From NCBI GenBank assembly GCA_021323755.1, contig JAJPKJ010000068.1, positions 1 to 64,000 of the forward strand: 64,000 nt of DNA, read 5' to 3'. Under the pieces are notes generated by a model, which was given only the letters and a program-made list of their open reading frames with translations, made no database searches and was not told the DNA's origin. Positions 1 through 64,000 of this stretch are shown piece after piece. Both the position numbers and the translations under genes were made by a program. Numbering within the stretch: position 1 is the stretch's first letter; the number at the start of each line of letters is the position of its first letter. This DNA comes from Chitinophagales bacterium. Its GTDB lineage: Bacteria; Bacteroidota; Bacteroidia; Chitinophagales; Chitinophagaceae.

Positions 1-905
1 AGCAAAAAGTGGATATTGCCGTTGTTGAAGTGGGATTGGGTGGAAGATTGGACAGCACCAATATCATTTCTCCGGAATTATCTGTGATCACCAATATCAG
101 TTATGATCACATGAATCTACTTGGCAGCACTTTAGAAAATATCGCTTTTGAGAAAGCGGGCATCATCAAGAAAAATATTCCGGTTGTTATCGGCGAATAT
201 CAAAATGCAACCCATGAAGTGTTTGAGAAAAAAGCGGCTCAAGAAAATGCGATGCTAATATTTGCTGATAAAAAAAGATTTGTTGCGGAATGGAAATTTG
301 ACAAAACCGAACTGGTTGCTGAAGTTACTTCCACACACAATAATGAAAAGAATTATTATCATCTCGATCTTACCGGAATTTATCAGATCAAAAACCTGGT
401 AACTGTTTTAGAAGCTGTGCATCAAATGCAACAAAAAGACTGGAAGATCAATGAATCGCATCTGCAAAAAGCATTACGGCAGGTGAAAAGGTTGACCGGT
501 CTTCATGGACGATGGGAAATCGTTCACGAGCATCCAACTATTGCCCTTGATGTTGCGCATAATGAGGATGGCATAAAACAGTTAGTCGAACAAATTGAAA
601 TCACTGATCATGAAGAGCTGCATATTGTTATCGGGTTAGTTAAAGATAAAAATATTGAAAAGATATTATCATTATTGCCAAAACATGCGCATTATCATTT
701 CACCAGGGCCCAGATCCCACGGGCCTTGCCGGAGATTGAACTATTGGAGAAAGCAAATGCAGCCGGTTTGAAAGGGAATCATTTTCCCGACGTAAACACG
801 GCATTAAGATATGCAATCTCAGAGGCAGGGAAAAAAGACCTGATCATTGTTTGCGGAAGTGTTTTTGTGGTGGGCGAAGTGGAGTTAAACGAAAATTGGT
901 CATAG
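1..905 (+). CDS. folC: Folylpolyglutamate synthase / dihydrofolate synthase, 5'-truncated by window edge
   Basis: Adds glutamate to dihydropteroate and/or tetrahydrofolates in the cytosol (ATP-dependent Mur-ligase fold). The visible part begins inside the central domain with the family motif VVEVGLGGRLDSTN, then SVITNI..DH, EKAGIIK, and later the C-terminal-domain motif ALDVAHNEDGI. The frame is open to base 1, and the codons before the first in-frame GTG (base 9) already fit the family, so the real start and the P-loop (GTNGKGS region) lie upstream of the window. About 300 of a usual 420-430 residues are present. The gene converges on the Nudix gene with 29 bases between the stops. Function is recognised from family motifs; whether it is mono- or bifunctional cannot be decided here. 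Confidence 0.93.
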   Translation, partial: QKVDIAVVEVGLGGRLDSTNIISPELSVITNISYDHMNLLGSTLENIAFEKAGIIKKNIPVVIGEYQNATHEVFEKKAAQENAMLIFADKKRFVAEWKFDKTELVAEVTSTHNNEKNYYHLDLTGIYQIKNLVTVLEAVHQMQQKDWKINESHLQKALRQVKRLTGLHGRWEIVHEHPTIALDVAHNEDGIKQLVEQIEITDHEELHIVIGLVKDKNIEKILSLLPKHAHYHFTRAQIPRALPEIELLEKANAAGLKGNHFPDVNTALRYAISEAGKKDLIIVCGSVFVVGEVELNENWS

Positions 906-934
906 AATGTCGACAAACACGCTCCCAACGACCA

Positions 935-1492
935 TCAATATTTCAGTTCTCCCAATTTCTCCAAAGCATAAAAAAGGGCAGTAACGTGCATGCTTTGAAC
1001 AATCTTATTTTCGCGCAATAATTGTTTCAGCTCATCCATTGAAAATAGATGGACTTCAATATCTTCATTATGGTCTAATGTCTGTTGTTGAACAGGTTTC
1101 CCCCCGGTCGCTAAAAAAATATGCATCCAGTTATTGTTGGTGGATGGATTGGAAGATGTCTTCGCCAAATATTCAAAATTCGCAAACCGGTAACCTGTTT
1201 CTTCCAAAAGTTCTCTCGCAATAGCGGATTCTAAATTTATATCAGTATCATCGACACAACCACCGGGAATTTCATAATTGGTTTGATTCAGCGCGTGACG
1301 ATATTGTCTTTCTAGGATTATTTTTCCCTCTTCTGTCAATGCAACGGCGGTAACCCAGGTCGGAAATTCATAAACATAATAAGGCGAAATGATTTTCCCT
1401 TCCTGTGTTTCGCAAGTATCTTTTCGGATCGTAAACCAGGTTTCTCTGTATAAATATTCGGAGGAAAGCGTTTTCCAACTTAGATCTCGCAT
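935..1492 (-). CDS. Nudix hydrolase (ADP-ribose-pyrophosphatase-like)
   Basis: A 185-residue cytosolic Nudix protein. The Nudix box is visible as GGCVDD..., then E, then RELLEETGY around residues 98-123. It carries one more residue than the standard spacing between the glycine pair and the REL segment. The N-terminal part (TWFTIRKDTCETQEGK) and the beta-strand run before the box resemble ADP-sugar pyrophosphatases that clip nucleoside diphosphate sugars. The exact substrate is not readable from sequence. Start ATG at 1492; the gene stands alone, convergent with folC and upstream of nothing obvious on its strand. Confidence 0.85.
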   Translation of the reverse strand: MRDLSWKTLSSEYLYRETWFTIRKDTCETQEGKIISPYYVYEFPTWVTAVALTEEGKIILERQYRHALNQTNYEIPGGCVDDTDINLESAIARELLEETGYRFANFEYLAKTSSNPSTNNNWMHIFLATGGKPVQQQTLDHNEDIEVHLFSMDELKQLLRENKIVQSMHVTALFYALEKLGELKY

Positions 1493-1607
1493 ATTTCCAG
1501 TTTATTGTTTGTGGTATATTGTTCCTATTTTGTTGATGTGGAAGAGTGCTTCAAGAATTGCTTTGGAATTGAGATTGGATGAACTGCCAACCACAACATT
1601 CTCCGGA

Positions 1608-2132
1608 CTACCAATTATTTCGTTTGCGCAACTCCGTAATATGTGCTACATGATGCTTTCCGTGCCAGGCGTACATTCCAAGCAAAAACCATAATGACAT
1701 GGTCTTCTGGCTTGCGGGATGAAAAACCGTCCGCTTCCATTCCTGATCAGTTAGATCTTTTATTGCTGTGTACCAGCGCGTGTGCAACGCATATAATAAT
1801 GTGATGGAAATATTTATGGGCAGCGCTTTTACGTCATTCAATTCTGCCCACAACTTTTCTTCATAAGGTCTTATTGTCGGGTTGTCTTCTGTCAATCCTA
1901 ATTTAAACCGCACATAAGCATTCATATGACTATCGGCAATATGATGCACCAATTGATGAACCGTCCATCCACCTTCGCGATACGGTGTTTGCAATTGCGC
2001 TTCATCAAGATTGATAATTGCATTTTCCACAAGCTGCGGAAAGAATTTAATGTCGTTCAACCATTCTTGCTTTTGTTTTTCTGAGAAAGGTTGCTCTTCA
2101 TACTTGCCAATTGGGTATCGAAGATCGGTCAT
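1608..2132 (-). CDS. DinB/YfiT-family putative metal-dependent hydrolase or bacillithiol S-transferase
   Basis: 174 residues, matching the YfiT branch of the DinB superfamily: N-terminal LRYPIGKYEEQPFSEKQ, then GGWTVHQLVHHIADSHMNAY (metal-binding His about 64) and C-terminal YAWHGKHHVAH (His 157-164). The four-helix DinB fold binds a divalent metal through three histidines. Some family members transfer bacillithiol to electrophiles such as fosfomycin or other toxins. The presence of bshC elsewhere in this window (13.5-15.1 kb) fits a bacillithiol-using role, but that link is inference. Start ATG at 2132. The stop lies 115 bases from the Nudix start, on the same strand. Confidence 0.85.
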   Translation of the reverse strand: MTDLRYPIGKYEEQPFSEKQKQEWLNDIKFFPQLVENAIINLDEAQLQTPYREGGWTVHQLVHHIADSHMNAYVRFKLGLTEDNPTIRPYEEKLWAELNDVKALPINISITLLYALHTRWYTAIKDLTDQEWKRTVFHPASQKTMSLWFLLGMYAWHGKHHVAHITELRKRNNW

Positions 2133-2207
2133 AAAATTTATGAATTAGAATTTACGATTTTTGGAAAAGCTATCCGCTGTTGGCCATTAGCCATTATTTT
2201 TTAATTA

Positions 2208-2972
2208 TTAATTCTCTTCTCTCAACCCATGCCCGGTAAGGTTGATAAATACATCTTCCAAATTCGCTTGCTTCACTTCCTTCGGACGTTCAAAACCAGT
2301 TGCAACGAGTTTATCAATTAATTTATCCGGACTATCCATTGCAATAATTTTACCGGAATCAATTATGGCGACACGATCGCAGAGCACTTCTGCCTCGTCC
2401 ATATAGTGTGTGGTAATAATAACTGTTGTTCCTTTTTTGCGAATATCTATAACCAATTCCCACAAATTTCTTCGGGCCTGCGGATCTAGCCCGGTTGTTG
2501 GTTCATCCAAGAAAATTATTTTCGGATGATTGATCAAGGTTGTTGCTATGGAAAAGCGTTGTTTTTGACCGCCGCTTAATTCCTTAAATTTTGCTTTGGC
2601 CTTATCCCGAAGATTAACCATATCCAATAATTCCAAAGGCTTTACCGGCTCATTATACAATCCGCCGAATAACTCTATCAATTCAGTCAGCTTCAACCCG
2701 GGATAATAACCGGAGGTTTGCAACTGAACACCGATTATTTTTTTTATCTGGTTGGGGGATTTATCCAAATTAATGCCGTCGACAATAACTTCACCACTTG
2801 TTTTTTCACGAAGCGTTTCAATGATCTCCAGCGTGGTTGATTTACCTGCGCCATTTGGTCCGAGTAATCCAAAAATCTCGCCTTCGAAAACGTCAAAGCT
2901 GATGCCTTTCACTGCTTCAAAATCGCCGTATTTTTTTGTAAGATTTTTTACAGAAATGATTGTTTGTGCCAT
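2208..2972 (-). CDS. ABC transporter ATP-binding protein (CcmA/NatA type)
   Basis: 254-residue ATPase with Walker A GPNGAGKST (38-46), signature LSGGQ (132-136), Walker B IIFLDEP with catalytic Glu157, and an H-loop histidine in TTHYMDEAE. The type resembles ATPases of drug or sodium exporters and ABC-2 permeases (DrrA/NatA-like). No permease gene flanks it: the neighbours are the YfiT gene downstream and the CAP gene upstream. Its membrane partner must therefore be encoded elsewhere, or it works with a dispersed ABC-2 permease. Substrate unknown. Confidence 0.92.
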   Translation of the reverse strand: MAQTIISVKNLTKKYGDFEAVKGISFDVFEGEIFGLLGPNGAGKSTTLEIIETLREKTSGEVIVDGINLDKSPNQIKKIIGVQLQTSGYYPGLKLTELIELFGGLYNEPVKPLELLDMVNLRDKAKAKFKELSGGQKQRFSIATTLINHPKIIFLDEPTTGLDPQARRNLWELVIDIRKKGTTVIITTHYMDEAEVLCDRVAIIDSGKIIAMDSPDKLIDKLVATGFERPKEVKQANLEDVFINLTGHGLREEN

Positions 2973-3018
2973 AATGAGGCAATTTACATCAGTTCTGCGA
3001 ATTTATTTTGGAGAGAAT

Positions 3019-3519
3019 TTACTTTGTAAAGATCTGTGTGTAATAAATAACACCCTTATTATTTTTTGCAACGCCAATTCCCGTGAGTGTGAAATCCGTT
3101 TCAATATTTCTCTTGTGTCCGGGACTGTGGAGCCAACCATCCACAACTTCTTTGGCGCTCATATCTCCACTTGCCACATTTTCGGCTGCCAATGAGATCT
3201 TTCCTATCTGGTGCGATATTGTCTTGGCGCGTTGGGGAAAACCATCGTGCCCGAAAGGCGTTTTATTTGAAGCCATATTAATGCTGTGCTGCAGCGCAAG
3301 TGAAGACTCGAAATTATTCAGACGCAATGATTGCAGTCCAATAGATCTTCTATGAAGATTTACATAGTACAGAATGGCATTCGTCATATTAATGACTGAA
3401 ACCCCTGGGGCTTCGTTATTAATATGTTTTGCGTTTTCTGATTCAATATTAGTAAATGAAAAGAAAGAAAAACAAATTGTTGTGCAAAGCACGAACCGCA
3501 ATTGTTTCGCAAAGGGCAT
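3019..3519 (-). CDS. Secreted CAP (SCP/PR-1, YkwD-like) domain protein
   Basis: 166 residues with an N-terminal hydrophobic signal sequence (about residues 8-22), followed by a CAP domain. Typical CAP features are readable: HDGFPQRA with His91, AAENVASGD with Glu113, and GWLHSPGHKRNI with His135, which line the conserved CAP cavity; the C-terminal YYTQIFTK strand closes the fold. Bacterial YkwD-like proteins are secreted or periplasmic and their biochemical role is unsettled. Start ATG at 3519. The gene lies 47 bases upstream of the ABC ATPase on the same strand, so the two could share a transcript. Confidence 0.85.
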   Translation of the reverse strand: MPFAKQLRFVLCTTICFSFFSFTNIESENAKHINNEAPGVSVINMTNAILYYVNLHRRSIGLQSLRLNNFESSLALQHSINMASNKTPFGHDGFPQRAKTISHQIGKISLAAENVASGDMSAKEVVDGWLHSPGHKRNIETDFTLTGIGVAKNNKGVIYYTQIFTK

Positions 3520-3578
3520 TATACTTAATTTACAAGGTTATTGAAACGAATATTATACCAATAATTGAGAACAAAAAC

Positions 3579-4037
3579 CTAAAATTGAAATTCCATTTTT
3601 ACATCTGCAGTTGTAAATGGCGCATCAATAACAGGCACATGTTTGAAGCCATATTTGGCATAAAGGTTTAATGCCGTTTGCAATTTAGAGTTGGAAAACA
3701 ATAATATTTTTTTTGCGCCGGCTTCCTTTGCTTTGACGAGACATCTTTCTATCAATATCTTGCTGATACCTTTGCCACGAAATTCGGGAGCAACACTCAT
3801 TTTCGCAAGTTCATATTCATCATTTCCTTCTTTTATTAAGGCGGCGGTACCGATAACCTTGCCACTCATCAGGGCGAGATAAATATAGCCACCTGTGTCG
3901 AGTATCGTTTTTTGGGGATTGTTTAATATTTTCAGATCGTGGGATTCCGTAAGATTGTATTTATCCAGCCATTCCAGGTTCAAATTCTTAAAATCTGCTG
4001 CATATTTTTCTTCAAATTCGATGATGTCAATTTTCAT
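3579..4037 (-). CDS. GNAT-family N-acetyltransferase
   Basis: 152 residues of the GNAT fold. The acetyl-CoA pyrophosphate-binding segment is [15 protein letters not shown] (motif A, Q/RxxGxG/A form), and a C-terminal [10 protein letters not shown] motif B strand follows. The substrate is not predictable. Its start overlaps the end of the fructose-1,6-bisphosphatase gene by 11 bases (4027-4037), so it is translationally coupled behind fbp and probably co-transcribed with it. Confidence 0.87.
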
Positions 4038-5040
4038 GGCAAGCGTTTTCTAATTCTTCCATCATATTTTTACTGCCGACAAAAAATGCCGAACGCTGAT
4101 GAAGTTCCGTCGGTTTAATATCTAAAATCCTTTCCTTACCATTCGTTGCCTTTCCACCGGCAACTTCAACAATGAAAGCAAAGGGATTACATTCATATAA
4201 TAACCTCAGTTTGCCGTTTGGTTTGTCCGTAGTTGTCGGATACATAAAAATTCCGCCTTTGAGTAAATTCCGGTGCACGTCGGCAACCATACTACCGATA
4301 TATCTTTGCGTGTATGGTCCGCCGTTAGTTTTATTTTTTTTCTGACAACCATCAATGTACTTTTTCACATTATCATTATACTGAAAAAAGTTACCGTGGT
4401 TAACAGAATAAATTTTCCCGTTTTCCGGGCACTTTATATCTGTGTGACTCAGTGTAAACTCGCCAATGGAGGGATCCAGCGTAAATCCATTCACTCCCCT
4501 GCGCGTGGCGTAAACCATCATGGTTGAGGAACCGTAAATTATATATCCGGCTGCGACCTGGTTAATACCGGCTTGTAAAAAATCTTCTTTGGTGCATGGC
4601 CCTCCTTTCTCACTTATTCTCCGATACACACAGAAAATTGTTCCAATCGAAATATTCACATCAATATTTCCACTGCCATCCAGCGGATCAAAAAGACAAA
4701 CATATTTTGAGTTATTACTGACTTCGTCATCAAATACAACAACATCATCAAGCTCTTCGCTTGCAATTCCCGCACAACTGATTCCATGTCGCAACACGCC
4801 CACAAATTGATTATTGGCAAAAATATCTAGCTTTTTCACATCTTCTCCCTGCACATTGATCGTTCCGGCATCTCCTAAAATATCAACTAAACCCGCTTTG
4901 TTAACTTCAACATTCACCCTTTTTGCAGCAAGACCAATATCGCGAAGAAGATTACTGAGTTCACCGGTAGCATGAGGAAAATTGCGAAGTTGCTGAATGG
5001 TGAATTCATCTAAGGTTAAGACTTTACGGTTTACATTCAT
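4027..5040 (-). CDS. fbp: Fructose-1,6-bisphosphatase, class I
   Basis: 337 residues, the usual class I length. Hydrolyses fructose-1,6-bisphosphate to fructose-6-phosphate in gluconeogenesis; Mg-dependent. The lithium-sensitive metal motif DPLDGS is at 118-123, preceded by the acidic stretch [10 protein letters not shown]. Further family features are [16 protein letters not shown] and the C-terminal [20 protein letters not shown], which carries the FBPase active-site lysine region. Start ATG at 5040. First gene of a two-gene unit with the overlapping GNAT gene. Confidence 0.96.
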
Positions 5041-5195
5041 AATGGCAAGATTTAATATTACAGTCGCGCTGCAAAAATAAAAGAAAGTTTGATCTTACAG
5101 GTCTCCGGCTGTGGTAATATATTTTGACCACGCAGACCACGGTAATCCCAAATCGTTTCCAATGGAAACCTGCAAACAGTAACACCGCTATCTCC

Positions 5196-5203
5196 TATCT
5201 TTG
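5196..5203 (+). promoter_or_regulatory. Candidate Bacteroidota -7 promoter element for aspartate kinase
   Basis: TATCTTTG fits the Bacteroidota -7 consensus TAnnTTTG and lies 20 bases before the ATG of the aspartate kinase gene. No clear TTG at the usual -33 distance was found, so only half of the promoter is supported. Confidence 0.35.
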
Positions 5204-5223
5204 CGCCACTAATAATTTTTTTG

Positions 5224-6501
5224 ATGAAAGTTTTCAAATTTGGAGGAGCCAGCGCAAGCACGATTGAGCGTATAAAACATCTTCCCGGTATTATTAAATT
5301 ATTCTCAGGAGAAAAAATACTGATCGTTATTTCTGCAATGGGCAAAGCCACTAATGCACTTGAAAAAGTTGCTGATGCATTTTATGATAATAGGAAAGAG
5401 GACGCCTTACAGCTTTTTAATGTTGTAAAACAAAACCATATAACCACAGCAAAATATTTGTTGGTAAGAAATTACAACGAAACGGAAAAAGATCTCTCAG
5501 CGATCTTTACAGAGGCTGAATGGCTATTGCATGATAAGCCCGTTCGTAATTATGATTATTATTATGATCAGATCGTTTGTGTTGGAGAACTATTATCTAC
5601 GACAATCCTCAGCGCATATTTGAATGAAGTGAAAATAGCAAACAAATGGGTTGATGTTCGCGACATTTTCCGCACAGACGACAATTTTCGGGATGCCAGT
5701 ATTGATTGGAACTATACTGAAAAAAAAGTTAATGAAATCATTTATCCCTTATTTACTGAATTTGATATCGTGGTAACCCAGGGTTTCATCGGATCAACAG
5801 ATGAAAATGAAAGCACAACCCTTGGTCGTGAGGGCAGTGATTATTCTGCCGCTGTTTTTGCCAATATGCTAAATGCAGAGAGTGAAACGATTTGGAAAGA
5901 TGTTGAAGGAGTAATGAATGCAGATCCAAAACAATTTCCAGATGCGCAATTCATCAGTGAATTGAATTATAATGAAGTCATTGAAATGGCATATTATGGC
6001 GCACAGGTAATTCACCCAAAAACGATCAAACCCCTGCAGAATAAGGGTATTCCTCTTTTTGTGAAATGCTTCCTGGATGCGGCTTTGCCGGGGACAGTCA
6101 TCCATCAGAAAGGAATTAAGCATTTGCCGCCGATCATTGTATTAAAACAAAACCAGGCTTTGATGCATCTTCAATCAAAAGACTTTTCTTTTGTAGGAGA
6201 AAAACTCACGGCACAATTGTATAATTTATTTTCTGAGATAAAGATCAAGCCAAATCTTATTCAAAGTGGCGCCATCAATTTACAGGTATGCATTGACGAC
6301 AGACCGGATAAGCTCGACAAACTCGCTGCTGCCGCATCGGAGATCTTTGATGTGCAAATTGAGAAGGGGTTAACTTTACTTACGATCCGCCATTATGACG
6401 AATCAACATTAACCAGACTTACGGAAGGAAAAGCAATCGTCTTAAAACAACAGTCACCGGAAACAGTACAGGTCTTAATGAAGGAGAGCTTAAATCATTG
6501 A
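5224..6501 (+). CDS. lysC: Aspartate kinase (monofunctional)
   Basis: Phosphorylates L-aspartate, the first step toward lysine, threonine and methionine. The N-terminal KVFKFGGAS motif and the later TQGFIGS..STTLGREGSDYSA stretch, with KDVEGVMNADPK and EMAYYGAQVIHPKTI, are diagnostic of the amino-acid kinase fold of aspartokinases. A C-terminal ACT-like regulatory region follows from about residue 300. I place the start at ATG 5224 rather than the adjacent TTG at 5221, giving MKVFKFGG. At 425 residues it is slightly shorter than many LysC proteins. Its stop overlaps the convergent L,D-transpeptidase gene by 7 bases. The isozyme type is not certain. Confidence 0.93.
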   Translation: MKVFKFGGASASTIERIKHLPGIIKLFSGEKILIVISAMGKATNALEKVADAFYDNRKEDALQLFNVVKQNHITTAKYLLVRNYNETEKDLSAIFTEAEWLLHDKPVRNYDYYYDQIVCVGELLSTTILSAYLNEVKIANKWVDVRDIFRTDDNFRDASIDWNYTEKKVNEIIYPLFTEFDIVVTQGFIGSTDENESTTLGREGSDYSAAVFANMLNAESETIWKDVEGVMNADPKQFPDAQFISELNYNEVIEMAYYGAQVIHPKTIKPLQNKGIPLFVKCFLDAALPGTVIHQKGIKHLPPIIVLKQNQALMHLQSKDFSFVGEKLTAQLYNLFSEIKIKPNLIQSGAINLQVCIDDRPDKLDKLAAAASEIFDVQIEKGLTLLTIRHYDESTLTRLTEGKAIVLKQQSPETVQVLMKESLNH

Positions 6502-7697
6502 TCAACGCCAACCATTATGGTCTGTTTCAGTTTTATCGGTACTTTTTTACCGGAAATGACAGCAGGTGTCCATTGAGGCATCTTTAAGAATGCCGCTTCA
6601 ATTTTTTCGTTTATTTCATCATTCCCCCCACGAATTACCCGCGAATAGATCGGATAACCATCTTTATCAATGATGTATTCTACCAGGACAAAAGTTTTGG
6701 TCTGGCCGCTTTCCAGGTCTTTCATTTCATCCTTCCCCAATTTTGTAATAAAATCCTGGAAAGCATCATTTCCCCCTGGATATAAAGGTAATTTTTCGAC
6801 AACCTTTGGCAGGTCCTCATCTTTAATAGGTTGTGGCGCGTGGACAATCTTCTTTTTGGGTTTTATCTCGGCTTGCGGCTCGCTCAGGTTTACTTCTTCT
6901 GTCACATAATCGCCCTTATTGTTCACCAGTACCAATGGTATCTGCCTGTATTTTTCAAAATAGAAAAAAGCATTCTTCATATTCTTTTCGAAAGATGTAT
7001 TTTCAGAAAAACTCTGTAAATACCTGTTCAGATAAATTACGCTTTTTTGATTTTTGAAATTGACCGGGAAAATATGAACGGGAATGAAATCCTGCCCAAG
7101 ATCTTTTGCATGAGCGGCAATAATGTACAACTCTTCAATTTGTTCATCGGTGATCGGAATACAACCTGTAGTTACGCAACTTCCATGAATATAAATATCG
7201 CCGCCTGGTTGCGAAAGATCACTTAACAATCTGTCGGAAGCATTGGGATAATTTAATTCCAGGGACAAATGATAAAGACTTTTTGGATTGAATTCAGTTA
7301 TATAATAAAATCCTTCAGGAACCTGGTAATCGCCGGACATGCGCTTGGGGCCTAATGTTCCCGCGAGTGCGCAAATCTTATAGGTCTTGAATAATTTAAA
7401 CTTTTCTTCCTTCTTATTCTTCACCCACAGTTCCATTTCGCTATCGTATTTGAAAGAACGGATATAAACATATTTAGCTGGCCAGGATAACCCTTTTTGC
7501 TGAAATTGTTTCATCAATGTATCTTCTTTTCTTTTCATCATATCGCTGATGCGCGGAAAAGAACGCTGATAATTTAAAAAATTAACGGAAGCGACAGAAG
7601 TTTGTGCATGGGAAATACTTGCAGAAAAAAATAAAGATGCAATAACAAAAAACGGCGCTAAGATTTGTTTGCTTTTATTCATACAACTTTGATTCAT
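6495..7697 (-). CDS. L,D-transpeptidase (YkuD) fused to TonB C-terminal domain
   Basis: 400 residues. A signal peptide ends near SISHAQT (residue 32). The YkuD catalytic signature is HGSCVTTGC (His171, nucleophile Cys179), preceded by a GDYQVPEGFYYI strand typical of L,D-transpeptidases that cross-link or anchor to peptidoglycan. After a linker, residues about 300-400 form a TonB C-terminal domain: LYPGGNDAFQDFI, then VLVEYIIDKDGYPI and MPQWTPAVISGKKVPIKL. The TonB part lacks its own membrane anchor here, so it is probably a periplasmic protein-interaction domain rather than an energy transducer. An internal ATG at 7682 (MNKSKQ...) is an equally good start and keeps the signal peptide. Convergent with aspartate kinase. 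Confidence 0.88.
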   Translation of the reverse strand: MNQSCMNKSKQILAPFFVIASLFFSASISHAQTSVASVNFLNYQRSFPRISDMMKRKEDTLMKQFQQKGLSWPAKYVYIRSFKYDSEMELWVKNKKEEKFKLFKTYKICALAGTLGPKRMSGDYQVPEGFYYITEFNPKSLYHLSLELNYPNASDRLLSDLSQPGGDIYIHGSCVTTGCIPITDEQIEELYIIAAHAKDLGQDFIPVHIFPVNFKNQKSVIYLNRYLQSFSENTSFEKNMKNAFFYFEKYRQIPLVLVNNKGDYVTEEVNLSEPQAEIKPKKKIVHAPQPIKDEDLPKVVEKLPLYPGGNDAFQDFITKLGKDEMKDLESGQTKTFVLVEYIIDKDGYPIYSRVIRGGNDEINEKIEAAFLKMPQWTPAVISGKKVPIKLKQTIMVGVDQ

Positions 7698-7835
7698 ACA
7701 ATACGAATAATAATTTTATCTGCGGTTTTCAGAAGCGCTTAAAGGTAGTACGAAAAAGCAAAAAGCCTGCCAGCTAACATATAAACAGACTGTTAATAAA
7801 TGAAAAATTACCGAATTAAACAATAGTAGTTTTAC

Positions 7836-8966
7836 CTATAAATTGCCCCGGGCGGCTTGTTCCCGCTCAATTGCCTCGAATAATGCTTTGAAATTTCCTT
7901 TGCCAAAACTTTTGGCGCCCTTTCTTTGAATGATCTCGAAGAATAGCGTCGGTCGATCTTCAACAGGTTTTGTAAAGATCTGCAAGAGATACCCTTCATC
8001 ATCCCTGTCAACCAATATGCCCAACTCTTTTAGCGGATCGATATCTTCATCAATTTTCCCGACACGGAGCAACAGATCGTCATAATAAGAGGTCGGCACT
8101 TTTAAAAACTCCACTCCCCGATCCTGCAATTCGGTAACTGTCTTTACGATATTGTCTGTCGCCATCGCCACGTGCTGAACGCCTTCGCCATTAAAATATT
8201 CCAGGTATTCCTCCACCTGCGATTTCTTTTTTCCTTCTGCGGGTTCATTGATCGGGAATTTCACATATCCATTACCGTTACTCATCACTTTACTCATTAA
8301 TGCAGAGTATTCCGTTGAAATATCACTGTCATCAAAAGATAGAATATTCCTGAATCCCATCACCTGTTCATAAAACCGAACCCAATGATCCATTTGGTTC
8401 CAACCGACATTCCCTACGCAATGATCAACATATTTTAATCCCGTTGCCGGTGGATTATAGTTTGTTTTCCATTCCTTATACCCTGGCATGAATGCGCCCT
8501 TATAATTCTTACGCTCAACAAACAAATGAACTGTTTCCCCGTAGGTAAAAATCCCGCTTAATACAACTTCACCGAATTCATCCGTTAATCTTATCGGCTC
8601 CATGAAACTTCTTCCGCCCCGATTTGTTGTTTCCTGCCAGGCACTAACGGCGTCGTCTACACGTAAAGCGAGCATCTTCACGCCATCCCCGTGTAAATAA
8701 ACATGATCGGCAATCGGCGTTCCGGTTCTTAATGAGGTAGTAAAAACAAAAGTCAGCTTGTCTTGTCTGACAACATAACTTACTTTATTTTTTACTCCAG
8801 TTTCAGGTCCGGCATATGCCAGCGACTGAAATCCAAATGCTGATTTATAATAATGCGCAGCTTGCTTGGCGTTGCCAACATAAAATTCAACATAATCTGT
8901 TCCTTGCAATGGCAAAAAATCTTTTTGTACGATGGGTTTATTTTTTGTTGCTGTTATCAATGTCAT
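7836..8966 (-). CDS. hppD: 4-Hydroxyphenylpyruvate dioxygenase
   Basis: 376 residues, two VOC-type halves. Converts 4-hydroxyphenylpyruvate to homogentisate in tyrosine catabolism, using Fe(II). The three iron ligands are readable: His182 (YVDHCVGNV), His265 (EGVQHVAMAT) and Glu344 (LFFEIIQRKG). The C-terminal helix SFGKGNFKALFEAIE is the family's active-site lid. Start ATG at 8966. The rest of the homogentisate pathway is not in the window. Confidence 0.97.
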   Translation of the reverse strand: MTLITATKNKPIVQKDFLPLQGTDYVEFYVGNAKQAAHYYKSAFGFQSLAYAGPETGVKNKVSYVVRQDKLTFVFTTSLRTGTPIADHVYLHGDGVKMLALRVDDAVSAWQETTNRGGRSFMEPIRLTDEFGEVVLSGIFTYGETVHLFVERKNYKGAFMPGYKEWKTNYNPPATGLKYVDHCVGNVGWNQMDHWVRFYEQVMGFRNILSFDDSDISTEYSALMSKVMSNGNGYVKFPINEPAEGKKKSQVEEYLEYFNGEGVQHVAMATDNIVKTVTELQDRGVEFLKVPTSYYDDLLLRVGKIDEDIDPLKELGILVDRDDEGYLLQIFTKPVEDRPTLFFEIIQRKGAKSFGKGNFKALFEAIEREQAARGNL

Positions 8967-9289
8967 AGAATTAAATTTATGGTTAAAGTGGTCAATCTTT
9001 ACTCAACATCCTGGCGTCGCACACAGGTGCGACAAATCATTAATCATCAGAAATTACAGAAACGCACCCATGGCAAGCGCTTCCATTAACAGGCAATAGC
9101 AACTGCGCTTATCTTCAAATATTTTATGCGGATAATCGGGAATCATATTCTCGTATAAAGATAAAATTCTTATTGCATAAATCGGAGTATTAACTAATAC
9201 ACATCATGTTAAAAAACCATTATCGATTTGTTGTCGCAAAATTCCCATTTGTTTTCCCTTTCCTATCTTCACACCACAAATAAACCCTT
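8967..9289. other. Divergent intergenic region between hppD and purK
   Basis: 323 bases with no convincing ORF. It contains a perfect short inverted repeat at 9016-9033 and, near the purK start, an AT-rich pyrimidine-rich stretch ending in TATCTTCA, a poor match to the -7 consensus. Both flanking genes read outward, so their promoters must lie here. I saw no tRNA-like or riboswitch-like structure. Confidence 0.5.
9016..9033. promoter_or_regulatory. Perfect inverted repeat in hppD leader
   Basis: GTCGCAC-acag-GTGCGAC: a 7-base-pair perfect stem with a four-base loop, 50-67 bases upstream of the hppD start. It could be an RNA hairpin in the hppD leader or an operator for a dimeric regulator. 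There is no T-tract on either side, so it is not a standard intrinsic terminator. Confidence 0.4.
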
Positions 9290-10414
9290 ATGCAAAAAGT
9301 TGGAATACTCGGCGGCGGTCAATTGGGAAGAATGTTGCTGCAGTCCGCCGCCAATTATCCTGTGGAAACTTATGTTTTGGAAAACGACGAAGATTGTCCC
9401 GCCGCGCATTTATGCCACCACTTTACAAAAGGAGATATAAAAAATTTTGATGATGTTTATCAATTCGGCAAAGGACTTAATGCCCTTACCATCGAAATTG
9501 AGTCGGTAAATGAAGATGCTTTGGAGCAGTTGGAAAAAGAAGGGGTGAAAATTTTCCCGAAACCAGCTGCGCTGCGCATTATTAAGAATAAGATCGCACA
9601 AAAGGAATTCTATAAACAGGCACAGATTCCCACATCTTCGTTCACTACAACCCAAAATCTTGCCGAGCTTAAAACGAAGGAAGATTTTGTTCCTGCGGTT
9701 CATAAAATCGGAATGGGTGGCTATGATGGTCGCGGAGTCCAAATAATTAGGACAATAGCCGATATTGATAAAGGCTTTGATGCGCCAAGTGTGCTGGAGA
9801 AATTGGTTTCTATTCACAAGGAAATCTCCCAGATCGTTGCTGTTAATGAAAAAGGGGAAACGGCGCTTTTTCCGTCTGTTGATATGGTTTTTAATCAGGA
9901 TCTAAATTTGCTCGATTATCAGATCAGTCCTGCCGATCTACCGAAAGAGATCTTATGGAAAGTGGAAGCCGTATCATTAAAAGTGGCCAGAGACTTAAAA
10001 AGTCCTGGCATTTTTGCAGTTGAATTATTCATTGACAAAAATGGGGATGTTTTGGTTAATGAGACGGCGCCGCGCGTGCATAATAGCGGGCATCATACCA
10101 TTGAAGCAAATTTCAGTTCACAATTTGATATGCTATGGAGAATCATTCTTGGTTATCCACTCGGAAACACATCAGCCATCATGCCTGCTGCCATTGTAAA
10201 TTTGTTAGGTGCTGATGGATTTAATGGAGAACCTATTTATGAAGGATTGAATGATCTGTTGAAAATGGAAAATGTCTTCGTGCATATTTATGGGAAAAAA
10301 CGAACTAAACCCGGGAGGAAAATGGGACATGTTACTATTTTAAGCCGCGATAAGATAGACCTGATTCACGCAACAAATAAAGTGAAGCAGATTGTAAAAG
10401 TCATCAGTACCTAA
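9290..10414 (+). CDS. purK: N5-carboxyaminoimidazole ribonucleotide synthase
   Basis: 374 residues. ATP-grasp enzyme that carboxylates AIR with bicarbonate to N5-CAIR in purine synthesis. Family motifs: N-terminal GILGGGQLGRMLLQSA, TIEIESVN, KIGMGGYDGRG, and the ATP-grasp metal segment VNETAPRVHNSGHHTIEA. Start ATG at 9290. The partner gene purE follows on the same strand after a 319-base interval filled by a decayed gene. In many genomes purE and purK are directly adjacent. Confidence 0.96.
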   Translation: MQKVGILGGGQLGRMLLQSAANYPVETYVLENDEDCPAAHLCHHFTKGDIKNFDDVYQFGKGLNALTIEIESVNEDALEQLEKEGVKIFPKPAALRIIKNKIAQKEFYKQAQIPTSSFTTTQNLAELKTKEDFVPAVHKIGMGGYDGRGVQIIRTIADIDKGFDAPSVLEKLVSIHKEISQIVAVNEKGETALFPSVDMVFNQDLNLLDYQISPADLPKEILWKVEAVSLKVARDLKSPGIFAVELFIDKNGDVLVNETAPRVHNSGHHTIEANFSSQFDMLWRIILGYPLGNTSAIMPAAIVNLLGADGFNGEPIYEGLNDLLKMENVFVHIYGKKRTKPGRKMGHVTILSRDKIDLIHATNKVKQIVKVIST

Positions 10415-10500
10415 TTTCCGATACAGAGTCTTTAGGGTAGCCTTAGCCCTTGTATCATGGATACAATGAAAAACTCAAGGACCTAATCTTGTGAAAAAAA

Positions 10501-10698
10501 ACAAGATATTCACCTGGCAGGAGCTATACAATTGTTGAAGAAGAAAAGTCCGGCAAAGAGTATAAACTGAAAGACTAAAAAGATGATTCATGCGGTTCTT
10601 TAATGGATGATATTGCCGAAGGTTTTGACAGAATTAGTCGTCTTGAATTTATAAATTTTCTTAGTATTGCAAAAGGTTCTTATGTCCATAAACGCTGA
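10501..10698 (+). pseudogene. Decayed four-helix-bundle (23S rRNA intervening-sequence type) protein
   Basis: In one frame, 10588-10695 translates to CGSLMDDIAEGF followed by a stretch containing RLEFINFLSIAKGSY. This is the conserved core of the four helix bundle (S23 / IVP) family, usually (S)GS(I/L)MDNIAEGF...EFI.FLSI(S/A)KGS. Just upstream, KEYKLKD is followed by TAA exactly where the family has a glutamine, so CAA to TAA is likely. Further upstream, a different frame gives KIFTWQELYN, like the family N-terminus, implying a frameshift. The C-terminal third is missing (a stop follows VHKR). No intact ORF remains. Intact members are small proteins encoded in 23S rRNA inserts or intergenic regions and are of unknown cellular role. 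Confidence 0.72.
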
Positions 10699-10733
10699 AC
10701 TAAAAACGCTAAACCAAAAACAATAAACAAGAA

Positions 10734-11246
10734 ATGCTAAAAGTCGGTATCATTATGGGCAGCGATAGCGACTTGCCAATCATGCAAGCTGCTGCCGATA
10801 TTTTAAAAGAATTCGCTATTGAATTTGAACTCACCGTTGTGTCCGCGCATCGCACTCCTTTGCGCATGGTTCAATATGCAACCGAAGCAAAGCAGCGCGG
10901 GTTAAAAGTGATCATTGCAGGAGCGGGTGGTGCCGCGCATTTGCCAGGAATGATTGCTTCCCTTACATCCTTGCCGGTGATCGGCGTTCCGATCAAGTCT
11001 TCTAACTCAATCGATGGGTGGGATTCTGTTCTTTCCATTTTACAAATGCCCAACGGAATCCCGGTTGCAACCGTTGCATTAAACGCTGCAAAAAATGCCG
11101 GCATTCTTGCGGCTTCCATTATCGGCGCTTTTGATGAAGTGATTGGCCTTGAGGTTGAGGCTTACAAAAAAAATCTTGAAAGCGATGTCCTATCTAAGAT
11201 TGAAAAATTAAAAAGCGAGGGTTGGCAAAATAATTTTGATAAATAA
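10734..11246 (+). CDS. purE: N5-carboxyaminoimidazole ribonucleotide mutase
   Basis: 170 residues. Rearranges N5-CAIR to CAIR, the step after PurK. Clear motifs: [12 protein letters not shown] with the substrate-binding SDSD, SAHRTP with the catalytic histidine, [12 protein letters not shown], and PVIGVPI. Start ATG at 10734. Same strand as purK, separated by the decayed four-helix-bundle gene. Confidence 0.97.
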
Positions 11247-11467
11247 ATTTTAGAAGTCGCTGGTATTTTAGTGGTAATGCAAAAGATTTTCTCTCTCCGG
11301 CTTTAATTCTCCTATCCGCATCTTTGGCCGCAACACTTCCATTCCCTGATCTACTATTAAACGTCAGGATTATTTATTAATCCCGTCATTTTGCCATTGG
11401 TCTTTACCAAAAATACTTTCCGCTGCATTTTCAAATTGTTTACATTTATTCTCACAAAACTAATATC

Positions 11468-12364
11468 ATGAATACGCTGATCAAAAAATCATCTGCATCA
11501 TTTTTATTCATTTTTATTTTTAACATGTTCGCCATTGCACAACCAATGGGCAAGGTAATTGAGCAAAAGACCGTGCACAGTTCGGTCATGAATCGGGATG
11601 TGAAATACACAATTTATTTTCCACCGGATTATGATTATTCGCAACGCAGCTATCCTGTTGTTTATTTATTACATGGATATACTGATGACAATACAGGCTG
11701 GCTTCAGTTTGGAGAGATCAATCGTTATGCAGATAAAGCAATTGCAGATGGAACAATTCCGCCAATGATCATCGTAATGCCGAACGGAGATTCCAGTTTT
11801 TATATCAATTCTTATGATGGCAAGGAAAAATATGAGGACTTTTTTGTGAAAGAATTTATGCCATCAATTGAAAAAACATATCGCATAAAGGGTGAAAAGA
11901 GATATCGCGGAATTGCCGGATTATCTATGGGTGGATATGGGACCTTAATTTATTCATTAAAATATCCGGAATTGTTCGCCGCCGCTGCGCCGCTAAGCGC
12001 GGCAGTAATATCTGATAAAAGATTAGTTGAAATCAATGACCATGATTATGATGTAACTTTTGCGCCATTATTTGGTAAAGGTCTGAAAGGGAATGACAGG
12101 TTGAACAAAACGTGGTATGACAATTCTGTTTTAAAATTAGTTGAAACGAAATCTGCGGATGATCTGAAAAAAGTTCGTTACTGGATCGATTGCGGCGATG
12201 ATGATTTTTTAACTGTTGGAAATTGTCTTTTACATATTGCATTGACAGAAAAAGGAGTGCCGCATGAATTTCGTGTACGTAATGGCGCGCACACCTGGAC
12301 TTATTGGAGAACGGGAATTACAGATGCATTACAATTTATCGGAGATAGCTTTCATCAGAAATAG
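11468..12364 (+). CDS. Secreted alpha/beta-hydrolase esterase (esterase D / feruloyl-esterase-like)
   Basis: 298 residues with a signal peptide (hydrophobic residues about 10-24, AIAQ cleavage). Esterase-family alpha/beta hydrolase: YPVVYLLHGYTDD (oxyanion side), nucleophile elbow GLSMGGYG, a probable acid in DCGDDDFL and the catalytic histidine in NGAHTWTYW. Relatives include acetyl-xylan and feruloyl esterases and S-formylglutathione hydrolase. The signal peptide argues for an extracytoplasmic substrate such as esterified plant polysaccharide, but this is inference. Stands alone. Confidence 0.86.
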   Translation: MNTLIKKSSASFLFIFIFNMFAIAQPMGKVIEQKTVHSSVMNRDVKYTIYFPPDYDYSQRSYPVVYLLHGYTDDNTGWLQFGEINRYADKAIADGTIPPMIIVMPNGDSSFYINSYDGKEKYEDFFVKEFMPSIEKTYRIKGEKRYRGIAGLSMGGYGTLIYSLKYPELFAAAAPLSAAVISDKRLVEINDHDYDVTFAPLFGKGLKGNDRLNKTWYDNSVLKLVETKSADDLKKVRYWIDCGDDDFLTVGNCLLHIALTEKGVPHEFRVRNGAHTWTYWRTGITDALQFIGDSFHQK

Positions 12365-12409
12365 TTTTCACAAATTTTTATATTCTCCCAAGATTCATTT
12401 AACATCTTT

Positions 12410-12449
12410 TGGCTTTTTGAAATTTTAATTTTATAAAAATCAAAAGCCA
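12410..12449 (+). promoter_or_regulatory. Inverted repeat reaching the start codon of the kelch lipoprotein
   Basis: TGGCTTTTTGA (12410-12420) is the reverse complement of TCAAAAGCCA (12440-12449) with one bulged base. The right arm ends on the A of the ATG, so the transcript can fold a hairpin that covers the translation start. It could also partly serve as a terminator for the upstream esterase gene. Confidence 0.35.
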
Positions 12450-13489
12450 TGAACCAAAACTTTATCTATTGCGCTATATTTTTCATTTCAGTTATTTTTA
12501 GTTCATGTCATCGTAATTCTTGTTGCGGTGTCACCAATGATGGCAAATGGGTCAAGCGCGCAGATTTCCCCGGAGTTGCAAGAAGTGAATCCAGTTCATT
12601 TGTTGTTGGTAATTATGCATATGTTGGCACCGGAGTAGATAACAATTTCAACAGGTTGAATGATCTCTGGCAATATGATCCTGTGAAAAATTCCTGGGAG
12701 CAAGAAGCCAATTTACCGGGCGTTGCGCGAAGTTCCGCGGTAGGTTTAACTGTTAGCAACTATGGATATCTGGGAACCGGATACACTGGAACGAATATAT
12801 TGAAAGATTTCTGGCAGTATAATCCAGAAAATAATACATGGACTCAAAAGTCCAATCTTGCCGGCAGCGAACGTTATGAAGCAGTTGCATTTGGAATTCA
12901 GAACCTCGGCTATATAGCAACTGGTTTCGACACAAGCAGTTTGAGAGATTGCTGGGAATACAATCCTGATGCGGACACATGGAAACAAAAATCCGATCTA
13001 AAAGGCAATGCCAGATGGAGCGCGGTAGCTTTCGTTCATAATCAATTTGGATATATTGTCACCGGTCTCACAGATAATGGAAGCATGATAGGTGACTTTT
13101 GGAAATTCGATCCTTCACAACCTGATTCGAACGCATGGACACAGCTACGAAATATTTATAATTCCGATTCTGCTCCTTATGATGACATCTACACCACCAT
13201 CATGAGAGCAAATGCAACTGCTTTTGTAATATTAAACGTTAAAAGTGAGGGTGGTGGCGATTTCGCTTACCTTACCACAGGCATAAATGGCTCATTAAAT
13301 AAATGGACATGGGAATATAATTTTGCTAATGACTTATGGATCCCAAAAACACAATTTGTAGGTGATGCAAGACAAGGCGGTGTAAGTTTCTCGGTATTAA
13401 ATCGTGGATTCACTGGTGGTGGTGAAAACGAATCTGGCGCCCTTGAAGATTTTTGGGAATTCGATCCCAACCAGCCTAATAACCGATAA
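12449..13489 (+). CDS. Kelch-repeat lipoprotein
   Basis: 346 residues. The N-terminus is hydrophobic with a lipobox-like VIFSSC (Cys about 20), so it is probably a lipoprotein. The rest is about six kelch-type blades, each with an aromatic/glycine signature such as GYLGTGYTGTNILKDFWQY or GYIATGFDTSSLRDCWEY and a trailing W-x-QKSDL strand, predicting a beta-propeller. No catalytic residues of galactose oxidases were recognised. Likely a surface-exposed binding protein of unknown partner. The stop lies 4 bases from the convergent bshC stop. Confidence 0.85.
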   Translation: MNQNFIYCAIFFISVIFSSCHRNSCCGVTNDGKWVKRADFPGVARSESSSFVVGNYAYVGTGVDNNFNRLNDLWQYDPVKNSWEQEANLPGVARSSAVGLTVSNYGYLGTGYTGTNILKDFWQYNPENNTWTQKSNLAGSERYEAVAFGIQNLGYIATGFDTSSLRDCWEYNPDADTWKQKSDLKGNARWSAVAFVHNQFGYIVTGLTDNGSMIGDFWKFDPSQPDSNAWTQLRNIYNSDSAPYDDIYTTIMRANATAFVILNVKSEGGGDFAYLTTGINGSLNKWTWEYNFANDLWIPKTQFVGDARQGGVSFSVLNRGFTGGGENESGALEDFWEFDPNQPNNR

Positions 13490-13493
13490 TCAA

Positions 13494-15089
13494 TTATTTT
13501 TCTTCTATCACAGTAAATTCCTGTTCGAGCGTAAGTGAATTTTGATAGACAAGATCAATGAATGCTTTCCCCCATTTTGCATAATAAGGCATAAAGTTTT
13601 CAATCCGCTCCTGCAAATTATTTAAAGGGAATAATGAAGATTTGATTTGATGAATTTGCCGGTGAATATCTTCAAATTTTCTTTTTTCGTTTCGCAGTAA
13701 TTTTTTTTCTAATTCTTTAAGCTGCTTCAAAGCCTTTACTCGCATGGCTTCAACATGTTGCTGCAAGGTAATATCAATATTACCGGCGATCATTTTTAAA
13801 TTAGAATAATAATCTTCTGCAACAGTAATTTCCTTTTGCAGGCTCACTTGGTTCTTCGATTCATTCTTAACTATTTCACTTAATAATGTTTCCGCAGGTT
13901 TAAAAATATCTGTTACCATCAACCCGGCATTCGTAATCTTCTCTTCCCACCTTTTTTCAATTATGAGAAAAGAATTTCGCAATATTAAAATCGGAAATGG
14001 AACTGAATAATGACCAAAGAGATCTTTAAGTTCAAGCCAGTATGCTGTTTCTCCCCCACCCCCGATGAATGCAATATCCGGCAAAATTGTTGACTGAAAT
14101 AATCCTCGCAAGATTACATTGGGGCTAAATCTTTCAGGGGAATTTTTTAGTTCAGCGAGGATCTCATCTTTTGTAAATTGAATTTCGGTATGTCTTACGA
14201 TGAACTTCTCATTTTTAAATTCTATCAATTCCCGGATATTATCTTTTAAGTAAAATAAATTTATTTCCCGCGGGTTTGCCTGCACTTTATAATTTTCAGG
14301 AAATGACCGAATTGTTTTTTCAACGATTGATGACGCAGTCTGGTTTATCAGATCATCTTCAAATACAGGCTTCATCAGGTTTTTTAAGTTTGGATTATCT
14401 GGAATCAAAACAATCAATCCATATTCAGCAAACAATTTGTCGATCAGTTTAAAAGTGGCAGTTTGTATGTCCGGACTTTTGAGATAGCAATCTCGCAACA
14501 AGGCAGCCAATTCCTTTCCATAAGGCTGAACAGAAAATTCCCCTTCGATACGATCAATGATTTTTTCAAGTCCCTTTGTTTTCATTCTTCCCACCGCGCC
14601 ATTTTGTTTTGCTTCCCAGCTTATCTTTTCATTATCGAGATAAATATATCCGAGTTCATCAAGATCAGCATCTTCACTTCCCATATAATAGACAGGCACG
14701 AAATTCTTTTCCGGCAATTCGGCAGACAGGTATTTTGCAATCTTTATTGTGTGCAGGATCTTATAAACAAAAAAAAGTGTCCCGGTAAAAATGGCGGGTT
14801 GATGCGCAGTGGTGATGGTGTAGGTGTTTTCAAGCGAAAGCTTTTCAATATTATCTCTTACAGCAACGGACAATTCCAGGTTGTGATATTGTTTGGTTAA
14901 TTCTTCAACCAAAATCTTTCTGTTCGTTTTAAATTGATCACGGGCATATATAGCCGATTTGACGCCTTCAAGAGAAACAGGATGGGCATAAAATGATCGC
15001 AACGATGCATCATTTTGTAAATAATCAGTTATTATCCGGGAGAAATATCCAGTCTGCTGATATGATAAATTAGTAGCCTTACAATTCAT
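13494..15089 (-). CDS. bshC: Bacillithiol biosynthesis cysteine-adding enzyme
   Basis: 531 residues, usual BshC length. Joins cysteine to GlcN-malate, the last step of bacillithiol synthesis. Strong family stretches: TITTAHQPAIFTGTLFFVYK, the adjacent YYMGSEDADLDELG, and FIGGGGETAYWLELKDLF; a coiled-coil region near residues 420-490 is typical. Start ATG at 15089. It is the last gene of the minus-strand run that starts with the arabinofuranosidase genes, 55 bases after the dehydrogenase stop, and may be read through from it. bshA and bshB are not in the window. Confidence 0.95.
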   Translation of the reverse strand: MNCKATNLSYQQTGYFSRIITDYLQNDASLRSFYAHPVSLEGVKSAIYARDQFKTNRKILVEELTKQYHNLELSVAVRDNIEKLSLENTYTITTAHQPAIFTGTLFFVYKILHTIKIAKYLSAELPEKNFVPVYYMGSEDADLDELGYIYLDNEKISWEAKQNGAVGRMKTKGLEKIIDRIEGEFSVQPYGKELAALLRDCYLKSPDIQTATFKLIDKLFAEYGLIVLIPDNPNLKNLMKPVFEDDLINQTASSIVEKTIRSFPENYKVQANPREINLFYLKDNIRELIEFKNEKFIVRHTEIQFTKDEILAELKNSPERFSPNVILRGLFQSTILPDIAFIGGGGETAYWLELKDLFGHYSVPFPILILRNSFLIIEKRWEEKITNAGLMVTDIFKPAETLLSEIVKNESKNQVSLQKEITVAEDYYSNLKMIAGNIDITLQQHVEAMRVKALKQLKELEKKLLRNEKRKFEDIHRQIHQIKSSLFPLNNLQERIENFMPYYAKWGKAFIDLVYQNSLTLEQEFTVIEEK

Positions 15090-15144
15090 AAGAACAGTAA
15101 AAGTAAGAAGTCTGCATAAATCAGCTTCAACCGTTTAAACAAAT

Positions 15145-16395
15145 TCATCCAAATCGTTCCACATCGAATGCTGAACAATCAATAGTCGTTTTTTGTTTAT
15201 TGATGATTTCTTCCACCAGCTTCCCTGTTGCAGCAGCCAGGGATAATCCCAGCATGGCATGACCACCGGCAAGTGTGAGATTATTGTATTTACTGTGTCT
15301 TCCAATATAGGGCAATCCGTCAGGAGTCAAGGGCCGCAAGCCATTCCATATTTTTTCTTTGGCAGGAAATTGAACGGTGAGGCTTGGATAATAATTTTTA
15401 GCAGCTTTAAAAATCGCTTCTACTCTTTTTATCAAAATCCTATCATTAATGCCGCTGATCTCCATTGTTCCGCCCATGCGAAGATCTTTTCCCATTGGTG
15501 TCATCGCTACGCGATCATCTACCAAAATTGCAGGATGTCGTAAATTCTTCCCGACATTTTCATAAGTTATGCTATAGCCTTTCCCAGCCTGCATTATAAC
15601 GGGAATGCCTAATTGTTTTGTAACAACAGGTAACCATGAACCTGTAGCAATGATCAATTCATTACAATTGAATTTTCCTTTATCAGTAACTATTGCATTA
15701 ATACTGTCTCCATTTTTCTCAAAACCGGTGACCGTGGTATTCAATTGAAGACGGACGCCAGCTTTTTGTAAATGTCCTTTTAATGTTTGCATAAAATCTC
15801 CCGGATGCAGATGGCAATCTATTGGGTACAGAATTCCGCCCCGAACATTCACTTCAACTTCGGATTCCATTTCCTGAATCTGCCCGGCAGTAAAAATTTC
15901 TGTCTCAATCCCCAAAGCTGCTGCCTGCTTTGCCAATTCAATCTCATGCTTTTCAATCGCGGCGCTTTTGTACAACATGAAGCAGCCGACTTCAGCCATG
16001 CGAAAATGATTTCCGAGATCATTCTTTATCTCTGAAGTCAGCTCCCGGCTTAGATGAAGGATATTATTGAGATGCGGAATATTCTTTTGCATCGTTTTTT
16101 CATTGGCGGATTTCCAGAACGTCAATCCCCATCTTACCAAATCTTTATTGAGCCTGGGTTTTATGTAGAACGGACTTGATGAACTCAACATCCAACGCAA
16201 CCCTTTTGCAACAATTCCGGGAGAGGCCAGCGGTGTAAAATGACTGGGAGAAACATAACCTGCATTACCAAATGAAGTGCCTGAAGTAATATCACCACGT
16301 TCTATAACCGTAACATCAAACCCTTTTTTTTGCAAATAATATGCGCAGCACAGACCAATAACTCCCCCACCAATAATACCTACTTGTTTTTCCAT
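15145..16395 (-). CDS. FAD-dependent D-amino-acid dehydrogenase, probable D-hydroxyproline dehydrogenase
   Basis: 416-residue DadA-type flavoenzyme. N-terminal dinucleotide-binding [16 protein letters not shown], then the DAO-family [19 protein letters not shown] segment, and a C-terminal [14 protein letters not shown]...[16 protein letters not shown]-binding motif. DadA-like single-subunit enzymes next to a 4-hydroxyproline epimerase oxidise cis-4-hydroxy-D-proline to pyrroline-4-hydroxy-2-carboxylate (HypO/LhpB role). The epimerase, deaminase and semialdehyde dehydrogenase of that pathway are at 22-27 kb. Its ATG overlaps the 3' end of the glutaminase-family gene by 16 bases, so it is translationally coupled into the GH51-GH127 operon. 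Substrate assignment is by context. Confidence 0.86.
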
Positions 16396-18392
16396 TTCTT
16401 TTCCAATAGTTTAATAAAATATCCGCCTACAACGCTCCTGGCCTGAAAGCCAACCTGCTTGCCATTTGTTGTTTCATGCCAATCGCTCAAAGGCACCCGC
16501 GTTGGCGTTTCTGTAGCATATTTGTAAACGGGGTCAATAATGGCTTCAAAATCATTTTTATTATCGGCCAAAACCGAGGTCCATAATATCCAGTCCGATT
16601 TTGTATATGTCTTTCTGCTATCTAATGGCAATCCGTACTCGTTTTGCTTGGTAAGATAATATTTCACTTCCTTATCATAAACAGATTGCGGAAACAAATT
16701 CAAACCAAGCAATTTATCCCAAACCAGATTATATTTCTGGCTCCACGTATTTTTATCATCAAAGGTTAAAGCATAATGATCGCCGGCATCTGCTAATTGC
16801 ATCCATTTAATGGCTGCGCTTCGCGCGATCTGTTTATATTTTTCGGCAGTTGCATTTTGCCCGCTCAATTCCGCAAGTTGAGCATAGGCGCCGATGCCCA
16901 CTATGGCTTTTATGGAAAGATTGGCGTTACGCGCAAGATGGCCTGCAAAATCATCAGTACACAATTGATTGGCGGGATCGATTCCTTCATTCACTAAAAA
17001 ATCGACCCATTGCGACAATTCTTTCCAATGCAGTTTTGCGTAATCAGTTTTGCCCTCTGCTTTGCAAATTGCAGCCGTAAGGATCATTACATTACCCGCT
17101 TCTTCAACCGGCATATCTTCTCCATAGGTTTGCCCGTTTGCGAGCGGATATGTGCCAAGATCGTGTGCAGGAAAGGGTTTTGTCCATTTACCGCTTTCGG
17201 AATAATAAAAAATTCCATTCAACATCCCTTTCAGAAGATCGGGATTATAAATTAATGTGAGTGGTGCAGAAGGATAGGTTACATCAACCGTCCATATCGA
17301 ACCATTGCTGAAATTTTCTTTTTGGGGAAAAAGAATTTCATTATTTGGCCCACGAACCAATTTATGGGCAGCGAGTGATTGACGATAAGCGAGTACACAA
17401 AGTTTTGCATATTTTTCACCGCCGGCATCAACGGCGTCATCATACAATTGCTTGTCGAATGCATCGCATTTATTTTTTATCAAACGGTAATCTGAAGACG
17501 CACGGTCTAAAACTTCTTCGATCTTGCCACCATCTTTTTTCCACCAGGCTTGCAGATTTTGCCCGAAGTACTGTATCGCATTCAGATCATCATATGCAAG
17601 CAGAACTCTTTTTTCAACAGGTTTCACGCTTATCTGGAAACCAATTGTAGCCGTTAAGGCAAGTTCTTTTGCCCGGATAGGTGCTTCTTCGATTTTTGAC
17701 ACCACCCTATTTGTTTCAAAAGATTGCAAAGCTCCTTGAATATTACTGATTCGCACTGATGTTGAATTATCCTTTGCCGCAGCCAGATAAAGATATCCCC
17801 AATCAATTCTTACATCATCTCCTTTTTTTTGCAGGATCTTTTGAGTCGTTGTTCCGGTTTTTATGATAGAAAGGATTTCGCTTTTCGATGAAGCCGATGT
17901 GACCAATTGATCTTCGCTGTCGCTGGCAGCAGTTGCCGAAGCGCTGAAAAATATCTGAACCTCATGCATCCCCTCGTCATTTGGAGTTACTTTAAAGTTT
18001 ATATAGGTAACCGGAGTTGAAAGTAGATCCAGATTATTCATTAATAAAGGGGAAAGAAAATCTACTTCAAGCTTTACAGGGCCGCATAAAAACTCATAGG
18101 TTGTCTGAGTAGCTGTTATGGTAACATTTTTTTGTGTTGCCGCAATAATATTTTTCGATTCATTAATTGTCCCTAAAAAATTATAAAATTTTCCATCAAC
18201 TTTAATTACACCTTGTAACGGCTGATCTTTTCCAGTCCAGTGTTTGGTTTGACTTTGATTCAGGTTATCCGAGAAAGACCAGATACTGAAGTATGGATCA
18301 TGGGTGATCAATGGATAGGCCGGTGCTTTCAGCATCTGGCAGAATACGGTAAGCGGGGTCGCAATGGCTATGAGTAAAAAAAATTTCTTCAT
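16380..18392 (-). CDS. Glutaminase-A-family secreted protein (DUF4964/DUF5127/DUF4965/DUF1793 type)
   Basis: About 670 residues. I start at ATG 18392 because it gives a canonical signal peptide ([19 protein letters not shown]); an upstream in-frame ATG at 18416 adds eight residues. The first segment, [20 protein letters not shown], and the later [39 protein letters not shown] and [19 protein letters not shown] are typical of the fungal/bacterial glutaminase A family, whose central part is an alpha/alpha six-hairpin barrel. Some members hydrolyse glutamine; many bacterial ones are uncharacterised and the fold is shared with glycosidases. Lying between GH127 and D-hydroxyproline dehydrogenase, it may act on a piece of the same glycoprotein substrate (inference). 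Confidence 0.85.
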
Positions 18393-18474
18393 GGTGCGTT
18401 TTGTTATGGGAATCAAATCGAATTACACGAAATGAACATGATAAATCGGTGCAATTAATTTAAAATTCGCGGTA

Positions 18475-20430
18475 CTAAAAATTTATTTTGATATCTTTTA
18501 TATTTCGTGGAATCCAGACCTGCATATCATCTCCTCCCCGATTTGCCCATGAATAATAAGGAATTGCCGTGATCGTCCTTTTTTGGGTAATTACCGATAA
18601 TCCATCCGTGCCTATTGTTAAAACTGGCAGTTCAGCGGATACAGTTATGACCCCATTCAGCAAAGATTTCTGAAAATCCGTTTTGAAAATTACATTCGAT
18701 GGCAATAAGACATTCCAGGCTTTATCATTGTTGTCAGCGCCTTCAATACAATAGACCAAGGGTCCTCGTTGCAATGCAGCTCTTCCGGCATCCGCCTTCA
18801 CAGAATCATTGGCAATAACTTCTTTCACTTCCATCGGCAAGTTCAATTCAACAACATCCCCTTTTTTCCATTCACGATCGATCACTGCATATCCTTTATC
18901 CATATTAAACGCGACATCTTTTCCATTTACGGTCACTGAAAATTTTTGTGTTTCATTATTTACAAAACGATAAAGGTCGCCCGGAACCGGTTTCCCTTGT
19001 GCCCATCCGGGAATGCGCAGATGCAAGATCATTTTTGTTTTTTTATCCGGTGAAACATTGATCTTCACATTTCCATCCCAAGGATAATTTGTTTTTTGCT
19101 GAATGTTAACGGTTGATTTCCCAATTGGAACATTGGTTTCACTGCCAATAAAAAGATTGACCCAAATATCATTATCCGATTTATTGTAAATATAATTGCC
19201 AAGTGAAGCAACGAGGCGGGCGATATTTGCCGGACAACAGGCTGTGCCAAACCATTCACTTCTTGTGTCCCTGCCAATGGAGGCCAGCGGATTACCATAA
19301 AAAAAACGATCTCCCGTTAATGATAATCCATCAAGTGCAGCATTGTACAAACTTCTTTCCAGCACATCGATATATTTTGCGTCACCGGTTAAAATATTCA
19401 TTCGTTGATTCCACAAAACCATTCCCACGCTTGCACATGTTTCACAGTATGCATCAGCGTTCGGAAGATCATAATCTTTTGAAAACCCTTCATTGTCACC
19501 ACTTGATCCGATACCACCCGTGAAATACATGTTTCTGTCAACCACATCCTCCCAAACCGCCTTCATCGCTTTCATATAACCGGTGTCGCCGTTAGCTGCT
19601 GCCACATCCGCAGCGCCAGTATATAGATACATCGCGCGCACAGCATGACCGGTAATTTTCGTTTGCTCTTTCACCGGTTTTATATCCTGCCAATATGCCG
19701 GCGTGAACCAGCCCATCGCCGTTTGCTGACCGCGTTGTTGCAAATACCAGTCTGCAAGTTTTAAATACCGGTCATTATTTGTAGCATGATATAATTTTAC
19801 CAGCGCCAATTCAATTTCTTCGTGTCCGCTTATCCAATGGCGATTTTTTAAACGAAAAGTTGAATCAATATGATTGGCATAGCGCTCCGCAACCTCGAGC
19901 AATTTTCGTTTTCCCGTTGCATTGTAATAAGCGACTGCAGCTTCCATCAAATGACCTGCATTATAATCTTCGTGATTGGGAATTTGTGTCCACCGTTTAT
20001 TGATGTCTGTCAGGGTATAATAAGTGTTCAAATATCCATCTGGCAATTGTGCTGCCGCAATAATGTCAATCCATTCATCTGCCTTTCGCGCCAAAGCGGT
20101 ATCCGGATTATCTTTAAGGCTATAAGAAATAGCTTCAAGTGCTTTGAAAACATCGCTGTCATCGTAAACCAGTCCTTTAAAACTTCCAGTTTTTCTTTTT
20201 GCAGCATTAATGAAATTCTGGATGCGCGGAGTCGCGATTTCTGTTTGATAGATACAGGCAGGTAATGTTGCGGTTGCAATCTTATCAATTCTTGGTTTCC
20301 AGAAATCATCATTGATTTGAACCTGCGAAAAATTCACAGGCGATATTTTCTGCAAAACATTTTGTGCAATTAGATTGTCGGCTTCCAACAACAGAATGGT
20401 GATAAATGAAGAAAAAATAATTTTTTTCAT
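18475..20430 (-). CDS. GH127 beta-L-arabinofuranosidase
   Basis: 651 residues with a signal peptide (to about IAQ, residue 23). GH127 barrel start: VNFSQVQINDDFWKPRI. Residues equivalent to the characterised Bifidobacterium enzyme HypBA1 are present with matching spacing: Glu314 (acid/base), the zinc ligands Glu330 and Cys332 in YCETC, and Cys398-Cys399 in ACCPANIARL (nucleophile and ligand). HypBA1 releases beta-L-arabinofuranose from beta-1,2-arabinobiose and from Ara-hydroxyproline of plant extensins. The gene lies 6 bases after GH51 and upstream of the glutaminase-family gene. Periplasmic or exported by its signal peptide. Confidence 0.94.
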   Translation of the reverse strand: MKKIIFSSFITILLLEADNLIAQNVLQKISPVNFSQVQINDDFWKPRIDKIATATLPACIYQTEIATPRIQNFINAAKRKTGSFKGLVYDDSDVFKALEAISYSLKDNPDTALARKADEWIDIIAAAQLPDGYLNTYYTLTDINKRWTQIPNHEDYNAGHLMEAAVAYYNATGKRKLLEVAERYANHIDSTFRLKNRHWISGHEEIELALVKLYHATNNDRYLKLADWYLQQRGQQTAMGWFTPAYWQDIKPVKEQTKITGHAVRAMYLYTGAADVAAANGDTGYMKAMKAVWEDVVDRNMYFTGGIGSSGDNEGFSKDYDLPNADAYCETCASVGMVLWNQRMNILTGDAKYIDVLERSLYNAALDGLSLTGDRFFYGNPLASIGRDTRSEWFGTACCPANIARLVASLGNYIYNKSDNDIWVNLFIGSETNVPIGKSTVNIQQKTNYPWDGNVKINVSPDKKTKMILHLRIPGWAQGKPVPGDLYRFVNNETQKFSVTVNGKDVAFNMDKGYAVIDREWKKGDVVELNLPMEVKEVIANDSVKADAGRAALQRGPLVYCIEGADNNDKAWNVLLPSNVIFKTDFQKSLLNGVITVSAELPVLTIGTDGLSVITQKRTITAIPYYSWANRGGDDMQVWIPRNIKDIKINF

Positions 20431-20436
20431 CTTGAA

Positions 20437-21963
20437 TTATGATTTTATTTTTAGCTTGATCATCGTAAATGAATGCGCAGGAAAAACATAATCAAAATCA
20501 TCTCCTTTAATATTGATCTCTTTTTCCACTGCCTTCACTTTTTGTTCGTTCACAGAATTTTCATCCATCAGGTTTTTAGAATTGATCTCGTAAACTTTTG
20601 CTTTATTATCCAGTCTTCCAAATTGATTGGTGATCGCAGTTTGGATTGACTTTTCCTGGTTACGATTAACCACATTGATAATAAGTTCTTGCGTTTTATC
20701 ATTGTAAGAAGAAGAAACGTCGAGATAAGGAATTCCTTTATAATCTTTTTCATCATAGGTATCACACTGAACCAATGCATCGATGGAATATCCCTTACAG
20801 TTAGTGGCAAATAATTGTAAAGGATAATAAATTGTTTGCAGCCACAATTTGTCATTGGTTACCATCATCGGTGCTATAACATTAACGAGCTGTGCCATAT
20901 TCGCCATCTTCACAATATTTGCATGACGAAGAAATGTATTCAGATACATTGCAACAACAAGCACATCCTGCATGTTGTAATGTTCTTCCAATTTTTGTTC
21001 GGTGTATGCGCGGTACCACACATTGTACTCATCAAATGCAATGTAGATGGGTTTTTGCTGTTTGTATTGCAGACGCACCTGATTTATCAGCCCTTCCGTT
21101 ATCTTAATCACATTTTCAACAAATAGTGTTGAACTCATAAACCGGTAATGATCTTTATTGTGATTACCTGCGTAATGGTGCAGTGAAATATAATCAATCA
21201 CGTCATGCAGGTTGGTCAGTACGGTTTTATTCCAATTCATCCAGTCATCGCCATAGTTACTCGAGCCCGAAGCAATTAATTTAATGCTATCATCACTCCA
21301 TTTCATCAGCTTTGCCGCTTCCAGGGCAAACTTGCTGTAATCCTCCGCATTACGATGACCCATCTGCCATTCGCCATCTATTTCATTTCCTAGTCCCCAG
21401 TATTTTACATGATAAGGTTGAGGGTGCCCGTTGGCTGCGCGCAGATCTGAATAATAGAATCCCGTAGGAGCATTACAGTATTCAACCCAATTGCGAGCTT
21501 CATCCCATGTCCCGGTTCCGAGATTAACACATACATATGGTTCAACATTCGCTGCTGTAGCGAATTTCATGAATTCATCTGTTCCAACAATATTGGGTTC
21601 GGTGTCACCCCATGCAAGATCTTTTCGTTTTGGACGATTTTGTTTTGGCCCAATTCCGTCCATCCAGTGATAACCGGAAGAAAAATTTCCCCCCGGCCAA
21701 CGAACAATGCTTACCCCCAGGTTTTTTGTCGCGTCAATCACATCTTTTCTAAATCCATCGGCATTTGCCTGTGAAGAGCTCGGATCATAAATGCCGCCAT
21801 AAATACATCTTCCAAGATGCTCTGTAAAATTTCCGTAAAGCAGATTATTGATCTCACCGATCTTCCGCTCAATATCTATTTTGATTCTAGCTTTTAGATC
21901 TTGCGAAAATGTTGATAAAGAAAAAGAAAAAAGAAGAAGGGTGATCAATGATTTTTTTCTCAT
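20437..21963 (-). CDS. GH51 alpha-L-arabinofuranosidase
   Basis: 508 residues with a signal peptide (residues 1-20, STFSQD). GH51 landmarks: NFTEHLGRCIYGGIYDPSS, VSIVRWPGGNFSSGYHW, acid/base Glu194 in WGLGNEID, and nucleophile Glu312 in AFDEYNVWYR. Removes terminal alpha-L-arabinofuranose from arabinan, arabinoxylan or glycoprotein arabino-oligosaccharides. First gene of the tight run GH51, GH127, glutaminase family, D-amino-acid dehydrogenase. The 174 bases in front of it, down to the epimerase stop, are the likely promoter region. Confidence 0.95.
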   Translation of the reverse strand: MRKKSLITLLLFSFSLSTFSQDLKARIKIDIERKIGEINNLLYGNFTEHLGRCIYGGIYDPSSSQANADGFRKDVIDATKNLGVSIVRWPGGNFSSGYHWMDGIGPKQNRPKRKDLAWGDTEPNIVGTDEFMKFATAANVEPYVCVNLGTGTWDEARNWVEYCNAPTGFYYSDLRAANGHPQPYHVKYWGLGNEIDGEWQMGHRNAEDYSKFALEAAKLMKWSDDSIKLIASGSSNYGDDWMNWNKTVLTNLHDVIDYISLHHYAGNHNKDHYRFMSSTLFVENVIKITEGLINQVRLQYKQQKPIYIAFDEYNVWYRAYTEQKLEEHYNMQDVLVVAMYLNTFLRHANIVKMANMAQLVNVIAPMMVTNDKLWLQTIYYPLQLFATNCKGYSIDALVQCDTYDEKDYKGIPYLDVSSSYNDKTQELIINVVNRNQEKSIQTAITNQFGRLDNKAKVYEINSKNLMDENSVNEQKVKAVEKEINIKGDDFDYVFPAHSFTMIKLKIKS

Positions 21964-22137
21964 GGCAATAGTAGAGTTTATTTTGTGTTACCTGCTTCCG
22001 TTTTTCAAACCCTCATGGTTTGGTCGCATACTGGCATATTGGTAATACATTGAGCGACTGCCAGCGGAAAAAAACGAAAAATCGGCAATCTGCTAATGTA
22101 AGAATAAATGTTATTTTGACAATAATAAATCAAATCA

Positions 22138-23199
22138 TCACAACACCTGAAACCCATAGGCATAAGGGTCATCACCTGGGTCAATATTTATATAATTATA
22201 CCCATAAATCCTTGCCCAACCTTCAATACTCGGTCTGATGGCGGGTTTTCCAGCAACTGTTGTTTCTTCTTCAATTCTTCCAATAAATTTTGAACCGATT
22301 ATGCTTTCATGAATGAATTCATCTCCGCTCTTCAATTTTCCTTTTGCATACCATTGCGCCATTCTTGCCGAAGTTCCTGTTCCGCAAGGTGAACGGTCTA
22401 TGGCTTTATCTCCATAAAAAACAGCGTTGCGCGCGGTAGCATTTTCATCGATCACTTTTCCTGTCCACAAAATATGCGAGCATCCGTTTATGGTTTCATC
22501 ATCGGGATGGACAAAGTTGTATTTTTCGTTTATCGCTTTTCGCAAGGCTCGTGCCCAACTGATCAATTTATCCGCCGAATAATTTTCTAACCCAGAAAAA
22601 TTTTCCTGCACATCGACTATAGCATAAAAATTTCCCCCGTAAGAAACATCCACATTCAACGGTCCTAATTCAGGGCAATCCACTTCAATATTTTCTGCTG
22701 CAAGAAATGCAGGCACATTAGTGAGTCTTACCCATTTTACTTTCTTACCTTCCTGTCCATATTCTATCAATACCAATCCTGCAGGTGCTTCCATGCGAAC
22801 AATCCCGGGCGTTTTTGGAATTATCAATCCTTCTTCAATGCCAATGGTGATCGTTCCGATCGTCCCATGTCCGCACATGGGCAAGCATCCGCTCGTTTCA
22901 ATAAATAAAACAGCGATATCATTTTGCTCGTCGTGCGGAGGATATAATATACTTCCGCTCATCATATCATGACCGCGAGGTTCGAACATCAATCCCTTTC
23001 GTATCCAATCAAATTCTTTTAAGAAATGTTGTCTTTTCTCGCTCATATTATTCCCCTGTAATGCGGGACCGCCGGAGGCTACAAGTCGCACTGGATTTCC
23101 ACAAGTGTGGGCATCAATGCAAAAAAAAGAGTTGCCGGTCTTTTTTTCCATCCTACTTATTATACTGCCAATTTCTTTATTTACAGGACCTGTTGACAT
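22138..23199 (-). CDS. 4-Hydroxyproline epimerase (proline racemase family)
   Basis: Up to 353 residues. Both catalytic cysteines of the epimerase/racemase group are present: Cys109 in MCGHGTIG and Cys272 in DRSPCGTGTSARMA. This rules out trans-3-hydroxyproline dehydratases, which replace one of them. FFCIDAHTCGNPVRLV is the conserved N-terminus; the internal ATG at 23151 (residue 17) gives a more usual length and is an alternative start. Converts trans-4-hydroxy-L-proline to cis-4-hydroxy-D-proline, the entry step to the D-amino-acid dehydrogenase encoded 6 kb downstream. Proline racemase activity is the main alternative; neighbours favour hydroxyproline. Confidence 0.9.
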   Translation of the reverse strand: MSTGPVNKEIGSIISRMEKKTGNSFFCIDAHTCGNPVRLVASGGPALQGNNMSEKRQHFLKEFDWIRKGLMFEPRGHDMMSGSILYPPHDEQNDIAVLFIETSGCLPMCGHGTIGTITIGIEEGLIIPKTPGIVRMEAPAGLVLIEYGQEGKKVKWVRLTNVPAFLAAENIEVDCPELGPLNVDVSYGGNFYAIVDVQENFSGLENYSADKLISWARALRKAINEKYNFVHPDDETINGCSHILWTGKVIDENATARNAVFYGDKAIDRSPCGTGTSARMAQWYAKGKLKSGDEFIHESIIGSKFIGRIEEETTVAGKPAIRPSIEGWARIYGYNYINIDPGDDPYAYGFQVL

Positions 23200-23202
23200 A
23201 AT

Positions 23203-23235
23203 ATTGGCAAGTTATTAAAGGAAATTTTAACTTTG
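23203..23235 (+). promoter_or_regulatory. Bacteroidota-type promoter for the sterol-desaturase-family gene
   Basis: TTG at 23204-23206 and TAACTTTG at 23228-23235 are separated by 21 bases, matching the -33 TTTG / -7 TAnnTTTG arrangement. The -7 box ends 16 bases before the ATG at 23252. The opposite strand here must also carry the epimerase promoter; only a weak TAACTTG-like box was seen for it. Confidence 0.55.
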
Positions 23236-23251
23236 TAAAGATTGTTTAAGT

Positions 23252-24523
23252 ATGGAAGCTTACGGTAAAATCTTATTGATCGCGATGCCTGCTTTTTTAG
23301 CGCTGGTATTATTTGAAAAATGGTGGGGATGGCGCAAAGGCAAAGATACGGTGCGCAATATGGATATGATATCCAGTTTAAGTTCCGGAATTACCAATGT
23401 TACAAAAGATGTGCTGGGCTTGGGTTTGACGATACTCTCTTATGGGTGGTTGGTTAAACATATTGCTATCGTTCATATCCAGTCAAGCATTTTTGTTTAT
23501 GTCATTGCATTTATCTCGTTAGACTTTGCCGGCTATTGGGTCCATCGTATTGCCCATGAGTATAATTTTTTCTGGAATAATCATATCGTGCATCACAGCA
23601 GCGAGGAATTTAATCTTGCTTGTGCGCTTCGTCAAAGCATTTCGGTATTTGTAAAAATATTTGCGTTTCTATTGTTGCCTGCTGCATTATTAGGGGTGCC
23701 GGAAAAAGTAATTGTAATTATTGCACCATTGCATTTGTTTGCACAATTCTGGTATCATACGCAGCATATCAATAAGATGGGATTTTTGGAAAAGATAATT
23801 GTTACCCCATCACATCATCGTGTACACCACGCCATCAACCCCGAATACCTTGATAGAAATTACGGGCAAATATTTATTTTCTGGGATAAATTTTTTGGAA
23901 CTTATCAACAAGAATTACCTGAAGTAAGGCCTGTGTATGGCATCACCCGGCCATCGCAAACATGGAACCCGATAAAGATCAATTTTCAGCATATGTGGTT
24001 ATTGATAAAAGATGCATGGCGAACAAAAAATTGGAAAGACAAATTTCGGATTTGGATGATGCCAACCGGCTGGCGGCCAGAAGATGTTGCTGAGAAATAT
24101 CCCGTATATAAGATTGAAAATGTATATGACTTTAAAAAATATTCTCCGAAGGCTGATCATGCACTGACGACCTGGAGTTGGATACAGATCTCGATCATGT
24201 TGCTCATTATCAGTTATCTTTTTGGCAATATAGCAAAGATCGGCAGCCCGCATATTTTTTATTACGGAGTTTTCATTTTTTTGAACGTTTACAGTTTTAC
24301 TGAATTGATGGATAGAAATCCAAACGCGATATTTTGGGAATTGCTAAAAAATATTTTTGGACTTGGAATGATTATAAAAAATGGGGACTGGTTTGGGATA
24401 AGCTCGATCTCCCCAATGCTCAATTATGCCTTTATCACCTATTTTATTTTGTCGACCATTATTTCTGCATGGTTTTCGTTTTCTTTTCGAGGCGAAAACC
24501 AGCGGTTAATTGCAAGCAGCTAA
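23252..24523 (+). CDS. Sterol desaturase / fatty acid hydroxylase family membrane protein
   Basis: 423 residues, several membrane spans (about residues 5-20, 55-95, 130-165, 310-330 and C-terminal ones). The di-iron histidine boxes are readable: HRIAH (98-102), HIVHH (111-115) and HHRVHH (188-193). Such enzymes hydroxylate or desaturate lipids, including fatty acids, carotenoids and sphingolipids. The C-terminal half (after about 300) is an extra hydrophobic domain found in a bacterial subgroup. It is the only plus-strand gene inside the hydroxyproline block and is probably functionally separate. Substrate not predictable. Confidence 0.88.
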   Translation: MEAYGKILLIAMPAFLALVLFEKWWGWRKGKDTVRNMDMISSLSSGITNVTKDVLGLGLTILSYGWLVKHIAIVHIQSSIFVYVIAFISLDFAGYWVHRIAHEYNFFWNNHIVHHSSEEFNLACALRQSISVFVKIFAFLLLPAALLGVPEKVIVIIAPLHLFAQFWYHTQHINKMGFLEKIIVTPSHHRVHHAINPEYLDRNYGQIFIFWDKFFGTYQQELPEVRPVYGITRPSQTWNPIKINFQHMWLLIKDAWRTKNWKDKFRIWMMPTGWRPEDVAEKYPVYKIENVYDFKKYSPKADHALTTWSWIQISIMLLIISYLFGNIAKIGSPHIFYYGVFIFLNVYSFTELMDRNPNAIFWELLKNIFGLGMIIKNGDWFGISSISPMLNYAFITYFILSTIISAWFSFSFRGENQRLIASS

Positions 24524-24548
24524 CGGACAGTTCGCCAATTTGAAAACT

Positions 24549-26033
24549 TTAGACCTTCTCTTTGGTCAATTCATTATTAATCGTTCTCCAGATATTGAGT
24601 GGATTACTATTTTTTAATTCATCCGGCAATAAATTATCAGTCCAGTTCTGAAAAGCAATTGGTCTTGCAAAACGTTTAATACCATCTGCGCCAACGGAAG
24701 TATAACGGCTATCCGTAGTCGAAGGATATGGTCCGCCATGCTGCATGCTCAAACACACTTCAACACCTGTCGGAACGCCATTTAAAATAAACCGGCCACA
24801 AATATTCTTTACCGCTTCAACCAATGGTTCATTTTGTAATATATCGTTCTCGGTTGCCATTATGGTTGAGGTAAGCTGACCTTCCAGGTTTTTTGCCACT
24901 TCAATCATTTCCTCAATATTTTTACAACGAATAATGATTGAATAAGGACCGAAGACTTCCTGGTGCAATACAGGGTTTTTAAAGAAAGCTGCTGCAGGAG
25001 CTGATGCGATAGTTGGTATTCCCTGATTTTCTTTGGGCTCTATTTCAGATACCGCCAGGGTCTCCACATTTTCCTGCTTGAGCGCGTTTATTCTTTTTTC
25101 AACAAATGCTTTAGCAATTCCAGGATGCAACATTGTGCCTGGGGCAATATTTCTTATTTCTGATGATAATAATGAAATGAATTTTTCGAGATCTTCATTT
25201 TCAAGGCCGATAATGATCCCGGGATTAGTACAAAATTGACCAACGCTTAATGTAATCGATGATACATACATTTTTGCAATCTCGCCTGCAGATTGTTTTA
25301 GTTTTTCCGGCAACAAAAAAACCGGATTGATGCTTCCCATTTCAGAAAAGACAGGGATCGGTTCTTTGCGTTGATTGGCCCAATCGAATAGCTGTTTCCC
25401 ACCGGCAAAAGACCCGGTGAATCCAACTGCCTTGGTACATGCATGCATGACCAGATTCTTCCCTACTTCAAACCCACTACCATGAATATGCGTAAAAATT
25501 CCTGCAGGCATCTTACATTTTTCTGCCGCACTTAAAATCGCCTGTGCTGCCAATTCAGAAGTCTGGGCATGCGCCGGATGCGCCTTTACAATAACCGGGC
25601 AGCCCGCCGCTAATGCACAAGCGGTGTCCCCACCGGCGGTAGAATACGCAAATGGAAAATTACTTGCTCCGAACACAACAACTGGCCCGATCGGTACCAG
25701 CATTTTTCGTATATCAGGTTTTGGCGGACTCTTGGTCGGGATTGCGGTATCAATTCTTGCTTCAAGCCAACTGCCCTGCTCACCTGCATCGGCATAGCTA
25801 TTTAATTGAAAAATTGTTCTCGTCAATTCACCTTGTAATCTCGCTTCGGGTAAATTCGTTTCTGACATCGCCGTCGCAACCAACTTCTTTGCATTATCAT
25901 TTAGTTCAGTCGCAATTGCTTTCATAAATGACGATCTCTGTTTCAAAGAATATTTTCGATATTCATGAAATGCTTGCCAGGATTTCTTTAGCGAGATATC
26001 TATTTCTGCTGTAGTGGCGTCTTGAAAAGCCAT
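24549..26033 (-). CDS. Aldehyde dehydrogenase, probable alpha-ketoglutarate semialdehyde dehydrogenase
   Basis: 494 residues of the NAD(P)-dependent aldehyde dehydrogenase family. VVVFGASNFPFAYSTAGGDTA is the nucleotide-binding region typical of KGSA dehydrogenases. Glu231 (FSEMGSINP) and nucleophile Cys268 (SVGQFCTNPG) are the catalytic pair. In hydroxyproline catabolism the enzyme oxidises alpha-ketoglutarate semialdehyde to alpha-ketoglutarate, the last step. It lies 23 bases after the DHDPS-family gene that makes its substrate, so the two form a two-gene operon. The alternative role, in pentose or glucarate pathways, uses the same reaction. Confidence 0.9.
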   Translation of the reverse strand: MAFQDATTAEIDISLKKSWQAFHEYRKYSLKQRSSFMKAIATELNDNAKKLVATAMSETNLPEARLQGELTRTIFQLNSYADAGEQGSWLEARIDTAIPTKSPPKPDIRKMLVPIGPVVVFGASNFPFAYSTAGGDTACALAAGCPVIVKAHPAHAQTSELAAQAILSAAEKCKMPAGIFTHIHGSGFEVGKNLVMHACTKAVGFTGSFAGGKQLFDWANQRKEPIPVFSEMGSINPVFLLPEKLKQSAGEIAKMYVSSITLSVGQFCTNPGIIIGLENEDLEKFISLLSSEIRNIAPGTMLHPGIAKAFVEKRINALKQENVETLAVSEIEPKENQGIPTIASAPAAAFFKNPVLHQEVFGPYSIIIRCKNIEEMIEVAKNLEGQLTSTIMATENDILQNEPLVEAVKNICGRFILNGVPTGVEVCLSMQHGGPYPSTTDSRYTSVGADGIKRFARPIAFQNWTDNLLPDELKNSNPLNIWRTINNELTKEKV

Positions 26034-26056
26034 AAAATATTTTTAAAATGTTCAAC

Positions 26057-26974
26057 TCAGATCTTTATTGAATGATAATCTGGTAAGGTTGGTCTGGAAT
26101 CAATTCCATCTTTAATGATTTTTTCAACTCTTTTTCTTTCGTCCCCTGCTAAAATTAATCTGGGGGCCCTCACCCATTCAGTTCCTAATCCTGCATATGC
26201 TTCGGCAAGTTTAATGTATTGAACCAATTTCGGATGAATATCCAATTCAAGTAAGGGCATGAACCAACGATAGATTTTTGCAGCCTCCTCAATTCGCCCC
26301 GCTTTCGTCAATGTATAAATGGCAACAGTTTCATTTGGAAATGCGTTTACCAATCCAGCGATCCATCCGTCTGCGCCCATTAATAATTCTTCCATAGCAA
26401 TCGTATCTACTCCGCATAAGATCTTCAGCCGGCTGCCAAAACGATTTCTTAACCTTGTCACATTCGAGACGTCACGTGTTGATTCTTTGACAGCCTGAAT
26501 ATTTTCACATTCCATCAATTCCTCAAACATATCCACAGTCACTTCAATTTTATAATCAACCGGGTTATTATAAATCAAAATTGGCAATGATGTTGACGCC
26601 GCGACTGTTTTAAAAAAAATGACGGTTTCTCTGTCATCACTTTTGTAGCGCATTGGCGGCAGCAACATGATTCCTTTTGCGCCCCAAATCTTTGCAAGTT
26701 CTGCCTGGCGAATTGCTTCTCTTGTAGAGCCTTCTGCAATATTTAATATTACCGGAATTTTCCCGGCTGTTACTTCTGCAGATAATTTTACTAATCTTTC
26801 CTTTTCTTCAGTCGATATCGTGCTCGCTTCACCCAACGAACCGCCAATAATCAAGCCATTAATGCCGGCATTCATCTGTGCCAGTAAATTTTTTTTGAAT
26901 GATTGCAGATCAAGTGAATCGTCCTTATTGAATTTTGTGGTGAGTGCAGGAATTACGCCGCTCCAGTCTATCAT
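26057..26974 (-). CDS. DHDPS/NAL-family lyase, probable pyrroline-4-hydroxy-2-carboxylate deaminase
   Basis: 305-residue class I aldolase barrel of the dihydrodipicolinate synthase family. Schiff-base Lys163 (QAVKESTRDVS) and the catalytic Tyr135 (LIYNNPVDY) are present, with GGSLGEASTIS as the carboxylate-binding motif. Members paired with 4-hydroxyproline epimerase deaminate and dehydrate delta1-pyrroline-4-hydroxy-2-carboxylate to alpha-ketoglutarate semialdehyde (HypD/LhpC role). It is not a lysine-pathway DapA by context: it is coupled to the semialdehyde dehydrogenase gene immediately downstream. Confidence 0.87.
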   Translation of the reverse strand: MIDWSGVIPALTTKFNKDDSLDLQSFKKNLLAQMNAGINGLIIGGSLGEASTISTEEKERLVKLSAEVTAGKIPVILNIAEGSTREAIRQAELAKIWGAKGIMLLPPMRYKSDDRETVIFFKTVAASTSLPILIYNNPVDYKIEVTVDMFEELMECENIQAVKESTRDVSNVTRLRNRFGSRLKILCGVDTIAMEELLMGADGWIAGLVNAFPNETVAIYTLTKAGRIEEAAKIYRWFMPLLELDIHPKLVQYIKLAEAYAGLGTEWVRAPRLILAGDERKRVEKIIKDGIDSRPTLPDYHSIKI

Positions 26975-27116
26975 GATTTTTTGTTGCTAAGGTAAAGAGA
27001 TTTACAATTTGTTTATTTTAGTAATATCCATTAGCCATTTTATCTTTCTGGCATATGCGAGTCATCAGGTTTCACTACGAATATGTGTCACCACTAACCG
27101 TGACCGGAAATTCTTT

Positions 27117-27488
27117 TTATTTCTTTTTACTTTTACTGCCCGGTTTCGGTCTTAGTGAGTTTACATATTTAAAACTCAGGTCAAAATATTTTTTTAGTTC
27201 TGTTGTTTTTTTCAAAAGATTCTCTGGCACAACAACATATTCCTTTTGAACAATTCCGTATTGCTCGAGTAACTTTGTTTTGTATTTATCCAAAAATTTT
27301 ACCCTCTCCTCTTCCGGAAGCCTTAGTGCCACCTGATCTCCTTTTGTCAGCATGCTGAACATATTTCCGTTAAGCGAAGTGTACGGTATCGTATCTCCCT
27401 TGCATTCAATTTTATTATTGGTAGCAATGAGTTTATTATAGAGTTCTACCATTTCTTCGCGTGAAATTTTTGATTTTGCCATGCTCAT
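27117..27488 (-). CDS. Conserved small protein, TfoX N-terminal-like
   Basis: About 121-123 residues, start at ATG 27488 or 27482 (MAKSKISREEM). The central part GNMFSMLTKGDQVALRLPEEE and the following basic helices resemble the TfoX N-terminal-domain fold, a small alpha/beta domain of uncertain role. The tail is lysine-rich (KPGSKSKKK). No signal peptide. Function is not known; I recognise it only as a conserved Bacteroidota small protein. Confidence 0.6.
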   Translation of the reverse strand: MSMAKSKISREEMVELYNKLIATNNKIECKGDTIPYTSLNGNMFSMLTKGDQVALRLPEEERVKFLDKYKTKLLEQYGIVQKEYVVVPENLLKKTTELKKYFDLSFKYVNSLRPKPGSKSKKK

Positions 27489-27516
27489 CAATTTTTAATA
27501 AAAATAAAAAATTCTT

Positions 27517-28041
27517 TTAATGCCTGATAATTGCTCTGCCATACCTGATCAAAATTACTGTTCCCTTCGCAGTGGCAGATTTATTTGATAAAAGATCCTT
27601 GTACTCGATCATCCATACATATGTGCCAGGAGATTGCGGTTTGCCTCCGAAAGTACCATCCCATCCTTCGTTGAGATTAGTAGTTGAGAATATGAGTTCA
27701 CCCCAACGGTTGTACACCGAAAATTTCGTTACTTCCTCTGCCATCGAATAAGGAACGCGAAAAACATCATTCTCACCATCTGCATTTGGCGTAAATGCAT
27801 TCGGCATTGCCAGCGGTTCATATACAATAACTGTTACCTTACCATTTGCTTCACAACTACCATTGCTGGTTACTTTTAACTGATAAATAGTTGAGCTGAC
27901 CAGATCTGAATCAGGATTTTTTTCAGTTGGATCATTCGCATTATTTCCGTTATACCAAGTTATTTTTGCCAGAACACCTGAAGAAGATACATATAAAATA
28001 TCCTTGCCGAGGCAAACACTATCATTTTTTTTAAGGTTGAA
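27517..28041 (-). pseudogene. 5'-truncated T9SS type B (CHU_C) secreted protein
   Basis: The frame is open from 28041 to the stop at 27517 but contains no ATG, GTG or TTG before the late methionine of AMPNAFTPNADGENDVFRV. The first part is the end of an Ig/PKD-like domain (KITWYNGNN, then STIYQLKVTSNGSC). The last 95 residues are an intact gliding-motility-type C-terminal domain (FSVYNRWGELIFSTTN, GTYVWMIEYKD). An in-frame TAA sits directly upstream at 28042-28044. This is therefore the 3' remnant of a large surface protein that has lost its signal peptide and most domains. The 119 bases between it and the 2-hydroxyacid dehydrogenase stop hold nothing recognisable. Confidence 0.75.
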
Positions 28042-28160
28042 TTATACGGGCATCGACCAACGCTTTCATGATAAATGAACAAGGCAATAAACGCGAAGCC
28101 GATACTCATATAACCTCATGGTTTATGATCGTTATTATATTCTGAATATTACGGTATTCA

Positions 28161-29135
28161 TCATCCAAATACCTCAGGGTTTACTGCATGAAGTAATCGC
28201 TTCCCTTTTGATGCAGCATCAATATTTTCCGCAGCAAGAGTTGCCATGGCATTTCGTGTTTCTTCAGTTGCAGAGCCGATATGCGGCAAGACGGCAACAT
28301 TGGGCATTTGTAACAATTTATTATCGGCACGCATCGGTTCAGGATTGGTAACATCCAATCCGGCGCCCCAGATCATTTTTTCATCCAACACTTTTATCAA
28401 ATCAGTCTCATTATGAATAGCTCCACGGGCAGTATTAATAAAAATAGCATTCCTTTTCATTTTGCTGAATGCATCAATATTGAACACGCCTTTTGTCTCT
28501 GCAGTTAACGCAGTATGCACAGACAATACATCGCTTTGCAAAAGCAATTCATCGAAACTGACTCTCTTTGCATTCAATTCTTTTTCAGCCAAGATGTTGT
28601 TGCTTCTGTTGTGATAAATTATTTTCATCCCAAAGGCCTTTGCACAACGCTTTGCCATTTCAAAACCAATTTTGCCCAAACCAAAAATACCGAGTGTTTT
28701 ATTATGCAATTCAATTCCTAAATTTTCTGTGGGCTCATAAAATCCCCATTCATTATTGATAATTTTCTGGTGCATGAAAAACGCCTTGCGTGAAACAGCA
28801 AGCATTAATAAAAAAGCGGTGTCTGCTGTTGCGCTGCTTAATACGCCAGGTGTGTTGCCAATGGGTATTTTTAATTTTGTAGCTTCGGGAATATCTATGT
28901 TATCGTAACCAACTGCCATTTGCGCAATCACTTTTAGATGTTTGCAGGCATTCAGAAATTTTTTATCGATATTATCCTGCCCGACGCTTATCAACCCCTC
29001 GTAACGCTGGCAAATTTTAATGAGATCGTCTTGTGGCACATCTCTCCTTTCGGACCATTGATCAAATTCAATTCCGGCATTCTTTAAAATCTTAATTCCG
29101 GCTTCCGGAATTAATCTTGTAATAAATATTTTCAT
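28161..29135 (-). CDS. D-2-hydroxyacid dehydrogenase (glyoxylate/hydroxypyruvate reductase type)
   Basis: 324 residues. The NAD(P)-binding motif GLGKIGFEMAKR, the catalytic Arg in NTARGAI, Glu in GLDVTNPEP and His in LPHIGSATEETR define the D-isomer-specific 2-hydroxyacid dehydrogenase family. The GSATEETR segment is typical of glyoxylate/hydroxypyruvate reductases. It follows the exported protein gene at 29145 by 9 bases and is probably co-transcribed with it. Its physiological substrate is not determined by context. Confidence 0.92.
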   Translation of the reverse strand: MKIFITRLIPEAGIKILKNAGIEFDQWSERRDVPQDDLIKICQRYEGLISVGQDNIDKKFLNACKHLKVIAQMAVGYDNIDIPEATKLKIPIGNTPGVLSSATADTAFLLMLAVSRKAFFMHQKIINNEWGFYEPTENLGIELHNKTLGIFGLGKIGFEMAKRCAKAFGMKIIYHNRSNNILAEKELNAKRVSFDELLLQSDVLSVHTALTAETKGVFNIDAFSKMKRNAIFINTARGAIHNETDLIKVLDEKMIWGAGLDVTNPEPMRADNKLLQMPNVAVLPHIGSATEETRNAMATLAAENIDAASKGKRLLHAVNPEVFG

Positions 29136-29144
29136 GAGAGCATT

Positions 29145-30629
29145 TTAATTGCCACATTGAAATCCCGAATAAAGTTCGTTCATTTTTTTCCAGATAATAT
29201 GGGTAGCAGGTTGCGGCGATATTTCGATAAACACCGCTTTATGATTTTTTGTGTTGCAATTTTGTAAATGGATAAACGCATTTAATGTCATGGGTTGCTG
29301 TTCCATATAATCGAGCATATTTACTGTTCCGCTATAGGTTTCCGCATCGCCTGGCAAAGTTTTTATTTTTTTAATGTTGGCTTTCACCGGTACCCATTTT
29401 TCTTTGGGAATTTTTCTGGGTTCAATATTTCTTCCCACCAATCCGGTATAATAAAGTTTGAGATCTTCCTGTAAAGAAACTGCATCAATAACTGAATTTG
29501 CATCTATCCACCACAAAAAACAATAGGACCAGTATTCCTCACTGCTCTTATTTCCCCAACCCGGCGCGAATCGAACATCTTCAATTCCTTTATATGGAAT
29601 TTGCCGTGCAAAGTCAATTGGAAATTGAAAACGTTCCACATCCCATTCTTTGGGAAAAGCTAAATTGTAAGCCGGCGCATAGAAATCCGGGTCAAAAATA
29701 TCCAGTTTTCTTTTTATCCATTGAATGCATTCCACTTCATCCACGATCGACCACGAGTCCGGATTTCGCATTCCATTGCTGCGCACTCCGGGTTGCCTGG
29801 CTTGGATAAACTCTGCGTCATTATTTCCCATCAACAACAAACGATTAATTAGTTCGGAGCCATCCGCTAAATAAGTATCGTAATAACTTTGTCTGCGATT
29901 CTTCAGGTACCAATTTATATCTGTATCATAATATAACCGAAGGGGAACGTTCTTTAAATATAGTTCGTTGCCCGTTTCTTCCGCATCTTTGTAAAAGGGG
30001 GAAAGCCCAATATATTTCTTTAGGTTGTCTTTGAGTGATCCATTCTCTTTTGTCAGCGCATCAATAATGTATTTTCCGTCTCCGGCAGTTCCTGGGAAGA
30101 AATTTGTTTTGATCGCTTTTTCGCTCCAATGCCATAGTCCAATCAGATCAACCGGGCAATTAATAGCAAAAACGGCTTTGGGCTGTATGAAAAACTGCGA
30201 GGGATTTTGATAACTAAGTTCAGTATATCGAAGCACAATATTTCCAGCATATTCAAATCCGCCAATTGCAAATTTTGCGGTATCAACAGAGTAGGTTTGT
30301 GTTATATTTTTTAAAATGGTATTAATTCTTTCAAGTGTGATTGTATTGGCGCATAAACCTTGTTTTAGCGAAGCATAAACGGTGAGGATATCATTGCTGG
30401 ATCCGACATTGTGCAATTTTGTCTCAGGTAATACCTGTTCTGGCTGGATAAAACTTCTGAACAATACCTGCACTCCCCTTATATTCCCGGACAGGGGGCG
30501 AATGGCAAGATAATAATCGTTAGCGCTGTCTTTATCATTGAAAATTATCTTCTCCACATTCTGCGCATTGCCTGATGAATTGCAGAAGATCAACATCAAA
30601 TAGATAACGACTAAAGATTTTTGTTTCAT
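29145..30629 (-). CDS. Exported protein with degenerate alpha/beta-hydrolase domain
   Basis: 494 residues with a signal peptide (to about GNAQ, residue 23). Residues about 40-300 look like an alpha/beta hydrolase, but the expected nucleophile elbow reads GGFEYAG where active enzymes have G-x-S-x-G, so serine is replaced. The second half has a distinct aromatic-rich domain (ERFQFPIDFARQIPYKGIEDV, then FAPGWGNKSSEEYWSYCFLWW) that I know only from uncharacterised Bacteroidota proteins. Function unknown. First gene of a pair with the 2-hydroxyacid dehydrogenase. Confidence 0.7.
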   Translation of the reverse strand: MKQKSLVVIYLMLIFCNSSGNAQNVEKIIFNDKDSANDYYLAIRPLSGNIRGVQVLFRSFIQPEQVLPETKLHNVGSSNDILTVYASLKQGLCANTITLERINTILKNITQTYSVDTAKFAIGGFEYAGNIVLRYTELSYQNPSQFFIQPKAVFAINCPVDLIGLWHWSEKAIKTNFFPGTAGDGKYIIDALTKENGSLKDNLKKYIGLSPFYKDAEETGNELYLKNVPLRLYYDTDINWYLKNRRQSYYDTYLADGSELINRLLLMGNNDAEFIQARQPGVRSNGMRNPDSWSIVDEVECIQWIKRKLDIFDPDFYAPAYNLAFPKEWDVERFQFPIDFARQIPYKGIEDVRFAPGWGNKSSEEYWSYCFLWWIDANSVIDAVSLQEDLKLYYTGLVGRNIEPRKIPKEKWVPVKANIKKIKTLPGDAETYSGTVNMLDYMEQQPMTLNAFIHLQNCNTKNHKAVFIEISPQPATHIIWKKMNELYSGFQCGN

Positions 30630-30655
30630 AAACCAATTTGAAGGCGAAAAATATT

Positions 30656-31432
30656 TTACAAATTTACTGCAAGCCCAACCGATAGATTCAGAGAAGAAAC
30701 TGGTTGTTTTGGCAAAGCCCGGATAGCTTGAGGGGGTGGGTTTCCAGAGCCTGTTAATACACCCGTAGACAAATTTGAATAATAGATGCGCGCGAAACGG
30801 AGTGTTGATGATGAATAATCAAGATTGCATAAAAAAAGGACCTGCTTGGTTAGACTGTATTTGATTCCTGTTCCGATCAGGTAAGTGAATTCCCATTTGA
30901 GTGCTTGTTTAGCATTGGTTTCTGTAATGGTTGTTGGGGATGATCCCGGACCAAGATTTAAACTGTCATTGATAGCCGTGTATCCAATAGTGGTAAATTT
31001 GTAAGTACTGGTTTTCACCGCCCCTGCAGTGACTCGGCCGGAAAGAAAGAGTCTTTTATTGACCGGTAAGTTTGCAGTAATGCCTGCCATCAATTTTCCT
31101 ATTAACCAATTATTACTGGTGGTTTGATAATAATTTCCAGGTGAAGCTGCGTCCCATTTTTTATCAATGTTTTTTGTATCAACATTATTTTGTTGGCCGG
31201 ATAGTAAAATAGTGGTGGAAAAATAGCTGGAAAATCTATAGTTAAGAGCAAGATTGAGGGCAGGCCCGATTTTGGCAAAAGACGCTGTGGAATCATAAAT
31301 ATTTTTGCTGGCAAATTTTCCCACCGGTAATGCCGCACCAGCCCCTATCTCAACACTCCATCTGTTGTTCTGAGCATCAAGGTTTAATAAAGAGAGCAAT
31401 AAAATTAAAATGGCGAAGGTCTTTTTTCTCAT
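30656..31432 (-). CDS. Outer-membrane beta-barrel protein
   Basis: 258 residues with a signal peptide (LLLSLLNLDAQ). The mature part alternates hydrophobic and polar residues in strands such as LNLALNYRFSSYFSTTILLSG and LFLSGRVTAGAV, and ends in a strand (SLNLSVGLAVNL), the pattern of a small porin-like barrel. No specific family recognised. It lies 26 bases upstream of the hydrolase-like gene on the same strand. Confidence 0.75.
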   Translation of the reverse strand: MRKKTFAILILLLSLLNLDAQNNRWSVEIGAGAALPVGKFASKNIYDSTASFAKIGPALNLALNYRFSSYFSTTILLSGQQNNVDTKNIDKKWDAASPGNYYQTTSNNWLIGKLMAGITANLPVNKRLFLSGRVTAGAVKTSTYKFTTIGYTAINDSLNLGPGSSPTTITETNAKQALKWEFTYLIGTGIKYSLTKQVLFLCNLDYSSSTLRFARIYYSNLSTGVLTGSGNPPPQAIRALPKQPVSSLNLSVGLAVNL

Positions 31433-31642
31433 AATTTCTTGGTTGAATAAAACTAATCAGAAATCAATTTAAAAAGTGTGAACGAAAAGTTACAAAATCA
31501 AATTTGGTTAACAGTCAATTAACCAATAAAACGATAATGTTATAGAATAGTTATAGTAAAAATGAAAAGCAAACTTTAGTGCATTTTTTGCGTCATTATC
31601 ATTGATGAATGGATAATTATTACACAACAAAAATTATAATTT

Positions 31643-32017
31643 ATGAAAAAGTTGTTAGTAATATCAGTGTTATCAATAGCAGTGGTGTTCAGTGCATCCT
31701 CGCAAAAATTTGTGCATGGTGGCTTTAATTATGGAGGTCCAAGAGTAATCGTAGGAACAGGCTGGGGCGTTTACGCTCCTTTATATCCCTTTTATTATCC
31801 ATATTGGGGTTATCCGCCTTATGGATATGGATACAGACCCATGTCCAAATTAGACATGCAGATTGCCGATATAAAACATGACTACAGTGAAAAAATCGCC
31901 TCTGTAAAACAAGACAAAAGTTTAACGCATAAGCAAAGAAGACAAGAAGTACGTGCACTGAAACATGAGAGGGATAATGACATTGAAGTTGCAAAAAGAA
32001 ATTATTACAAACACTGA
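31643..32017 (+). CDS. Small exported Tyr/Pro/Gly-rich protein with charged C-terminus
   Basis: 124 residues. A signal peptide (to about ASSQ) precedes a low-complexity segment rich in Tyr, Pro, Gly and Trp (YPFYYPYWGYPPYGYGY, residues about 50-68), then a strongly charged, probably helical C-terminus (KLDMQIADIKHDYSEKIA through HKQRRQEVRALKHERD). Function unknown. A strong intrinsic terminator follows at 32064-32090, supporting it as a single-gene transcription unit. Confidence 0.72.
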   Translation: MKKLLVISVLSIAVVFSASSQKFVHGGFNYGGPRVIVGTGWGVYAPLYPFYYPYWGYPPYGYGYRPMSKLDMQIADIKHDYSEKIASVKQDKSLTHKQRRQEVRALKHERDNDIEVAKRNYYKH

Positions 32018-32063
32018 TAAAAAATCTCTCTTATCACAAACAGTCCATTGCCATGACAGAAGG

Positions 32064-32090
32064 AAAAATCCCGCTCCGGCGGGATTTTTT
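32064..32090 (+). terminator. Intrinsic terminator after the Tyr-rich small protein
   Basis: AAAAATCCCGC-TCCG-GCGGGATTTTT: an 11-base-pair perfect stem with a four-base loop running into a T-tract, 47 bases past the stop codon. The A/T symmetry also allows weak function on the opposite strand. Confidence 0.9.
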
Positions 32091-32251
32091 GTTGAGAGAA
32101 GGACAACATTTTATTGATGCTTCAGCATTCCCCTATAAAAAAGTAAAAAACCGTGCATTCGGGTTTTGATACCCGGATTGAATAAATGATCGTAACTTAG
32201 AAATGGCAAGATTTTGATCTCCCCGATTTGCAAAATTCTAAAAACCTTGTT

Positions 32252-33106
32252 ATGAAAATTTTTTACGTTCTGCTCATACCTGCACTAGTAAGTTTAAATA
32301 GTTGCTCATCTTCAAAAAGCGCAACTCAAAATGATAAAAGCAATTACTATTATTATAACGCAAATGTTCATGATCAATATCTATTATTGAAGGCACACAA
32401 TCGGTCACGGTGGGCTTATTTTGACGAGTATGACAGAAATTCCAACCCAACAACAAGTGGAGAAGTGACGATTGCTCTATATCATATGGGAGATGCCCCC
32501 TTCGGATTTTATAATTCGATGGGCGGATTTGGTGGCTTTTTCTTCCTTCCTTTTTCCGGCAACCCTTACTATACGGATATTTATAGCCCGTTTGGAATTA
32601 CCGGCACCCATAATTACTATGCCTGGAATAATTACTATATGTGGAACAGTTTTTATAATCCATATTACTATTATTCGGGAATGTATAATTCGGCTTATAT
32701 AAGCTATAACACTCAGATCCCGATACATTCTTTTAACCCATATGCAGGATATAACAGCATTTCGGTTAATGACAGAAATAGATCTAATCCTTCTGTCCCG
32801 GGGAATATGAATGGCATGATGACTGCCAACGATCACCATGCTCTACGACAATTCAATAGCAATGAAACAGCATCAAATGGTGGTGGGAACAGCAGAAATA
32901 ATTTGAATAGTGCGCCTATCAATAATCCTTCGAGTAATAATAACGCCAGCGTAAATCATTCTTTTTCTCAACCTGCAAGAACCAATGTATTCCCCTCAGC
33001 ATTTGGCACAGAAAATACTGGCAGGAGTTTTGGTGGAGGCGGAAATTCAAATCCAGGAGGTCCTTCCGGTGGTACTGCAGCCGGGAGCAGGATGAGTCAT
33101 AAATAA
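32252..33106 (+). CDS. Low-complexity Asn/Gly/Tyr-rich lipoprotein
   Basis: About 284 residues. I start at ATG 32252 (MKIFYVLLIPALVSLNSC), because it begins a clean lipoprotein signal with Cys at residue 18; an upstream TTG would add eight unhelpful residues. The middle is rich in Tyr, Asn and Phe (NPYYYYSGMYNSAYISYN) and the C-terminus in Asn, Ser and Gly (GNSRNN, GGGGNSNPGGPSGG). No catalytic motif seen. Likely a surface or periplasmic structural protein; function unknown. Confidence 0.7.
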   Translation: MKIFYVLLIPALVSLNSCSSSKSATQNDKSNYYYYNANVHDQYLLLKAHNRSRWAYFDEYDRNSNPTTSGEVTIALYHMGDAPFGFYNSMGGFGGFFFLPFSGNPYYTDIYSPFGITGTHNYYAWNNYYMWNSFYNPYYYYSGMYNSAYISYNTQIPIHSFNPYAGYNSISVNDRNRSNPSVPGNMNGMMTANDHHALRQFNSNETASNGGGNSRNNLNSAPINNPSSNNNASVNHSFSQPARTNVFPSAFGTENTGRSFGGGGNSNPGGPSGGTAAGSRMSHK

Positions 33107-33119
33107 TGATCAGAGAAAT

Positions 33120-34427
33120 TTATATAACAACCCCTTCGATATCGTAGTCGTAAGCTTTTGTAATTTTTACGTTCACAAATTCCCCAACAGGCAATTTTTT
33201 TTCTGCATGAATGTTCACTTCATTGTCTACTTCAACAGAATCAAATTCTGTTCTGCCCAAATATCTTCCAGCCTCTTTTTTATCAATTAATGTTTTAAAA
33301 ACCTGGCCAATCTTCTCTTGATTTTTTTCATAAGAAATTTCCTGCTGCACTTCCATTATCTCTTCCGCTCTATTTTGTTTTTCAGCTGGAGACACGTCAT
33401 CTTTCAATTCAAATCCGCTTGTTCCTTCTTCATGCGAATAGGTAAAAATCCCAACCCTGTCGAAACGATGATGTGCTAAAAATTCTTTCAGCTCATCCAC
33501 ATCATTTTCTGTTTCTCCCGGGAAACCTGCAATCAATGTTGTTCTCAAACAAATTCCCGGGATCTTTTCACGAATCGCGTTTACCAACTCATTCATTTCT
33601 GTTTTGGTAATTTGCCTGCGCATGGCTTTAAGCATATGATCGCTGGCATGTTGTAAGGGCATGTCAAGATAATTGCAAATGTTCTCACGTTCTTTCATTA
33701 CATCTAAGATCTCCAGAGGAAATTTCGAAGGATATGCGTAATGCAGGCGGATCCATGCTAATCCTTCGACATCGCTGAGATGTTTTAAAAGATCGGGAAG
33801 CATCCTTTTCTTATAGATATCCAATCCGTAATAAGTAAGTTCCTGCGCGATCAACATAATTTCCTTCACTCCCATTTTCACTAATCGCTCTGCTTCTCTG
33901 ACCAATTCCTCAAACGGTCTGCTTATATGGTTTCCGCGCATTAATGGAATAGCGCAAAAAGCACAAGTGCGATTACAACCTTCAGAAATCTTCAGGTATG
34001 CATAATGCTTAGGGGTTGCCAATAGTCTTTCCCCAATCAATTCCGATTTATAATCAGCTTCAAATTGTTTCAACATCAACGGCAATTCCATTGTCCCAAA
34101 CCAGGCATCCACTTCGGGAATTTCTTTTTCCAGGTCATCACGATAGCGCTGACTTAAACAACCGGTGACATAAACTTTGTCTAATCTGCCTTTCTTCTTT
34201 AATTCAATTTGTTCAATTATTGTATTAACTGATTCTTCCTTTGCCTTATCAATAAATCCACAGGTATTTACTACTACAATATTGTGGTCTGATCTCTTAT
34301 TTTCATGAACAACATCAATATTATTGGCATTCAGCTGACCGCTTAATACCTCGCTATCAACCATATTTTTACTGCAGCCGAGCGTAATAATGTTTACTTT
34401 ATCTTTCTTTAATGATCTTGCTTTCAT
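33120..34427 (-). CDS. rimO: Ribosomal protein S12 methylthiotransferase
   Basis: 435 residues. Radical-SAM methylthiotransferase that modifies an aspartate of ribosomal protein S12. The N-terminal domain has cluster cysteines 18, 56 and 90 (TLGCSKNMVDSEVL, VNTCGFID, TGCLSQRY). The radical-SAM motif is Cys151, Cys155, Cys158 in GCNRTCAFCAIP, and a C-terminal TRAM domain starts near residue 370. GCSKN and the overall pattern favour RimO over MiaB. Start ATG at 34427; convergent with the preceding lipoprotein gene, with 13 bases between. Confidence 0.96.
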   Translation of the reverse strand: MKARSLKKDKVNIITLGCSKNMVDSEVLSGQLNANNIDVVHENKRSDHNIVVVNTCGFIDKAKEESVNTIIEQIELKKKGRLDKVYVTGCLSQRYRDDLEKEIPEVDAWFGTMELPLMLKQFEADYKSELIGERLLATPKHYAYLKISEGCNRTCAFCAIPLMRGNHISRPFEELVREAERLVKMGVKEIMLIAQELTYYGLDIYKKRMLPDLLKHLSDVEGLAWIRLHYAYPSKFPLEILDVMKERENICNYLDMPLQHASDHMLKAMRRQITKTEMNELVNAIREKIPGICLRTTLIAGFPGETENDVDELKEFLAHHRFDRVGIFTYSHEEGTSGFELKDDVSPAEKQNRAEEIMEVQQEISYEKNQEKIGQVFKTLIDKKEAGRYLGRTEFDSVEVDNEVNIHAEKKLPVGEFVNVKITKAYDYDIEGVVI

Positions 34428-34750
34428 AATGAAGTGTGCAAAGGTAATGTTTATGTAAGAAGTAAAATGGGAAGTGCCTGTCCGAAAAAAGATAAATACA
34501 TAATGAGCGTTTTTATATAAGTCATTTGTTAATAGGCGTTAAACAAGGTTATTTTAGGGCAGGAACCTATACTAATATCACCAGAAATTCGTTTATGGTG
34601 ATGAGAAAAACCATAAATCCAAATCCTTTACCATGGCTGCTAAAATTTTGAACTGCTATTCCTCCAGGAAATATTTATTCTTCACAGCATCAACATCTGT
34701 TAATAAGTTCCGTATAATCTAAACAAAGGCTAACCTTAAATTACCGCCTA
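34428..34750. other. Divergent intergenic region between rimO and the subtilase gene
   Basis: 323 AT-rich bases with no convincing ORF. It carries the rimO -7 box at 34439-34446 and a perfect 7-base inverted repeat ATCACCA/TGGTGAT at 34577-34602. Nothing else was recognised. Confidence 0.45.
34439..34446 (-). promoter_or_regulatory. Candidate -7 promoter element of rimO
   Basis: On the minus strand this reads TACCTTTG, an exact match to TAnnTTTG, and ends 11 bases before the rimO start codon. No good -33 element was found at the expected distance. Confidence 0.4.
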
Positions 34751-37700
34751 ATGAAAATTTTTTACCTCATCTCCCTGCTTTGTTTTTTTTCAATTGCTGA
34801 ATCTGTTGCCCAAACAAAACCAAAACCTGTTCGTTTTAAGAACGGAGACTTTTACGGAAACCTGAATATTCAAAAAGGAAAATTCAATACCAATAGTTTA
34901 CAAAAAGTTCATTTTCGCAAAAAATTTTACGCACTGGTCCAGTTCGAAAAGATTCCTGATTCGTCACAAAAAAAAGAACTCGCTTCAAAGGGAATTATGT
35001 TGTTTGATTATCTGCCCCACAATGCATTCATGGCGGAGATCAGCGATAATGCTTCAATTCCTGAATTAAAAAGATTTGGAGTAAATGGTGTATATGAAGT
35101 GAACTCGCAGTATAAAATTTCAAACAAACTATCCCAGCAAATTTCATTGCATAAAAACAGCACTGAAGATCTTATCGCTGTTTGTTTTTATGGTTCAATA
35201 TCGAAGGATGAAGTGATAAAACAAGTTGAAGGATTGGGTGCGCAGATCGTTCATACAAAAATTCAACCTCAAAAAACAATATTTATAAATGCTTCCGAAG
35301 AGGTCGTCAACAAAATCGCAGCGCTCCCCTTTGTGACTTATATCAGTGAGCAATACCTGAAAGATATTCCGCTGAACTATAACAATCATGCGGCTTATAG
35401 CATTGATGCGCTTAATGCGACCGGAGGCAGGAATTTACGTGGGGAAAATGTTACTGTGGGTGTAGGCGATGACGCCGATCCTTCCGGACATATTGATTTT
35501 ACAGGAAGATTATTTGTCAGAACTCCCGCCCCGCAAAACTTGCATGGAACGCATACAACCGGAACCACAGCCGGGGGCGGACTCTTAAATCCAATGTATG
35601 CAGGTATGGCGCCTAGGGCAACAATTGTTAGTCAATATTACAGCGACATTTTAGTGAACGCGCCAACTTATATAAATGATTATGGAATGATCGTCACCAA
35701 TAATTCTTATTATTCGGGGCTATCTGGTTGTCCTGGCGAAGGGGAATATGATCCGCTCAGCAATTATGTTGACTGGCAGCTCACGCTGTACGATTCAATG
35801 CTTCATGTATTCGCTTCGGGCAATGACGGAAGCTCGAATTGCACTCCTTACACCGGCTCTTTTGCAACAATAAAATCCGGGTTTCAATGTGGCAAGAATA
35901 TATTGACGGTTGGTGCTGATAACAGCACTACGCATGTCGTAGCCAGTTTTTCAAGCAGCGGACCTGTTAACGATGGAAGAATAAAACCAGAATTGGTTGC
36001 CGGCGGTGTTGGTGTTATATCAACATATCCGAATAACGTGTATGGCTCAGATCAGGGCACAAGTATGTCAGCGCCCACGGTGACCGGAACGCTCGCATTG
36101 TTGTACCAGCGTTACAGGCAGCTTCATGGTGGTCTAAACCCTTCTGGTGCTCTGATAAAAGCAGTAACCTGCAATGGCGCAGATGATGAAGGAAATCCGG
36201 GTCCTGATTTCAGTTATGGATTTGGAAGGTTGAACGGAAGAAATGCTGTCGAGATGATCGAGAAGAATCAATTCTTTAGCGGAACGATGAGCAATGGAGG
36301 TTCGGTAAATTACACCATTCATGGTGTTCCTGCAGGAACAAATCAAATAAAAATCATGTTGTATTGGGCAGATGCGCCTGCAGCACCCTATGCGACAACC
36401 TCTCTGGTCAATGATCTCGATCTTACCGTAATTTCTCCCGATGCAACGGTTCATCATCCATTAATATTGGATCCAAGTCCAGCAAACGTCAATAATAATG
36501 CGGTTGAAGGAATTGATAACACAAATAATATTGAGCAGGTAGTAATCTATAACCCTCCTGCCGGGGACTTCACCATCAACGTTAATGGAACCAGCGTTCC
36601 ATCTTCTTCGCAGGATTATGTTGTGGTTTATCAGATCATCAATCCTTCTGTCACCGTTGAATATCCTTTTGGCAGCGAGACCTGGGTTCCCGGGCAAACA
36701 GAAAATATCAGGTGGAGTGCATTCGGAGGAAGCGGAAACAGTTTTACACTTGAATATTCAACTGATAACGGCGGATCATGGACAACGATCAATAATAACA
36801 TTCCTGACGGAACAAATTTGTATACATGGACTGTTCCCAATGTTGCAACCAATAATGCATTGATACGGGTAACAAGAAATAATGTTGGTTATAGCGATGT
36901 TAGCGATTATGATTTCACCATACTAGGACAACCATCGCTAACGGTAACAGATTCTTGCCAGGGCTATGCAAAACTCTTATGGAACACGATTCCTTCAGCT
37001 TCGCAGTATGAAGTCATGCAATTGATCGGCGATAGTATGCAAACCATCGCCACAACAACAGACACCAGTTTTTTGGTTCAGAAATTAAATAGAGACAGCA
37101 GTTATTGGTTCACCGTTCGCGCAAATTATAACGGTTCGCCCGGAAGACGCGCAGTTGCTGTTAATATCATTCCGACGGGGAATAATACCTGCACCCTAAA
37201 TAATGATTTTACGGTTGATTCATTAATTGCTCCAACAACCGGGAGAATGTTTACTTCAACGCAACTCGGTAACGCGGTGACCATTAGTGCAGAATTAAAA
37301 AATCTGGGGGGTCTTGCATCCAGCGGTAGCATTCCCATTTCATACCAGGTCAATAATGGCAGCATTGTTACAGAAAACATTTCAACGTCTATTCCGGCAC
37401 ACACCACGAACACCTATTCTTTTTCAACGCCATTTGATTTTTCTGCAACAGGAACTTACAACGTAAAAGTTTGGGTCAGTTATCTGAGCGATACCCTCCA
37501 CGGAAATGATACATTAACTACCATTATTAAAAATTTACAAAATGATCCGCTTACATTAAATCCATCTTTTACTGAAGGATTTGAAAGTGCTGCGGCGGCA
37601 ACATACACTTCTCCAACCTTGGGATTTACCGGATTGGATCGCTGCGATTTTTTGGCAAATAATTCAAATGGAAGAGTGAGAACCTTTATCAATACCGGGT

Positions 37701-40051
37701 TTGCGAGAACCGGCAATAGATGTGCAACATTGGATCAGATTCAATATAGTTACAGCGCAACTGCAGATAGTTTGATCACCACTTTCAATTTATCCAATTA
37801 CACTTCCTCAGATCAGCTGTGGTTGAATTTTTATTATAAGAACCAGGGAATTGATTTCTTATATTATGCAAATGAAGTTTGGATCCGGGGAAATGATAAA
37901 GCTCCATGGATCCAGGTCTTGCTCTTACCCATAGATGCAGCTTCTATCGGAGTATACCAGGCATCGCCAAGCATCGATATCTCAGGAACATTGGCAAGCG
38001 CAACTCCAGCACAAACCATCAGCAGCAGTTTTCAAATAAAGTTTGGTGAAGGGGGTTACACTTCTGCCAACTCTGTTATTACCGATGGAGATCTTGATGA
38101 TGGGTATTCTTTTGATGATATCACCATCACACGGGCGTCAAATGATGTTGCCATGAAAGCATTGATAACGCCGACATTAAAAAATTTCTGCAATCTTTCC
38201 AATGCCGAAGTTATTTCTGTAAAAGTTCAAAACTACAGCTCGTCAGCATTAAATAATATTCCGGTTTCTTATAGCATTAATGGGAATACGATCACGGAAA
38301 CGATCCCTTCCATTGCAGCCCATGATTCTATTGTCTATACTTTTACGCAAACGGCAGATCTGTCGGCTTATCAAAATTATATTTTAAATACATGGGTTAG
38401 TTATCCTTCTGACACATACCATACTAACGACAGTTTATTGAATATTAATTTTCAAACAACACCGGTAATCAGCACCTATCCTTATTTGGAAGGATTTGAA
38501 AATAATAACGGTTATTGGTACACAAATGGGGTCAATGACAGCTGGCAATGGGGAGCTCCGCAAAAGACAATCATTAATAAAGCGGCAAATGGCAATAAAG
38601 CATGGGTTACCAATCTTACCGGGAACTATAATGATAATGAATTGTCCTATCTCTATTCTCCCTGTTTCGATCTAAGCAGTCTGACACAACCTGTATTATC
38701 ATTCAGTCATATTTTCCAAACTGAAGATGATTGTGATTGCGATTATCATTGGGTTGAATATAGTTTGAACGATTCTGTTTGGTTTAAGCTGGGTGTTGTT
38801 GGCAATGGAACCAACTGGTATGACTATACCCCGAAAGAAGCATGGCAAAAATCATATACCAAGTGGCATGTCTCGAGTTATGATGTACCAACCACTGCAA
38901 GCAAAGTGAGATTCAGAATTGTGATGAGCAGCGATCCGGGTGTAAACTATGAAGGCATTGGTATTGACGATGTGCACGTGTTTGATAAAGCTTCTGTTTA
39001 TACCGGCGCAAATACTGATGCGGGGATAACGCAAAATGTGAGCGGTAATAATTGGATAGATTTTGGAGTGGGAAATAATAAGATCGCTTCCATCAATCCG
39101 AACGGACAAGATTTAGGAAGCACCACAGTGAAAGTATTTATAAACAAGACAGGAATTCGCCACACTTACACGCAATATTATTTGGATAGAAATATTGTTG
39201 TTCAGCCAACCAATCAGCCCGCCGACAGTGTTTCGGTAAGATTTTATTTTACTGATGCGGAAGCAGACAGTCTGATCAATGCGACAGGTTGTGCATCCTG
39301 CACAACAATCAGTGATGCATATGAAGCCGGCGTAACGCAGTACAGTGGCGATGCTCCGCATGAGGACAGCACATTAAATAATAACGGAGCAGGAACTTAC
39401 CGGTTTATTTTACCACGACGACAAGTAAGCATTGTGCCAAATGATAATGGCTATTATGCTGAGTATAAAGTTGGCGGATTTTCTGAATTCTGGATCAATG
39501 GCGGTGGAATTACACAAGACCAGCCGTTGCCGATAGTCTTAGAGAATTTCACAGCTTCATTGGTAAATAATAACCAGGGTTTATTAAAATGGAGCGTAGG
39601 AACAGCGTCCGGCATCATCAAATTCGTGGTACAAAAAAGCAGCGATGGAATAAGTTTCACGGATATCGGTACGGTTACTGCACAAAGCAATATCAACAAT
39701 TATCAATTCACAGATAATAATTTGTGGAATGGAAATAATTATTATCGTTTGGAGATCACGGATACCGACGGTAACATCGAGTATTCACAAACCAGGAATT
39801 TATATTACAACGCCAATGGTTTCAGTATTTACATATATCCCAATCCTGTAAAAACAGGATTACTATACATCAACACCTCCGTAAACTGCAACAGCATTCA
39901 GCTCTGCGATGTTTCCGGAAGAATTATAAAATCAATAAGTACAAACGGATTACAAAACACGCTTTCACTGGATAATGTGGCGAAAGGAATTTATCTCGCT
40001 ATAGTAATAACCGATTCTGGTAAAGAGGTTCAGAAAATTATCGTGGAATAA
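34751..40051 (+). CDS. Giant secreted subtilase (S8) with T9SS type A sorting domain
   Basis: 1766 residues. A signal peptide (to about SVAQ) is followed by a region to about 210 that looks like an inhibitor/propeptide. The catalytic domain has Asp240 (TVGVGDDADP), His265 (NLHGTHTTGT) and Ser438 (GTSMSAPTVTG). C-terminal to it lie a P-domain/CBM-like region, fibronectin-III and beta-sandwich modules (including two jelly-roll-like segments with FEGFES/ FDDI-type motifs near 950-1130 and 1240-1420). A T9SS type A tail closes the protein (YPNPVKTGLLYINT, VSGRIIKS, GIYLAIVITDSGKEVQKIIV). It should be exported by Sec and then secreted and surface-attached through T9SS. Substrate unknown. Confidence 0.94.
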   Translation: MKIFYLISLLCFFSIAESVAQTKPKPVRFKNGDFYGNLNIQKGKFNTNSLQKVHFRKKFYALVQFEKIPDSSQKKELASKGIMLFDYLPHNAFMAEISDNASIPELKRFGVNGVYEVNSQYKISNKLSQQISLHKNSTEDLIAVCFYGSISKDEVIKQVEGLGAQIVHTKIQPQKTIFINASEEVVNKIAALPFVTYISEQYLKDIPLNYNNHAAYSIDALNATGGRNLRGENVTVGVGDDADPSGHIDFTGRLFVRTPAPQNLHGTHTTGTTAGGGLLNPMYAGMAPRATIVSQYYSDILVNAPTYINDYGMIVTNNSYYSGLSGCPGEGEYDPLSNYVDWQLTLYDSMLHVFASGNDGSSNCTPYTGSFATIKSGFQCGKNILTVGADNSTTHVVASFSSSGPVNDGRIKPELVAGGVGVISTYPNNVYGSDQGTSMSAPTVTGTLALLYQRYRQLHGGLNPSGALIKAVTCNGADDEGNPGPDFSYGFGRLNGRNAVEMIEKNQFFSGTMSNGGSVNYTIHGVPAGTNQIKIMLYWADAPAAPYATTSLVNDLDLTVISPDATVHHPLILDPSPANVNNNAVEGIDNTNNIEQVVIYNPPAGDFTINVNGTSVPSSSQDYVVVYQIINPSVTVEYPFGSETWVPGQTENIRWSAFGGSGNSFTLEYSTDNGGSWTTINNNIPDGTNLYTWTVPNVATNNALIRVTRNNVGYSDVSDYDFTILGQPSLTVTDSCQGYAKLLWNTIPSASQYEVMQLIGDSMQTIATTTDTSFLVQKLNRDSSYWFTVRANYNGSPGRRAVAVNIIPTGNNTCTLNNDFTVDSLIAPTTGRMFTSTQLGNAVTISAELKNLGGLASSGSIPISYQVNNGSIVTENISTSIPAHTTNTYSFSTPFDFSATGTYNVKVWVSYLSDTLHGNDTLTTIIKNLQNDPLTLNPSFTEGFESAAAATYTSPTLGFTGLDRCDFLANNSNGRVRTFINTGFARTGNRCATLDQIQYSYSATADSLITTFNLSNYTSSDQLWLNFYYKNQGIDFLYYANEVWIRGNDKAPWIQVLLLPIDAASIGVYQASPSIDISGTLASATPAQTISSSFQIKFGEGGYTSANSVITDGDLDDGYSFDDITITRASNDVAMKALITPTLKNFCNLSNAEVISVKVQNYSSSALNNIPVSYSINGNTITETIPSIAAHDSIVYTFTQTADLSAYQNYILNTWVSYPSDTYHTNDSLLNINFQTTPVISTYPYLEGFENNNGYWYTNGVNDSWQWGAPQKTIINKAANGNKAWVTNLTGNYNDNELSYLYSPCFDLSSLTQPVLSFSHIFQTEDDCDCDYHWVEYSLNDSVWFKLGVVGNGTNWYDYTPKEAWQKSYTKWHVSSYDVPTTASKVRFRIVMSSDPGVNYEGIGIDDVHVFDKASVYTGANTDAGITQNVSGNNWIDFGVGNNKIASINPNGQDLGSTTVKVFINKTGIRHTYTQYYLDRNIVVQPTNQPADSVSVRFYFTDAEADSLINATGCASCTTISDAYEAGVTQYSGDAPHEDSTLNNNGAGTYRFILPRRQVSIVPNDNGYYAEYKVGGFSEFWINGGGITQDQPLPIVLENFTASLVNNNQGLLKWSVGTASGIIKFVVQKSSDGISFTDIGTVTAQSNINNYQFTDNNLWNGNNYYRLEITDTDGNIEYSQTRNLYYNANGFSIYIYPNPVKTGLLYINTSVNCNSIQLCDVSGRIIKSISTNGLQNTLSLDNVAKGIYLAIVITDSGKEVQKIIVE

Positions 40052-40083
40052 CAGTACAATTGGCAATGAGGCTGGCAATTGAT

Positions 40084-40118
40084 AAAAAAAGAAAGCCCTC
40101 CTGGGAACAGGACGGCCT
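40084..40118 (-). terminator. Intrinsic terminator for the small Ser/Thr/Lys-rich lipoprotein
   Basis: Read on the minus strand, GCCGTCCTG-TTCC-CAGGAGGGC forms a stem of 9 pairs with one mismatch, followed by TTTCTTTTTTT. It starts about 30 bases after the stop of the lipoprotein gene at 40148. Confidence 0.75.
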
Positions 40119-40147
40119 CTAACGATTGCTTGCCATATGAAAAAAAC

Positions 40148-40351
40148 TTACTTCTTAGTTGTTGTATCCTTAGCTTTAGCTGATGTATCCATTTTCATTT
40201 TTGAAGTGTCAGAACTCATTTTGCTAGAGTCTCCTGCCATTTTACTAGATGTATCGGTACTTTTTGCAGTAGAATCTGTAGCAGTACTGCTGCCGCCGCT
40301 ATTGCAGGCAGCAAACGCGCCTATTGCTAAAACTAAGAGGAACTTTTTCAT
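40148..40351 (-). CDS. Small Ser/Thr/Lys/Asp-rich lipoprotein
   Basis: 67 residues from ATG 40351 (MKKFLLVLAIGAFAACNSGG; an ATG at 40360 adds three). A typical lipoprotein signal ends at Cys16. The mature peptide is a repetitive run of SKM, DTS and KSTD-like units with no aromatic residues, so it is probably disordered. A matching terminator follows. An ORF on the opposite strand over the same bases is a shadow. Function unknown; it lies upstream of, and divergent from, the sigma factor gene. Confidence 0.7.
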   Translation of the reverse strand: MKKFLLVLAIGAFAACNSGGSSTATDSTAKSTDTSSKMAGDSSKMSSDTSKMKMDTSAKAKDTTTKK

Positions 40352-40553
40352 TGTGTTCATTTTTTTTGTTTGTTAACGAATGGTTTCATGTTAATACAAT
40401 TATCCTAAGAAAGTAACCCACCGTTAAAAAGATTTTTTTTTACTTTTTTTGCTCCTGATCGCTTCCCATAAAATAATTTGAACATTTACATAAAATTTTG
40501 GTTCAATTTTGGGTTACGAATGTTAAATTTCGGTATTAAATAACGCATCAACG

Positions 40554-41123
40554 GTGACGACGGATTCAAAAGAACAAGAATTGCTACACGGATTGGCGCT
40601 TAACAACAGGCAGGCCATTGAAACCATTTATAAGGATAACTATAATATGGTTCAAACACTTATCATCAATAATAGTGGAAGCCCGGATGATGCAAAAGAT
40701 ATTTTTCAGGAAGCAATGATCGTGTTGTATGAAAAAGTGAAAACCGGTTCTTTCGAATTGAATTGCCAGATAAAAACTTACGTATATTCAGTTTGCAGGA
40801 GGCTTTGGTTAAAAAGATTAAATCAGCTTCAACGGTCTGCACCTGAAATTGAAAATATTGAAGAGAGTATTGCCATAGAGGACGAATTGGAATTGCATGA
40901 ACAACGCAATAGCGATTTTTTGCTGATGGAAAAGGCAATGAATCATTTGGGTGAACCTTGCAAAAGTTTGTTGGAGGCTTATTATCTGCAGAAGAAAAGT
41001 ATGGTCGAAATCGCAGGCAATTTTGGATACACCAACGCAGATAATGCAAAAAATCAGAAATACAAATGCCTGATGCGGCTAAAGAAAATGTTTTTCGATC
41101 AATATAAAACTAACACAGAATAA
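40554..41123 (+). CDS. ECF-type RNA polymerase sigma factor
   Basis: 189 residues from a GTG start (40554); the next methionine is too far in to leave an intact sigma-2 region. The sigma-2 part is DAKDIFQEAMIVLYEKV, and the sigma-4 helix-turn-helix lies around LLEAYYLQKKSMVEIAGNFGYTNADNAKNQKYKCLMRLK. Directs RNA polymerase to a specific regulon. Its stop overlaps the ATG of the next gene (TAATG), whose product has an anti-sigma-like N-terminus, so it is regulated as a sigma/anti-sigma pair. Confidence 0.9.
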   Translation: MTTDSKEQELLHGLALNNRQAIETIYKDNYNMVQTLIINNSGSPDDAKDIFQEAMIVLYEKVKTGSFELNCQIKTYVYSVCRRLWLKRLNQLQRSAPEIENIEESIAIEDELELHEQRNSDFLLMEKAMNHLGEPCKSLLEAYYLQKKSMVEIAGNFGYTNADNAKNQKYKCLMRLKKMFFDQYKTNTE

Positions 41124-42214
41124 TGCAGGAGATTAATATGTTGGATGCTATTGAACGCTATATCAGGGGTGAAATGCTTCCTGAAGAAAGGGTGTTTTTT
41201 GAACACCTGCGCAAAAGCAATCCGCAGGTTGACCAGATGGTGGTTGAGCATACTATTTTCTTAAACCAGATGAATAAATTTGGAGAAAGAAAGAATTTCA
41301 GATCAAATCTACAGGATATACACAATCAACTATTCGAAACCGGCGCGATTAAAAAGCCTTCTGAGGCAAGAGTGGTAGTGCTGTGGCGCAAATACAAACG
41401 TGTTGTTGCCATCGCTGCCTGTATCGCCGGTATCACTGCATTAGGTATTAGCGGCTTGATAGAATATTTTACTCCTAAGGCCAATGTTTCCGAAATTGCC
41501 CAGTTGAAACAAGAAATTAATAAAGTAAAACGCACGCAAATAGATCAGGCAGTAGTGATCAATAATTTCAAATCTGCGTCTATTCGTCCGCTTGCACCCG
41601 GAAAATTTGGAGGAACTGGTTTTTTAATTGACGGCAATGGATATATTGCTACCAGCGCACATGTGGTGAGCAAGGCGGATTCTGTTTATGTTGAAAACAA
41701 TAAAGGAGAATATTTTAAAACTTCCACTGTTTATTTTAATGATACAACGGATGTCGCTATTCTTAAAATTCAGGATTCTCGTTTCGAAACAAAATCATTA
41801 CCCTATAGCATAAGAAAATCTGCCGCTGATCTGGGGGAAGAAATATTTACGCTCGGTTTTCCGCGTAATGAAATCGTTTATGGTAAAGGTTATCTAAGCG
41901 CTCATACCGGTTATAACGGCGACTCAACTTCTTATCAGATCGCCATTTCTGCAAATCCTGGAAACTCAGGTGGCCCGATTTTTAATCCGAATGGAGAAGT
42001 AATTGGAATTCTTAGTGGCAAGCAAACCACTGCAGAAGGCGTTGTATTCTCCAGCAAGTCGGGGAATATTTATAAAGCCCTTGATGATATACGCAAAGAT
42101 ACCAGCATCAATGCTTCCATTAAAATGCCTGCTTCTTCTTCGGTGAAAGGAATGGATCGTGTTGACCAGGTTAAGAAAATAGCCGATTGTATTTTTATTG
42201 TAAAGAGCTACTAA
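41123..42214 (+). CDS. Membrane-anchored trypsin-like serine protease with anti-sigma-like cytosolic segment
   Basis: 363 residues. Residues 1-80 are cytosolic and resemble anti-sigma N-termini (IERYIRGEMLPEERVFFEHL, then SNPQVDQMV). A single membrane span at about 93-112 follows, then a short coiled-coil linker (IAQLKQEINKVK). Residues about 150-310 are a DegP/HtrA-like trypsin domain with His180 (TSAHVV), Asp210 (DTTDVAILKI) and Ser282 (NPGNSGGPIF). No PDZ domain was recognised. Expected topology puts the protease in the periplasm and the sigma-binding part in the cytosol. The one-base overlap with the sigma gene indicates coupled translation. Regulation of the sigma factor by this protein is inference. 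Confidence 0.88.
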   Translation: MQEINMLDAIERYIRGEMLPEERVFFEHLRKSNPQVDQMVVEHTIFLNQMNKFGERKNFRSNLQDIHNQLFETGAIKKPSEARVVVLWRKYKRVVAIAACIAGITALGISGLIEYFTPKANVSEIAQLKQEINKVKRTQIDQAVVINNFKSASIRPLAPGKFGGTGFLIDGNGYIATSAHVVSKADSVYVENNKGEYFKTSTVYFNDTTDVAILKIQDSRFETKSLPYSIRKSAADLGEEIFTLGFPRNEIVYGKGYLSAHTGYNGDSTSYQIAISANPGNSGGPIFNPNGEVIGILSGKQTTAEGVVFSSKSGNIYKALDDIRKDTSINASIKMPASSSVKGMDRVDQVKKIADCIFIVKSY

Positions 42215-42271
42215 AATTTGCGAATTGGGATTTTAGATTTTCCTTTCCGACAAATCTTATATCATACCGCA

Positions 42272-43174
42272 TTATTTCCAGAGGTTATCGGGATAAAGTC
42301 CCGCATTAATCAGATTATTCAGGCTTTGCTGCACTTCGGGCGCATCTTCTTTGTAGGTTACGCCAAACCATTTTGCATCGGTTGGAATAACTCTAATAGC
42401 GCCTCTTCCTTCATGAATAAACCGATCGCCGATTATCGGTATAAAGAATTCTGATTTTGGATTGCCCGCATTTTCCGCCAAGAATTCAAGAAAAATGTCT
42501 TTGGTGAACGCAAAAACAGATGGATCGAAACACCAGAAATTCATGGACACTTTTGAATCGAATGGAACTTCAAATTTCTTGTCGCCTTCTTCGTATGTAA
42601 TTATGTTTTGCTCATTGCGATAGATTTTTGTTCGTTCGGCAATGGAGACAAGGTTATTATTTGAATCGACCTGGCAGACACCGCGGCTAACCGAACCATT
42701 ATCAGAAAGCGTTTTTGCCAATTCATATCCGATGATCGAATACAGTTTCGCATTGCAGGCAGTTGTTAAAAACAGATGGGCTTTTTCAAATGCATCACGC
42801 CCATAGAAATCATCTGCGTTAATAACAGCAAATGGTTCATTGATCGCATCTACCGCGCAGAGCACAGCATGTGCGGTACCCCATGGTTTTGTTCTTTCTG
42901 CCGGAACACTAAATCCATCAACAAAAGCATGCAGATCCTGGTAAACATAATCGGTTTCCATTCTGCCTTTTAATTTCGGCTCAAATATTTCTTTAAAATC
43001 ATCTGCAAAATCTTTGCGAATAATAAACACCACTTTCTTAAATCCGGCTCTTATCGCATCATAGATTGAATAATCCATTATTGTTTCCCCGCTCGGACCA
43101 AAACCCTGAACCTGTTTCATGCTACCATACCGCGAAGCCATCCCGGCTGCCAAAATTAAAAGTGTTGGCTGCAT
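42272..43174 (-). CDS. NTP-transferase-family nucleotidyltransferase
   Basis: About 300 residues; I start at ATG 43174 (MQPTLLILAAGMASRYGSMKQ) because it opens exactly on the family's nucleotide-binding motif LAAGxxxRxGxxKQ. The upstream in-frame ATG at 43255 would add a hydrophobic stretch and overlap the neighbouring gene. The acidic metal motif is INADDFYG. The fold is that of sugar-phosphate nucleotidylyltransferases, but the sugar is not readable. Divergent from the PLP gene, with a short shared promoter region. Confidence 0.88.
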   Translation of the reverse strand: MQPTLLILAAGMASRYGSMKQVQGFGPSGETIMDYSIYDAIRAGFKKVVFIIRKDFADDFKEIFEPKLKGRMETDYVYQDLHAFVDGFSVPAERTKPWGTAHAVLCAVDAINEPFAVINADDFYGRDAFEKAHLFLTTACNAKLYSIIGYELAKTLSDNGSVSRGVCQVDSNNNLVSIAERTKIYRNEQNIITYEEGDKKFEVPFDSKVSMNFWCFDPSVFAFTKDIFLEFLAENAGNPKSEFFIPIIGDRFIHEGRGAIRVIPTDAKWFGVTYKEDAPEVQQSLNNLINAGLYPDNLWK

Positions 43175-43232
43175 TATTAATTTATTTTTGTCGCACGAAA
43201 ATAGAAAAAATGAGTGAAAAAGAATTTGTTTT

Positions 43233-44147
43233 ATGTTGAACACAAAAGAAATCATTGATATTAATCTGGCGACGATCGATCAATTGCAATTACCGGAACT
43301 TACAGAAAAGAATATTAAGGCAGATGTGTTGCGATTAGATAAAATTCATCCCATTATCTCAGGAAATAAATGGTTCAAACTAAAATATTATTTAGACGAT
43401 GCAGTTGACCGGAAGATCAGCACGATAATAACTTTTGGAGGTGCCTATTCCAACCATATTATTGCCACCGCTTTCGCGGCCCGGGAATATGGAATGAAAT
43501 CAATCGGCATAATTCGGGGTGAGGAGGCACAGATACTATCAGCAACATTGAAAAGCGCAAAGGAATATGGGATGAAGCTGCAATTTATCAGCCGCGCAGA
43601 TTATGCAAAAAAAGATAATGAAGATATTCTTAATGAACTTCATCCAAACTCATTAATGATACCTGAAGGTGGCGCCGGGATAAAGGGAATAGAAGGTAGC
43701 GCTGAAATATTGGCAGTAGCTAACAGTAATGAATACACGCATATCTTGTGTGCTGCTGGAACCGCAACTACATTCATTGGTTTAGCCAATGGCAGCAATA
43801 CATCGCAGGAAATAATCGGTATTTCAGTGCTTAAGGGAATTAGCGATCTGCTTGAAAAAAACAGTCATTATCTTGCCCAACCTGAAAAAATAAATTATTG
43901 CAAAATCATTACAGCATATGATTTTGGCGGTTACGGGAAAAAAAATACGGAGCTTTTCAAATTCATGAATTTGTTTTATGAAAGAACCGGGATAAGAACT
44001 GATTTTGTTTATACCGGCAAGCTGTTTTACGGAGCATTCGATCTTATTAAGAATGATTTTTTTGCAGCGGGCAGTAAACTGCTTATTATACATAGTGGTG
44101 GTTTGCAGGGAAATGATTCATTACCAGAAGGAACACTGAATTTTTAA
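43233..44147 (+). CDS. D-cysteine desulfhydrase / ACC-deaminase-family PLP enzyme
   Basis: 304 residues, fold-type II PLP enzyme. PLP lysine lies in ISGNKWFKLKYYL, and FGGAYSNHIIATA is the conserved asparagine/serine motif of this family; ESILHAAGTATT-like phosphate-binding residues appear in ILCAAGTATTF. Members cleave D-cysteine to pyruvate, H2S and ammonia, or deaminate 1-aminocyclopropane-1-carboxylate. D-cysteine desulfhydrase is more usual in bacteria of this group. A TATTTTTG -7-like box lies at 43183-43190. Confidence 0.88.
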   Translation: MLNTKEIIDINLATIDQLQLPELTEKNIKADVLRLDKIHPIISGNKWFKLKYYLDDAVDRKISTIITFGGAYSNHIIATAFAAREYGMKSIGIIRGEEAQILSATLKSAKEYGMKLQFISRADYAKKDNEDILNELHPNSLMIPEGGAGIKGIEGSAEILAVANSNEYTHILCAAGTATTFIGLANGSNTSQEIIGISVLKGISDLLEKNSHYLAQPEKINYCKIITAYDFGGYGKKNTELFKFMNLFYERTGIRTDFVYTGKLFYGAFDLIKNDFFAAGSKLLIIHSGGLQGNDSLPEGTLNF

Positions 44148-44170
44148 CTGAAAATTGGATTTCATTATTT

Positions 44171-44178
44171 TATCTTTG
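44171..44178 (+). promoter_or_regulatory. Candidate -7 promoter element for exported protein gene
   Basis: TATCTTTG matches TAnnTTTG exactly and lies 41 bases upstream of the ATG at 44220. A TTG is present upstream but at only 13 bases, too close for a standard -33. Confidence 0.4.
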
Positions 44179-44219
44179 CCGCTTCAAAACAACTTAATAA
44201 AAGATTCGTTATTGTAAAC

Positions 44220-45122
44220 ATGCATTGCAGACAGGTTTTATTTTTTATTTGCTTATTATCTGCCACAACCATCTTCGCGCAGGATACGCTTCCCCGATTT
44301 TCCGCAATCACTAAAGGAAATGGAAAAGTCATTATCAGCTGGCACAACAGTTTTCAATCCGTGAGCCAAATTAGTATTCAGCGATCATCCGACAGCCTGA
44401 AAAATTTCACATCGTTGTTAACCGTCCCCGATCCATCCATTCCTCAAAATGGTTTTGTTGATGCAAAAGCGCCAAACCCCAATATGTATTATCGTCTTTT
44501 TATTGTAATGGAAAATGGCAGTTATCTTTTTACCAAATCAAAAAGAGCATCCTCCTCAGAGGCGCCGCCTGAAAATGAAACTGCGGATAACAATGAGATA
44601 AAATTAAAAGGCGAAGATCAGCGAATAACTTATCAACAGAATAATAAGACCGCAAGAATTTCAGGACCAACAAAAATAAATGGGATCGCAAATGTTGAGG
44701 TTGATAAAACAATTTTTATTAAAAGAAATGATTCATTGATCGGACAGGTCTCCGGAAAAACATTAAAACATTTCCGCGATTCGGTAATGAGCAAAACCAA
44801 GGATACACTGGCCTTCGTTGATTCTGATACGATCCTCATCAAATCATTCGTTCCCAAGGAAGTTTATAAGGTTTCTAGTTATGTGTATGCAGGAAAAGAT
44901 GGTAATATCAATATTGCGCTTCCAGATGCACATGCAAAAAAATATTCAGTGAAATTTTTAGAGTTAGACTTGTCTCCCCTTTTCGATATTAAGGAAGTGA
45001 AAGATGTTTTGTTGATTGTGGACAAAACAAATTTTGTTCACTCAGGCTGGTTTCGGTTTGAATTGTATGAAGACGGAAAACTGAAAGAAAAGAACAAATT
45101 TTTTATTCCAAAAGATTTTTAA
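44220..45122 (+). CDS. Exported protein with fibronectin-III-like domain, unknown function
   Basis: 300 residues with a signal peptide (to about IFAQ, residue 20). Residues about 25-105 form a fibronectin-III-like beta sandwich (KVIISWHNSFQSVSQISIQRS to NMYYRLFIVMENG). The remainder is lysine- and acid-rich with no recognised domain (IKSFVPKEVYKVSSYVYAGK). Probably periplasmic or surface. Its stop lies 35 bases from the convergent lipB stop. Confidence 0.7.
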   Translation: MHCRQVLFFICLLSATTIFAQDTLPRFSAITKGNGKVIISWHNSFQSVSQISIQRSSDSLKNFTSLLTVPDPSIPQNGFVDAKAPNPNMYYRLFIVMENGSYLFTKSKRASSSEAPPENETADNNEIKLKGEDQRITYQQNNKTARISGPTKINGIANVEVDKTIFIKRNDSLIGQVSGKTLKHFRDSVMSKTKDTLAFVDSDTILIKSFVPKEVYKVSSYVYAGKDGNINIALPDAHAKKYSVKFLELDLSPLFDIKEVKDVLLIVDKTNFVHSGWFRFELYEDGKLKEKNKFFIPKDF

Positions 45123-45157
45123 CGGGTTTATCGTTTTGAAACGGGCTTTTCTACGAT

Positions 45158-45883
45158 TTAAGAAAGATAAACAAGACTGCACTCAAACACCTTCTCAAAA
45201 TTTTGCCTGATTTTTTCTTTTACCTCGTCAATGGAAATCTTTTTCCCTAATTCTCTTTCCAAAGAAGTCACCTGCTTATCCGCAATTCCACAAGGAATGA
45301 TGTTGTTAAAATAAGAGAGATCAGTATTCACGTTAAAAGCAAATCCGTGCATGGTGATCCAGCGGCTGCAACGCACACCGATCGCGCAAATTTTCCTTGC
45401 TTTGAATTTTATGTCAGGTTCGATCCACACTCCTGTTTCACCGGGTGATCTTTCTCCTTTTATTCCAAATTCAGCCAGGGTTCTAATGATCACTTCTTCC
45501 AAGTTGCGCAAATATTTTCCAATGTCGGTGCCAAATTTTTCAAGATCCAAAATTGGATAAGCAACAATTTGTTCTGGTCCGTGAAAAGTAATATCACCTC
45601 CGCGATTTGTTTTAAAAAATTCAATGCCGTGTTCTTTCATTTCTTCATCATTCATCAATATATTTTCGGCATGACCGCTTTTTCCTAGAGTATAAACCGG
45701 CGGATGTTCAACAAAGAGTAAATAGTTTGTGGTTTGTAGTTGGTGGTTCGGAATTACTTCAGACGCCTGAGTCCGCACTTCGGACTTGATCCGAACGTTT
45801 TCCTGAAGCAACTCTTCCTGGTAATTCCACGCCTGCTGGTATTCCATCTTGCCTAAATCGGAAAATATCACTTGCTGCATCAT
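45158..45883 (-). CDS. lipB: Lipoyl(octanoyl) transferase
   Basis: 241 residues. Transfers octanoyl from ACP to lipoyl-dependent enzymes. Motifs: LLFVEHPPVYTLGKSG, RGGDITFHGPEQIVAYPI, catalytic Lys164 and Cys198 (NNIIPCGI), and RWITMHGFAFNVN. Residues about 30-50 are an extra, low-complexity stretch (VRIKSEVRTQASEVIPNHQ) absent from compact LipB proteins; the DNA under it is a nested palindrome (45746-45796). Start ATG at 45883. The divergent pseudouridine synthase gene starts close by. Confidence 0.93.
   Translation of the reverse strand: MMQQVIFSDLGKMEYQQAWNYQEELLQENVRIKSEVRTQASEVIPNHQLQTTNYLLFVEHPPVYTLGKSGHAENILMNDEEMKEHGIEFFKTNRGGDITFHGPEQIVAYPILDLEKFGTDIGKYLRNLEEVIIRTLAEFGIKGERSPGETGVWIEPDIKFKARKICAIGVRCSRWITMHGFAFNVNTDLSYFNNIIPCGIADKQVTSLERELGKKISIDEVKEKIRQNFEKVFECSLVYLS
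45746..45796 (-). repeat. Palindromic element inserted in frame within lipB
   Basis: A 51-base block (17 codons) bounded by GTTCGG (45746-45751) and CCGAAC (45791-45796). Internal inverted repeats are AGTCCG/CGGACT (45770-45786) and TCAG/CTGA. It encodes the extra residues of LipB. The adjoining bases 45721-45745 are a repetitive TTTGTGGTTTGTAG-type run usually seen between genes in Bacteroidota. Confidence 0.6.
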
Positions 45884-45890
45884 AATAATG

Positions 45891-45926
45891 CAAATTTAAT
45901 ACAAACCCGCAACTATCTTATTTTTG
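45891..45926. promoter_or_regulatory. Divergent -7 elements for lipB and the pseudouridine synthase
   Basis: Minus strand: TAAATTTG at 45891-45898, 8 bases before the lipB ATG. Plus strand: TATTTTTG at 45919-45926, 15 bases before the TTG start of the pseudouridine synthase. Both fit TAnnTTTG; neither has a convincing -33 partner. Confidence 0.35.
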
Positions 45927-45940
45927 TAAAAACCGGAACA

Positions 45941-47002
45941 TTGAGCAATAAATTACCCCCAGAAGATAATCAAGAAGATTCAGCCGAAGTATCTGAAGAG
46001 TTGTATGAACGAATGAGCATCAAAGTTGACAAAGGGCAAGAACCTTTGCGCATTGATAAATTTCTTGTTCAGCGGATCGAAAATGCATCCCGCAATAAGG
46101 TACAAAAAGCAATTGACGCCGGACGCGTGCTGGTGAACAGCAAATCTGTCCAATCCAATTATAAAATAAAAGCTTCCGATGAAATCATTGTTTATTCAGA
46201 TAAGGAAGCACATGGGGAAGAGATCATTCCTGAAAAAATTCCGCTGAATATTTTTTATGAAGATGATGATGTACTCATCATCAATAAGCCTGCGGGATTG
46301 GTTGTGCATCCGGCCAGTGGAAATTATTCGGGCACATTGATTAATGGCGTGGCTTATTATCTTCAACAAAAAAACAGTTCTATCAATGAAGAAACTTTAC
46401 CCAGATTTGGATTGGTGCATCGCATTGACAAAAATACAAGCGGGTTGATGGTTCTTGCAAAAACAGAAAAAGCGGTTACCAGTTTGGCAAAGCAATTTTT
46501 TAATCACACGGTAAAAAGACAATACATTGCCTTGGTTTGGGGTGATATTGTCAATGATAGCGGGACAATTGTTGCGCATGTCGGGCGACATAAACGCTTT
46601 CGAAAATTATTCGCTGCCTATCCTGATGGCGAATATGGAAAAGAAGCTATTACCCATTATACCGTTTTGGAAAGATTTGGATATGTAACGCTTGTCCAGT
46701 GTGTGCTTGAAACGGGTCGTACGCACCAGATACGTGTGCATATGCAGCATATCGGTCACCCATTGTTCAATGATGACACTTATGGCGGCGACAAAATTGT
46801 CAAAGGAACTGTTTTCAGCAAATACAAACAATTTGTAGAAAATTGTTTTGCCATTTGCCCTCGGCATGCGTTGCACGCAAAAACAATCGGCTTCATACAT
46901 CCCTCAACAAACAAAGAAATGTTGTTTGAGAGCGAACTTCCCGATGATATGAAAAATCTTATTGAGAAATGGAGGGATTATACAACGAAAAATTTGAAAT
47001 AG
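45941..47002 (+). CDS. RluD-family 23S rRNA pseudouridine synthase
   Basis: About 353 residues. N-terminal S4 domain (PLRIDKFLVQRIENASRNKVQKAIDAG), then an RsuA/RluD catalytic domain with the active-site aspartate in LVHRIDKNTSGLMVLAK and RTHQIRVHMQHIGHP. Start at TTG 45941 (LSNKLPPEDNQED), just after a -7-like box; a TTG at 45872 would run into lipB, and ATG 46013 would drop the acidic N-terminus. Makes pseudouridines in large-subunit rRNA. Its last about 200 bases are the source of two decayed copies found downstream at 47.9 and 48.9 kb. Confidence 0.93.
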   Translation: MSNKLPPEDNQEDSAEVSEELYERMSIKVDKGQEPLRIDKFLVQRIENASRNKVQKAIDAGRVLVNSKSVQSNYKIKASDEIIVYSDKEAHGEEIIPEKIPLNIFYEDDDVLIINKPAGLVVHPASGNYSGTLINGVAYYLQQKNSSINEETLPRFGLVHRIDKNTSGLMVLAKTEKAVTSLAKQFFNHTVKRQYIALVWGDIVNDSGTIVAHVGRHKRFRKLFAAYPDGEYGKEAITHYTVLERFGYVTLVQCVLETGRTHQIRVHMQHIGHPLFNDDTYGGDKIVKGTVFSKYKQFVENCFAICPRHALHAKTIGFIHPSTNKEMLFESELPDDMKNLIEKWRDYTTKNLK

Positions 47003-47008
47003 TGCGAT

Positions 47009-47770
47009 TTATTTGACAGCGCTGGCAAGTTGAAGAATTTCATTCTGGTTTAAAACCCTGTTGTAAATTCTTAACTCATCTAAGGACCCAGCAACAGATA
47101 CTAAGTCCCCACTCCACCAGCCTCCGATTACTAAATCTTGATTGCTGCTGCACTGATTAAGAGTGGCAAAATTCCTTGTGACCGCACTATTCAATATTCC
47201 ATCAACGTACAATGATTGTAAAGAATCAGAAAAGATAGCTATCACACTATGCCATTGATTGGTAATTATGTTATTTGAAGCAGTAATATTGATTGATGGA
47301 TCGTACACAGGGGATGAGCAGCCATTTATATTGGACTCTACGCCAAACTGGTATTTATTTGTTCCGGCCTGGCTGATCCCTAATCCATAGTTAACTCCGC
47401 TCGCGTCATTGAAATTTATGCTCGATACGAATTCGTTCCTTACGGAAGCATTTCTCAAGTTAATTAAGATAGAAATTGAAACCTGGCTGGTTTGAAATTT
47501 ATTTGTTGGGTCTGGTACAAGGATATACCCTGTTGATCCATCAAATGTAACTGCACTATTTGCCTTCCCTGAAACGTCTGAAGAAAAACTCACACCACCA
47601 GCAATAGTTCCATTTAATTTATTGGCACTTTCGTCATTGGCATTTCCATTGAAAGGATAATAAGCAATAAGTCCATTATTTAAATTAACGTCACTTGGAG
47701 AGCTACTTTTTTTGCAACCATTAGAAATAATTAATATGATAATTCCAATTAAATAAAATATGGTTTTCAT
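47009..47770 (-). CDS. LamG (concanavalin-A-like) lipoprotein, copy 1
   Basis: About 253 residues from ATG 47770 (MKTIFYLIGIIILIISNGC): lipoprotein signal with Cys at 19, then the KKSSSPSDVNLNNG linker and a LamG domain (GLIAYYPFNGNANDES, FDGSTGYILVPDP, WHSVIAIFSDSLQSLYVDG, then LDELRIYNRVLNQNEI). Binds carbohydrate or protein ligands in other systems; ligand here unknown. One of three tandem paralogues; nearly identical in layout to copy 2. Antisense to and 6 bases from the pseudouridine synthase 3' end. Confidence 0.85.
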   Translation of the reverse strand: MKTIFYLIGIIILIISNGCKKSSSPSDVNLNNGLIAYYPFNGNANDESANKLNGTIAGGVSFSSDVSGKANSAVTFDGSTGYILVPDPTNKFQTSQVSISILINLRNASVRNEFVSSINFNDASGVNYGLGISQAGTNKYQFGVESNINGCSSPVYDPSINITASNNIITNQWHSVIAIFSDSLQSLYVDGILNSAVTRNFATLNQCSSNQDLVIGGWWSGDLVSVAGSLDELRIYNRVLNQNEILQLASAVK

Positions 47771-47842
47771 CAGAAGTAATTTTCTCCAAAATACTGAATT
47801 TTTAAAAATTATACAAGACCAGCGCATTTACAATTTGTAACA

Positions 47843-48027
47843 GAAGACGCTTAAGGCAGCGACAAAATTGTGAAAGGGACTGTTTTAGCATTTGCTTGCA
47901 CGATCTTCTACTTGCGAAAACAATCGGCTTTATACATCCTTCAATAAACAAAGAAATATTGTTTGCGAACGAATTTCCTATGATATGAAAAACCTTATTG
48001 AAAAATGGAGAGGTTATACAATGATAA
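47843..48027 (+). pseudogene. Decayed duplicate of the pseudouridine synthase 3' end (copy 2)
   Basis: Between LamG copies 1 and 2, the plus strand from GGCAGCGACAAAATTGTG (47855) to about 48027 matches the last part of the pseudouridine synthase gene (from 46784). It has many substitutions, stops and a deletion of roughly 30-50 bases after ACTGTTTT. Recognisable islands are AAAACAATCGGCTTTATACA and the segment encoding DMKNLIEKWRGYT. It has no start and no intact frame and is debris of a tandem duplication. Confidence 0.8.
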
Positions 48028-48044
48028 AAAAGTACTCTATAATA

Positions 48045-48806
48045 TTATTGAACTGCCTTTGCAAGTTGGCTTATTTCATCCTGATTTAATACACGATTAT
48101 AAATTCTTACTTCATCCATCGAACCAGCGACAGAAACCAAATCACCACTCCACCAGCCACCAATCACTAAATCATGATTAGTATTGCATTGATTTAATAC
48201 TCCAAAGCTTCTTGTTTCGGATGTATTTAAAATCCCATCAACATAAATAGATTGAAGCGAATCTGAAAAAATTGCGACAACACTATGCCATTCATTTAAA
48301 ACGATATTATTAGCTGCAGTAATATTAACAGATGGATCGTAAGGAACAGGAGTACACCCAGTCGAGTTTGGCTCTACACCAAATTGAAATTTATTGATAC
48401 CAGGCTGACTTATTAATACCCCATAAATTACTCCACTAGCATCATTAAAATTTACATTTGAAATAAATGAATTTCTAACCGAAGCATTCGTCAGATTTAC
48501 CAAAAAGGAAATTGAAACTTGACTTGTTTGAAACTTATTTGTTGGGTCTGGAACAAGTATATAGCCCGTCGAACCGTCAAATGTTACTGCACTGTTTGCC
48601 TTACCTGCCGGATCAGCAGAAAAACTTACGCCGCCATTAATTGCACCATTTAAACTATTACCACTTTCGTCATTGGCATTGCCATTGAAAGGATAATAAG
48701 CAATTAGTCCATTATTTAAATTAACGTCGCTTGGAGAGCTGCTTTTTTTGCAACTATTTAAAATTATTAATATGAAAATTCCAATTAAATAAAATATGGT
48801 TTTCAT
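48045..48806 (-). CDS. LamG lipoprotein, copy 2
   Basis: About 253 residues from ATG 48806 (MKTIFYLIGIFILIILNSC), the same lipoprotein signal and LamG domain as copy 1, with high identity along the whole length (for example the shared FDGSTGYILVPDPTNKFQTS and VIGGWWSGDLVSVAGS). The in-frame extension upstream of this ATG runs into pseudouridine-synthase debris and is not coding. Ligand unknown. Middle copy of the array. Confidence 0.85.
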   Translation of the reverse strand: MKTIFYLIGIFILIILNSCKKSSSPSDVNLNNGLIAYYPFNGNANDESGNSLNGAINGGVSFSADPAGKANSAVTFDGSTGYILVPDPTNKFQTSQVSISFLVNLTNASVRNSFISNVNFNDASGVIYGVLISQPGINKFQFGVEPNSTGCTPVPYDPSVNITAANNIVLNEWHSVVAIFSDSLQSIYVDGILNTSETRSFGVLNQCNTNHDLVIGGWWSGDLVSVAGSMDEVRIYNRVLNQDEISQLAKAVQ

Positions 48807-48874
48807 CAGAAGTATTTTTCTCCAAAGTACTGAATTTTTAAAAGTCATACAAGAGCGCATTTGCAATTTGGGGC

Positions 48875-49036
48875 AAATGATACTTAAGGCGGCGAAAAAA
48901 TGTGAAAGAAACTGCTTTGCCATTTGCCCTCGGCATGCATTGCATGCAAAAACAATCGGCTTTATACCTCCTTCAACAAATAAGGAAATGTTGCTTGAGA
49001 GCGAACTTCCCGATAATATGAAAAGTCCTATTGAAT
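48875..49036 (+). pseudogene. Decayed duplicate of the pseudouridine synthase 3' end (copy 3)
   Basis: From about 48875 to 49036 the plus strand encodes CFAICPRHALHAKTIGF and STNKEMLLESELPDNM, matching the C-terminus of the pseudouridine synthase, but it is detached from the rest and ends early (SPIE then stop). It is better preserved than copy 2 and has the same internal deletion after the GTTTT/CTGCTTT junction. Debris of tandem duplication, not a gene. Confidence 0.82.
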
Positions 49037-49084
49037 AATGAAGAGCATATAAATCATATAAGCTGCAATAAGAATTAGCATACT

Positions 49085-49915
49085 TTACTGTACAGGGCTG
49101 GCCAATTCTGCTATCTCATTTTGATTCAGAACTCTGTTGTAAACCCTCACTTCATCCATTGAACCCGCAAGAGAGATTAAATCACCACTCCACCATCCTC
49201 CTATTACAAAATCTTGATTGCTGCTGCATTGATTTAATGTTCCAAAACTTCTTGTCATTGCGGTATTTAAGATACCATCAATATATATAGATTGCAATGA
49301 GTCGGCAAAAATTGCAACTACACTGTGCCAAATATTTTCAGTCACATTATTTGCGCCGTTAACCGCATTATTGGGATCATATGGCGCATTTCCACAGGCA
49401 GTACTATTAGAAACCACGCCAAATTGAAACTTATTCAGACCGGCCTGACTTATTTGAACTGCATAACTCAGTCCACCTGAATTGGTAAAATTAAGACTGG
49501 CGACAAAAGCATTTCTGACAGAGGCATTAGTGACATTTGTCAAAAAAGAAATGGAAACTTGATTAGTTTGAAACTTATTTGACGGATCTGATACTAAAAT
49601 GTAGCCAGTTGATCCATCAAAAGTTACAGCACTATTTGCATTTCCTTTTACATCATTGCCAAAACTCACACCACCATTTATCGTCCCATTTAGATTATTC
49701 CCACTTACATCATTAGCATTGCCATTAAATGGATAATAAGCAATAAGACCATTTGTTAGATGAACATTACTATCAAGTTTGGTTACTGTATCAGTCTTGG
49801 TCACAGTAATGGTATCGGTAATTGTTACAGTGTTGGTTTTTGTAACAGTTTTGGAACATGAAACACTAAATAAAAAAAGCAGCGCAATCAAAATAAATGA
49901 AAAAGATTTCTTCAT
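49085..49915 (-). CDS. LamG lipoprotein, copy 3
   Basis: About 276 residues from ATG 49915 (MKKSFSFILIALLFLFSVSC): lipoprotein signal with Cys at 20, a repetitive Thr/Val linker (KTNTVTITDTITVTKTD), then the same LamG domain as copies 1 and 2 but more diverged. Its signal peptide and promoter side differ from the other two, so either the array was founded from this gene with a switched 5' end, or copies 1-2 recombined a new one. Ligand unknown. Confidence 0.85.
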   Translation of the reverse strand: MKKSFSFILIALLFLFSVSCSKTVTKTNTVTITDTITVTKTDTVTKLDSNVHLTNGLIAYYPFNGNANDVSGNNLNGTINGGVSFGNDVKGNANSAVTFDGSTGYILVSDPSNKFQTNQVSISFLTNVTNASVRNAFVASLNFTNSGGLSYAVQISQAGLNKFQFGVVSNSTACGNAPYDPNNAVNGANNVTENIWHSVVAIFADSLQSIYIDGILNTAMTRSFGTLNQCSSNQDFVIGGWWSGDLISLAGSMDEVRVYNRVLNQNEIAELASPVQ

Positions 49916-50126
49916 AACCTGCAGTTTAAGAGTTTTGGTAATATGCGATCCAAATGTGTAAATATCTAAAAACAATTTCAGGTTTTTTGTTAACAAGAAA
50001 GAGAAATTTACCGGGATATAAGCGTAAATACGTAGTAATATTTGTTATCTTCAAAATCTGGACAAAACTATTTTAATTATCTTGGGAATTTTGAAATAGA
50101 CACTTCAATGATCATTACTTAATAGA

Positions 50127-50807
50127 ATGAAAAATAAAATAGCACAAGTATTTGCAAAACAAATAGCGCCATTATTCAGGAAAAATCCTGACAAATTTTT
50201 TAAAGGGATCACCGGTGTGATTCATGTGGGTGCAAACACTGGTCAGGAAATACAATTATACGCAGAACACAACCTAAATGTAATTTGGATTGAACCAATT
50301 GATGATGTTTTTGAAACATTAAAATCCAATCTTAAAAATTTTCCCAGACAGATCGCCGTTAGAGGTCTTGTTACTGACATTAATAATAAAGAGTATGAGT
50401 TTAATATTGCCAGTAATAACGGAGCATCCTCGTCAATTTTAGATTTCAATCTTCATAAGGATATTTGGCCAGAAGTGACTTACGAAAAAACGATAAAAAT
50501 TTTCAGTAAAACACTTCCGACATTATTACAAGATCATAATATTGATCTATCTAATTACGACATGTTAGTGATGGATACGCAAGGTTCTGAATTATTGGTT
50601 TTGAAAGGAGCCTTACCCATTTTGTCTAACTTTAAATTTATCAAAACCGAGGCCCCTGATTTCGAATCGTACAAAGGTTGCTGCCAACTAAAAGACCTGG
50701 AATCATTTTTTTCTGTTAATGGTTACCAGGAATGCTTCAGAAATAAATTTGCAACGCATCCCAATGGAGGAAGCTATTACGATATTATTTATAAAAGAAT
50801 AAAATGA
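50127..50807 (+). CDS. FkbM-family methyltransferase (A)
   Basis: 226 residues, SAM-dependent methyltransferase. GVIHVGANTGQEI is the SAM-binding motif I, VIWIEPIDDVF motif II, and LVMDTQGSELLVLKGA the typical FkbM acidic strand (DxQGSE). FkbM enzymes O-methylate sugars or polyketides. It is the shortest of the three in this cassette and less like the other two. Start ATG at 50127. Likely glycan modification at the cell surface, by context with the GT11 fucosyltransferase. Confidence 0.87.
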   Translation: MKNKIAQVFAKQIAPLFRKNPDKFFKGITGVIHVGANTGQEIQLYAEHNLNVIWIEPIDDVFETLKSNLKNFPRQIAVRGLVTDINNKEYEFNIASNNGASSSILDFNLHKDIWPEVTYEKTIKIFSKTLPTLLQDHNIDLSNYDMLVMDTQGSELLVLKGALPILSNFKFIKTEAPDFESYKGCCQLKDLESFFSVNGYQECFRNKFATHPNGGSYYDIIYKRIK

Positions 50808-50825
50808 AGGATTTAAATCAGGTTA

Positions 50826-51656
50826 CTAATCCCTGAAAGCAAAAATATTTAAGAGCATATCATACTCACCTTTTTTTTCCCTATCCCAGAAAGGTCTTGC
50901 ATAAATAGAAACACCTTCTTTTATTGAATATTTAAAATTATTCTGAAGCAGAATTCCCAAGATTTCGTTGAGCTTAAACATCTCATCATATTTACCATGA
51001 TATTCGACAAAAAGATTTTTTACATTTTTTAAATTATCAGAACAGTCTTTTAAAACAGCATATTCTGCGCCTTCGATATCCATTTTTAAAAAATCAACTT
51101 CATCATTAATGAGGTCATTCAATCTCACGCATTGTACATTCTTTTTGTTATCTCCAACAGAATTATCCTCAATTCTGCTTGACATATCTCCTACTGAATT
51201 AAAAGAAATGTTGCCATTATTAATCCAAATTGCTGCGTTTACGACTTCGGCGTTTGAGAAATTCCAATTTTCAAGATTTGATTTTAAAATGGAAAAGTTT
51301 GTTTCGTCGGGCTCAAAACCGATTATTCTTGCATTTGGATAATTTACTTTAAAATAGAGTATGCTTGTTCCAATGTAAGAGCCACAATCAATTATTGTTG
51401 GAGAATCATTATCTGCTCTGAATTTATAAAATTCATTTACAAATAATTCTTGAATTGACAGTAGGAATGTAGGTCCGTGAGTAAACCCAACTTTGTACCT
51501 ATTTCTATATACATGATATTTTAATTTCTTGTCAACCTGGTGTTTTAGAATCTTTTCTTTTGTCCAACTGATGTTGAAAACCGCATAAGGCCGATGAAAT
51601 AATTTATTGAATCTATGCCTGATTCCTTTAATAAGATTACCTGAGAAATTTGCCAT
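50826..51656 (-). CDS. FkbM-family methyltransferase (B)
   Basis: 276 residues. SAM motif IIDCGSYIGTSILYFK, FEPDETNF and the FkbM core VDFLKMDIEGAEYAVL followed by NLFVEYHG. Very similar in layout to the product at 52807 (for example both end ...LNIF.FR and contain the SIY..PF motif), so the two are paralogues. Convergent with methyltransferase A, with 18 bases between stops. Presumed sugar O-methylation. Confidence 0.88.
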   Translation of the reverse strand: MANFSGNLIKGIRHRFNKLFHRPYAVFNISWTKEKILKHQVDKKLKYHVYRNRYKVGFTHGPTFLLSIQELFVNEFYKFRADNDSPTIIDCGSYIGTSILYFKVNYPNARIIGFEPDETNFSILKSNLENWNFSNAEVVNAAIWINNGNISFNSVGDMSSRIEDNSVGDNKKNVQCVRLNDLINDEVDFLKMDIEGAEYAVLKDCSDNLKNVKNLFVEYHGKYDEMFKLNEILGILLQNNFKYSIKEGVSIYARPFWDREKKGEYDMLLNIFAFRD

Positions 51657-51812
51657 TTTAGAATTTACGAATCAAATATAAAATCGTTTACTTTTTTAAA
51701 CAAATAACTAATACTTTGGCATTCACAGGTAAAAAACTGTTTTCTTTAACAAGAGGATTAAATTTAGCTATTCTATAATTACATTTACAAATTATTTTCA
51801 TTAATTATTGCT

Positions 51813-52703
51813 ATGGATGTAGTGATTATATTTAATGGTTTAGGAAATCAAATGTCGCAATACGCTTTTTATTTACAAAAAAAGCAGATATCAAGCACTA
51901 CGAGATTTTTATTTTCAAAAAAATCGTATAAAATCCACAATGGATACGAGTTAGAGAACGTTTTTGGAATTAGATATCAAGATTCATTGGTTAACAAGCT
52001 TCTTTATTTCATTTATCAAATTGTGAATTACAAAAAATTATCTTTCATATCAAAACCAATTATTGCCATATTCAATTTTTTGGGAATTGCAATTATTACC
52101 GAAGGTGACGATTATAATTTTAAACAAGAATATTTACAACCTTCTAAAGGAATAAAATTTTATGTCGGAGGTTGGCATTCAGAAAAATATTTTGGCAATA
52201 TCAAAGACCTTGTCCTAAACACTTTCCAGTTTAACGAAGAGAAAATCGGAGCAAAAAACGTTGACGCTTTAACTGAAATAAAGAAAAACCTTAGTGTGTC
52301 TGTGCACGTAAGGAGAGGTGACTTCCTGGATTCAAATAATTATAACAAATTCGGCGCAGTCTGTACATTAAATTATTTTGTTGAAGCAATTAAAAAAATG
52401 AAAACCCTGACCAAAGAACCACATTTCTTTTTTTTTACAAACGATGTTGAATGGGTGAAAAACAATTTCAATCAGCCTGATTTTACCGTCGTAAATATTA
52501 ATACTGCAAATGATAGTTGGAAAGACATGTTTCTTATTTCAAATTGTTCGCATCATATAAATTCAAATGGTTCATTTAGCTGGTGGTCTTCCTGGCTAAA
52601 TAAAAAAAAGAACAAGATAGTTATTGTTCCAAAAAATTTTATGGTAGATAAATATTTCGAAGACGTCTATCCGGAAACTTGGATAAAACTTTCAGATTAT
52701 TAA
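51813..52703 (+). CDS. GT11 alpha-1,2-fucosyltransferase-like glycosyltransferase
   Basis: 296 residues. The N-terminus VVIIFNGLGNQMSQYAFYL and the HVRRGDF motif (residues about 167-173, GDP-fucose binding) are GT11 hallmarks. A later NSNGSFSWWSSWL motif III fits bacterial alpha-1,2-fucosyltransferases such as FutC/WcfB. Transfers fucose to a galactose-type acceptor in surface polysaccharide or O-antigen. No signal peptide; cytosolic. Flanked by FkbM methyltransferases, which suggests a decorated-glycan cassette. No fucose-activation genes (gmd/fcl) are visible. Confidence 0.9.
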   Translation: MDVVIIFNGLGNQMSQYAFYLQKKQISSTTRFLFSKKSYKIHNGYELENVFGIRYQDSLVNKLLYFIYQIVNYKKLSFISKPIIAIFNFLGIAIITEGDDYNFKQEYLQPSKGIKFYVGGWHSEKYFGNIKDLVLNTFQFNEEKIGAKNVDALTEIKKNLSVSVHVRRGDFLDSNNYNKFGAVCTLNYFVEAIKKMKTLTKEPHFFFFTNDVEWVKNNFNQPDFTVVNINTANDSWKDMFLISNCSHHINSNGSFSWWSSWLNKKKNKIVIVPKNFMVDKYFEDVYPETWIKLSDY

Positions 52704-52806
52704 CCGACTTAACAATTTATTGCGCTGTCCCAACAAAACAAAAACTTTCCTCACTAAAATACGATGCTGCAACTAATTTGTAAATTGCAAGCTTTAAGAA
52801 AAATAA

Positions 52807-53634
52807 ATGGATAATTCTTCGTTTGTCAAAAAAATTTCATCAGGGGTAATTAAGAAACTACAAAGCATTTTTAAGAATCCCTATCGTGAAGTTAATCTCA
52901 ATTGGTTTAGGCTGAAATATTATAAACATCTCCCGGCAGGAACAATTCGAAAGCACAACTTATTTAATCATCCAATTTATTTTTCTAATCCCGCTGAACT
53001 TATTCACGCATTTGATGAAATATTTGTTGACGAAATCTATAAGCAGCAATTATCCAATCAACCTTATATTATTGATTGTGGTGCTAATATTGGGCTAAGC
53101 ATTATCTACATGAAGCAACATTACCCCGATGCCAATATTGTCGCTTTTGAACCTGATGAAAAAAATTTCAATCTTCTTTCAAAAAATATCCAATCATTTA
53201 ATTACAATAATGTGATCCTAAGACAAGAAGCAGTGTGGGTAGAAGACACTACATTGCAATTTTCCAATGAAGGTTCGATGTCGAGCAAAATTGAATTCAA
53301 TAACAATAAAAATGTGACACCCGTAAAGGCAACTCGTCTCTATAACTTATTAAATAAAGAAATAGATTTTTTGAAAATTGATATTGAAGGAGCAGAATTT
53401 GCAGTGCTGAATGACATTGCCGACAAATTAATCTTGGTAAAAAATCTGTTTATTGAATATCATGGAAGTTTTGATCAAAATATTGAATTATCTAAACTGA
53501 TAGTTTTGATAACAACTGAGGGATTTCATTTTTACATTAAAGAAGCTGCCTCAATTTATAAAACACCCTTTTATAGAAGTAAAAATCCGCTTATAGACTA
53601 CGATGTGCAATTAAATATATTCTGTTTTCGTTAA
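52807..53634 (+). CDS. FkbM-family methyltransferase (C)
   Basis: 275 residues, paralogue of the methyltransferase at 50826-51656. SAM motif IIDCGANIGLSIIYMK, FEPDEKNF, and FkbM core IDFLKIDIEGAEFAVL / LFIEYHGSF. Presumed to methylate a sugar of the fucosylated glycan, by neighbourhood. 66 bases upstream of the giant LamG/CHU_C gene on the same strand. Confidence 0.88.
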   Translation: MDNSSFVKKISSGVIKKLQSIFKNPYREVNLNWFRLKYYKHLPAGTIRKHNLFNHPIYFSNPAELIHAFDEIFVDEIYKQQLSNQPYIIDCGANIGLSIIYMKQHYPDANIVAFEPDEKNFNLLSKNIQSFNYNNVILRQEAVWVEDTTLQFSNEGSMSSKIEFNNNKNVTPVKATRLYNLLNKEIDFLKIDIEGAEFAVLNDIADKLILVKNLFIEYHGSFDQNIELSKLIVLITTEGFHFYIKEAASIYKTPFYRSKNPLIDYDVQLNIFCFR

Positions 53635-53700
53635 GTTGAAGTAAATTGAATTTGATAAATCTTATTCAATTACCCAACTGATTTATATTTAATAACCTTA

Positions 53701-56700
53701 ATGAAAAAAGCGCTATTCTTTTTTTCTCTTAATATTTATTTGTGTACATGTTATGGTCAGACCCAGAATTCTTGTGCAACATTTGGCTGTACCGCAGTTA
53801 ATAGTTTAGTAATTAATACAGGCTATAATGCCTCTACGCAAACAACCATTCCAGTCGGGCAAAAAGATACTAATTGGATTGTTACTGCTATGACCGCAGA
53901 TATGCAAAACGCGTTTTGCAATAGTAATACTACAGGGCCGACACAACCTACAGGGGTATCAGTTTCACCAGTGTCAATCGGACAATCGCCTTTTGTATTG
54001 CAAACCTTCCCTCCTCCATGGATTCAATCCCAGACTTATGTAAGCTGTTTTCCTCTTAATACTCTGTATACACGATTACCTCCTCAAACAAGTGTCACCA
54101 ATTGTGGCATGGATATAACCAGGAGCTTTTTTATCTGTAGCAGTAATAATGAAGATGTAACTTTTAATTTGAGCATATCGACTGATGATAACACTCTAAA
54201 TATAACTATTGATGCGGGAACTCCTAATGCTATAGTATTATCTACAGGAGGGACAAGCCTGAGTCCCCCATTAATAATAAATACGACTGAAAATCTATCC
54301 CCGGGAACGCACACATTAACTATTCAATGTGCTGATGAAGAGGATATCAATGGCATATATTATAATCTCCCTTCCGGAGCTGAAGCTCAATGGAATCCTT
54401 TTGGAGTTTCAATAATTGGCACTATTTCTTCAACAAATAATGTTCTCATAAATAGCTCTTGTACTCCCAAACTGTCAACTTGTAACAATTGGTTGTACTT
54501 ACCGAGCCAACCTTCGGCTGTAGAGTGCGGTGATTTGGACGTTTCAGGTAATCAAATCACTGTTGAAGCTTTAATTAATCGCACTGTTCCGTATACCGGA
54601 GGGGCTTTATATGCCGGTGATGTTGTTTCAAAACATAAAGATCCGACAGATGCCAATTATTTGCTAAGACCAAATGAAGCCGAGATCACAACTACTAATG
54701 GATATTTTATTACTCCGCCTATCTGCGAAATTGAACTCAATAAAACTTACCATGTGGCAATGGTCTATGATGGTGCTACTTTAAAATTTTACCGTAATGG
54801 ATTTTTGATGAGCCAGGTTGCTGCTACAGGCGACCTTATTCAAAACGACTGGCCTTTAAGAATAGGCTATTATTTTGCAGAGTTATTCAATACAAATTTC
54901 CTGGGGTATATCGATGAGGTAAGAATCTGGAATGTTGCAAGAACTCAATCGCAGATCAGAACCTATATGTACACCCCTTTACCCAGCCCTCCCACACAAA
55001 CAGGCTTGCTTGCATATTATCAATTCAATGATTTGACTAATAAACAAGGAAATGCAGCATGGAATGGAGCCATAGTTGGTGCAGCTTCTATCAATCAAAC
55101 AAATCCAACTTGCGCAAATTTCATTGCTGACACATGTTGCACCCCCCTTACTGGAACATTAATTGGAAGCTCTGTTTGTAATGGTTCACAGCCCCTACTA
55201 ACTTTCAATACAACCGCAACAACAGGCCCATTCACGCTAACCTTTACTGACGGAGTAGATACATTCACTCAAAATAATGTACAAAATAATATAGCATTTC
55301 CGATCTCGGCTATCCCAACAACTACAAAATATGTTTTAGTTTCTATTAAAGACACAACTGGTTGCAACCCTACAAATATCACTGGCGACACAGCGACTGT
55401 AATCGTAAATACTTGTTCACTTTGCAAAGGCTCCCTCGGCGATCCGGTAGTGAATATTACTTTTGGTAACGGTAGTAATCCCGGTCAACCCTTGTCAACA
55501 ATTGTTCCGGGGGCGTCAACAACACTTACTTATGTTCCCGTAATAGGCAATCCGGCGACACCGACTCTCGAAGATGGGCAATATACTATCACCAATAATA
55601 TTCCATACCGGTCATCTTCGCCGTGGTTCTCCGGCTCGCCTGATCATACTTCAGGGAATGGAACTGGATTTATGGCTTTTTATAATTCCAGTCAACAGCC
55701 CGGAGAATTTTATAATCAAACGGTAAATAATCTTTGTGGTTCCACTACATACGAATTTGCTGCATGGATCGCCAACGCTGTTAATCCGGCATTTTATGTT
55801 GGAGTGGATCCTAACATCACTTTTATTATCGAACAAACTGACGGAACTATTCTAGCCACTTATAATACCGGAGATATTCCCGAGAATTCAACTTTCACCT
55901 GGAATCATTATGGATTTTATTTTACCACTCCTTCAACTGTATCTTCCGTTGTATTAAGAATGATTAACAACAACTCTGATATCGGCGGTGGAGGTGGAAA
56001 TGATTTCGCACTGGATGATATCACCTTCCGCGCCTGTGGACCAACAACCACTGCCTCCTTTAGTCAAACTTTATCTGTTGATACTTTAAAGGTCTGCGCT
56101 GCAAGTTTTTCAACCATTTACGGAACTGTTTCTGCCGGCTATAATACTCCAAATTATTTATGGCAGCAAAGTGCTGATAGCGGAAGAACATGGAATGATA
56201 TTCCCAATTCAAATTCTCTCCAATTACCTTTTGCAGTCCCTTCTCCTAACCTGGAAAAATTGTACCTATACCGGTTGTTGACTGCCGAAGGCAATAATAT
56301 CAACTCTCCAAATTGTCGGGTAGCATCAAATATAGTTGCGCTGATCATAGAACCTTCCCCTCAAGGAGAACTATCAGGGCAAACTATTTGCAATGGAGAC
56401 AATGCCCTTTTATCATTCACGGCTTCCATCGGCACTGCGCCTTTTAATATCGTCTATAATGTAGGTGCAAATATTTACAATCAATCAAACATCGGCAATA
56501 ACATATCCTTTACTGTTCCTTTCAATGTAACAGACACAACAACTTTTAATTTGTTCAGTATAACAGATGCAAACGGCTGCACCGACACTGTGAATGCAAC
56601 AACAGTGATCAATGTAAATCCTTTGCCACAAGGTGGGATTGTTGGGGATACCGTCTGTGCAGGCGATTCTGTAACCATTGTTTTTAATGCAAGCAGCGGG

Positions 56701-57657
56701 GTTGCTCCTTATGTAATTCAATTATCGAACGGAACAACGACCAATACCTACTATCAAATTCAATCCGGAGCTTCTTTTCAAATTGAGCCAACTTATAACA
56801 CCGAAACCATCACGCTCCTTTCTGTAACCGATCATAATGGTAATGGCTGTACAAGAACAACTGGTTTCACCGCACCCACTGCCTTAGTAACGGCCAAAGG
56901 TGCACCACAGGTGCAATTTGATTCACTTCCGGCTGTGTGTATCCAACAACCGCCATTTATTTTTACGGAAGCAAGAGAGCAGAACGGGGCTTATGGCTAC
57001 GGATATTATCAGGGTGCCGGCGTTGATTCTGCAGGAAATTTTTCTCCAGTTGAAGCAGGGGCTGGCGATCACTATATCAGTTTCACCTTTGTAGCATTGG
57101 ATGGATGTTCAGATTCGGCGATAAGAAACATTATGGTCAATCCAACTCCCGTCGTTAATGCGGGTGGAGATATTATTACTTGTATTGGATTTCCTGTTAC
57201 ATTGAATGCAACTGGCGCATTAACTTATTTGTGGTCACCTCCTTTTGGATTAGATGATGCGACCAAACAAAGTCCAGTTGCAACACTTGATACCTCTACC
57301 ACCTTTATTGTTCAGGGTACTGATGTTAATGGATGCGTTGCCTCCGATACGATTACTGTAAACGTTAGTACAAGAGGTATCAATGCATTTCAAATTCCAA
57401 ATGCTTTCACACCAAATGGTGATGGACATAATGATTGTTTTGGTATCCGTAATTGGGGATCTGATATTACGGTTCAGCAATTTTCAATTTATAACAGATG
57501 GGGACAATTGGTTTTCTCAACAAAAAATCCTTCCGACTGCTGGGATGGAACTTTTAAAGGGATTGCACAAGAACCCGGCGGTTATATTTACATCATTAAG
57601 GCAACATCTCCTTGTGGTAATCTCGATAAAAAGGGAGTTGTATTGTTGATCCGGTAG
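53701..57657 (+). CDS. Giant LamG-containing T9SS type B (CHU_C) secreted protein
   Basis: 1318 residues with a signal peptide (LNIYLCTCYGQ). The Cys-rich N-terminal part (1-250) is unassigned. A LamG/concanavalin-like domain spans about 255-430 (ITVEALINRTVPYTG, HVAMVYDGATLKFYRNG, GYIDEVRIWNVARTQSQI). A jelly-roll-like segment follows about 600-760, with FDDITF-type ALDDITFR. Then come at least four Ig/PKD-like modules (QTICNGDNALLSF, DTVCAGDSVTIVF). The C-terminal CHU_C domain (IPNAFTPNGDGHNDCFG, YNRWGQLVFSTKNP, WDGTFKG) targets it through T9SS. Probably a surface adhesin; ligand unknown. Its LamG is a second occurrence beside the three LamG lipoproteins. Confidence 0.9.
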   Translation: MKKALFFFSLNIYLCTCYGQTQNSCATFGCTAVNSLVINTGYNASTQTTIPVGQKDTNWIVTAMTADMQNAFCNSNTTGPTQPTGVSVSPVSIGQSPFVLQTFPPPWIQSQTYVSCFPLNTLYTRLPPQTSVTNCGMDITRSFFICSSNNEDVTFNLSISTDDNTLNITIDAGTPNAIVLSTGGTSLSPPLIINTTENLSPGTHTLTIQCADEEDINGIYYNLPSGAEAQWNPFGVSIIGTISSTNNVLINSSCTPKLSTCNNWLYLPSQPSAVECGDLDVSGNQITVEALINRTVPYTGGALYAGDVVSKHKDPTDANYLLRPNEAEITTTNGYFITPPICEIELNKTYHVAMVYDGATLKFYRNGFLMSQVAATGDLIQNDWPLRIGYYFAELFNTNFLGYIDEVRIWNVARTQSQIRTYMYTPLPSPPTQTGLLAYYQFNDLTNKQGNAAWNGAIVGAASINQTNPTCANFIADTCCTPLTGTLIGSSVCNGSQPLLTFNTTATTGPFTLTFTDGVDTFTQNNVQNNIAFPISAIPTTTKYVLVSIKDTTGCNPTNITGDTATVIVNTCSLCKGSLGDPVVNITFGNGSNPGQPLSTIVPGASTTLTYVPVIGNPATPTLEDGQYTITNNIPYRSSSPWFSGSPDHTSGNGTGFMAFYNSSQQPGEFYNQTVNNLCGSTTYEFAAWIANAVNPAFYVGVDPNITFIIEQTDGTILATYNTGDIPENSTFTWNHYGFYFTTPSTVSSVVLRMINNNSDIGGGGGNDFALDDITFRACGPTTTASFSQTLSVDTLKVCAASFSTIYGTVSAGYNTPNYLWQQSADSGRTWNDIPNSNSLQLPFAVPSPNLEKLYLYRLLTAEGNNINSPNCRVASNIVALIIEPSPQGELSGQTICNGDNALLSFTASIGTAPFNIVYNVGANIYNQSNIGNNISFTVPFNVTDTTTFNLFSITDANGCTDTVNATTVINVNPLPQGGIVGDTVCAGDSVTIVFNASSGVAPYVIQLSNGTTTNTYYQIQSGASFQIEPTYNTETITLLSVTDHNGNGCTRTTGFTAPTALVTAKGAPQVQFDSLPAVCIQQPPFIFTEAREQNGAYGYGYYQGAGVDSAGNFSPVEAGAGDHYISFTFVALDGCSDSAIRNIMVNPTPVVNAGGDIITCIGFPVTLNATGALTYLWSPPFGLDDATKQSPVATLDTSTTFIVQGTDVNGCVASDTITVNVSTRGINAFQIPNAFTPNGDGHNDCFGIRNWGSDITVQQFSIYNRWGQLVFSTKNPSDCWDGTFKGIAQEPGGYIYIIKATSPCGNLDKKGVVLLIR

Positions 57658-57659
57658 CT

Positions 57660-58397
57660 CTATTTCAAATACTCTAAAAATAAATTCAGGCCTTTCGTTT
57701 TTTCTTCATCAAAATCATAGTTGATGTATTGAGTATAATATTGATGCAGATCGAAAACATCATAATCCAGGGTGGACAATAATGAACTTATATTTTCAAC
57801 TCCGCTCTTATTGGCCTCATTGAATTTTTTTATAAAAACATCATCCAGTCTTTTATTACTGATCCACAAAGCAAAAACAAAAGGCAACCCCGTTAAATCT
57901 TTCCATGCTTTTCCAAGATCGTAAAAATAAGGAGAGAGTTTACGCTGTTCAAGCGCTCTGTCACCAATGACCAGTGCTGCGGTACTCCCTTTGATCTGAT
58001 TTCGGAAATTTTCTTTTGCTTGTATGAATTCAGGTTCGATCTTCCAGAATTCCTTCAATAATATTTTCGCCAATTGAACGGATGTTCTGCTTTGATAGTC
58101 GAGCAAAACCTTTTCAACCTGTTCAATCGGTGTTTCGCTGAACAAACAAACTGATGCGACTTCTCCATCACAGCCGATGCAATAATCAGTATAGATGCGG
58201 TATTCCTTCATTTTTGGGATTATAGCCACCGGCACCAATCCTATATCAATCTCATCATTAAGCAACATGGTGGCGATGCGCGAAGGATAATCAATGATCA
58301 GCTCGATATCATTAATAATTGCTGCATGTTCAATTCCGTAGAGTAATGGTTTTGTGTTGAGGTAACTTACAGCTCCCACCCTTATTTTTCTGTCCAA
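57660..58397 (-). CDS. mqnA: Chorismate dehydratase of the futalosine menaquinone pathway
   Basis: 245 residues. MqnA converts chorismate to 3-enolpyruvoylbenzoate, the first step of futalosine menaquinone synthesis. Family start IRVGAVSYLNTKPLLYG and the LVPVAIIPKMKEY, SRTSVQLAKILL segments are typical; it has the periplasmic-binding-protein fold but is cytosolic here. The start is a TTG at 58397 (no in-frame ATG or GTG upstream), well placed after a promoter with -33 TTG and -7 TACTTTTG. Its stop lies 2 bases from the convergent giant surface-protein gene. Confidence 0.93.
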   Translation of the reverse strand: MDRKIRVGAVSYLNTKPLLYGIEHAAIINDIELIIDYPSRIATMLLNDEIDIGLVPVAIIPKMKEYRIYTDYCIGCDGEVASVCLFSETPIEQVEKVLLDYQSRTSVQLAKILLKEFWKIEPEFIQAKENFRNQIKGSTAALVIGDRALEQRKLSPYFYDLGKAWKDLTGLPFVFALWISNKRLDDVFIKKFNEANKSGVENISSLLSTLDYDVFDLHQYYTQYINYDFDEEKTKGLNLFLEYLK

Positions 58398-58420
58398 TTC
58401 GTTTACGTTAATTTTGGCAG

Positions 58421-58451
58421 CAAAAGTACGGCGAGCACAATTAATTTCAAT
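58421..58451 (-). promoter_or_regulatory. Bacteroidota-type promoter of mqnA
   Basis: Read on the minus strand: TTG (at 58448-58450), 19 bases, then TACTTTTG (58428-58421). This matches -33 TTTG / -7 TAnnTTTG well. The -7 box ends 23 bases before the TTG start codon, supporting that unusual start. Confidence 0.6.
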
Positions 58452-58468
58452 ACTTAATTATTTGTTGA

Positions 58469-59812
58469 ATGGAATTAAATACACTAACGGCGATATCACC
58501 AATTGACGGGCGTTACCACCATCAGCTCCAGCATCTCGATGAATATTTTTCGGAATACGCATTGATAAAATATCGCGTGATCGTTGAGGTGGAATATTTT
58601 ATCTTTCTTTCACAGAAAAGGTTTTTTTCATTGCCTTCAGGGGCAAAAAAACATTTACAAAACATCATTGAAAATTTTAGTCAAGAAGATGCACAACAAA
58701 TAAAAGAAACCGAACGCATCACCAATCACGATGTAAAAGCCGTAGAATATTTTTTAAAAAAGAAACTAGAGGAAGCCGCAGTACCCAGTATTAAAGAGTG
58801 GATCCATTTTGGATTAACCTCACAGGATATTAATAATACAGCCATCCCACTGCTATGGAAACACGCTGTTGAAATGGAATATTTACCATCATTATTAAAC
58901 CTGAACAAACAATTAAAATTGCTGGCCACGCAATGGAAAGATGTAGCGATGCTAGCTAAAACACACGGTCAGCCTGCCTCTCCAACCATATTAGGAAAAG
59001 AGATCTTAGTATTTGTAGAGCGAATTGAAAACCAGGTTGAGCAATTGATACAAATTCCTTTCTCTGCTAAGTTTGGAGGTGCAACCGGAAATTTCAATGC
59101 GCATTATGTTGCTTATCCCAAAAAAAACTGGACAAAATTAGCAGATGAATTTGTTGAGGGCATATTGGGTTTACATCGTCAGCAATACACTACGCAAATT
59201 GAACATTATGATAATGCTGCTGCACATTTTGACGCATTGAAAAGGATCAATAATATATTAATTGATTTTTGTCGCGATGTGTGGACATATATTTCAACAG
59301 AATACTTCAAACAAAAAACAAAAAAGGGAGAAATTGGTTCTTCCGCGATGCCGCATAAAGTAAACCCGATTGATTTTGAAAATGCAGAAGGAAATCTCGG
59401 CGTTGCCAATGCCTTGTTTGAACATTTTTCTGCAAAACTTCCCATATCAAGATTACAGCGCGACCTTACTGATTCCACCGTATTGCGCAATATCGGTGTC
59501 CCCTTTGCGCACACTATCCTGGCTTTTAAATCCGTTGAAAAAGGCCTGGCAAAATTGGTTTTGAACGAAGAAAAGATTCATCAGGACCTTGAAAATAATT
59601 GGGCTGTTGTGTCTGAAGCTATCCAAACCGTTCTGCGAAGAGAAAACTATCCCGAGCCATACGAAGCGTTGAAAGACCTGACTCGTGGCAATTCCACCAT
59701 TAATAAACAATCACTTCATCATTTTATTGATGGCTTAAAGATCTCGGCATTACTAAAAAAAGAATTGAAAAAAATTACGCCGCATAATTATACCGGCATT
59801 CCGCTAAAATGA
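58469..59812 (+). CDS. purB: Adenylosuccinate lyase
   Basis: 447 residues. Cleaves SAICAR and adenylosuccinate to fumarate plus AICAR or AMP. Signature GSSAMPHKVNPIDFENAEGN is the catalytic loop of the fumarase/aspartase superfamily; N-terminal ISPIDGRYHHQL and TNHDVKAVEYFL are PurB-specific, along with AKTHGQPASPTILGKE. Divergent from mqnA, and the third purine-synthesis gene in the window after purK and purE, though 48 kb away from them. Confidence 0.97.
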   Translation: MELNTLTAISPIDGRYHHQLQHLDEYFSEYALIKYRVIVEVEYFIFLSQKRFFSLPSGAKKHLQNIIENFSQEDAQQIKETERITNHDVKAVEYFLKKKLEEAAVPSIKEWIHFGLTSQDINNTAIPLLWKHAVEMEYLPSLLNLNKQLKLLATQWKDVAMLAKTHGQPASPTILGKEILVFVERIENQVEQLIQIPFSAKFGGATGNFNAHYVAYPKKNWTKLADEFVEGILGLHRQQYTTQIEHYDNAAAHFDALKRINNILIDFCRDVWTYISTEYFKQKTKKGEIGSSAMPHKVNPIDFENAEGNLGVANALFEHFSAKLPISRLQRDLTDSTVLRNIGVPFAHTILAFKSVEKGLAKLVLNEEKIHQDLENNWAVVSEAIQTVLRRENYPEPYEALKDLTRGNSTINKQSLHHFIDGLKISALLKKELKKITPHNYTGIPLK

Positions 59813-59815
59813 TTT

Positions 59816-60325
59816 TTATTTTACTGCGATCTTCCACCAAAGCATTTTTCCCTTGGTATTGAAATGGGTGAACCAGTTTTTTTGAACGACCCGGATGGAA
59901 GCAGTATTGTCCTCATCCGTTTCGGCAAGGATGTATTTTACATCATTTCGTTTTTTTGCCCAATCAACGACTGCGCCAACAGCTTCCGTCATCAATCCTT
60001 TTGAGCGATATCCAGGCATCGTCCCATAACCGATCTCAATTTCCCCTCTATCATTTGGTTCGCCTTTAAATCCCAGCTCTGCAACAATTCTTTGGGTTGA
60101 TCTTTCAATAACGATCCAAAATGTGTAAAAAAGATAACTGTCTCCGGTTGCCAAGGTGATTCTTGGCAAAATAAATTCGATAACCCTTTCTTTAACGCCG
60201 GGATCGGCCCTTCGACCGGTAAGGGATAACCCAAATTCGATTTCGAATTTTCCATCAGCTTCCAGGTATAATGATAATTGACGATGATCAAGAGGAATGA
60301 TGAGCAATCGTGCTGTTTCAATCAT
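59816..60325 (-). CDS. GNAT-family acetyltransferase (RimJ/RimL type)
   Basis: About 169 residues from ATG 60325 (MIETARLLIIPL), which overlaps the end of the upstream GNAT gene by 8 bases; an upstream ATG at 60346 would add seven residues. ETARLLI opening and YGTMPGYRSKGLMTEAVGAV acetyl-CoA motif are typical of the RimJ/RimL-like group that acetylates protein N-termini or small molecules. Substrate not known. Second gene of a coupled GNAT pair. Convergent with purB. Confidence 0.88.
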   Translation of the reverse strand: MIETARLLIIPLDHRQLSLYLEADGKFEIEFGLSLTGRRADPGVKERVIEFILPRITLATGDSYLFYTFWIVIERSTQRIVAELGFKGEPNDRGEIEIGYGTMPGYRSKGLMTEAVGAVVDWAKKRNDVKYILAETDEDNTASIRVVQKNWFTHFNTKGKMLWWKIAVK

Positions 60326-60827
60326 GACGCGGGCTTTCAATAGCAAACAAATTTACTATTCTGTCCGTTTCCTGCAAATCATCCAGTTGCCTGAATCCGC
60401 ATTTTACCAATACCTGCTTTGAAGAAATATTTTCTGTTTGGGTGATAGCAATAAGATCATGAAGTTTCAACTTCGCAAAAGCATAGTCAATTCCCCCTTT
60501 TGTCGCTTCTGTGGCAAATCCTTTTCCCCAATAATTCTTAAATAATGCATACCCTAACTCAATTTTTCCTTTTACAGCAACGGAAGGTCGCAACATAAAT
60601 GAACCGGCAAAATGGTTATCTTTTTTTTCAATCAGAGCCCATCTTCCATAGAGCGGAAACTCCAGGTAGTAATCAATGTTCTCTCTCAAAAACTGTAGCG
60701 CCTGCTGACGTGTTTTGGGAGCACGAATATATTTCATCACCTCAGGATCGCTGTTGAGAAGGTAAAAATCTTCGGCATCATCCATTGTATAATGACGCAC
60801 CAGCAATCGTTCGGTTTCAAATATCAT
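60318..60827 (-). CDS. GNAT-family acetyltransferase (RimJ/RimL type)
   Basis: 169 residues. ETERLLVRHYTMDDAEDF is the RimJ/RimL-type N-terminus and ALFKNYWGKGFATEATKGGI the acetyl-CoA-binding motif. Related to the overlapping gene downstream, suggesting an old tandem duplication. Sits 6 bases after prfC on the same strand and is probably transcribed with it. Substrate unknown. Confidence 0.88.
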   Translation of the reverse strand: MIFETERLLVRHYTMDDAEDFYLLNSDPEVMKYIRAPKTRQQALQFLRENIDYYLEFPLYGRWALIEKKDNHFAGSFMLRPSVAVKGKIELGYALFKNYWGKGFATEATKGGIDYAFAKLKLHDLIAITQTENISSKQVLVKCGFRQLDDLQETDRIVNLFAIESPRHD

Positions 60828-60833
60828 ACAGAT

Positions 60834-62420
60834 CTATTTATGAATTTCGGAAGTGAAATGAAATTCAATGTCCGGGTTATTATTTCTCTCCGTATTCAAA
60901 TACCATTCACTTTGGGCGAGATAAACCAGGTGCCCGTCTTTGTCCTCAGCAATATTTGCATGTTTAAACCGAATGAATTCGTCCAATTTCTTCGGGTCAT
61001 TGCTCGTTATCCAGCAAGCCTTATAAAATGGCAGGGTATTAAACTGAACGGACGCGCTATATTCATGCAATAAACGATATTGAATAACTTCGAACTGCAA
61101 CTCACCTACGCAACCGATTATTTTTTTATTTCCGCCAAACTGCGTGAACAGTTGCGCAACACCTTCATCGGTCAATTGCAATAATCCTTTTTCCAATTGT
61201 TTAGTTTTCATCGGGTCTTTGTTCAGGACTTCTTTAAATATCTCTGGAGAAAAAGACGGAATACCGGTAAAATAAAAATCTTCCCCCTCGGTTAAAGTAT
61301 CGCCGATCTTAAAATTACCGGTATCAAATAATCCTACAACATCCCCCGGATAGGCTTCTTCAATGACATCTTTATCTCTCGCCAAAAAAGTATATGGGTT
61401 ACTGAATCTAACATCTTTGTCTAACCGCACATGATGAAAATATTTATTACGCTCGAATTTCCCGCTGCACACGCGCAAAAACGCGATCCTGTCTCGATGT
61501 TTCGGGTCAAGATTGGCATGAATTTTAAAAATAAAACCGCTGAGTTTTTCTTCATCGGGACAAATCTCTCTCACCGAAGTTTCGCGGCATTGTGGAATTG
61601 GGGCGATCTGAATGAATGTGTCAAGCATTTCCCGCACGCCAAAATTATTGATGGCGCTACCGAAAAAAACCGGCGCAACTTTTCCGGATAGATAATCATC
61701 CACTTGTAATCGCCCGTGAACACCATCAACCAATTCGACATCCTCGCGCAAGAGCGCGGCATCTTTTTCTCCCAGTTTATCGTCGAGTAATGGGTTATTG
61801 ATATCATCAATTTTCACGGTGTCTTCATCTGTGGCCTTGGTGTTCGCTGTAAATAAGACCAAACTTTTATTATGCAGATCATAAACACCTTTAAAATCTT
61901 TGCCACTATTGATTGGCCATGTCATCGGGTGTAATTCTATCTTCAATTCTTTTTCAATCTCCTCCAGCAAGTCAAATCTGTTTTTCCCATCCCGATCCAT
62001 CTTATTAATAAAAACGATCACCGGTGTCAATCGCATACGACAAACTTCCATTAATCTTCTTGTCTGCTCTTCAACGCCATTCACGCTATCGATCACTAAT
62101 ATTACGCTGTCAACGGCGGTTAAGGTGCGGTAAGTATCTTCGGCAAAATCTTTGTGTCCGGGAGTATCAAGTAAGTTGATAAGGATTCCTTTATATTCAA
62201 AGCTCATTACCGAGGTTGCCACCGAAATTCCGCGCTGACGTTCAATTTCCATGAAATCGCTGGTTGCAAATTTTTTTATTTTGTTACTCTTTACAGCACC
62301 CGCAGTTTGAATGGCGCCGACGAACAATAGAAATTTTTCCGTTAGTGTCGTTTTACCTGCATCAGGGTGCGAGATGATCGCAAATGTTCTTCGTTTATTT
62401 ATTTCGTTTTCGTATTTCAT
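60834..62420 (-). CDS. prfC: Peptide chain release factor 3
   Basis: 528 residues, translational GTPase that recycles RF1/RF2 after termination. P-loop [18 protein letters not shown], then [17 protein letters not shown] (switch I), [20 protein letters not shown] (G3) and NKMDRDG (G4) follow RF3 order. First gene of a run with two GNAT genes. Confidence 0.97.
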
Positions 62421-62484
62421 TGATCGAGTTTTTAGCCTTCAGCCATGCGCTTTTAGCTAACATATTAAATTATAAAATCGCGCG

Positions 62485-62492
62485 CAAAGGTA
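62485..62492 (-). promoter_or_regulatory. Candidate -7 promoter element of prfC
   Basis: TACCTTTG on the minus strand, an exact TAnnTTTG match 64 bases upstream of the prfC start. No clear -33 partner at the expected spacing. Confidence 0.4.
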
Positions 62493-62594
62493 AGATATGA
62501 TGAGCAATGAATGAAGACAAAGTAATACAAATGCATTTTCGTTTCAAATCCTTTTTCTTTCGCACATTCCTTCGAAATTCATTATTTTCAATTA

Positions 62595-63524
62595 ATGACA
62601 AATGCAGGAAAAAATATTCCTCGCCCTTCAGGCTATCGAAATGCAAAAAAGTTTTTTCGCAAAAGAATTTTTACCATCCGGACTGCGAAAGATATTGTTT
62701 TATTAATTGCCGGAATCTTTTCTGCAGGTTTTGGACTAGAAAGTTTTTTATTACCCAATAATTTTATTGACGGCGGTGTGACCGGTATTTCATTATTGAT
62801 AACAGAGGTCACCAAATGGCCTTTGCCCCTATTACTCATCATCATCAATATTCCATTTGTAATACTAGGTTTTACGCAGATCGGCAAAGTGTTCAGCATC
62901 AAAACAATTCTGGCAATTTGCGGACTAGCCATTTGCATCACGTTCATCCATTTTCCAATCGTTACCACAGACAAATTGCTCGTTTCCGTCTTTGGCGGTT
63001 TTTTTCTCGGGGCGGGAATCGGGCTGGCTATGCGCGCAGGCGGGGTTTTGGACGGAACTGAAGTGCTCGCGATCTTTCTCAGCAAAAAGCTCAGTGCTTC
63101 TGTTGGTGATATTATTATGATATTCAACATCATTATTTTTTCTGTAGCTGCCTATATATTTTCGGTTGAAACCGCTTTATATTCCATTCTTACTTATCTC
63201 GCAGCTTCAAAAACAATTGACTTTTTGATCGAAGGAATTGAAGAATATACCGGTGTGACCATCATTTCACCAAAATCAGAAGAGATTTATAAAATGGTAA
63301 CCGAAATCATGCAGCGCGGGATCACTGTTTATAAAGGCACAGAAGGTTTTGGCAAGAAAGGACATGTTCTTGAATTGAATATTTTGTATACTGTTGTCAC
63401 GCGGCTGGAAATTTCAAAATTAAAATCTGAAGTTGAATTGATCGATCCACAAGCATTCATCATTATGCATTCGATCAAAGACACTAAAGGGGGGATGATA
63501 AAAAAGAGGCGATTGGCGCATTAA
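62595..63524 (+). CDS. YitT-family membrane protein (DUF161/DUF2179)
   Basis: 309 residues. About five membrane spans between residues 35 and 200 (KDIVLLIAGIFSAGFGLESF, PLPLLLIIINIPFVILGF and SVGDIIMIFNIIIFSVAAY among them), including the family's GLAMRAGGVLDGTEVLAI segment. A cytosolic DUF2179 domain follows (about 225-300; YKMVTEIMQRGITVYKGTEG). Function of the family is unknown. Start ATG at 62595. Divergent from prfC. Confidence 0.93.
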   Translation: MTNAGKNIPRPSGYRNAKKFFRKRIFTIRTAKDIVLLIAGIFSAGFGLESFLLPNNFIDGGVTGISLLITEVTKWPLPLLLIIINIPFVILGFTQIGKVFSIKTILAICGLAICITFIHFPIVTTDKLLVSVFGGFFLGAGIGLAMRAGGVLDGTEVLAIFLSKKLSASVGDIIMIFNIIIFSVAAYIFSVETALYSILTYLAASKTIDFLIEGIEEYTGVTIISPKSEEIYKMVTEIMQRGITVYKGTEGFGKKGHVLELNILYTVVTRLEISKLKSEVELIDPQAFIIMHSIKDTKGGMIKKRRLAH

Positions 63525-63563
63525 ATATTTGCAGCCGGCATCCGGTTATCCAATTATCAATTG

Positions 63564-64000
63564 CTAGCGTATCTGCTGAAGCAATTCATCCAATTGTTGA
63601 TATTCCTCGAGATGAATCGGAACTTTAAAACCTATTCCTTCTTTTTTTAATTTTACAAAACCTTCGGCATTGATTCTCACTTTTCCATTCAACAATAACT
63701 GAAAGGCATTGCCCATAATATTTTTCAGATCAATATTCACTGATGTAGGAATATAAAAGCTATCCATTTTTGGAATATTGATGGTTGAATCAATAACACA
63801 ATGACCGACAAATTTATCATTCATTAAAATAATTATATCCGCATGTTTAAGTTTCAACTTAAAATTATTCGGATTATAGAATTTCACATTCGCATCCACG
63901 CGGGATTCATTCAATCCAAGTTTCGTTATCGTAATGCTTTGGAGTCCGCGGTAATCGGGCGCCACAGGCTGTTTACAGGCGCCCACCATTAGTATTCCGA
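63564..64000 (-). CDS. LEA type 2-like lipoprotein, 5' end outside window
   Basis: At least 141 visible residues. The sequence reads GILMVGACKQP at the right edge, a lipobox with the lipidated cysteine, and the frame is still open at base 64000, so the signal peptide start lies beyond the window. The body (ITITKLGLNESRVDANVKFYNPNN through HADIIILMNDKF) matches LEA14/type 2 immunoglobulin-like folds found in bacterial lipoproteins. Function unknown. Convergent with the YitT gene. Confidence 0.78.
   Translation of the reverse strand, partial: GILMVGACKQPVAPDYRGLQSITITKLGLNESRVDANVKFYNPNNFKLKLKHADIIILMNDKFVGHCVIDSTINIPKMDSFYIPTSVNIDLKNIMGNAFQLLLNGKVRINAEGFVKLKKEGIGFKVPIHLEEYQQLDELLQQIR

Follow-up and report, generated by a model that had tools for sequence, protein, structure and literature searches.

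The standard bacterial gene cluster for the use of trans-4-hydroxy-L-proline comprises an epimerase, a dehydrogenase, a deaminase and a semialdehyde dehydrogenase. In the collagen-utilisation cluster of Colwellia, as far as the consulted part of the source describes it, this pathway (epimerase, D-hydroxyproline dehydrogenase, deaminase and alpha-ketoglutarate semialdehyde (KGSA) dehydrogenase) stands together with polymer-degrading enzymes, peptidases and uptake genes (PMC7883544). Hydroxyproline arabinosides are the targets of HypAA, HypBA2 and HypBA1, the alpha- and beta-L-arabinofuranosidases of Bifidobacterium longum and Xanthomonas euvesicatoria (PMC6085000, PMC10850190). A broken prolyl oligopeptidase gene adjoins the arabinofuranosidase genes of this system in Xanthomonas. 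The gain stated in the available sections of both sources is arabinose, and hydroxyproline catabolism is unmentioned there. Extensin carries alpha-galactose on serine and beta- and alpha-arabinofuranose on hydroxyproline (PMC5371791), and GH127 has been tied to extensin in Latescibacteria, in an account whose accessible part has it without a hydroxyproline operon (PMC4454575). Within open-access PMC we found neither a paper that treats a 4-hydroxyproline epimerase and an arabinofuranosidase together nor a description of a glycosidase-hydroxyproline locus. A word search of the available text on proline racemase genome neighbourhoods (PMC4113996) gave no mention of glycosidases, arabinose, plants or collagen.

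Here we investigate a locus at positions 15145-26974 of a 64,000-nt stretch of DNA (the window) from a Chitinophagales bacterium of the Chitinophagaceae, contig JAJPKJ010000068.1 (Table 1). This locus probably allows plant hydroxyproline-rich glycoproteins to serve as a source of sugar and amino acid at once, with both their glycan and their hydroxyproline being used. A preliminary description had named GH51, GH127, 4-hydroxyproline epimerase, DadA-type dehydrogenase, DHDPS-family and aldehyde dehydrogenase genes, all of which were found in place by ORF inspection and profile searches. It had also put all genes but one on the minus strand, and the exception is the fatty-acid-hydroxylase-family gene. 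Its inventory was incomplete, having overlooked the GtaA-family gene between the GH127 and dehydrogenase genes. The fatty-acid-hydroxylase-family gene is probably outside the hydroxyproline pathway; it is present in 27 of 93 epimerase loci of the family, as is BshC (27/93), the gene for which lies on the same strand as the dehydrogenase gene and 55 bp after it.

Table 1. Features of the locus and its flank, in window coordinates
Feature	Position	Strand	Profile match
DHDPS-family gene (PF00701)	26057..26974	-	PF00701 208 bits
Aldehyde dehydrogenase, proposed alpha-ketoglutarate semialdehyde dehydrogenase	24549..26033	-	PF00171 150 bits
Fatty-acid-hydroxylase-family gene, syntenic neighbour	23252..24523	+	PF04116 99 bits
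4-hydroxyproline epimerase	22138..23199	-	NF010578 597 bits, cut-off 376; PF05544 428 bits
GH51 alpha-L-arabinofuranosidase family, signal-peptide-like start	20437..21963	-	PF06964 140 bits
GH127 beta-L-arabinofuranosidase family, signal-peptide-like start	18475..20430	-	PF07944 344 bits
GtaA-family protein (DUF4964, DUF5127, GtaA six-hairpin), candidate glycosidase	16380..18392	-	PF16335 478 bits
DadA/DAO-type dehydrogenase, proposed D-hydroxyproline dehydrogenase	15145..16395	-	DAO PF01266 219 bits
BshC (bacillithiol), syntenic neighbour	13494..15089	-	TIGR03998 416 bits, cut-off 266

The ATG of the dehydrogenase gene lies 16 bp inside the 3' end of the GtaA-family gene, and because of this overlap it is reasonable to regard the two as translationally coupled. 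The GtaA-family gene is given here from 18392; the mechanical ORF begins at a TTG at 18416. The DHDPS-family and aldehyde dehydrogenase genes form a separate unit, split from the epimerase gene by the plus-strand gene, and this lack of contiguity with the rest counts against the reading given above. Between the epimerase and GH51 genes there is a gap of 174 bp. The Bacteroidota -7 motif is uninformative here: it has no match in this gap, and its matches in the window are fewer than expected (61 versus 79). As noted at the outset, no SusC/SusD pair is seen among the locus genes on gene and profile inspection; the genome has seven PF14322 matches over the cut-off, all on other contigs.

The epimerase, of the proline racemase family, passes the NCBIfam 4-hydroxyproline epimerase equivalog. 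Both catalytic cysteines are present, as had been reported, with the motifs MCGHG and SPCGTGTS visible in the sequence. Across the epimerase cluster of the family, in which some ORFs are cut, CGHG is found in 92/93 and CGTGTSA in 88/93. In the NCBIfam search, the dehydrogenase, the deaminase and the aldehyde dehydrogenase were none of them over the equivalog cut-off for the proposed step. The dehydrogenase matches the DAO family and reaches 277 bits against the D-amino acid dehydrogenase subfamily (cut-off 383); its role as D-hydroxyproline dehydrogenase is proposed from gene context. The DHDPS-family protein passed no NCBIfam cut-off in the equivalog search. For the enzyme originally called a KGSA dehydrogenase, membership of the aldehyde dehydrogenase family holds, and the KGSA/2,5-dioxovalerate dehydrogenase equivalogs do not bear out the specific name (about 100 bits against 750-770). 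Its best solved chains are 1eyy and 3v4c, and since the closest solved relatives are of this type the name rests on context. Clusters for the three enzymes recur in the family epimerase loci: the dehydrogenase in 76/93, the DHDPS-family protein in 73/93 and the aldehyde dehydrogenase in 67/93.

The only matches in the genome to PF07944, PF06964 and PF16335 each lie in this locus. The GH127 matches all three of PF07944, PF20736 and PF20737 and retains the catalytic set claimed for it, with Glu314, Glu330, Cys332, Cys398 and Cys399 aligning with HypBA1 E322, E338, C340, C417 and C418. The five residues, which cover the nucleophile, the acid/base and the Zn-Cys3-Glu site, do not vary among 21 locus-linked homologues. 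By its sequence, then, it is classed as a member of the beta-L-arabinofuranosidase family with a HypBA1-type active site; against the profile of another GH127 activity, aceric acid hydrolase (NF049879), it scores 453 bits, under the cut-off of 950. The GH51 also matches PF22848 (24 bits), has 1pz3 as its best solved chain, and scores 507 bits against the ArfA equivalog, under the cut-off of 625. The predicted fold of the GtaA-family protein is nearest to GH116, followed by ExoMA2 and GH52. For a homologue, the part of the source consulted reports weak beta-galactosidase activity, with glutaminase undetected (PMC9668830). The family may be misnamed as glutaminase.

How might these enzymes act together? 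Exported GH51 would take off alpha-arabinofuranose caps, exported GH127 would strip the beta-arabinofuranoses down to hydroxyproline, and the GtaA-family protein, also exported, would probably take off a further sugar. Hydroxyproline would be freed by peptidases encoded outside the locus and then imported. The epimerase would convert it to cis-4-hydroxy-D-proline, the DadA-type enzyme would oxidise this, the DHDPS-family enzyme would deaminate the product to alpha-ketoglutarate semialdehyde, and the aldehyde dehydrogenase would yield alpha-ketoglutarate. Arabinose would enter an araB-araD-araA route encoded elsewhere; these genes are present, with a symporter, on another contig of the same genome. 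The analysis establishes the gene families, the GH127 catalytic residues, the recurrent placing of glycosidase genes within the hydroxyproline gene set and the presence of araB-araD-araA; the substrate, the linkages cut, export, import, co-transcription and regulation are inferred.

The family set comprises 195 genomes, and 93 epimerase loci, one per genome, were surveyed. A GH127, GH146 or GH51 is found in 40/93, and 49/93 have no glycosidase of the searched set. In 25 of the 93, from 16 genera (tallied from the genus columns of the match and locus lists), glycosidase genes are inserted between the dehydrogenase and epimerase genes; the two are directly adjacent in 38. GH127 classes were drawn from the best 150 matches listed. 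Among these, class A (the close GH127s) lies within 12 kb of the epimerase in 21/35 epimerase-bearing genomes, where about 0.2 would be expected, and class B in 10/32. Classes C and D, the shorter or more distant, arabinose-operon type matches, do so in 0/48, again among the matches listed. Class A has 49 matches, of which 47 loci were examined; the remaining two are the GH127 gene of the window itself and, in genome G177, a short second copy. In two loci (L032, gaps of -4 to 62 bp; L052, -49 to 165 bp) the hydroxyproline and glycosidase genes form a same-strand run. The non-contiguous DHDPS-aldehyde dehydrogenase unit would suit unrelated genes that are adjacent by chance in one genome, yet the 21/35 among the matches listed and the 25/93 loci in 16 genera make chance adjacency scarcely credible, and we reject it.

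The proposal of a single locus that joins the removal of sugar to the use of hydroxyproline, with persistence of the gene set in related genomes as a check set beforehand, is thus borne out within the family by these counts. A strict tie is not: 13/48 genomes with a close GH127 have no epimerase match, one of which, G137, has a contig-cut epimerase in locus L070. Nor did we find support for one common origin of the linkage. When the linkage label is placed on a FastTree tree of 133 GH127 rows, 17 changes are required, and well-supported branches force at least 13 of these. Stretches truncated by the end of a contig may have been scored as unlinked in error, which inflates this number. The mean for shuffled labels is 34, and none of 500 shuffles was as low as 17.

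Beyond the family the linkage is sparse. Comparison of positions gave it in 5/55 epimerase-bearing genomes, and 0/15 of the epimerase loci examined gene by gene among these 55 show it. The epimerase is found in 16 of 80 named GH127 loci, which are the best 80 of 480 and include family genomes already counted; a universal tie between GH127 and hydroxyproline genes is therefore rejected. In four named loci a close GH127 stands with GH51, GH146 and araB/D/A in place of hydroxyproline genes. Do the two gene sets then merely share an ecology, with hydroxyproline genes for free hydroxyproline or collagen peptides, and glycosidases for arabinan or other arabinosides, as neighbours since both substrates come with plant matter? 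They do stand apart in many genomes, the Colwellia cluster is a collagen version, and the window's genome has one weak M9 match on another contig (19.9 bits, below the cut-off of 26). However, glycosidases lie inside the hydroxyproline gene order in the 25 loci given above, the arabinose-operon type GH127s listed are never near the epimerase, and M9-type collagenases are over the cut-off in 0/195 family genomes, on which an M9-collagenase reading was rejected. We consider shared ecology improbable.

The main rival to extensin as substrate is arabinogalactan protein (AGP); free Hyp-arabinosides are a further candidate. If AGP is the target, GH127 and GH51 would trim arabinofuranose ends from type II arabinogalactan, and the AGP backbone would supply the hydroxyproline. 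The closest solved GH127 structure is 6ex6, presumably that of BT3674. In the consulted part of the source, BT3674 is reported to work with exo-galactanases on larch arabinogalactan (PMC10850190). GH3 and GH95 genes occur in the loci of some relatives. Relatives' loci also add GH146, alpha-galactosidase-type genes, S9 and M24 peptidases, an amino-acid permease, and SusC and/or SusD clusters (8/93). The alpha-galactosidase-type genes fit the serine-galactose of extensin better than AGP, and the identified clusters of these loci, to which annotation was confined, include none of the galactanase families, GH43_24 and GH30 for example. AGP as the main target is thus possible, and on this evidence rather unlikely.

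More tentatively, Chitinophagaceae and a few other Bacteroidota may share a recurrent class of loci, so far undescribed, for the full digestion of plant hydroxyproline-rich glycoproteins, both glycan and amino acid, with the family now called glutaminase A (DUF4964/DUF5127/GtaA) and DUF5695 as unrecognised glycosidases of extensin-type glycans. If the glycoprotein reading of the locus is true, it would identify genes that Bacteroidota use to recycle extensin-type glycoproteins, a component of plant walls that is cross-linked and bears nitrogen, and would make such recycling testable in cultured relatives. It would also provide a genomic marker, a single gene run that combines a hydroxyproline epimerase with a GH127, GH146 or GH51, and would lead to concrete predictions about DUF5695 and the GtaA family.

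Among known systems, the locus resembles a Bacteroidota polysaccharide utilisation locus in its co-located glycosidases, predicted here to be exported, and in some relatives there are also SusC/SusD and an AraC regulator. Unlike such a locus, that of the window has no SusC/SusD pair, and its gene set extends to the breakdown of the glycan-bearing amino acid. In contrast to HypAA/HypBA2/HypBA1 it has GH51 instead of GH43, with no GH121 seen, and its GH127 differs from XeHypBA1, which the part of the literature consulted places in GH146. It departs from the standard trans-4-hydroxy-L-proline cluster in the glycosidase cassette inside it. Where the Colwellia cluster, in the text consulted, has an M9 collagenase (PMC7883544), the window has arabinofuranosidases and a GtaA-family protein, pointing to plant glycoprotein. 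The best reading of the locus would be as a plant-glycoprotein counterpart of that collagen cluster.

The genes of the locus are collected in the table below, including a GtaA-family gene that was absent from the preliminary description. The epimerase and GH51 genes are 174 bp apart and the GH51 and GH127 genes 6 bp, and the GtaA and dehydrogenase genes overlap by 16 bp. Read by eye, the sequence suggests signal-peptide-like starts for the GH51, GH127 and GtaA proteins and not for the remaining enzymes.

Genes of the window locus, from first to last in transcription order
Gene	Coordinates	Strand	Remark
DHDPS-family gene	26974-26057	minus	first
Aldehyde dehydrogenase (ALDH)	26033-24549	minus	after DHDPS-family gene
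Fatty-acid-hydroxylase-family gene	23252-24523	plus	between ALDH and epimerase; divergent from epimerase
4-hydroxyproline epimerase	23199-22138	minus	NCBIfam equivalog
GH51	21963-20437	minus	signal-peptide-like start
GH127	20430-18475	minus	signal-peptide-like start
GtaA-family gene	18392-16380	minus	signal-peptide-like start
DadA/DAO-type dehydrogenase	16395-15145	minus	overlaps GtaA gene
BshC	15089-13494	minus	last

The epimerase exceeds its NCBIfam equivalog threshold (597 against 376 bits). The dehydrogenase, DHDPS-family protein and aldehyde dehydrogenase match their own Pfam families and pass no NCBIfam equivalog cut-off for the proposed steps; their roles are assigned by context. The five GH127 residues named in the preliminary description are indeed kept: they align with E322, E338, C340, C417 and C418 of the beta-L-arabinofuranosidase HypBA1, and do not vary among 21 locus-linked homologues. 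A specificity like that of HypBA1 cannot be assumed, because the best solved relatives, 6ex6 (presumably BT3674; 557 bits) and 4qjy (518), score above HypBA1 (367), which is followed by 5mqo (290).

For the GtaA-family protein, a sequence search for a solved relative gave none. An AlphaFold2 model (pLDDT 79, pTM 0.85), built from 13 sequences, is nearest GH116, at TM 0.71-0.75 for most top entries; the exo-beta-D-arabinanase ExoMA2 and GH52 come next. According to excerpts of PMC9668830, a glycosidase probe labelled a fungal member of the family, and a bacterial homologue had weak beta-galactosidase activity, glutaminase not being found. The protein is more likely a glycosidase than a glutaminase. 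It is without a block of ~130 residues near the N-terminus that is present in longer relatives (loci L063 and L048).

The sole PF07944, PF06964 and PF16335 matches of the genome (4.08 Mb, 99.8% complete) sit in this locus. The araB, araD and araA genes and a symporter are grouped on contig C7, so freed arabinose would be usable by the cell. A PF14322 search placed seven SusD-type genes over the cut-off in the genome and none on the window's contig. Approximately 8 kb from the locus, 34751-40051 (plus) encodes a candidate secreted protease, a subtilase-family (S8) protein of 1766 aa whose C-terminal tail is of the Por secretion type. At 27520-28038 (minus) a 173-codon stretch is open in one frame, with no full-length ORF listed; we take it to resemble the sorting tails at the C-terminus of secreted Bacteroidota proteins, and it is likely a gene remnant.

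Do these genes stay together in relatives? The epimerase is present in 92 of 195 Chitinophagaceae genomes; these and G137, in which it is cut by a contig end, gave 93 loci, one per genome, and the counts are lower bounds because stretches are at most 20 kb and many end at contig ends. Dehydrogenase, DHDPS and aldehyde dehydrogenase clusters occur in 76, 73 and 67 loci. A glycosidase-set cluster (including GtaA and DUF5695) is found in 44/93, with GH127, GH146 or GH51 in 40/93, an alpha-galactosidase-type gene in 7/93, SusC and/or SusD in 8/93, and a peptidase-type cluster (S9, M24 or DUF885, the last presumably of this type) in 19/93. An AraC-type regulator, none of which was seen in the window, is present in 32/93, and the fatty-acid-hydroxylase-family gene in 27/93. 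Dehydrogenase and epimerase are adjacent in 38 loci, separated by glycosidase genes in 25 and by other genes in 11; 19 have no same-strand dehydrogenase within the stretch. The 25 loci span 16 genera (counted by hand), and the intervening genes include GH127, GH146 or GH51 in all except L207, where a TIM-barrel gene stands alone. Most simply, these loci can be read as a hydroxyproline core that has taken up a cassette of varying content.

Individual loci vary in order. The order in L032 is DHDPS-ALDH-epimerase-GH127-GalM-TIM barrel-dehydrogenase, the gaps being -4 to 62 bp. L052 (genome G127), a locus from the window's genus, is a single run of DHDPS-ALDH-melibiase-like-epimerase-GH51-GH127-dehydrogenase-BshC; its epimerase match contains TGA, and a 333-aa ORF is present there. 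In L047 (G194), GH127 and GH146 adjoin epimerase and DHDPS on the opposite strand. In G035 the epimerase match is split over two contigs and the sole GH127 (43%) lies on a third.

The 150 GH127-type matches listed from family genomes were classed by identity to the window protein into A (57% or more; 49 matches from 48 genomes), B and C (both 42-49%; the 35 of B have open frames of 750 aa or longer, the 35 of C shorter ones) and D (below 42%; 31). Among these listed matches, in epimerase-bearing genomes, 21/35 of class A, 10/32 of B and 0/48 of C and D lie within 12 kb of the epimerase. Random placement would give ~0.2 for class A; linkage probabilities computed here are overstated, as related genomes are not independent. 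AraA and/or AraB occur in 8/13 control loci (classes B and C) versus 0/47 class A loci; of these controls, L082 has two hydroxyproline genes and L085 has three, consistent with class B. In the GH127 tree the linked label clusters, yet requires repeated gains or losses. In L043 (G177:C2), two close GH127 copies adjoin, the second short with an internal stop; the stretch has none of the four hydroxyproline genes.

A GH127 profile scan of named genomes was limited to the best 80 of 480; the epimerase is present in 16 of these 80 loci and any of the four hydroxyproline genes in 20. In two Rufibacter loci (L100, L109) GH127 adjoins AraC, DHDPS, ALDH, epimerase and dehydrogenase, none of which is seen in the Spirosoma and Larkinella loci among these 80. 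L103, L107, L108 and L133 have GH51, GH146 and araB/D/A in place of the hydroxyproline genes. The closest of the 80, L092 (82%), starts at a contig end and reads GH127-GtaA-TIM barrel-dehydrogenase-BshC; its GtaA protein is short, like that of the window. In other families of the phylum, 28/55 epimerase-bearing genomes have a PF07944 gene, in five of them no more than 12 kb from the epimerase (~0.4 expected); 15 of the 55 epimerase loci were examined, and glycosidase queries matched in none of these 15. A different architecture of GH127-like protein, with a partial PF07944 domain in a large ORF (1023-1030 aa), occurs ~7 kb from the epimerase at G213:C5:79597-80502 and at G389:C6:183473-184378.

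Gene content, catalytic residues and conserved linkage are observed; we infer that the locus serves hydroxyproline-rich glycoproteins, with sugar coat and amino acid both used, and specificities, export, import, co-transcription and regulation belong to that inference. Is the substrate extensin or arabinogalactan protein (AGP)? Pfam annotation covered the clustered genes in relatives' loci, whose representatives were identified as follows: a GH146-like cluster (PF07944 with DUF6805), a GH2/GH5-like TIM barrel (weak match), a melibiase-like cluster (34 bits against 27), GH27, GH3, GH95, a second GH51 type and DUF5695. According to PMC5371791, the Ser residues of extensin bear alpha-galactose, and its Hyp residues bear arabinofuranoses in both beta and alpha linkage. 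Arabinofuranosidase-family genes occur in 7/7 alpha-galactosidase-type loci against 40/93 overall (p 0.002, related loci not being independent), and L178 unites SusC, SusD, a GH51, GH27, DUF5695, an amino-acid permease and hydroxyproline genes. The main rival is AGP, a Bacteroides GH127 helping to degrade larch arabinogalactan in excerpts of PMC10850190. We favour extensin. DUF5695 proteins of 911-925 aa (L178:14525-17260, L180:12082-14859, L229:14335-17112; three genera), encoded next to epimerase, permease and either GH51 or GH146 genes, are a candidate new glycosidase family.

No description of such a locus was found in the open-access PMC literature searched. As far as excerpts of PMC7883544 go, the Colwellia collagen cluster joins polymer cleavage to hydroxyproline catabolism, and the window locus is alike in working principle; that it is itself a collagen cluster of this type was rejected on an M9 search of the 195 family genomes, which gave nothing over the cut-off and, in the window's genome, one match under it on contig C19. 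Its arabinosidases are like those of the published HypAA/HypBA2/HypBA1 system for Hyp-arabinosides, for which arabinose is named as the gain in the part of PMC6085000 seen.
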